IMG/VR virus record: IMGVR_UViG_3300044492_000248
Span: 1-20,256 of that record
DNA from: a virus
Reading direction: 5' to 3' (one strand)
DNA length: 20,256 nt
Below, piece by piece: positions 1 to 20,256 of the stretch (its first letter is position 1; the number at the start of each line of letters is the position of its first letter). The translations under genes and the position numbers were made by a program. A model generated the notes under the pieces. That model was given only the letters and a program-made list of their open reading frames with translations. It made no database searches and was not told where the DNA came from.

Positions 1-161
1 GCGCCGGTGTTGGCCGATCGGACCATAGGCCCCGACGGCATCGCGCCGCCGAAGATCGTCACCTCCAACTGCCCGGTCAATTCCTCTTTGGATCGCTGCA
101 AAGTCATCGCAGTCCAGGTCGTCAGCTCGGCCCCGCCGATCGTGATAACGACCGGCTTCAT
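1..161 (-). CDS. Mu gpP-like tail/baseplate protein, N-terminal part
   Basis: Only the first 53 codons lie in the window; the rest runs off the left edge. The ATG overlaps the TGA of the gpN-like gene in an ATGA junction at 158-161. The start reads MKPVVITIGGAELTTW followed by a segment ending LEVTIFGG. This resembles the N-terminus of the Mu gpP family (43-kDa tail protein, baseplate hub), where a short beta-rich start with a GW or TW turn is followed by an alternating hydrophobic strand. In Mu, gene P directly follows gene N, which is what is seen here. The family call rests on about 50 residues plus synteny. Confidence 0.6.
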   Translation of the reverse strand, partial: MKPVVITIGGAELTTWTAMTLQRSKEELTGQLEVTIFGGAMPSGPMVRSANTG

Positions 162-1351
162 TGGGGCGCGATACCGATCACCAGCGGATCAAAGCGCCCG
201 TTGGCGTCGACCTTGTTCTTCAGTTCCAAACCACGATGCTTCTTGGCGTCATTGTAAATCGCGTAAGCCGCCACCAGCGGGTGGATCCCGCCCATGAAGT
301 CGACGACGACCAAACCTGGAAGCCGATACGCTAAATCGTTCATCATTTGCGAAAACTGCGTGGCGTACTTGCGCAGTTCCAGGAACAGGGCGTTGTCGCA
401 AACGTTGTAAGCTGCCTGCGCCTCGTCATCGAGGACGGCCAGAACAGCGTCCATCGATGTCAGCGCCTCGTTGACGTAGCCGTAGGTCCGAGACATCGCC
501 GCCTCTGCCATACCGATAGCCGCCAAGACACGATGGCGGCTTAGCACCGCCTCTTCGCTCTCCACAGCCGACCCAGCCGGGAGAATCGAAGAGGTGGTCG
601 CGGCGTTAGCCAGCCGCTTCATGATCCGAAATTCGTTGTCGTAGTCGACCACATGCAGCGGGATGGTGTGGAACCCGTTAGTCAGCGCGCGATCGACATT
701 GCTGGCCGATGCGGCCAGGCCATCGTCGTTAGCGACCTCCTCCATCCGCAGGACGTCGCGATGCTCGGATCCTGGCGCGTCGGGAGGCAGCACCTGTTTG
801 GCAACTGTCGCAACCGTTCCAATCAATCGCTGCGCGGTATCGATGACATCCTTGCGCCAGGGCTGGCTGACATATTGGGGTCGATAATCGCGCCGAAAGC
901 TCGCGCTCGAGGTCGCGTTGAGCGCCGTCGAAATGATCCCGAACAACAGCCCACCGATACCAGATCCAACGGGATTGGCTTCGACGAACTCCATTTCAGC
1001 GGTGGTGTGCCCGGCTTCGCCTTCGACCTTATCGCTGACTTTGCAGGATTTGCACGCCACCATGACGGTGCCGCGGGTCGGATGCACCAGCATCCCGGGG
1101 CCCGGCGACTGGCAGGCTTCGATCAGCGCCTGGCTGTCGCCGACGTGATCGTCTTCCTTAAAGTCCGCCGACAGACTGTAGGTGCGGATCCTGCGGCCGA
1201 GATCGGCGTAGGCAGTATCTTCACCAAATGGAAATTCGCCCTCCGCGCCGCGCCGGCCAACCTCGATAGAAGCTTCGGTGCAATAGAACATCACGCCTTT
1301 GAAACTGGCCTGAACGACATCCTGGCCGACGGCGCATACGGAACGGGACAT
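158..1351 (-). CDS. Mu gpN-like DNA circularization / tail protein
   Basis: A 397-residue protein whose first ~120 residues match the DNA-circularization N-terminal family (PF07157, Mu gpN type). The pattern is FKGV.F, GRRG..GEFPF, YADLGRR.RTYS, DSQALIEAC..PGPG.LVHPT.GT, then a CKSC pair and MEFVEA. Members are tail or baseplate proteins; the name comes from a proposed role in protecting or circularising injected DNA, while structural work places gpN in the baseplate hub. A Gly/Ala-rich hydrophobic stretch near residues 128-150 follows the domain, and the remainder looks mainly helical. The gene starts 1 bp after the upstream TGA and its own stop overlaps the gpP-like start. Position after the tape measure matches Mu. 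Family assignment is strong; the exact role is from the family. Confidence 0.88.
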   Translation of the reverse strand: MSRSVCAVGQDVVQASFKGVMFYCTEASIEVGRRGAEGEFPFGEDTAYADLGRRIRTYSLSADFKEDDHVGDSQALIEACQSPGPGMLVHPTRGTVMVACKSCKVSDKVEGEAGHTTAEMEFVEANPVGSGIGGLLFGIISTALNATSSASFRRDYRPQYVSQPWRKDVIDTAQRLIGTVATVAKQVLPPDAPGSEHRDVLRMEEVANDDGLAASASNVDRALTNGFHTIPLHVVDYDNEFRIMKRLANAATTSSILPAGSAVESEEAVLSRHRVLAAIGMAEAAMSRTYGYVNEALTSMDAVLAVLDDEAQAAYNVCDNALFLELRKYATQFSQMMNDLAYRLPGLVVVDFMGGIHPLVAAYAIYNDAKKHRGLELKNKVDANGRFDPLVIGIAPQ

Positions 1352-1352
1352 A

Positions 1353-1553
1353 TCAACTCAACGCCTGTTGACGGGATAATTGCCGCTCCAATTCGACTAC
1401 GTAAGCCGTTGTCGCAACGCTCTCACATTCGATCGCTACCGCCAGCGCCGCGACCCGCTGAGCCGCCACGATCAGCCCGTTAGCAGCGTCTACCATCGCG
1501 ACCTGGAGATCCTCGCGCGCCTGGGCCGCTTGCTTAGCCTTGTCCTCACTCAT
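1353..1553 (-). CDS. Small hypothetical protein, 66 aa
   Basis: A 66-residue, Ala-rich, probably all-helical protein (MSEDKAKQAAQAREDLQVAM at the start, VELERQLSRQQ near the end) with no Cys, signal peptide or clear membrane segment. It sits between the tape measure stop (3 bp upstream) and the gpN-like start (1 bp downstream), so it is almost certainly translated with them. I do not recognise the family. Its place next to the tape measure and its coiled-coil character make a small tail-assembly or hub-associated role plausible, but that is inference from position only. Confidence 0.72.
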   Translation of the reverse strand: MSEDKAKQAAQAREDLQVAMVDAANGLIVAAQRVAALAVAIECESVATTAYVVELERQLSRQQALS

Positions 1554-1556
1554 GTC

Positions 1557-4388
1557 TTACCCCGTTCCGGTAGCGGCGCCTCTATCGACCGGCTTACCGC
1601 CGCCCGTGACATTCAGCGGAATGCTGGTCGGCAGGTTGCTGGTGTCGATCTTGATCATCGGCAAGTTGGACGTATCGACCTGCATCAGCGGAGGTTCTTC
1701 AACTTGAATTTTGGTGTTCGCAGCCGCAGTATTAAAGGCGGCATCAAAATTAGGGACGACTTCGCTGCGCTCTTCCTGTCCAAGCGTCTTAGGCCGCGCT
1801 CCCGGCATCGGCACGCCTTCTTCGAAACCAGGCTGCCCGGCTTTGACGCCCTTGCCGAGATGGACCTTGTTCAACCCGTGAACAACGCCTTCTTCGACAT
1901 CCTTGGCCACCGTCGTCGGCGTGGATACCGGTGGAGGTACAGGCGGTGCGTTCGGATCAGTCGGTTTTTGCGCAGCCGCTGCTTGCTCATCGAGAGTTTT
2001 CTTCTTCTCCCGCAGTTCATTCATCTCTTTTTCGTAAGCCTGGCGGTAGCCTTCGATCTTTTTCCGCTCGGCTGCCAGCCGATTTAGCTCGTCCTGTAAA
2101 TTACCTCTGGTTCTCTTGTCTTTTGTGACATCCAACGTGCGTTGAGTTGACTCTTCATGCTTCTTAATTGCGGCAAGCGTTGAATCAGATTTAGCTAGCT
2201 GATCCTGTACACCCGCAATTTCTCGGCCTACTTGTTCCTGGGCTCTTTCGGTCGCGCTTCTCTGGTCGGACGCGCCAGTAGAAGCGCCCATCGCGTCGGT
2301 TTGGGGCTCACCACCGCCGCCAGGCATAAGCCAGTCGCCTAGCTTACCCCATATACCTTGCATGAATTCAGCTGCAGCTTGCAGCGTTGTGCTGCCTTCG
2401 ATCAGCAGCCGGCCTCCTACCATTAACGGACTGGTGTTAAGCAACGCAGACAACCCGCGGCGCCCGGTGTCGGTTGCCAACTCAGCGGCGGCCGGGCCAG
2501 TTGGATCGGCTGCAGCCCTGTTCACTTTGTCCAGGTACCCAGCGACATCCAGTTTCTCGAACGCTTTCTGCCCGATCATGTCCTTAAGATCGGTCGCGCG
2601 AACCTTGATACTTTCCCACTGCGCTGCAGCCGACTTTCGCAGCATCGGATCGATCGGCTGCATCTGGCGACGTTTGCCGTATTCGACCGCCTTGGTCTGC
2701 TGGTCGTAGCCAACAATAAGATCGGTGACACCCTGGACCGCTGCCGCAGAGGCGCCGGACATTTTCTTGCCGATCCAGGCCTTGATCTCGACCGGCGTCG
2801 GCATTCCGGCTTCGGCGATCTCTTCGGCGCTGGCGCCCCCTTTGCCAGCTTCCGCCATACGATCCTTGGCTGCCTTGGTCTTCTTGATATCCTCGTTCAT
2901 CTTCGGAACGAAGTTCTCGTTGAACCACTTGGCCGGATTTTCCAGCAATCCTTTCTCGTCGACCGGCGTTCCAGATCCGGCGTCGATCGTTTGTTTCTTG
3001 CCGCTGCGCTTGACGTCTTTCAGCAGCCCCATGCCGTACCACATCTCGTTGAGCTTCTTAACGTCAACGGTGCCGGTAGCAGATTGCATCGCGCGGAAGT
3101 TTTCGTTCGCACCCCGCATGCCGCGTGCGCCCACGTTGAGCAGCATCCGCGTCAGGCCTTCTTCACTCTGCGAATAAATAGCGGTCTTGTTGTTGGCATA
3201 CGCAGTCTTAACCTGCTGCGAGGTGATGCCAGGATCAATGATCTGTGCGACTTGCGCCGCGTTCAATGCGCGTTGAGCGTCCGGACTCAATTCGCCGGTC
3301 TTCTTGTTAATCAAGTCCGGTGAAGCCAGGTTAAGGCCTTGTACGACTTGCCGCAGACCTTCCAGGTTTTCCTCGCGCGATTTATCCGGGTGCAAGGCGT
3401 ACATTCGAGGAATGTAGCCTTCCTCCAATTGCTGCCGCAGCTTGATCGCCGCGCCCATTTGCCGGTCTTCGGCATTGGCCATCGCGGTAAAAGGATTTTT
3501 ATCTCTTCTATCGATCTCAGCTGGAATATCGCCAAGCAACGAATAGGTGAACCGCTCGCTTTCGTCACGGGTCATCAGCTTGGTGCGGGGATCTTTTGCC
3601 CTGGCGTCTTCAGCGGCGGCTAGTTGCTTCTTCTGCGCATCGGTCGCCAGCAGCGAGCCCATCAGATTTGTCTTGTCGCGCTTGATGCCGGCTTCGGCAA
3701 CAGCGTTGAGCGCCTCTGCGGCGGCACGGCCGGCAGCTTCCAGCAACGAGAACGAACTTAAGATGCCGCCGATCGGGCCCGGCAGTCCTTGGCCGAAACC
3801 GCGCGCAAAATCCCCGAGACCAGTTCTACCCCCGCCGCCCCCAGGCGCGCGACGAGCGCCGCTACCGCCGCCGGGCAATGGCGGTGGCTGTTCCGGAGGG
3901 AGCCCGCTTCCGCTGGCCCCGTAGCGGCGGCGGCGCTTGTTCGGATCGTAGCCCGCGTCATAAGCGTCTCGCGCGGCCTCGCGACGAACACGCTTGGCAC
4001 TGTCACGCTTGTACCCAGCGCGTTCAACAGCCTGTTGAGTGGCGCTTAGTTCCTTATGCCGCTTGATATTCGCGGCAACAGCACGGGCTTCTTCGCGTTC
4101 TTGCGTACGCGCCTGCCGAGTAGCTGCAGCAGTTATCTTGGTCTTTTCAGCCGCGGCTCTTTTTTGGTCTCGTTGTACTTTCTCGGCGGCTTTGGCTGCT
4201 TCCTTGACAGCCTTGGTGCCGTCCTTAGCCTCTTTTGCGACACCGCCCTTGTCTTTGCCTGCTTTGTTGAACCCGGCGGCGGTCTTCTTGAGCGCGGCCA
4301 GCGCCTCGTTGATCCTGTTAATAGTCGCCGTTGATTGGTCGACGACCTTGAGTGTTGCAGTTTCAGTGAAACTGGTACCTCGGGCCAT
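1557..4388 (-). CDS. Tail tape measure protein
   Basis: At 943 residues this is the longest protein in the window, placed directly after the tail assembly chaperone, as in most long-tailed phages. It sets tail length and occupies the tail tube lumen before ejection. The first ~145 residues are Lys/Ala/Glu-rich and coiled-coil-like. A Gly/Pro/Arg-rich linker follows (~155-195) and a weak hydrophobic helix pair (~198-232). A long helical middle is followed by a second coiled-coil stretch (~695-800), then a Pro-rich tail with DTSNLP repeated twice close together near the C-terminus. There is no cysteine, unlike its neighbours. The common rule of thumb of about 0.15 nm per residue would give a tail near 140 nm. 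The ATG directly follows a TAA in the -1 frame of the chaperone, and no clear Shine-Dalgarno is seen, which points to translational coupling. Confidence 0.9.
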   Translation of the reverse strand: MARGTSFTETATLKVVDQSTATINRINEALAALKKTAAGFNKAGKDKGGVAKEAKDGTKAVKEAAKAAEKVQRDQKRAAAEKTKITAAATRQARTQEREEARAVAANIKRHKELSATQQAVERAGYKRDSAKRVRREAARDAYDAGYDPNKRRRRYGASGSGLPPEQPPPLPGGGSGARRAPGGGGGRTGLGDFARGFGQGLPGPIGGILSSFSLLEAAGRAAAEALNAVAEAGIKRDKTNLMGSLLATDAQKKQLAAAEDARAKDPRTKLMTRDESERFTYSLLGDIPAEIDRRDKNPFTAMANAEDRQMGAAIKLRQQLEEGYIPRMYALHPDKSREENLEGLRQVVQGLNLASPDLINKKTGELSPDAQRALNAAQVAQIIDPGITSQQVKTAYANNKTAIYSQSEEGLTRMLLNVGARGMRGANENFRAMQSATGTVDVKKLNEMWYGMGLLKDVKRSGKKQTIDAGSGTPVDEKGLLENPAKWFNENFVPKMNEDIKKTKAAKDRMAEAGKGGASAEEIAEAGMPTPVEIKAWIGKKMSGASAAAVQGVTDLIVGYDQQTKAVEYGKRRQMQPIDPMLRKSAAAQWESIKVRATDLKDMIGQKAFEKLDVAGYLDKVNRAAADPTGPAAAELATDTGRRGLSALLNTSPLMVGGRLLIEGSTTLQAAAEFMQGIWGKLGDWLMPGGGGEPQTDAMGASTGASDQRSATERAQEQVGREIAGVQDQLAKSDSTLAAIKKHEESTQRTLDVTKDKRTRGNLQDELNRLAAERKKIEGYRQAYEKEMNELREKKKTLDEQAAAAQKPTDPNAPPVPPPVSTPTTVAKDVEEGVVHGLNKVHLGKGVKAGQPGFEEGVPMPGARPKTLGQEERSEVVPNFDAAFNTAAANTKIQVEEPPLMQVDTSNLPMIKIDTSNLPTSIPLNVTGGGKPVDRGAATGTG

Positions 4389-4568
4389 TTAAGAAGGCTT
4401 GCCGCCGGCAAGAATTGTTCTGGTGCGCATTTCTTGCCTATGAACTTTGTGAAACTTGGTAATTCTAAAGCTCAACAGCGCGATAGGCAGAGGGCGAATG
4501 TCGCCAGCCGAAGCCGAGAAATAGCGATATTCCTCGACTACCTCCGCTACTCGGTTGGCGACCCGAGA
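4389..4568 (-). CDS. -1 frameshift extension of the tail assembly chaperone (inferred)
   Basis: The zero-frame chaperone gene stops at 4547, leaving 158 bp before the tape measure. The -1 frame is open from about 4710 down to a TAA at 4389-4391 that touches the tape measure ATG. This is the gene G/GT layout known from lambda and reported for Mu-like phages, where a small share of ribosomes slip and make a longer chaperone. No perfect X-XXY-YYZ heptamer is present. The best slip point is the TTTT run at 4568-4571 (codons CGT TTT CTC), where the TTT tRNA can re-pair perfectly. Slipping there adds 59 residues and gives a fusion of about 261 aa. The extension includes a helical VANRVAEVVEEY segment. 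The slip site is inferred. Confidence 0.6.
   Translation of the reverse strand, partial: SRVANRVAEVVEEYRYFSASAGDIRPLPIALLSFRITKFHKVHRQEMRTRTILAGGKPS
4398..4412 (-). promoter_or_regulatory. Hairpin just upstream of the tape measure start
   Basis: CTTGCC, a 3-nt GCC loop and GGCAAG form a perfect 6-bp hairpin ending about 10 nt before the tape measure ATG, inside the frameshift extension. It could modulate re-initiation on the tape measure gene. Function is inferred from position only. Confidence 0.35.
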
Positions 4569-5173
4569 AAACGCGGCAGGATATCTCGCGCGATCGCGAT
4601 GCCATCGGTGACAGCGATCTGAGTCACCGCCCACGAAGGCAGTGCTGTCAACGTCGTACCGAGCGGCTTGGCCACTGTTTCGATCAGCTTGGCCGCTTGG
4701 CTCATGGAATCATCTGCGGCCATTACGTCTTCGATATCGCCGTAGGTTTTAGCGTGGAACTCCAATTCCCTGATCGGCTCTTTGTCTTTCCCAACGGGAA
4801 TAGGCGTCCCCAATTCGTAAACGATTGCCTGGTCGATGCCGTTGCCGTCGCGCACAATTTTACCCTGCTTACCTTCATCGTGATCCAGCTGCGCCGCGAT
4901 CTTATGCGTGTCCTGGATCGGCATCTGCAGGATGTCGGTCATCGACACCGGCATAACTGTGCCATTGACGTAATACGAAACCTGCTTGGCCATCCGCACT
5001 CGACGCATTCGTGCGTCGAAAGCTTTCGGCTCCGTCATCCCTCTCGCCTCGGCAATCGTGTCGACGAACGCCTGAAACGTCAGTGGACGTATCACAGCGC
5101 CGTCGATCACGGCATCGCCAAGCTGGAACTTGATCGGAATCTTTTCCAGCTTGACCCCATTGAGTTCGGCCAT
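4547..5173 (-). CDS. Tail assembly chaperone (Mu gp41 / gpG-like)
   Basis: A 208-residue protein between the tail tube and tape measure genes, the standard place for the chaperone that coats the tape measure during tail assembly. It starts with a strand-rich segment (MAELNGVKLEKIPIKFQLGD). Later it carries the pattern PIRELEFHAKTYGDIEDVMA, followed by a helical region with PLGTTLTALPSWAVTQIA. The PIREL.F...TYGDI element resembles the Phage_TAC / Mu gp41 family (E/41/14 type). It is longer than the ~100-120 residues usual for that family, with an extra N-terminal half. There is no cysteine. Its end overlaps the -1 frame that leads to the tape measure. The start at 5173 lies 10 bp after the tube stop. 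The role is well supported by synteny; the family call is moderate. Confidence 0.75.
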   Translation of the reverse strand: MAELNGVKLEKIPIKFQLGDAVIDGAVIRPLTFQAFVDTIAEARGMTEPKAFDARMRRVRMAKQVSYYVNGTVMPVSMTDILQMPIQDTHKIAAQLDHDEGKQGKIVRDGNGIDQAIVYELGTPIPVGKDKEPIRELEFHAKTYGDIEDVMAADDSMSQAAKLIETVAKPLGTTLTALPSWAVTQIAVTDGIAIARDILPRFLGSPTE

Positions 5174-5183
5174 ATTGGCCCCC

Positions 5184-5630
5184 TTACGCTGCTACGGCGA
5201 ACGTCGGCTGGATTTGGGTAGTGACCCCCTCCAACGTGCCGTTCGGCAGCATCTCGTCGATTTCCTTGAACGACATCGTCATCTCGGCTTCGTGTGTGTT
5301 CGATGGCGTGTCGCCAGTGCCGGTGCCTTTAACGGCGCTATAAACTAGGCCGTTAAAATATTCGACCTGAATCGAGACGTCACTACAGCCCTGGTACATC
5401 GCCAGCGGGATCCGAAGATCCCGGATGACGTTGATCACCAACTGCATGTTAGTCGGCGCCCGCGTCACATAGCCCTGCGGCAGCTCCGAGTTGTTGAACG
5501 CGCACAGCCGCCACGTCGGAAGTTCTTCCGTGGCAAGCTTGTGTGCGATCGGGCCATAGACTGCTTCGGTATCGCAGTCCTTGAAGGTTATGAGGATGTT
5601 CTTAACGCCGACCTGATTCTCGCATGTCAT
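5184..5630 (-). CDS. Tail tube protein (Mu gpM-like)
   Basis: A 148-residue, strand-rich protein directly after the sheath gene, the place and size of the Mu-type tail tube protein. Such proteins stack as hexameric rings inside the sheath and form the DNA channel. The sequence has the expected run of beta segments, including VKNILITFKDC, TNMQLVINVIRD and VSIQVEYFNGLVYS, and an AEMTMSF.EID strand near the end. There are four cysteines (near residues 3, 19, 43 and 82), many for a tube protein of this size. A strong Shine-Dalgarno AAAGGAG sits just upstream of the ATG. The 29-bp gap to the sheath suggests independent, high-level translation. The call rests on synteny and fold pattern rather than a diagnostic motif. 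Confidence 0.8.
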   Translation of the reverse strand: MTCENQVGVKNILITFKDCDTEAVYGPIAHKLATEELPTWRLCAFNNSELPQGYVTRAPTNMQLVINVIRDLRIPLAMYQGCSDVSIQVEYFNGLVYSAVKGTGTGDTPSNTHEAEMTMSFKEIDEMLPNGTLEGVTTQIQPTFAVAA

Positions 5631-5659
5631 AAGACGGTCTCCTTTCTATAAGTCGGCGA

Positions 5660-5673
5660 TCAGCAATTGCTGA
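5660..5673. repeat. 14-bp perfect palindrome over the sheath stop codon
   Basis: TCAGCAATTGCTGA covers the last codons and the TGA of the sheath gene. As RNA it would form a 5-bp stem with a 4-nt loop between the sheath and tube cistrons. It may be a minor transcript-stability element or simply a consequence of the codons used. Confidence 0.35.
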
Positions 5674-7213
5674 GCATCGCAGGCTGCGCGTTGATGATGA
5701 TGTTGGAGATGCGCACCGGCGGGCGGTACGTGAAGTTGATCCACAGCTTGCCGGGGATGCCCTGGCACTTCGGCGCGACATCGAAATCGGTCAGGAGCTG
5801 AATGTCCTTGTCGATGTTGTCGAACTCGCTGAAGAGAATGCCAACCTGCGACTTCGCCCAGGCACGGAACTGGCCCAGGATCATCTTCGGGTTGGTGCCG
5901 CGGATGCCCGCCGGAATGGTGGTGTTCTTGGTGAACAGCCCCAATCCAATCACCTGATTGAGCGCAACGGCTGCCTGATCGGCAGTCGCGGCAGCCAGCC
6001 GGCGTGACGACACGTTCCACCAGGTCGCGTTCAGACGACCATTTTCGTCGTAACGGTTGTTGGTGATGTCGTTGTCGATCACCGGTGCCGTCAGCGAACC
6101 CGTGCCACCATTGAGTGGCGTGGTGGTGACGAAGCCGCTCTTGCGCAGGATCTCCATCTCTTCGAACGTGAAGCAAGAGAAGCAGCTCTCCGGGATGCGC
6201 AGGCAGGACAGAACACCGAAGTTCGGGCCTTGGACGTTCATCTCGGGATTGTCGATGGTCGAGCAGCAGGACAATGCGGCGTAAGCCGCTACCTTCATCC
6301 AGCCGAGTGACGGGTCATCGCAACAATGCGCGAGGCGAGAGACCTCGGCCGAGTTGGTGTCCTGCGCCAGGATCTCACCGAAGGTGCCGGAATTGTACGT
6401 GTAGCCATGCCCGAAACACTGTGGTTTTGAACAGTCCCAGGCGCTCGCGATATAGGCGATCATCTGGTCCTGCCACAGCGGCTCGTCATAAAGCATCCCG
6501 ATACAGCAATAGCAGCACTCGCCGAGAATGGCGGAATGGTTGAGCACTGGCGTGGCACCGTTCACACCAACCACGGTTTGCGCGATCGTGATCTCGAACG
6601 GCGTGCCAGAACCGTTATTCTCCGGCAGATATTCGCGACGCTGATGCCAGTTCGGAATGATCTTCAGGCAATTGCCGACGGTGCCGGCGTTCTTCGCCGT
6701 CAAGGTGACGACGTTGCCATCGCCCGCTCCGGCGGTACCTACGGTGACCTCGTAAGGCAGACCGATCTCGTTCTGCAGCGCCATGGCGACTGCGGCCGCG
6801 ACATCATCGTCCTTCATACCGGTCGTGATGCGGGTCGAGGTATTCCAGCGACCATCGCCAATGAACAGGTCGATGCGCCCGTCATCGGTGATATTCTCTT
6901 CGAAGGTGATGGTATACACCGCCTTGACGGTGGCGCCGACGTCGGCGTCCTTCCAGGGCAGCGCATAGAACTCCATGGCGTGGTTCGGGCAGCACCCGAA
7001 CGCGGTCTTGAGACCCTCAGAAATCACACTACCCTCGCCAAAGAGCAGATCAATGCCCTTGAGCGCGGGGATCTGGATCAGACCACCGGATTGCGCAGTG
7101 CCACTGTCGAGCATCTGGCCCTCAATCAGGATCCGACACTTCGACTTGTAGGCATTCAGGCTGGAGTCGAAGCAAATGCGAATTGCACCGCTTCGGAGAC
7201 TGTCGATAGCCAT
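5660..7213 (-). CDS. Contractile tail sheath protein (Mu gpL / FI family)
   Basis: A 517-residue protein just upstream of the tube gene, the expected order for a contractile tail. The N-terminal part has the sheath-style start (...NAYKSKCRILIEGQML...). The middle shows a domain like other sheaths, with ATVKAVYTITF and GNVVTLTAKNAGTVGN.LKI. The C-terminal third carries AVALNQVIGLGLF, MILGQFRAWAKSQ and a final WINFTYRPPVRISNIIINAQPAM, typical of the conserved sheath C-terminal domain that hands strands to neighbouring subunits. It has about 20 cysteines, including FGCCP, a CCYCC cluster, HCCDD, SCCST and ESCFSC, and ends in SNC. That is very unusual for a sheath. AAAGGAG lies 8-9 nt before the ATG. 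The sheath call is firm; the cysteine clusters have no known explanation. Confidence 0.88.
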   Translation of the reverse strand: MAIDSLRSGAIRICFDSSLNAYKSKCRILIEGQMLDSGTAQSGGLIQIPALKGIDLLFGEGSVISEGLKTAFGCCPNHAMEFYALPWKDADVGATVKAVYTITFEENITDDGRIDLFIGDGRWNTSTRITTGMKDDDVAAAVAMALQNEIGLPYEVTVGTAGAGDGNVVTLTAKNAGTVGNCLKIIPNWHQRREYLPENNGSGTPFEITIAQTVVGVNGATPVLNHSAILGECCYCCIGMLYDEPLWQDQMIAYIASAWDCSKPQCFGHGYTYNSGTFGEILAQDTNSAEVSRLAHCCDDPSLGWMKVAAYAALSCCSTIDNPEMNVQGPNFGVLSCLRIPESCFSCFTFEEMEILRKSGFVTTTPLNGGTGSLTAPVIDNDITNNRYDENGRLNATWWNVSSRRLAAATADQAAVALNQVIGLGLFTKNTTIPAGIRGTNPKMILGQFRAWAKSQVGILFSEFDNIDKDIQLLTDFDVAPKCQGIPGKLWINFTYRPPVRISNIIINAQPAMLSNC

Positions 7214-7241
7214 GGAAAAGCTCCTTTCGTGAGCGGTGGAA

Positions 7242-7520
7242 TTAAACTTGCGGCTTCGGTGCGCCGGTGCCCGGCGCGGGCTGCCCGGAGGGCTGATGCC
7301 CTGTCTGAGCGGTGGTTACGGGGGAGACCGGCTTCGGTTTCGGCGCCGGCGCGGCAGCCTTGGCGTCAGAGCCGCCTTGCTGTTCGAGATCCTTCCAGAT
7401 GTCGACCCCGCGGCGGATGTAGGGAATGTCAGACACCCCAATGAACTTGTCCGACGGAATCATCTTGCCTTCGTAGGGATAGGCAACGCCTGGCTTCGCC
7501 TTCACATAAATCATCGCCAT
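7242..7520 (-). CDS. DUF2635-like small tail protein (Mu gp38 position)
   Basis: A 92-residue protein right before the sheath gene. The first ~45 residues (MAMIYVKAKPGVAYPYEGKM, then SDIPYIRRGVDIWKDLE) resemble the DUF2635 family: a short start with VKP or AKPG, then a .YWRRR..DGDV-like element, here YIRRGVDIW. In Mu-like phages this small gene sits directly upstream of the sheath gene. The second half is a low-complexity Ala/Pro/Lys tail. The reading frame stays open upstream to 7685, but ATG at 7520 has AAGGAG 8 nt before it. The longer start would overlap the preceding gene and would add an Arg-rich shadow sequence, so 7520 was chosen. Function in Mu-like phages is not established. Confidence 0.68.
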   Translation of the reverse strand: MAMIYVKAKPGVAYPYEGKMIPSDKFIGVSDIPYIRRGVDIWKDLEQQGGSDAKAAAPAPKPKPVSPVTTAQTGHQPSGQPAPGTGAPKPQV

Positions 7521-7555
7521 GGTAGTTCTCCTTGTCGATTTCGGGGATTGCATTC

Positions 7556-8155
7556 TCACGGACACGGACGGCATAGCTCGTCTTCTATCTGCTCGCAGGG
7601 GTCGGGAACGCACGCTTCTGGCTCGCAAAGACGAAAGCCGATATCGACCAGCATGTCGGCGTAGCGTTGTTCGTTGTAACACCACTGAAAAGTAGCCAGG
7701 AACGTGAAGGTCAATCTGGCTGCGAGCGGATCCGCTTCGACATGCATGCCGCGATAGGCAACGCGCTCGCCGTTCGGACCGACCCAGTCGATGAAGCCTG
7801 CGATCAGGCGATCGCGGATGATCTCATAAGGGTAGTAATTCCAGTACGGCGTCTCGGCGCCCTTGGACTTGATCCGCGTCGGCTTCATCCAGAAATCGAC
7901 CACGAACGTGTCGGTGATGGTGAACTCCGAACTGGAGTTGCGGGTCAGCTGCTCGCCGACGCTGCGAATGAATGCCACCAGTACCAGCGGCAACGTTGGG
8001 ACGAATTCCCGATTCATATCGATGTCACTGACAGCCACGCAGCGCGCGGTGCCGTCGTCAGGGTCATTTTTCAGGTAGGCGTAAAACCATTCGCTGATGG
8101 CAGCCGCCACCGCGGGAAGAAATCGTTCTTCCCTGGGCGGCGTGCGCGCATCCAT
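7556..8155 (-). CDS. Putative tail terminator / tail completion protein
   Basis: A 199-residue protein between the neck genes and the DUF2635/sheath pair, where Mu-type genomes carry the tail terminator-type gene (gpK or gp37 position). It has an alpha/beta layout: an N-terminal helix (FLPAVAAAISEWFYAYL), strands around FTITDTFVVDFWM, a helix (YEIIRDRLIAGFIDWVG) and a late strand (RLTFTFLATFQWCY). That is compatible with tail terminator folds, but no diagnostic motif is seen. Seven cysteines are present, five of them in the last 23 residues (CEPEACVPDPCEQ and CRPCP), a small Cys/Pro tail that looks like a disulfide knot or metal site. It begins 3 bp after the stop of the preceding gene. The role is inferred from gene order. 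Confidence 0.6.
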   Translation of the reverse strand: MDARTPPREERFLPAVAAAISEWFYAYLKNDPDDGTARCVAVSDIDMNREFVPTLPLVLVAFIRSVGEQLTRNSSSEFTITDTFVVDFWMKPTRIKSKGAETPYWNYYPYEIIRDRLIAGFIDWVGPNGERVAYRGMHVEADPLAARLTFTFLATFQWCYNEQRYADMLVDIGFRLCEPEACVPDPCEQIEDELCRPCP

Positions 8156-8158
8156 CTG

Positions 8159-8557
8159 CTATCCCCGGCTCCACATAACCCAACGGCCAAGCCGGCTGGA
8201 CGCGAGGCCCATTTTCAACGCGTCGTCGCTCATCTTGCGTCGACCTTTCATGCGCCTGGTTCCTTCGCGTAGATAAACCGAATAGGGCATGCCGGTGCCG
8301 ATCGTCATTTCGTCATTAGAAACTTCAGTCTTGATCGAACCGAGCAAATTGCCGGTACGGCGCATTGGCCACTCGCCGGCTTTCGATCCCGGCGTGAAAT
8401 CCCAGGGGTTGTTGACGTCGCCCGGCCACGGCCGGCTCGCGCCCGATCGAAAAGCCTGTTCAGACGCTTTAGCTACGCTTTCCAGCCAACTATGAATCGT
8501 CGCGGCGTCCTTTTTCGCGTGGAACGGACCCCATGGCGTGAATTCTACTCTGATCAT
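8159..8557 (-). CDS. HK97 gp10-like neck / tail completion protein
   Basis: A 132-residue protein with the typical pattern of the HK97 gp10-like family. RRTGNLLGSI (67-75) is followed by a short strand, then GTGMPYSVYLREGTRRMKGR (87-106) and a terminal helix. In relatives this reads RTG.L..SI, then G....YA..vE.GT..m..RP. These small proteins act at the head-tail junction or tail end in HK97-, lambda- and Mu-type phages. The N-terminal helix (AATIHSWLESVAKASEQAF) fits. It contains no cysteine. Its ATG lies 3 bp after the stop of the head-closure gene, and its own stop is 3 bp before the next ATG. The family call is good; whether it sits in the neck or the tail terminator ring is not decided by the sequence. 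Confidence 0.75.
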   Translation of the reverse strand: MIRVEFTPWGPFHAKKDAATIHSWLESVAKASEQAFRSGASRPWPGDVNNPWDFTPGSKAGEWPMRRTGNLLGSIKTEVSNDEMTIGTGMPYSVYLREGTRRMKGRRKMSDDALKMGLASSRLGRWVMWSRG

Positions 8558-8559
8558 GC

Positions 8560-8979
8560 TCAGATCTCGCCTTGATCAGCAGACAAAATATTAACCGGCG
8601 GCGTGACGTGTTCAGAACGCTCAACCAGATGACAGTGCAACGTGATCCAGTGATCGCGATCATAGAATCCAAGCACCTTATACCAGCGCGGCAACGACTT
8701 GCGACGCTCCTCGAACAACCAGGCGGCGCTGGTGAAATCGACGCCGACCGCGGCCTTGATCGTAATCAGGTGCGTAACGCGTTCGGCCAATTCCTTCACC
8801 GCGTAGCCATAGGGTGAGATGAAACTTGGCAGATGCGGTTGTGCGTAGATGATGGCCCAGCAAGTCGCGATCGGTTTGCGTATCAGCTGCATCACGCTGT
8901 CTTTGTCGACGACGTCTTTCATCGTGCAGAGCGATATCCGATGGTTGAAATCGGATATATGTGGATCGATATCGGGCAT
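8560..8979 (-). CDS. Head closure / head-tail adaptor-like protein
   Basis: A 139-residue protein following the gp6-like connector, in the usual stopper position. The pattern fits the SPP1 gp16 / head-tail joining type: an early strand (FNHRISLCTM), then .VMQLIRKPIATCWAIIYAQP, a strand with THLITIKA, and late LPRWYKVLGFYDRDHWITLHCHLVE. In relatives this last part reads 'R.Y.V.gv...d....l.l.c.E'. These proteins close the portal exit after packaging and dock the tail. The ATG overlaps the connector's TAA in a TAATG junction at 8979-8981, so translation is coupled. Three cysteines are present. The assignment rests on the spacing of strands and on gene order. Confidence 0.65.
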   Translation of the reverse strand: MPDIDPHISDFNHRISLCTMKDVVDKDSVMQLIRKPIATCWAIIYAQPHLPSFISPYGYAVKELAERVTHLITIKAAVGVDFTSAAWLFEERRKSLPRWYKVLGFYDRDHWITLHCHLVERSEHVTPPVNILSADQGEI

Positions 8980-9686
8980 TAGATCGCACTCGTATCGTAA
9001 GATCTCCAGGTCTCGAGTGCGCCCGACACCATGGCGATGTTGTTCGAACCTGACACGCCGCCAATCTTGGTCGAATTGTCTTTCCTGTTGCGCTGGGTGA
9101 GCAACTCGTCGCCGGGATGCTCAACGATCCAAGCCAAAAACTGAAGACAACCGAGCACAACACCTGCAGGGACATCCGCTGGTGATTTGAAGCCGGCGTT
9201 GTAGGCGGCTTGCATGCCGCCATTGACGGCGTGGCTTGAACAGGGGTCGCAGCAGTTCGACAGGTCGATCAGCCCGGTCACGATCGGCACCTTGATGGTA
9301 CGCGTGCCTGGGGGCACCATGAAGGTGCGGTTGTGCGTCGGATAGGGACTGCCGTAGAGGTTCACGAAGCCGTCGGCGACCGGATACTGCAGTTGGAACA
9401 TGTAGGTCATCTTGCCCGGCTTCGGGTAGCGCGGACCCTGAATCGGCTCGATGATGGTGCGCTGACCGGACAACAACATGCCGGTGTACATCTCAGCCGC
9501 TTCCAGTGAGGCCATTCGATAGAGGTGCAGCTGCTCGTCGGTGACCCCAGGCACGTCATCGGTCTTGGTGTGTTGACGGATGACATCAAGCGACAGCCGG
9601 GCCGACCAGTCGAACGTACCGATCGGGCTGTTCATTCCGTTCGGCGGACCGCCGTGAGGCTCGGGCGCGTCCGAGAACCTCAGCAT
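8979..9686 (-). CDS. gp6-like head-tail connector protein
   Basis: A 235-residue protein with the layout of the phage gp6-like connector (adaptor) family. It has an N-terminal helix LSLDVIRQHTKTDD, a second helix QLHLYRMASLEAAEMYTGMLL followed by 'SGQRT', a central strand domain with TRTIKVPIVTGLIDLS, and a late AYNAGFKSPADVPAGVVLGCLQFLAWIVEHPGDEL helix. The late helix matches the family pattern 'Y.AG......vP..l..a.l.lv...ye.R'. These proteins form a 12-fold ring under the portal. A cysteine cluster NCCDPC sits in the central domain. The frame is open up to 9782, but that start would lie inside the preceding gene. ATG at 9686 overlaps the previous stop by 7 bp and begins with a sensible MLRFSDAPEP. 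A C-terminal WRSYDTSAI ends the protein. Confidence 0.72.
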   Translation of the reverse strand: MLRFSDAPEPHGGPPNGMNSPIGTFDWSARLSLDVIRQHTKTDDVPGVTDEQLHLYRMASLEAAEMYTGMLLSGQRTIIEPIQGPRYPKPGKMTYMFQLQYPVADGFVNLYGSPYPTHNRTFMVPPGTRTIKVPIVTGLIDLSNCCDPCSSHAVNGGMQAAYNAGFKSPADVPAGVVLGCLQFLAWIVEHPGDELLTQRNRKDNSTKIGGVSGSNNIAMVSGALETWRSYDTSAI

Positions 9687-10387
9687 TTCGCGATCCCGAT
9701 GTCGTAGCAAGACTTGTCGGAGAAGCAGATGCAGTTGCAGTCCAGCGCGCTCTGGATCACGGTCAAACGCCAGATCTCGCACTGCTGGGCTGCCGGTGAC
9801 ACCGTCACCGGGAAGTAGACGCTGAAATACTGCTGGTTGACCACCGCGGGCCCGATCGAAATGTGCGGCTGCGGGATCATGGGGCCAGGATCGATGCCGA
9901 CTGCGATCATCACCTCGAAAATGAATGGCGCGTTCTTGCCGTCGGAGGCTGAGGCATAGAATCGCTCTTCGCCGAACCAGTTCGAGCTCGGCGTGTACGT
10001 GAACATGCCTTTGGGATCGAGGATGATCTTGCCGTGCTTGGGCGCGTAGAGGGGGAGGATCTTGAAGGTGAGGACGTCACCATCGGGGTCGCTGACGCGC
10101 GTCTTGAGATCTTCGGTCAGCGGAGCGTTCATATCGGTCTGGAATTTGGCCATCCCATCGACGGAGGTAATCGCTGGCGGCAGGTTGTTGCCGGCGATCG
10201 GGATGACGCAGGTGTCCAGCAACTCGATCTGGAACTGGGGCGCGCAGTGCAGGAAGCCGACCGGCATGGCCCAGGAATGGATCAGCGAGACCTTGGTGGT
10301 GGTGCCCGGCACCAGCGCCATCTTCTCGCAGCAGCAGACCTGACAGCCATTGTCTGATTTCGAGCCGTCGACGACAAAATGGTACAT
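9680..10387 (-). CDS. Cys-rich virion protein with an Ig/cadherin-like domain
   Basis: A 235-residue protein. Residues ~72-165 form a bacterial Ig/cadherin-like domain, recognisable by DPDGDVLTFKI, then P.HGKIIL...G.FTYTPSSNWFGEERFYASASDG, the standard pattern of Big_9/VCBS-type repeats. Flanking segments are strand-rich. Twelve cysteines are present: a CQVCCC cluster at 15-20, singles at 48, 60 and 203, then DCNCIC at 216-221, C227 and C235 at the very end. The gene lies between the capsid-associated genes and the gp6-like connector. A head decoration or fibre-like surface protein is the most natural reading, since Ig-like domains are common on phage exteriors, but adhesion to the host has not been shown. 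GGAGG sits 9 nt before the ATG, and the gene begins 3 bp after a 30-aa micro-ORF. Confidence 0.7.
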   Translation of the reverse strand: MYHFVVDGSKSDNGCQVCCCEKMALVPGTTTKVSLIHSWAMPVGFLHCAPQFQIELLDTCVIPIAGNNLPPAITSVDGMAKFQTDMNAPLTEDLKTRVSDPDGDVLTFKILPLYAPKHGKIILDPKGMFTYTPSSNWFGEERFYASASDGKNAPFIFEVMIAVGIDPGPMIPQPHISIGPAVVNQQYFSVYFPVTVSPAAQQCEIWRLTVIQSALDCNCICFSDKSCYDIGIAKC

Positions 10388-10390
10388 GTG

Positions 10391-10483
10391 TCAGCCTCCA
10401 CTGCATTGCGGCAGAAAACCGGTATAAAACACCGGAAACATGCCCCAATGACTGATCGAATACATATAAACGCCTTCGGTCAT
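10391..10483 (-). CDS. Micro-ORF, 30 aa
   Basis: A 30-residue ORF (starts MTEGVYMYSISHWGMF, ends QCSGG) whose ATG overlaps the preceding TGA as ATGA at 10480-10483 and whose TGA lies 3 bp before the ATG of the Ig-domain gene. It is aromatic-rich and holds one Cys. The exact overlap at one end and tight spacing at the other suggest it is translated, either as a real peptide or as a coupling leader. I do not recognise it. Confidence 0.5.
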   Translation of the reverse strand: MTEGVYMYSISHWGMFPVFYTGFLPQCSGG

Positions 10484-10773
10484 GACAGCCGTCCCATCTG
10501 GCCGTAATTCGCCTGGCCCGAGCAGCTCGCCCACTCGTTGGAGTGGCACCCAGGCAGCCTGGCGCGGCCGGCTGCAGGCATCGGCGGCGGCGGGGGCTGA
10601 CGGATAGCCTTGGCCAATTGCATCATCACGGGCGCTGCCGCGGGGCGCATGGGAGCGCGCAGCATGGGGCCCGCCTTGGTGGCGCCGGAGCCCCCGGTGG
10701 TGGAAACCCTAAGCGCGGATGTCGTGCTCGCGAAAGACTGCGACCGGGCGGGCTGACAGGAGCGGAACGCCAT
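10480..10773 (-). CDS. Low-complexity hypothetical protein, 97 aa
   Basis: A 97-residue protein rich in Ala, Pro, Ser and Arg, with a short poly-Pro run (RQPPPPPMP, ~64-72) and three cysteines. The frame stays open up to 10899, but that would run through the 12-bp inverted repeat. ATG at 10773 is preceded by GTGAGG and was chosen. The stop overlaps the next ATG (ATGA). Composition resembles small phage proteins made of disordered linker, and no domain is visible. The neighbours are virion proteins, so a minor head component or scaffold-like linker is possible. Confidence that it is a gene is moderate and rests mainly on the overlap with the next ORF. Confidence 0.5.
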   Translation of the reverse strand: MAFRSCQPARSQSFASTTSALRVSTTGGSGATKAGPMLRAPMRPAAAPVMMQLAKAIRQPPPPPMPAAGRARLPGCHSNEWASCSGQANYGQMGRLS

Positions 10774-10793
10774 TGAAACCTCACTAAGTAAAG

Positions 10794-10842
10794 CCCCTGG
10801 GGAAAAGTCTGGGAGGTTGAGGACGTCAAGTTTCCCCAGGGG
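10794..10842 (-). promoter_or_regulatory. 12-bp perfect inverted repeat in an intercistronic gap
   Basis: CCCCTGGGGAAA (10794-10805) and TTTCCCCAGGGG (10831-10842) can form a 12-bp stem with a 25-nt loop. It lies in the only sizeable gap (94 bp) of this part of the operon, and each arm is itself nearly palindromic. No U-tract follows on the minus strand, so a processing or attenuation site is more likely than a classical terminator. Confidence 0.65.
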
Positions 10843-10867
10843 TCTGCCGATCAAGCCTGAACTAGTG

Positions 10868-10951
10868 CTACGGACACTGGAAGCAGGGCGGGACGGCAAG
10901 CGCGATCGGCGGGTTAGCGCCGCAACGCGAAACGCAGATAACCTTGATCAT
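10868..10951 (-). CDS. Cys-rich micro-ORF, 27 aa
   Basis: A 27-residue ORF whose ATG overlaps the TGA of the 106-aa gene as ATGA at 10948-10951. It has four cysteines at residues 6, 10, 23 and 26: CVSRC at one end and CFQC at the other, separated by a short Gly/Pro/Ala segment. The arrangement looks like a miniature metal-binding or disulfide-bonded peptide. The overlap, plus a Cys pattern too regular for random reading, supports expression. No family is recognised. It may be a cofactor for the Cys-rich particle or simply a coupling peptide. Confidence 0.55.
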   Translation of the reverse strand: MIKVICVSRCGANPPIALAVPPCFQCP

Positions 10952-11268
10952 TTCGAATCACCTTTCTTCGGTTGTGGGGCCGGCGGGGACGCCACCGGCT
11001 CGTTTCCAAGCCGGTTGTAGGCTTGAACTTCAGGCTCGGTCATCAACCGCGCCCAGTTTCTCTTGATCAGATAGTCCGCAGTTTGGGACGGAAGCACGGT
11101 ACTCATGCTGTCCTTTTCCCACTCCACCCGCTGCGTGTCGCCGAAATCATACATGACGTAGTCGAACCAGCGCGAATCCACGGTCTCGCCGCTCTTGTGC
11201 AGCATCACCACACCGACCTCGCCTTTGGTGGTCAGAGGACGCTTATCGATGATAATCAGCTGATCCAT
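10948..11268 (-). CDS. Hypothetical protein in head region, 106 aa
   Basis: A 106-residue protein that begins with strands (MDQLIIIDKRPLTTKGEVGV), has a central acidic/aromatic part (SRWFDYVMYDFGDTQRVEW) and ends in a Pro/Lys-rich tail (PPAPQPKKGDSK). No cysteine, signal peptide or membrane segment is seen. Its start overlaps the end of the preceding gene by 13 bp, and GGCGGGA lies just upstream of the ATG. It is one of the small genes between the capsid and connector genes, where decoration, head-vertex or minor head proteins usually lie. I do not recognise the family and make no functional claim. Confidence 0.65.
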   Translation of the reverse strand: MDQLIIIDKRPLTTKGEVGVVMLHKSGETVDSRWFDYVMYDFGDTQRVEWEKDSMSTVLPSQTADYLIKRNWARLMTEPEVQAYNRLGNEPVASPPAPQPKKGDSK

Positions 11269-11657
11269 GGCAAGATCCCGCCTAATCTTCGGGAAATTCG
11301 GGTAATCCAGGGAAGATCAGGGCAAATCTTGCGTTTTAAGGTAACTTTCGCCTTGGGATCATCAGGCCGATCGACCTCCTGCATCACCCGCACATAGCCA
11401 TCAATGTCGGCCGTGAACGAAATCTGCTTCTCGCGCGCGCTATCGGTCAACCGCATCGACATCGGCGACAGCAATATCGGCGTCGGCAATTCGGCCAATT
11501 CGGTGACGTTGGGCACGTAAGGCGAAAACGCCGGCGCGTCGCCGTTCTTGGCGAAGACGTAGAGCCGTCCCAACCGGGACGGCTCCTCTATTTTACCCAA
11601 GACGAACACTTCGTCGCCTGGGCTCACTCGGATCGCTCGGGAAGCCGAAACTCTCAC
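11256..11657 (-). CDS. Hypothetical beta-rich protein, 133 aa
   Basis: A 133-residue protein with a run of predicted strands: AIRVSPGDEVFVLGKI, LGRLYVFAKN, PILLSPMSMRL, KQISFTADIDGYVRVMQEV and KAKVTLKRKI. It ends in a short basic/aromatic tail and holds one cysteine. The start overlaps the TGA of the 131-aa gene (ATGA, 11654-11657), so the two are translationally coupled. Its place two genes after the capsid gene suggests a small head protein, but no motif names it. Similar size and strand content occur in many phage neck and decoration proteins, so several roles remain open. Confidence 0.65.
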   Translation of the reverse strand: MRVSASRAIRVSPGDEVFVLGKIEEPSRLGRLYVFAKNGDAPAFSPYVPNVTELAELPTPILLSPMSMRLTDSAREKQISFTADIDGYVRVMQEVDRPDDPKAKVTLKRKICPDLPWITRISRRLGGILPWIS

Positions 11658-12049
11658 TTCGGTCCTGACAGCGTGGCGACGACATAAGCGTTGGCAGTGT
11701 CGCCGGACACTCCGATGATCTGAACATAGGCATCGGGACGGCAGGGGATGGTGGCTTTACACACATTCCCTTTGATGGTGCCGGCAGGCAGCGTGATCCT
11801 GGATTCCGCGACCGAAGTCGGTTCATCGCAGCGCGGCACGGTCGGCACCGGGTAGAACGGTCCGGCGATGCAGGGATCCGCCACGTCAGGCGGGGCCGCC
11901 TGCACTTCGAACACGGTATCCGTGCCGATGTCGTTCACAACCTCGAACGTGAAGCTGAAATTGACGTGGTGACGGATGTCGATCGGACGGGCCGCTGAGC
12001 CGGTCCAAGCCAGCACGCCCTCGTGCTGAGTAGCAGTATTGAGGTTCAT
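11654..12049 (-). CDS. Putative capsid-associated / decoration protein, 131 aa
   Basis: A 131-residue protein directly after the major capsid gene, where head decoration genes are common. It is strand-rich with an all-beta look: RHHVNFSFTFEVVNDIGTDTVFEVQAAP, then TLPAGTIKGN and AYVQIIGVSGDTANAYVVATLSG. Four cysteines at 60, 74, 97 and 103 bracket a Pro-rich loop (PFYPVPTVPRC), with spacing that could give two disulfides. A strong AGGAGA lies 7 nt before the ATG. The decoration role is inferred from position and from the beta-sandwich-like pattern. No match to a named family is claimed. Confidence 0.6.
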   Translation of the reverse strand: MNLNTATQHEGVLAWTGSAARPIDIRHHVNFSFTFEVVNDIGTDTVFEVQAAPPDVADPCIAGPFYPVPTVPRCDEPTSVAESRITLPAGTIKGNVCKATIPCRPDAYVQIIGVSGDTANAYVVATLSGPK

Positions 12050-12077
12050 GATAGTCTCCTAGGGATGAAAATGTGGA

Positions 12078-12105
12078 GAACGAATCAGGGCTTCCTGATT
12101 TGTTC
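12078..12105 (-). promoter_or_regulatory. Hairpin directly after the major capsid gene
   Basis: GAACAAATCAGG and CCTGATTCGTTC on the minus strand pair over 12 positions with one mismatch, around a 4-nt AAGC loop. The stem begins immediately after the capsid stop codon. No long U-run follows, so it probably stabilises the capsid mRNA or only partly terminates, which would make capsid more abundant than the genes that follow. Confidence 0.65.
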
Positions 12106-13512
12106 CTACGGTCCGACGCGCAAAACGGTAACGGCGGGGCAGCAGCCGACAAAGCCGCCGTCCTCTGCTCCGAACACGTACTGGACGCACCAGGCGGTCG
12201 AGCCACCCTCCCACTGCTCCATCCAGAGACCACGCTTGTTGACAGCGTAGTAAGCGGTCTTCCAGTTGCCGACCGCGAGGATGAACTCACCGGTGATGAA
12301 CGGCTTGGTGTCGCCATCAAGGGTCAGGTTGTGGGTCGGATCCGGCAGGCAGTTCGAGATGCGGATCCCGCTGACCGTGTAGGACAGCTGGCCGTCGCCG
12401 AACAGGAAGCGACCGGTGTTGTCGACCTGCGCCATCAGGTGCGCCAGCATGTTCTGGTGCATGATGGTCGTGGTCGGGCCGTACTCCATCGGCGTAGATG
12501 CAATAACCAGCCGGACTTCGCGGTGGTCGACCTTGGTGCCGCCGGTCACGCGCTGCGTGAAGCAGTTCGAGGTCGACCAGCCTTCCGGCTCGTTGACGCC
12601 GTCGCCGATCATCAGCGCGCGGTTGCGGTTGATGCGGTAGGAACGCTGCACGGCCTGGTTCATAAAGGCGAGCAGGTCGTAATTAGCCTCGGCGAGGGTC
12701 TTGCGGTGAAGGCAGAACACGCCGCGGTAGTCGAAGGTCTGGCCGTTCTTGAAGATGATGTTGCCTTCGGGGCCGTACTCGGCGTCGCACTTGGCATCGC
12801 AATCATACTTGCCGATCAGGCCGTAATCGATGACCTGCGGGTACATGAACTGCGACTTCGACACCGATACCGATGCGTAGAGATCAAGAAGTTCGGCACA
12901 CTCGACGATACAGTTAAGTTCGATGCCGAGCATTTCCGGCGAGAACATCGCTGAATCCAGCGATGAGGCTTCGAACGCCTTGCGCTCGAACTCGTCGAAG
13001 GAAGCAACGACCTTGCGCTTGGCCTCGAGACCAACCCGCTTGACCAGCTTGCGTACCGCCGAGCGGTAGTGCTGCGGATTGACGAGGTTCTCCATGTCAG
13101 GCTTGAACTCGTCGGGGTCGCCGCCTTTGTAGACGTAGGCGCGCTTCTGCAACTCGATTGCCGCCTTGGTGTCGCTTTCAACCAGATCGCTGCCGCCTTT
13201 GAGGAACGGCGAGTCGATTTCCTTGCGGACCTGATCGAGACCCTGCTCGTATGCCTGCAGGCGGGTCTTCATCTCAGCGTAATCGGCAACGTGCTTGAGC
13301 ACGTCGGCGCGGATCGAGTCGGTATCGCCCTTAACACCGGTGAAGTGGGTGTTGAGGTCGGTGTACTGCTGATCGAGATCCTTGCGGTGCTTCTCGATCG
13401 CGGTGTTGATGCTCACCAACTCGGCGTGCAGTGGCGCCAGCATGGCGTCGGCCTGTGCCTTATCGGCGGGCGCCTCTTTCGTAATGAAAGAGCCCTTCTG
13501 GTAGATGGTCAT
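12106..13512 (-). CDS. Major capsid protein, HK97 fold
   Basis: A 468-residue protein right after the prohead protease. Residues ~1-125 form a charged coiled-coil delta domain (HAELVSINTAIEKHRKDLDQ, MKTRLQAYEQGLDQV) of the sort that acts as an internal scaffold and is cut off by the protease. The rest matches the HK97 capsid family: SSLDSAMFSPEML, YRINRNRALMIGDGVNEPEG (the 'G.G...P.G' signature, ~300-311), a P-domain helix MLAHLMAQVDNTGRFLF, and a closing GEFILAVGNWKTAYYAVNKRG. Ten cysteines lie in the mature part: 201, 205, 238, 242, 267, 317, 388, 442 and a CC pair at 457-458. C238 and C242 form a CDAKC pair. AAGGA precedes the ATG. No Lys/Asn crosslink site can be judged by eye. Confidence 0.92.
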   Translation of the reverse strand: MTIYQKGSFITKEAPADKAQADAMLAPLHAELVSINTAIEKHRKDLDQQYTDLNTHFTGVKGDTDSIRADVLKHVADYAEMKTRLQAYEQGLDQVRKEIDSPFLKGGSDLVESDTKAAIELQKRAYVYKGGDPDEFKPDMENLVNPQHYRSAVRKLVKRVGLEAKRKVVASFDEFERKAFEASSLDSAMFSPEMLGIELNCIVECAELLDLYASVSVSKSQFMYPQVIDYGLIGKYDCDAKCDAEYGPEGNIIFKNGQTFDYRGVFCLHRKTLAEANYDLLAFMNQAVQRSYRINRNRALMIGDGVNEPEGWSTSNCFTQRVTGGTKVDHREVRLVIASTPMEYGPTTTIMHQNMLAHLMAQVDNTGRFLFGDGQLSYTVSGIRISNCLPDPTHNLTLDGDTKPFITGEFILAVGNWKTAYYAVNKRGLWMEQWEGGSTAWCVQYVFGAEDGGFVGCCPAVTVLRVGP

Positions 13513-13551
13513 GAGATTATCCTTATGCGGATGTGAGGGTTTGAATTCGGG

Positions 13552-14292
13552 CTAACGCAACGCGCGGTTGGCGCGGGACGCCAGGTCCGTACAGGCTTTC
13601 AAAAGCTGAACATCCAAAGGATGAGCGGCGGGTTTGACAATTGTCTCGGCCGAAGGCTCTGACTTGTCGACGAGCAAGTACTGGTTGGCTCGCAAGAACT
13701 TGACGAGCTTATGCACTTCGCTCCTACTCCGGCAGAACTCGGCTGCAAGAGCCTTTTCGAGTTCTGACAGTGTCTCGTGTGATTTGACGAAATCCATGGT
13801 GGCGTCAGGCTGGGCCGGGAAGGTGACGACGCTGACCTCGATCAGGTTGCCCTGCTTGATGATGAGATACTCGCCATCTTTCGACTTCTTCTCCTCGACG
13901 AACTCGAAATCTTCGAGCTCAAAGCCGACCGAAAAGTTCAATCCGCCAATCTGTTTGCTGACCTCGTAGAGATCCTGGGCGTAGCTGACGTTGGAGAAAA
14001 ACTGTGCCTCGATCTTGAGGGCGTCGCCGACCGTTTCGAGCTTCTTGATGTTGCCGACCGGGCGATCGGATTTGTGGTGGTCGAGCAGCTTGATGCCGTC
14101 CTTGCCGTTAAGGCCCTTGCGCTGGATCGACTTGTCGAAGGCGCCCTTAAGCACCTTGTGACCCATCAGGTCAGTCGACGGCGTCGACGCCGTGCCCTTG
14201 ATGTAGCCGTCCTCCAACACCTCGGCGGCCGTCAGCGCGCTGTCGAACTCAAGCTCGATCCGCTGGCCCTTCACTGGCTGTGGCGCGGTCAT
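13552..14292 (-). CDS. Prohead protease, HK97 type (peptidase S78)
   Basis: A 246-residue protein of the HK97 prohead protease family, which cleaves the capsid delta domain during head maturation and then itself. The signature parts are present in order: an N-terminal strand with GYIKGTASTPSTDLMGHKVLKGAF, the catalytic His region KLLDHHKSDRPVG (H72 or H73), GGLNFSVGFE with the catalytic Ser121, and LIEVSVVTFPAQPDA, the usual strand after the active site. A C-terminal helical extension of about 80 residues is probably the self-cleaved scaffold-binding part. The ATG overlaps the portal TGA (ATGA at 14289-14292). It lies between portal and capsid, as in HK97. Confidence 0.92.
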   Translation of the reverse strand: MTAPQPVKGQRIELEFDSALTAAEVLEDGYIKGTASTPSTDLMGHKVLKGAFDKSIQRKGLNGKDGIKLLDHHKSDRPVGNIKKLETVGDALKIEAQFFSNVSYAQDLYEVSKQIGGLNFSVGFELEDFEFVEEKKSKDGEYLIIKQGNLIEVSVVTFPAQPDATMDFVKSHETLSELEKALAAEFCRSRSEVHKLVKFLRANQYLLVDKSEPSAETIVKPAAHPLDVQLLKACTDLASRANRALR

Positions 14293-15653
14293 GGCACGAT
14301 CCTCATGATTAACTCCTTCTTCGCGGGGTCAGCTGCGGTCGGCGGCTTGTCCGCCTCGGGCGGCGCGGTATCGCCGGCGCCGTCGATCGGCGCGCCGTCG
14401 GCCGAGATCGCGGTGCCCGACGACAGCATGATCTGCGGAATGTTCGGATCCGGCTTGAAGCCCAGGATCTCGCGCTTCTCGTCGGTGGTGAGGAAGTTGA
14501 CGCGGGACAGTGTCTCGCCCAGTTTGGCGCGGCCTTCCCACATCGCCGGAATAGAATCAAAATCGAAGCTGATCTTGGCGCCAGGCGGACAAATCGCCTG
14601 TGTCATGCCGGCGGAAATTGGGGCCAAGTAGCAAGGCGCGATGGTATCCTGCCAGAACGAAAGCCGGCTCTCGTTATAATTGCTGGCGTATTTGGCGCTG
14701 TCTGCAGACCCCAACCCCAACAAGGCGATTGGCACGCCAAACACGCCAGCAATCTGTCGCGTCATGTCATCGAGAGGAAGCTTGGAATGAATATCCTGGA
14801 GGTCGTTGTCCAGCTTGTGGATCACCAGACTCGTATTGTAGAGGAAAAGGACCGAGCCCGAGTAATCCTCGCCGGGTGTCGACTCTTCCAGATGCTTTCC
14901 AAGCATTTCCTTCTGCTGCCGGGTGAGCGTCTTCTCGGCGGTGATAACGTATTTCACATTTGGATGGCCCGAAGCCGTGTCGAGCGCGCGCTGCATCAGC
15001 GCGTTGATGATCGCGACAGGCTTGGCAATACTCTCGATCGCAGCCGGCGCTTTATTGTACTCAACGAGCCCGCTGAGAGATGGGAGTGAGATCTCGGCGG
15101 CGTAAGCTTCCCGTGGGCGCGCGTTGCGCCGGGTTGGCAGCACCACCTTGCTCTCGGGGTTGGTGCCGTACTCGTAGGCTTCGACGGTGCCGCGCGAATT
15201 GAGGATGCCTTTGGTGTATTTGGCAGCTAGCGGATAGAGCCCGTTCGGCGTGCTGGTGCCGTCGGATTTGACGCCGACCTTGAAGTGGGCGCGGCCGTGC
15301 AGCATCAGGTTCAGCGCAATCCAATACTGGAACTGCTGACTGGTGAAGCTGTCGTTGGGGCTCTTCAAGAGATCGTTGATCGGGTTGATCTTGCCGGGAG
15401 GTGCGCGATCGGTGGTGTTGCGCAGGTCAGGATCCGGCTCGCAATACCAGGGCACTAGCTGGACGCTGGAAGCCACGAAGTTGGTGATGCGGTAGAGCTG
15501 CGGGTTGGATCGCTGCGCGGCCTCGGCGGTGATGGTCGCGTTGCTGGAGATGACGCGAACCGCCTGGCCGTCCATGTAATAGATCGGCGAGGCCGGTTCA
15601 TCTGAAGGTGGACGTTCTGGAGCTTTCTTCTGGAACAGCTCCATCAGTTTCAT
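14289..15653 (-). CDS. Portal protein, HK97 family
   Basis: A 454-residue protein of the HK97-type portal family, forming the dodecameric ring at the packaging vertex. Seen in order: an N-terminal part with SNPQLYRITNFVASSVQLVPW, SFTSQQFQYWIALNLMLHGRAHFKV (the 'l..GnAy' region), LPSLSGLVEYNKAPAAIESIAKPVAIINALMQRA, the stem/crown strands, TRQIAGVFGVPIALLGLG, and SFWQDTIAPCYLAPISAGMTQ. The C-terminal LTTDEKREILGF.P is also typical. The frame is open to 15734, but ATG at 15653 makes a TGATG junction with the zinc-ribbon gene, and the longer start would lie inside that gene. The tail is a Pro/Ala-rich disordered stretch. Confidence 0.92.
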   Translation of the reverse strand: MKLMELFQKKAPERPPSDEPASPIYYMDGQAVRVISSNATITAEAAQRSNPQLYRITNFVASSVQLVPWYCEPDPDLRNTTDRAPPGKINPINDLLKSPNDSFTSQQFQYWIALNLMLHGRAHFKVGVKSDGTSTPNGLYPLAAKYTKGILNSRGTVEAYEYGTNPESKVVLPTRRNARPREAYAAEISLPSLSGLVEYNKAPAAIESIAKPVAIINALMQRALDTASGHPNVKYVITAEKTLTRQQKEMLGKHLEESTPGEDYSGSVLFLYNTSLVIHKLDNDLQDIHSKLPLDDMTRQIAGVFGVPIALLGLGSADSAKYASNYNESRLSFWQDTIAPCYLAPISAGMTQAICPPGAKISFDFDSIPAMWEGRAKLGETLSRVNFLTTDEKREILGFKPDPNIPQIMLSSGTAISADGAPIDGAGDTAPPEADKPPTAADPAKKELIMRIVP

Positions 15654-15826
15654 CAGTGCAGCGTCCTCGGCTTCTCGAAGATGTGCCGGCCGCTGCATAG
15701 CGGACAGACCAGCCAGCCATTGGCCTGGCGGCATTCATTGACGTGACCGGTCCAGAGGCAGTCGTCGCAATACACTGGCTGAACCAGCGCGCGCTCGATG
15801 CGGCGGATCTCGGCGTCAGTGATCAT
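15653..15826 (-). CDS. Zinc-ribbon mini-protein, 57 aa
   Basis: A 57-residue ORF with a clear zinc-ribbon pattern. YCDDC (Cys 20 and 23) is followed by WTGHVNEC (Cys 32) and VCPLCSGRHIF (Cys 41 and 44), two CxxC knuckles 17 residues apart. The first 17 residues form a helix (DAEIRRIERALVQ). The ATG overlaps the TGA of the 65-aa gene (ATGA at 15823-15826) and the TGA overlaps the portal ATG (TGATG), so the gene is locked into the operon at both ends. Zinc ribbons of this size bind nucleic acid or proteins. Being between terminase and portal, it may assist packaging, but that is inference. Rubredoxin-like iron binding is an alternative. Confidence 0.75.
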   Translation of the reverse strand: MITDAEIRRIERALVQPVYCDDCLWTGHVNECRQANGWLVCPLCSGRHIFEKPRTLH

Positions 15827-16020
15827 ACCTGGCGCCTTGCGACTTGCTGGGTGGCCGCGCGCTGCGCCTGCAGGCGGGCAGACTGCACCACCTGCTGAGT
15901 CGGCGCGTGCGAGATCGGCTGGGCGCGCGATTGCTGCGCACGCTGGATGGTCGGCGCGTGCGTACGCGATACCATTGAGGACGACGAACGCATCGCCTTA
16001 CCACCGCAATTGCAACCCAT
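15823..16020 (-). CDS. Small Gln/Arg/Ser-rich protein, 65 aa
   Basis: A 65-residue protein beginning MGCNCGGKAMRSSSS, with a CNC motif at residues 3-5, followed by a basic, Gln/Ala-rich helical part (QRAQQSRAQ, QQVVQSARLQAQRAATQQ) and ending RRQV. AGGAG lies 7-8 nt before the ATG and overlaps the TerL stop codon. Its stop overlaps the zinc-ribbon start. Short MGC-type starts recur in small phage proteins next to terminase genes, but I cannot name a function. The strongly basic, low-acid composition would allow DNA or RNA contact. Confidence 0.65.
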   Translation of the reverse strand: MGCNCGGKAMRSSSSMVSRTHAPTIQRAQQSRAQPISHAPTQQVVQSARLQAQRAATQQVARRQV

Positions 16021-16029
16021 TGGAAGCTC

Positions 16030-17331
16030 CTACCAGGATTTGAAAAGTCGCATGACGCCGCCGTAGGGATCCTCGCTGGCGTCGGCGCCTTCGATCGAGA
16101 GGTCTTCTACCGCGTAGCGGACGGCGTCCCAACCGTGATTGTTCGAGTCGACCGGCGCCGACAGGATCTGCCCGGTCAGTCGATCGGTTTGCCACGAATA
16201 AAGCCGAGCTTCCTCGCGTAGATGCTCACAAGATGGATCGATGACAAGATCATAAGACTGCAGGAAGTTGATGCCGGACTTGATTGAGCCGGGGCCCTTG
16301 ATGGCGCCGTGGATGTTGAGCCCGCGGCGTCGGAGGAATTCGATGGTGCCGGGCTGGGAAGAGTCCGCCTTGATCAGCTCCCGGCTACTGATGCCCACGA
16401 CTGAGTAGACGAGCCCTGGAAGATCGTCCATTGCGACACGCCCGCAAGCCTCATCGGCAATGTAAATTTGTTTCTTTTCGTCGTTAACGTAGAGTTTGAC
16501 AACGAAACTCGGGTCGGATCCAAATCCGAAATCCATGCCGTATCGGGCTGGAGTTTTGTCGGGGTCGATATCGATCTTCCCGATGCGGACACCGGGAAAC
16601 ACCTTCGATTCATGGCGGAGGTCATAGGCGCCTTCCCATACATGTTTGAAACGGTCGGGGTTGCCGCGACGCAGCACTTCCATTTCGTCACCCATCTCGG
16701 TGTCGCGGAAGAACGGGTTGTCGCGGTAGTTTACTTCGGTGACGATCGAGTTCGGCGGCGCTTCATGGTGCCGGAAGTAGGCGTCGACGGGATCGGTAGG
16801 CTGCTCGGGGTTCCAGGTCCAGATCATCTCTGAACCTTTTTTACGAACCGTCGGCAGCAGCACTTCCATGCTCTTCAGGTTGATCGTTCTTGCCTCTTCG
16901 ATCCAGACCTTGTCGGCGCCTTCCAGCGAGCGAATTGATTCAATGTTGCGCTCGAGGCCCATGAACAGGAAGATCGAACCGGTGCCGTTGTGCGCCAGCG
17001 TTCGATCGGTGATAGTGAACTGATTGTGGAGATTTAGATCGTTAATCCGCTTTTCCAGCAGTTCTTTCGAGGAATCCCGGATCGAATTCTGAAATTGCCG
17101 GCAGCAAACAATACGTTTCCTGGACTTGCCGGCCTCAATCAAGAGCCACGTCGCCACTGACCAGCTCTTGCCGGAGCCGCGGCCGCCGTAGAGCGCCTTG
17201 TGTCGCGCGGGGCGGAACAGCGTCTCAGTAAACTTCTTGCCGAAGAACACATCCATGCCGCGCCCTTCGGGCGGCATCGGCGGGTATTCGGCCGCCGGCG
17301 GGAAGGGAAGAATGTTGTCTTCGTCGCTCAT
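16030..17331 (-). CDS. Terminase large subunit (ATPase and nuclease)
   Basis: A 433-residue packaging motor of the Terminase_3 / PBSX-like type. Walker A GGRGSGKS is at 49-56, Walker B VWIEEA at 142-147 with the catalytic Glu, and the coupling region MIWTWNPEQP at ~169-178. The nuclease domain carries D267 (YGMDFGFGSD), D323 (IKADSSQP) and D402 (HGWDAVRYAVED), the expected acidic metal site. It cuts concatemers and drives DNA into the prohead through the portal. The frame is open to a TTG at 17343, but ATG at 17331 forms ATGA with the stop of the 22-aa ORF and is chosen. The TerS-like gene is 1.5 kb upstream, not adjacent. Family membership suggests headful packaging, which the sequence cannot prove. 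Confidence 0.93.
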   Translation of the reverse strand: MSDEDNILPFPPAAEYPPMPPEGRGMDVFFGKKFTETLFRPARHKALYGGRGSGKSWSVATWLLIEAGKSRKRIVCCRQFQNSIRDSSKELLEKRINDLNLHNQFTITDRTLAHNGTGSIFLFMGLERNIESIRSLEGADKVWIEEARTINLKSMEVLLPTVRKKGSEMIWTWNPEQPTDPVDAYFRHHEAPPNSIVTEVNYRDNPFFRDTEMGDEMEVLRRGNPDRFKHVWEGAYDLRHESKVFPGVRIGKIDIDPDKTPARYGMDFGFGSDPSFVVKLYVNDEKKQIYIADEACGRVAMDDLPGLVYSVVGISSRELIKADSSQPGTIEFLRRRGLNIHGAIKGPGSIKSGINFLQSYDLVIDPSCEHLREEARLYSWQTDRLTGQILSAPVDSNNHGWDAVRYAVEDLSIEGADASEDPYGGVMRLFKSW

Positions 17332-17396
17332 CGCATCAACCAAACGATGATTGCGATGATCAGATAAAACGGCAGCACCATCAGGAGACCGTTCAA
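17328..17396 (-). CDS. Membrane micro-ORF, 22 aa
   Basis: From a TTG at 17396 the frame encodes 22 residues, almost all one hydrophobic helix (MVLPFYLIIAIIVWLMR). The TTG overlaps the TGA of the 91-aa gene, and the TGA overlaps the TerL ATG (ATGA). An internal ATG at 17381 would give 17 residues. Overlaps at both ends strongly suggest ribosomes pass through this frame. Whether the peptide has a job, as a holin-like or membrane-anchor peptide, or only couples TerL translation is open. No Shine-Dalgarno is seen. Confidence 0.5.
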   Translation of the reverse strand: MNGLLMVLPFYLIIAIIVWLMR

Positions 17397-17668
17397 CGTG
17401 CCGCGAAACACAAGATGACCGTCATAATCGCCAGCGCGAGACCGAGAGCTAAACCGCATGTGACACCTCGGAAGAACAGGCAGCAGGGGCAATCGGTCCA
17501 AAGATACGCTGCGGTTTTCGACGTCCAGTGTTCCGGCGTCTGGCACCACGCCGGCAAATACTTGTGGCTGAACCACGCCATCGTATTGGAAAGACTGTTG
17601 TCTTCCCACTGCACCTGGCTGTCGGGATCAGGATCGCCGAACGGTATGTCGCCCGGCCGGAATTTCAT
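17393..17668 (-). CDS. Small membrane protein, 91 aa
   Basis: A 91-residue protein with a soluble acidic/aromatic N-terminal part (residues 1-58, including FGDPDPDSQVQWEDN and WFSHKYLPAWCQTPEHW), a Cys cluster DCPCC at 59-63, and one C-terminal membrane helix (VTCGLALGLALAIMTVILCF, ~69-88). That predicts a tail-anchored protein facing the cytoplasm. Six cysteines are present. It is the first gene of the packaging and head operon on this strand. The GAAAG upstream of the ATG is a weak Shine-Dalgarno. No lysis motif or lipobox is seen, so holin or spanin roles are not supported. Unknown function. Confidence 0.6.
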   Translation of the reverse strand: MKFRPGDIPFGDPDPDSQVQWEDNSLSNTMAWFSHKYLPAWCQTPEHWTSKTAAYLWTDCPCCLFFRGVTCGLALGLALAIMTVILCFAAR

Positions 17669-17755
17669 GGGTCCAACTTTCTTGATTTCTCTTTACAGTA
17701 GATATGACTTATACTAGACCAGCGAAATCAAATTTCTTGAACAAGGAATCGAGCT
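17669..17755. promoter_or_regulatory. Divergent intergenic region, probable promoters
   Basis: This 87-bp AT-rich gap separates the leftward packaging/head operon from the rightward 126-aa gene, so it should hold at least one promoter for each direction. On the plus strand a TATACT box at 17710-17715 could serve as -10, but candidate -35 boxes (TTTACA, TTGATT) are at poor spacing. On the minus strand TATAAG is present, also without a well-spaced -35. A phage-specific or activator-dependent promoter is possible. Confidence 0.35.
17740..17750 (+). promoter_or_regulatory. Ribosome binding leader AACAAGGAATC (copy 1)
   Basis: AACAAGGAATC, with AAGGA as the Shine-Dalgarno core, lies 5 nt before the ATG of the 126-aa gene. 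The same 11 nt occur before two minus-strand accessory genes at nearly the same spacing. Confidence 0.7.
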
Positions 17756-18136
17756 ATGACCGACAACGAATTCACGGGCTGTCCGCATTGCAAGCGACGC
17801 GGCTGCCTGAAGTGCCAGGGCTACGGCTGGGTGCGTAATCGGGAGTTTTCCGAAGCCCCGAGATACGCAGCGCCCGTGGTCGTGGCGCCGCAGCCGGCCT
17901 TTCATCCGCATCACGTTGTGCCTTACCCTTACAGGCTTGACCATAATTGGACGCCGGTGTTCATCCTACTCGGCCTCGGCATCGTCGTTTCGTGGCTGTT
18001 CCTGGTTATCGCAGCGTTTGTGGCGATCATGCGCGGCCTGGTCTGGCTCTGCTTCCGCTTCCCGCTGACGATGTTCTTCCTGACGGTGTTCACGAGCACG
18101 CTGGCCGGAGGCCGTGGGCCGCGGCGGCGCTGGTAG
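17756..18136 (+). CDS. Zinc-finger plus two-helix membrane protein, 126 aa
   Basis: The only convincing plus-strand gene. Residues 9-24 carry two CxxC knuckles, GCPHCKRRGCLKCQGYGW (Cys 9, 12, 17 and 20), very like one half of a DnaJ-type zinc finger (CxxCxGxG). A Pro/His/Tyr-rich linker (~35-64) follows, then two probable membrane helices (~67-91 and ~94-117), and the protein ends in a basic RGPRRRW tail. The AACAAGGAATC leader and a strong downstream terminator make it an independent unit set against the surrounding operon, as expected for a moron or host-interaction gene. A membrane-tethered zinc finger suggests a protein-binding role at the inner membrane. The function is unknown. Confidence 0.72.
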   Translation: MTDNEFTGCPHCKRRGCLKCQGYGWVRNREFSEAPRYAAPVVVAPQPAFHPHHVVPYPYRLDHNWTPVFILLGLGIVVSWLFLVIAAFVAIMRGLVWLCFRFPLTMFFLTVFTSTLAGGRGPRRRW

Positions 18137-18160
18137 GCATTGCTGCACTGCACAAGACGG

Positions 18161-18189
18161 AATCCCCGGGAAAAATTTCCGGGGATTTT
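18161..18189 (+). terminator. Intrinsic terminator after the 126-aa gene
   Basis: AATCCCCGG and CCGGGGATT pair perfectly over 9 bp around a 9-nt A/T-rich loop, followed by TTTTGCTTTG. An outer GCACAA / TTGTGC arm lets the stem extend further through an internal loop. It lies 25 bp after the gene's stop codon. On the minus strand no U-run follows, so it should act mainly on the plus-strand transcript. Confidence 0.85.
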
Positions 18190-18301
18190 GCTTTGTGCGG
18201 GACGCTCATCTGAGTGGCAGGTTCGTAGAGTAACGGAATACCGGCCTACTTTTTCTAAAAACTCGGAGAGAGCACCCCAACCCCGAACGAAACGAGAACA
18301 G

Positions 18302-18352
18302 ATGTAACGACCCCTCCCCCCTACTACCCATAACCCCTTGATATCGTTACAT
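18302..18352. promoter_or_regulatory. Inverted repeat enclosing a G-quadruplex motif
   Basis: ATGTAACGA (18302-18310) and TCGTTACAT (18344-18352) are perfect 9-bp inverted arms. Between them lie C-tracts of 4, 6, 3 and 4 (18311-18314, 18316-18321, 18327-18329 and 18334-18337) with loops of 1, 5 and 4 nt. On the minus strand this satisfies the standard four-tract G-quadruplex pattern. Two more CCCC runs lie about 30 bp to the left. Confidence 0.6.
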
Positions 18353-18418
18353 AAAATTGGCTTCGTTCTGCCAAAGCTTGATTCGTTCTGGCTCGAGCGT
18401 TCGATTCAATCCTGGTTT

Positions 18419-18442
18419 GATTTGGGGACTGATTTGGGGACT
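18419..18442 (+). repeat. 12-bp tandem direct repeat
   Basis: GATTTGGGGACT occurs twice, head to tail, with no spacer. It is flanked by two copies of GGCTCGAG (near 18391 and 18443). It could be a protein-binding iteron, but two copies are too few to say. Confidence 0.6.
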
Positions 18443-18475
18443 GGCTCGAGGTCGATCGTTGTTAGCTTGATATGA

Positions 18476-18496
18476 CGGCGGATCAATCCTCCGCCG
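18476..18496. repeat. Hairpin, 7-bp GC-rich stem
   Basis: CGGCGGA (18476-18482) and TCCGCCG (18490-18496) pair around a 7-nt loop. No U-tract follows on either strand. AACCGGTT, a perfect 8-bp palindrome, is directly to the right (18497-18504). Confidence 0.5.
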
Positions 18497-18509
18497 AACC
18501 GGTTAGTTC

Positions 18510-18542
18510 CAATACCTCATGCTTAGTAAACATGGGGTATTG
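18510..18542. repeat. Interrupted palindrome, possible operator
   Basis: CAATACC and GGTATTG form the outer arms, and CATG repeats (18518-18521 and 18531-18534) form inner arms after one mismatch. The total is 11 paired positions around a 9-nt centre. The size and symmetry suit a dimeric regulator. Confidence 0.5.
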
Positions 18543-18616
18543 AAAGCTAAGCTATTGATTTGATTACAATTGAAACTTGAATCGCTTTGCCTGGGAAGCA
18601 TATGGGAAGCTAATCG

Positions 18617-18630
18617 GCCGATCGATCGGC
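18617..18630. repeat. Perfect 14-bp palindrome (1 of 3)
   Basis: GCCGATCGATCGGC, centred at 18623.5. It lies to the left of the AT-rich tract. Confidence 0.7.
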
Positions 18631-18708
18631 GCCACCTGGTCGACGGCGCGCGCTCAAATCAAAAAGTAATTTTTTCTTTTTCAAAATTGAAATTCAAAAG
18701 AGGCTTGG

Positions 18709-18722
18709 ACACCTGCAGGTGT
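18709..18722. repeat. Perfect 14-bp palindrome (2 of 3)
   Basis: ACACCTGCAGGTGT, centred at 18715.5, 92 bp from the first palindrome and directly after the AT-rich tract. Half-sites CACCTG/CAGGTG recur nearby at about 18634, 18753 and 18835. Confidence 0.7.
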
Positions 18723-18801
18723 ATCAGCTGCGATTCCGCATTAGACGGCCGCCAGGTGCCGCTTGCGATTCCGCGGGCACAATCTGGCCTGGCGTACGAC
18801 G

Positions 18802-18819
18802 GCGCGCCGTACGGCGCGC
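18802..18819. repeat. Perfect 18-bp palindrome (3 of 3)
   Basis: GCGCGCCGTACGGCGCGC, centred at 18810.5, 95 bp from the second palindrome and 4 bp beyond the TerS-like stop codon. An overlapping 12-bp palindrome lies at 18799-18810. As RNA it would form a strong stem, but no U-run follows. Confidence 0.75.
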
Positions 18820-18823
18820 GCTA

Positions 18824-19252
18824 TCAATCCTGGCCAGGTGATTCCGTTTGTTGCTCGAGCGGTTCATTCTCGAGCGTTGCGGGCGCCGATTGCGCCTTGA
18901 TGCGCGCAATATCCTCAGGTGCCAAATAGGACTCGGACGGAATGCTGACGATATTCACGGCGCCGATAAAATTACCGCCACTCGTTTGCAGCGTCAGCGG
19001 CAAAACCTTGCCTAGCAGGCCAGCGAAAACTTTGGGATGCCTGGATGCCAGATAGAAGCAATAGCCCTCGAGGCCATTGGTCCCTATTCCGTCCTCGCCG
19101 TGACGTTCTGCAGCGTCCATAATCCCCTTTTTTAGGTCGCGCGCGATTTTATTCGGGCCTTTCGGCTTGCGTTCGAGGGGAATCACTCGCCTTGAGTCGT
19201 GGCCAGGCAAAAACGTTCCAGGTTTGCGCGGCGTTTCGCCTTGTGTATCCAC
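18824..19252 (-). CDS. Putative small terminase subunit (TerS-like)
   Basis: A 142-residue protein. The N-terminal ~35 residues are basic and Gly/Pro-rich (RKPGTFLPGHDSRRV, LERKPKGPNKIARDLKKGI), like the 'PG..GNPKGRPKG..NK' start seen in phage proteins annotated as DUF5681 or TerS-like. The sequence KKGIMDAAERHGEDGIGTNG and LEGYCFYLASRHPKVFAGLLGKVLPL follows, typical of those proteins. It ends in an acidic/Gln-rich disordered tail. TerS binds the packaging site and loads TerL. The gene reads in the same direction as TerL but lies 1.5 kb upstream, across the structured region. The start is GTG with no clear Shine-Dalgarno, and no in-frame ATG is available nearby. An alternative is a TerS-like DNA-binding protein without a packaging role. 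Confidence 0.6.
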   Translation of the reverse strand: MDTQGETPRKPGTFLPGHDSRRVIPLERKPKGPNKIARDLKKGIMDAAERHGEDGIGTNGLEGYCFYLASRHPKVFAGLLGKVLPLTLQTSGGNFIGAVNIVSIPSESYLAPEDIARIKAQSAPATLENEPLEQQTESPGQD

Positions 19253-19273
19253 TATGGCACCATTAAATTTTGT

Positions 19274-19292
19274 GGAACCGGAACCCGGAACC
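19274..19292. repeat. Three direct GGAACC repeats, possible operator
   Basis: GGAACC occurs three times in 19 bp (19274, 19280 and 19287), with one extra C before the last copy. It is sited between the upstream terminator and the TerS-like start, where a promoter or operator for that gene would be expected. Confidence 0.45.
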
Positions 19293-19309
19293 TTGGCGTT
19301 GTTAAACGC

Positions 19310-19335
19310 AAAAAAGCCCCTGAAAACAGGGGCTT
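19310..19335 (-). terminator. Intrinsic terminator for the 83-aa gene
   Basis: On the minus strand AAGCCCCTG, a TTTT loop and CAGGGGCTT form a perfect 9-bp stem followed by a TTTTTT run (19310-19315). It separates the 83-aa gene from the TerS-like gene, which therefore should have its own promoter. Confidence 0.9.
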
Positions 19336-19378
19336 GTGTCGCAATTCTAACCAGACCGATTAACCGGAACTTAAGCGA

Positions 19379-19406
19379 AACCGGCCACCTGTCAAGATGG
19401 CCGGTT
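19379..19406 (-). promoter_or_regulatory. Second hairpin downstream of the 83-aa gene
   Basis: AACCGGCCA and TGGCCGGTT pair perfectly over 9 bp with a 10-nt loop, about 15 bp after the stop codon and about 45 bp before the terminator. Only TTTCGCTT follows on the minus strand, so it is at best a weak terminator. It may protect the 3' end of the mRNA. Confidence 0.6.
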
Positions 19407-19420
19407 GGCCTGGCGCCATT

Positions 19421-19672
19421 TTATGGCCCGACTCCGCCATATTCCTCATCGCCATATTTTTGCTCGTGCGCAATATTGAGTCGCGCGCGCGAAACCAGCG
19501 TTTCCCAATCGAGACCATGCGCGTTGCAATAATGGCCTAGGTTGCAAAGTAAATCAGCCACCATATCATCGCGTTCCGCTTCAATGTCACCGCCGGTTAA
19601 ATTCGCGAAAAATTCGACCGCTTGGCCAGCTGTATCACCACGCCACTCGTTCCATTTGCTCTTAACGTTCAT
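19421..19672 (-). CDS. Hypothetical protein, 83 aa
   Basis: An 83-residue acidic protein. After MNVKSKWNEWRGDTAGQAVEFF it has ERDDMVADLLCNLGHYCNAHGLDWETLVSRARLNIAHE. The pattern 'DLLC.L.HYC...G.D.......A..H...E' recurs in small early proteins of phages infecting Alphaproteobacteria, none with an assigned function to my knowledge. The frame is open upstream to 19747. ATG at 19672 is chosen because AACAAGGAATC sits 6 nt before it, whereas the ATG at 19708 has no Shine-Dalgarno. It is flanked by terminators on both sides, so it is a single-gene transcript unit. Confidence 0.65.
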   Translation of the reverse strand: MNVKSKWNEWRGDTAGQAVEFFANLTGGDIEAERDDMVADLLCNLGHYCNAHGLDWETLVSRARLNIAHEQKYGDEEYGGVGP

Positions 19673-19678
19673 TTTTCC

Positions 19679-19689
19679 GATTCCTTGTT
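19679..19689 (-). promoter_or_regulatory. Ribosome binding leader AACAAGGAATC (copy 2)
   Basis: Identical 11 nt lie 6 nt before the ATG of the 83-aa gene and decide its start. Confidence 0.7.
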
Positions 19690-19748
19690 TGCTCGTTTCG
19701 ATAGCCATAAGATAAAGCAATTCTTGCCTTTTGCAAGTGCCAGGCAAG

Positions 19749-19774
19749 AAAAAAAGCGCCCTAGGGCGCTTTTT
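19749..19774 (-). terminator. Intrinsic terminator after the 109-aa gene
   Basis: AGCGCCCTAGGGCGCT is a perfect 16-bp palindrome flanked by A7 on the left and T5 on the right. On the minus strand the stem is followed by a TTTTTTT run. It lies 18 bp after the stop of the 109-aa gene and is near-symmetric, so it could work in both directions. Confidence 0.9.
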
Positions 19775-19792
19775 GTTTTTAACATCCTGGCG

Positions 19793-20122
19793 CTATCGGT
19801 TGTCAGCTGCAGAGCAAAAATCAGCCCTCAATTGATCTAGCGCCGAGTCGGTTCCATTGGTCGCGCGCGCCGAAGCGGTTACCAGTTTTTCGACCAAATC
19901 ATAGGCTCGAGCGTTTGAGCGGGAGAGTCGCGCGCGCGCTGTTCTGTTTTCCGCTCTTTCATCCCAATGCAGGCAATAGTCCTTTTCGACGGCGGCTTGC
20001 ACCTGGTTATTCTGCGCATAGTAAGCAATCACTGATTTGCGCAATGGTGAGATATCAGCGTTAGCGCCGGTCGATGAAAACGCAACGAATGAAGCAAAAG
20101 CGATTGAAGCAAGCTTAGGCAT
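19793..20122 (-). CDS. Exported small protein with two cysteines, 109 aa
   Basis: A 109-residue protein with a typical signal peptide: MPKL, a hydrophobic run ASIAFASFVAFSSTG, and an ANA|D cleavage site after residue 22. The mature part of ~87 residues is helical and basic, with Cys50 and Cys103, which could form one disulfide in the periplasm. There is no lipobox and no second membrane segment. The frame is open up to 20215. ATG at 20122 is chosen because AACAAGGAATC lies 6 nt upstream and the signal peptide then starts at residue 1. Phage-encoded periplasmic proteins often block superinfection or act as morons. The role here is unknown, and a spanin is not supported. Confidence 0.72.
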   Translation of the reverse strand: MPKLASIAFASFVAFSSTGANADISPLRKSVIAYYAQNNQVQAAVEKDYCLHWDERAENRTARARLSRSNARAYDLVEKLVTASARATNGTDSALDQLRADFCSAADNR

Positions 20123-20128
20123 GATTTT

Positions 20129-20139
20129 GATTCCTTGTT
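20129..20139 (-). promoter_or_regulatory. Ribosome binding leader AACAAGGAATC (copy 3)
   Basis: The same 11 nt lie 6 nt before the ATG of the 109-aa gene. Together with copy 2 the match extends to CAAACAAGGAATC. Confidence 0.7.
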
Positions 20140-20153
20140 TGTGTGTGAGTTGA

Positions 20154-20256
20154 TTAACCAATGAACGCACGAAGCAATTCGGCGCCGCGTTCTGCACCAC
20201 CTGACTCGACGACAATGCGATATTGAAGTTTTTCGATCAAACGCAGAGTCCTCGGG
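20154..20256 (-). CDS. Unknown protein, C-terminal 33 aa only
   Basis: Reading leftward from the window edge, one frame encodes RTLRLIEKLQYRIVV, then ESGGAERGAELLRAFIG and a TAA at 20154-20156. It looks like an amphipathic C-terminus, and the frame ends 31 bp before the next gene's ATG. The two other frames are poorer: one is the N-terminal overrun of the 109-aa gene and one has no sensible end. The start and identity lie outside the window. Confidence 0.5.
   Translation of the reverse strand, partial: PRTLRLIEKLQYRIVVESGGAERGAELLRAFIG

What the first reader, a model, noticed from the sequence alone, without database searches (positions are those of the whole stretch)
5184..13512. Cysteine-rich virion shell with a cysteine-free tape measure and chaperone
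The sheath has about 20 cysteines, many paired (CCYCC, HCC, SCC). The capsid protein has 10, the Ig-domain protein 12, the tail terminator candidate 7 (five in its last 23 residues), and the tube and the 131-aa protein 4 each. The tape measure (943 aa) and the tail chaperone (208 aa) have none. Tailed-phage structural proteins assemble in the reducing cytoplasm and are usually Cys-poor. A bias across unrelated folds that spares the threaded and chaperone parts suggests selection for disulfide locking after release, or for metal/Fe-S binding on the particle surface.
Basis: partly seen in the sequence, partly recalled or inferred. Interest (0 to 1): 0.78.

Follow-up and report, generated by a model that had tools for sequence, protein, structure and literature searches.

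The report
Disulfide-stapled contractile phage, Milano kind
The cysteine-rich shell is real, and it is the same disulfide-crosslinked virus particle already solved in Agrobacterium phages Milano and 7-7-1, but this relative lacks the one sheath bond that Milano breaks when its tail contracts and carries a different set of cysteines instead.

Summary
The counts are right: sheath 20 Cys, collar ("Ig") 12, capsid 10, terminator 7, tube 4, 131-aa protein 4, tape measure and chaperone 0. Sheath, collar and capsid far exceed the window's other genes; related ordinary phage sheaths have 1. The cause is known. The window is a fragment of a Milano-like myophage (sheath 46%, capsid 49% identical), and cryo-EM papers of 2023-2025 describe Milano and 7-7-1 as disulfide-crosslinked particles. 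Every bonding Cys published for tube, capsid, decoration protein and collar is present here and nearly invariant in 42-49 homologues. I also found the unannotated 27-aa linking peptide (10868-10951) with the same four Cys as Milano LP2.

What differs: Milano's sheath bond Cys47-Cys182, which breaks on contraction, is missing here and in 47 of 50 sheaths. Those 47 carry six other Cys, and Cys182 and Cys298 occur only together (13 both, 37 neither). Metal or Fe-S binding is not supported.

In passing: the family includes an apparent 75-kb tRNA-Lys prophage in Bradyrhizobium. Four Bradyrhizobium elements, three apparently capsid-only, carry capsids with the same Cys frame; 25 ordinary prophage capsids do not. 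The disulfides themselves were not measured in this phage.

The parts
5660..7213 (-). Tail sheath (Milano gp20 homologue), 517 aa, 20 Cys. Keeps the partners of Milano 14-244 (here 14-261), 216-327 (233-344) and 467-501 (483-517); lacks 47 and 182; has extra C74, C236, C237, C297, C316, C347 and the pair C182+C298
5184..5630 (-). Tail tube (gp21 homologue), 148 aa; Cys 3, 19, 43, 82 at exactly the Milano bonding positions
   Evidence: Milano bonds 3-19 and 43-82 in PMC10811340
7556..8155 (-). Tail terminator (gp18 homologue), 199 aa, 7 Cys; C-terminal Cys tail (177-199) that is mostly absent from Milano
8979..9635 (-). Neck 1 (gp14 homologue), 4 Cys (128, 129, 132, 163 in the numbering); Milano C117 kept, C120 and C136 absent
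   Evidence: start codon inferred
8560..8979 (-). Neck 2 / head completion protein (gp15 position), 3 Cys
9680..10387 (-).
10868..10951 (-).
   Evidence: found in 45 of 55 contigs upstream of the collar gene
11654..12049 (-). Minor capsid/decoration protein (gp10 homologue), 131 aa, 4 Cys, invariant in 49 homologues
12106..13512 (-). Major capsid protein (gp9 homologue), 468 aa, 10 Cys, all at Milano positions
158..1351 (-). Baseplate centrepiece (DNA_circ_N, gp25 homologue), 6 Cys; Milano bonding Cys5 and Cys318 kept (here 6 and 318)
   Evidence: Milano bonds
1557..4388 (-). Tape measure, 943 aa, no Cys; 0 in all 10 homologues of at least 75% of its length
4547..5173 (-). Tail assembly chaperone, 208 aa, no Cys

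Best explanation
The window is part of a Milano-like contractile phage whose shell is stapled by disulfides. Shown here: homology of the shell proteins, near-complete conservation of the bonding cysteines that Milano structures define, confinement of the enrichment to the exposed shell, and a 27-aa linking peptide. Inferred: subunits assemble reduced in the host cytoplasm, and bonds form once the particle meets an oxidising environment after lysis. Tube rings are sewn by 3-19 and 43-82, sheath subunits by 14-261 and 233-344, the collar to sheath and neck, and the decoration protein and LP2-like peptide to the capsid. Reduction at the host surface would then be needed before contraction. The bond that Milano opens on contraction (47-182) cannot form here, so in this lineage the gate must lie elsewhere: in the co-occurring pair Cys182-Cys298, in the six extra conserved sheath Cys, or in the baseplate network.
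For: Sheath, capsid, tube, collar, terminator and decoration protein each hit Milano and 7-7-1 chains in the PDB, and the sheath model's best PDB match is the Milano sheath 8fop. Published bonds by cryo-EM and mass spectrometry. All 4 tube, 10 capsid, 4 decoration and 7 collar Cys of Milano are present in the window and in almost every homologue; sheath 14, 26, 75, 216, 217, 244, 249, 300, 320, 327, 467, 501 (Milano numbering) are invariant in 41/41. Sheath 47 and 182 occur in only 3/50, together; the six replacement Cys in 47/50, together; C182 and C298 together in 13, singly in 0, neither in 37, with 3 changes each on the tree. Collar C48/C221 co-occur 44 to 1. LP2-like peptide in 45 of 55 contigs. 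Ordinary sheaths and capsids are Cys-poor. No glutaredoxin or thioredoxin in 20 phage records.
Against: No disulfide has been measured in this phage. The tree offers only 2 well-supported independent pairs for C182/C298 (sign test p 0.5), so the pairing could be lineage-linked. Sheath model confidence is moderate (pLDDT 72) and no Cys-Cys distances were obtained. LP1 and neck 1 C120 and C136 are not found in the window. The baseplate wedges lie outside the fragment.
Confidence: 0.93

Rival explanations
1. The cysteines bind metal ions or Fe-S clusters on the particle surface.
Against: The invariant Cys align one to one with disulfides solved in Milano and 7-7-1. Several variable Cys come and go as co-occurring pairs.
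Confidence: 0.03
2. The cysteines are a compositional or drift effect without function, for example codon bias of this phage.
For: The family's whole proteome is somewhat Cys-rich (1.4-1.45% in Milano and 7-7-1).
Against: Enrichment is confined to exposed shell proteins; gp17, tape measure, chaperone and gp19 are almost Cys-free in the same genomes, and Cys columns are invariant in proteins only about 45-75% identical.
Confidence: 0.01
3. The particle is stapled, but C182/C298 and the six extra sheath Cys form intra-subunit bonds that only stabilise the fold, so contraction in this clade is not gated by the sheath at all and only the baseplate must be reduced. (A variant of the best explanation, not exclusive of it.)
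For: Most of the family (34 of 50) has neither 47-182 nor 182-298 and presumably still contracts. Milano's baseplate has its own network that must be dismantled (PMC10811340).
Against: Joint gain and loss of a Cys pair linking the outer sheath domain to the body domain parallels the inter-subunit 47-182 bond; no structure decides it.
Confidence: 0.45

Closest known systems
Agrobacterium phage Milano (MK637516; Schmittlotzvirus; PDB 8fop, 8foy, 8fqc, 8fwm, 8fxr, 8fwg)
   Same: Gene order from terminase to baseplate centrepiece; sheath 46%, capsid 49% identical; all bonding Cys of tube, capsid, decoration protein and collar; LP2 linking peptide; Cys-free tape measure
   Different: Window lacks sheath C47, C73, C182, C303, neck 1 C120 and C136, and LP1; has 8 other sheath Cys, 5 more collar Cys and a Cys-rich terminator tail
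Agrobacterium phages 7-7-1 and OLIVR4
   Same: As Milano; sheath 44% identical; 7-7-1 capsid disulfides also solved
   Different: Share Milano's 47-182 sheath lock, which the window lacks
Synechococcus phages Yong-L2-223 and Ssp-JY38
   Same: Sheath and capsid 56% identical; Yong-L2-223 carries the window's six extra sheath Cys and lacks 47-182
   Different: Cyanobacterial hosts; no C182-C298 pair in Yong-L2-223; the records do not mention a disulfide shell
Ordinary contractile phages (Citrobacter phage phiNP, Paraburkholderia phage IPK; Mu in the fold search)
   Same: Homologous sheath fold and, in phiNP, similar gene order
   Different: 1 Cys in the sheath (phiNP, IPK); phiNP tube has none

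Membership tests
Milano-type disulfide-crosslinked myophages | Tube with Cys 3, 19, 43, 82 | tested here: met
   Window identical positions; 42/42 homologues
Milano-type disulfide-crosslinked myophages | Capsid with the ten Cys of gp9 and decoration protein with four of gp10 | tested here: met
   All aligned in the window
Milano-type disulfide-crosslinked myophages | Multi-Cys collar protein gp13 linking sheath to neck | tested here: met
   C15, 18, 19, 20, 217, 227, 235 match Milano C19, 22, 23, 24, 211, 221, 229; the linkage itself was not seen
Milano-type disulfide-crosslinked myophages | LP2 linking peptide with Cys 6, 10, 23, 26 | tested here: met
   10868-10951, same four positions
Milano-type disulfide-crosslinked myophages | Sheath inter-subunit bonds 14-244 and 216-327 | tested here: met
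   Partner Cys conserved as 14/261 and 233/344, 41/41; bonds not observed
Milano-type disulfide-crosslinked myophages | Sheath bond 47-182 that opens on contraction | tested here: not met
   Q47 and R192 in the window; both Cys only in Milano, 7-7-1, OLIVR4. This feature marks the Agrobacterium branch, not the wider clade
Milano-type disulfide-crosslinked myophages | LP1 Ig-bearing linking protein (gp16) | tested here: not met
   No match in the window among the hits shown and no room between neck 2 and gp17
Milano-type disulfide-crosslinked myophages | Disulfides present in the virion; DTT needed for contraction | not testable with these tools
   Needs purified particles
Milano-type disulfide-crosslinked myophages | Cys-linked baseplate wedges BW1-BW3 | not testable with these tools
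   Outside the 20-kb fragment; Yong-L2-223 BW2 and BW3 have 21 and 25 Cys
Genus Schmittlotzvirus (Milano, 7-7-1, OLIVR4) | Close relatedness within the genus | tested here: not met
   Sheath 44-46% identical and on the other side of a 100/100 branch; formal genus rules were not applied
Metal or Fe-S proteins | Known metal-binding domain | tested here: not met
   No such Pfam family in the Cys-rich proteins scanned (sheath, tube, terminator, collar, neck proteins); capsid and 131-aa protein were scanned only with PHROGs

The most novel reading that the evidence does not exclude
The redox lock on contraction is an exchangeable part: the Agrobacterium branch uses sheath 47-182, a branch including this phage uses 182-298, and others use neither. 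In addition, small Bradyrhizobium elements carry capsids with the matching cysteine frame so that their shells can be stapled onto a disulfide-locked helper's neck and decoration proteins.
Probability: 0.25. Interest if true: 0.65.

Novelty: new variant of a known kind. Interest (0 to 1): 0.45.

Why it matters
It extends a structure known from Agrobacterium phages to a large clade of environmental phages, at least one apparently temperate, and shows by comparison which staples are kept (tube, capsid, collar, linking peptide) and which are replaced (the contraction-linked sheath bond). That makes the open question of how a disulfide-locked tail is triggered testable by comparing branches, and B. 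lablabi CCBAU 23086 with its apparent prophage offers a laboratory entry.

Tried and rejected
Metal or Fe-S binding: rejected, see rivals. Phage-encoded redox enzymes: glutaredoxin (PF00462) and thioredoxin (PF00085) searched in 20 records, none; DsbA, Erv1 and VKOR were not searched. The 97-aa ORF 10480-10773 as a linking protein: rejected, only one other locus carries it; the likely one is the 27-aa peptide. Covariation between different proteins: the strongest cross-protein pairs rest on 4-5 contigs and are not used. A first Cys count of Bradyrhizobium capsids read some loci on the wrong strand and was redone. Literature: no other disulfide-locked contractile phage found in the held library with the terms tried.
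Full report
WHAT IS THERE. The window is a 20,256-base virus record whose structural genes read on the minus strand: terminase, portal, protease, capsid, decoration protein, collar, necks, terminator, sheath, tube, chaperone, tape measure, baseplate centrepiece. Against eight other genes of the window (0.62% Cys) the sheath has 20 where 3.2 are expected (P 2e-10) and the collar 12 where 1.4 are expected (P 5e-8); capsid and terminator are also clear, tube and decoration protein only nominal on their own.

WHAT IT IS. Sheath and capsid match six phage records over nearly their whole length: Synechococcus phages Ssp-JY38 and Yong-L2-223 (56%) and Agrobacterium phages Milano, 7-7-1 (two records) and OLIVR4 (44-49%). 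Sheath, capsid, tube, collar, terminator and 131-aa protein each hit solved chains of Milano and 7-7-1, and the sheath model's best PDB match is the Milano sheath. Published work describes these particles as crosslinked by disulfides: Milano tail (PMC10811340), Milano neck and capsid (PMC10491603), 7-7-1 (PMC12796354). In Milano, tail contraction in guanidine needed DTT, and the sheath bond Cys47-Cys182 is broken in the contracted state while 14-244 and 216-327 persist.

RESIDUE BY RESIDUE. With relatives from IMG/VR I extracted orthologues. All four tube Cys are invariant in 42 sequences. All ten Milano capsid Cys are in the window and in 48-49 of 49, or 47 of 47 where the column is covered. 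All four decoration-protein Cys are invariant in 49. All seven Milano collar Cys are invariant where covered. Twelve sheath Cys shared with Milano are invariant in 41. The Milano LP2 linking peptide, which joins decoration protein to capsid, has a counterpart at 10868-10951 with Cys at the same four positions (6, 10, 23, 26), seen in 45 of 55 contigs. The other linking protein, LP1, was not found.

WHAT DIFFERS. Sheath Cys47 and Cys182 of Milano occur only in Milano, 7-7-1 and OLIVR4. The other 47 of 50 sheaths, window included, carry C74, C236, C237, C297, C316 and C347. C182 and C298 (window numbering) occur together in 13, singly in none, and are absent together in 37; the B. lablabi prophage has both. 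On the tree each changes three times, for example both are absent from L002, the window's sister; but only two well-supported independent pairs exist, so this is suggestive rather than proven. Further variable sheath Cys also share patterns in even-sized sets. In the collar C48 and C221 co-occur 44 to 1. Most of the terminator's Cys-rich tail is absent from Milano. Paired gain and loss is what disulfides predict; a metal site does not specifically predict pairs.

CONTROLS. Ordinary contractile relatives: phiNP sheath 1 Cys, tube 0, capsid 2; IPK sheath 1. phiNP's tape measure also has no Cys, so the Cys-free tape measure in the finding is not diagnostic. Capsids about 26% identical to the element capsids described below: 0-1 Cys in eight phage or IMG/VR records and 0-4 Cys in 25 Bradyrhizobium prophage capsids, none at the ten columns.

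MECHANISM. Shown: conservation of bonding residues and restriction to the shell. Inferred: bonds form after lysis, since no phage glutaredoxin or thioredoxin was found in 20 records and structural proteins assemble in a reducing cytoplasm. Because 47-182 is absent here, the sheath gate of Milano cannot operate in this phage; either another bond replaces it or gating rests on the baseplate network.

HOST AND LIFE STYLE. A B. lablabi contig of 303 kb carries the syntenic virion block. A tRNA-Lys whose 3' 48 bases are repeated exactly 74.9 kb away (34395-34442 and 109293-109340), with a tyrosine integrase beside it, indicates an integrated prophage. A second genome of the same genus group has part of the block on a 10.6-kb contig. 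The window's own host is therefore plausibly a Bradyrhizobium relative, which is not shown.

CAPSID ELEMENTS. Four other Bradyrhizobium loci carry capsids only about 22-28% identical to the window's but with Cys at six of the ten columns in every alignment made and at a seventh in two of three. L137 has an integrase next to tRNA-Ser, an imperfect 25/30 repeat of the tRNA end about 13.3 kb away, a primase-polymerase and a single capsid gene; no portal, terminase or tail gene was found among the ORFs scanned there, nor in the fewer scanned in L134 and L135, whereas L136 has both portal and terminase. A satellite adapted to a disulfide-locked helper is one reading; it is untested.

VERDICT. Observation confirmed, disulfide reading supported and already published for relatives, metal reading not supported. 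New here: the breadth of the clade, the absence of the contraction-linked bond with other Cys in its place, the linking peptide in this window, and the prophage and capsid-element leads.

Noticed in passing
L129-L132 and L114 (Bradyrhizobium lablabi NZ_LLYB01000081.1, about 34.4-109.3 kb): Apparent 75-kb Milano-like prophage in tRNA-Lys with a 48-bp perfect repeat at both ends and an integrase.
   Followed up: partly
L137:5827-19204, also L134, L135, L136: Bradyrhizobium elements with an HK97-type capsid gene that shares six or seven of the ten Milano-type capsid Cys, three of them apparently without portal, terminase or tail genes; possible satellites of a disulfide-locked helper.
   Followed up: partly
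window 10868-10951, minus: Unannotated 27-aa, 4-Cys peptide conserved in 45 of 55 contigs upstream of the collar gene.
   Followed up: yes
window 10775-10867, minus: 12-bp G+C-rich inverted repeat between the linking peptide and the collar gene; phage 7-7-1 has an annotated terminator in the same interval. Folding is not better than shuffles (z -0.75).
   Followed up: partly
window 17756-18136, plus: 126-aa plus-strand ORF with CPHCKRRGCLKC, resembling a zinc-ribbon, followed by a hydrophobic stretch; no Pfam match.
   Followed up: partly
L013 21656-24340: Synechococcus phage Yong-L2-223 baseplate wedge proteins BW2 and BW3 have 21 and 25 Cys, BW3 about 8% Cys.
   Followed up: no
G128:C1:54730-55556: A further match to the Cys-capsid element family, interrupted by a stop codon and split over two frames.
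   Followed up: no
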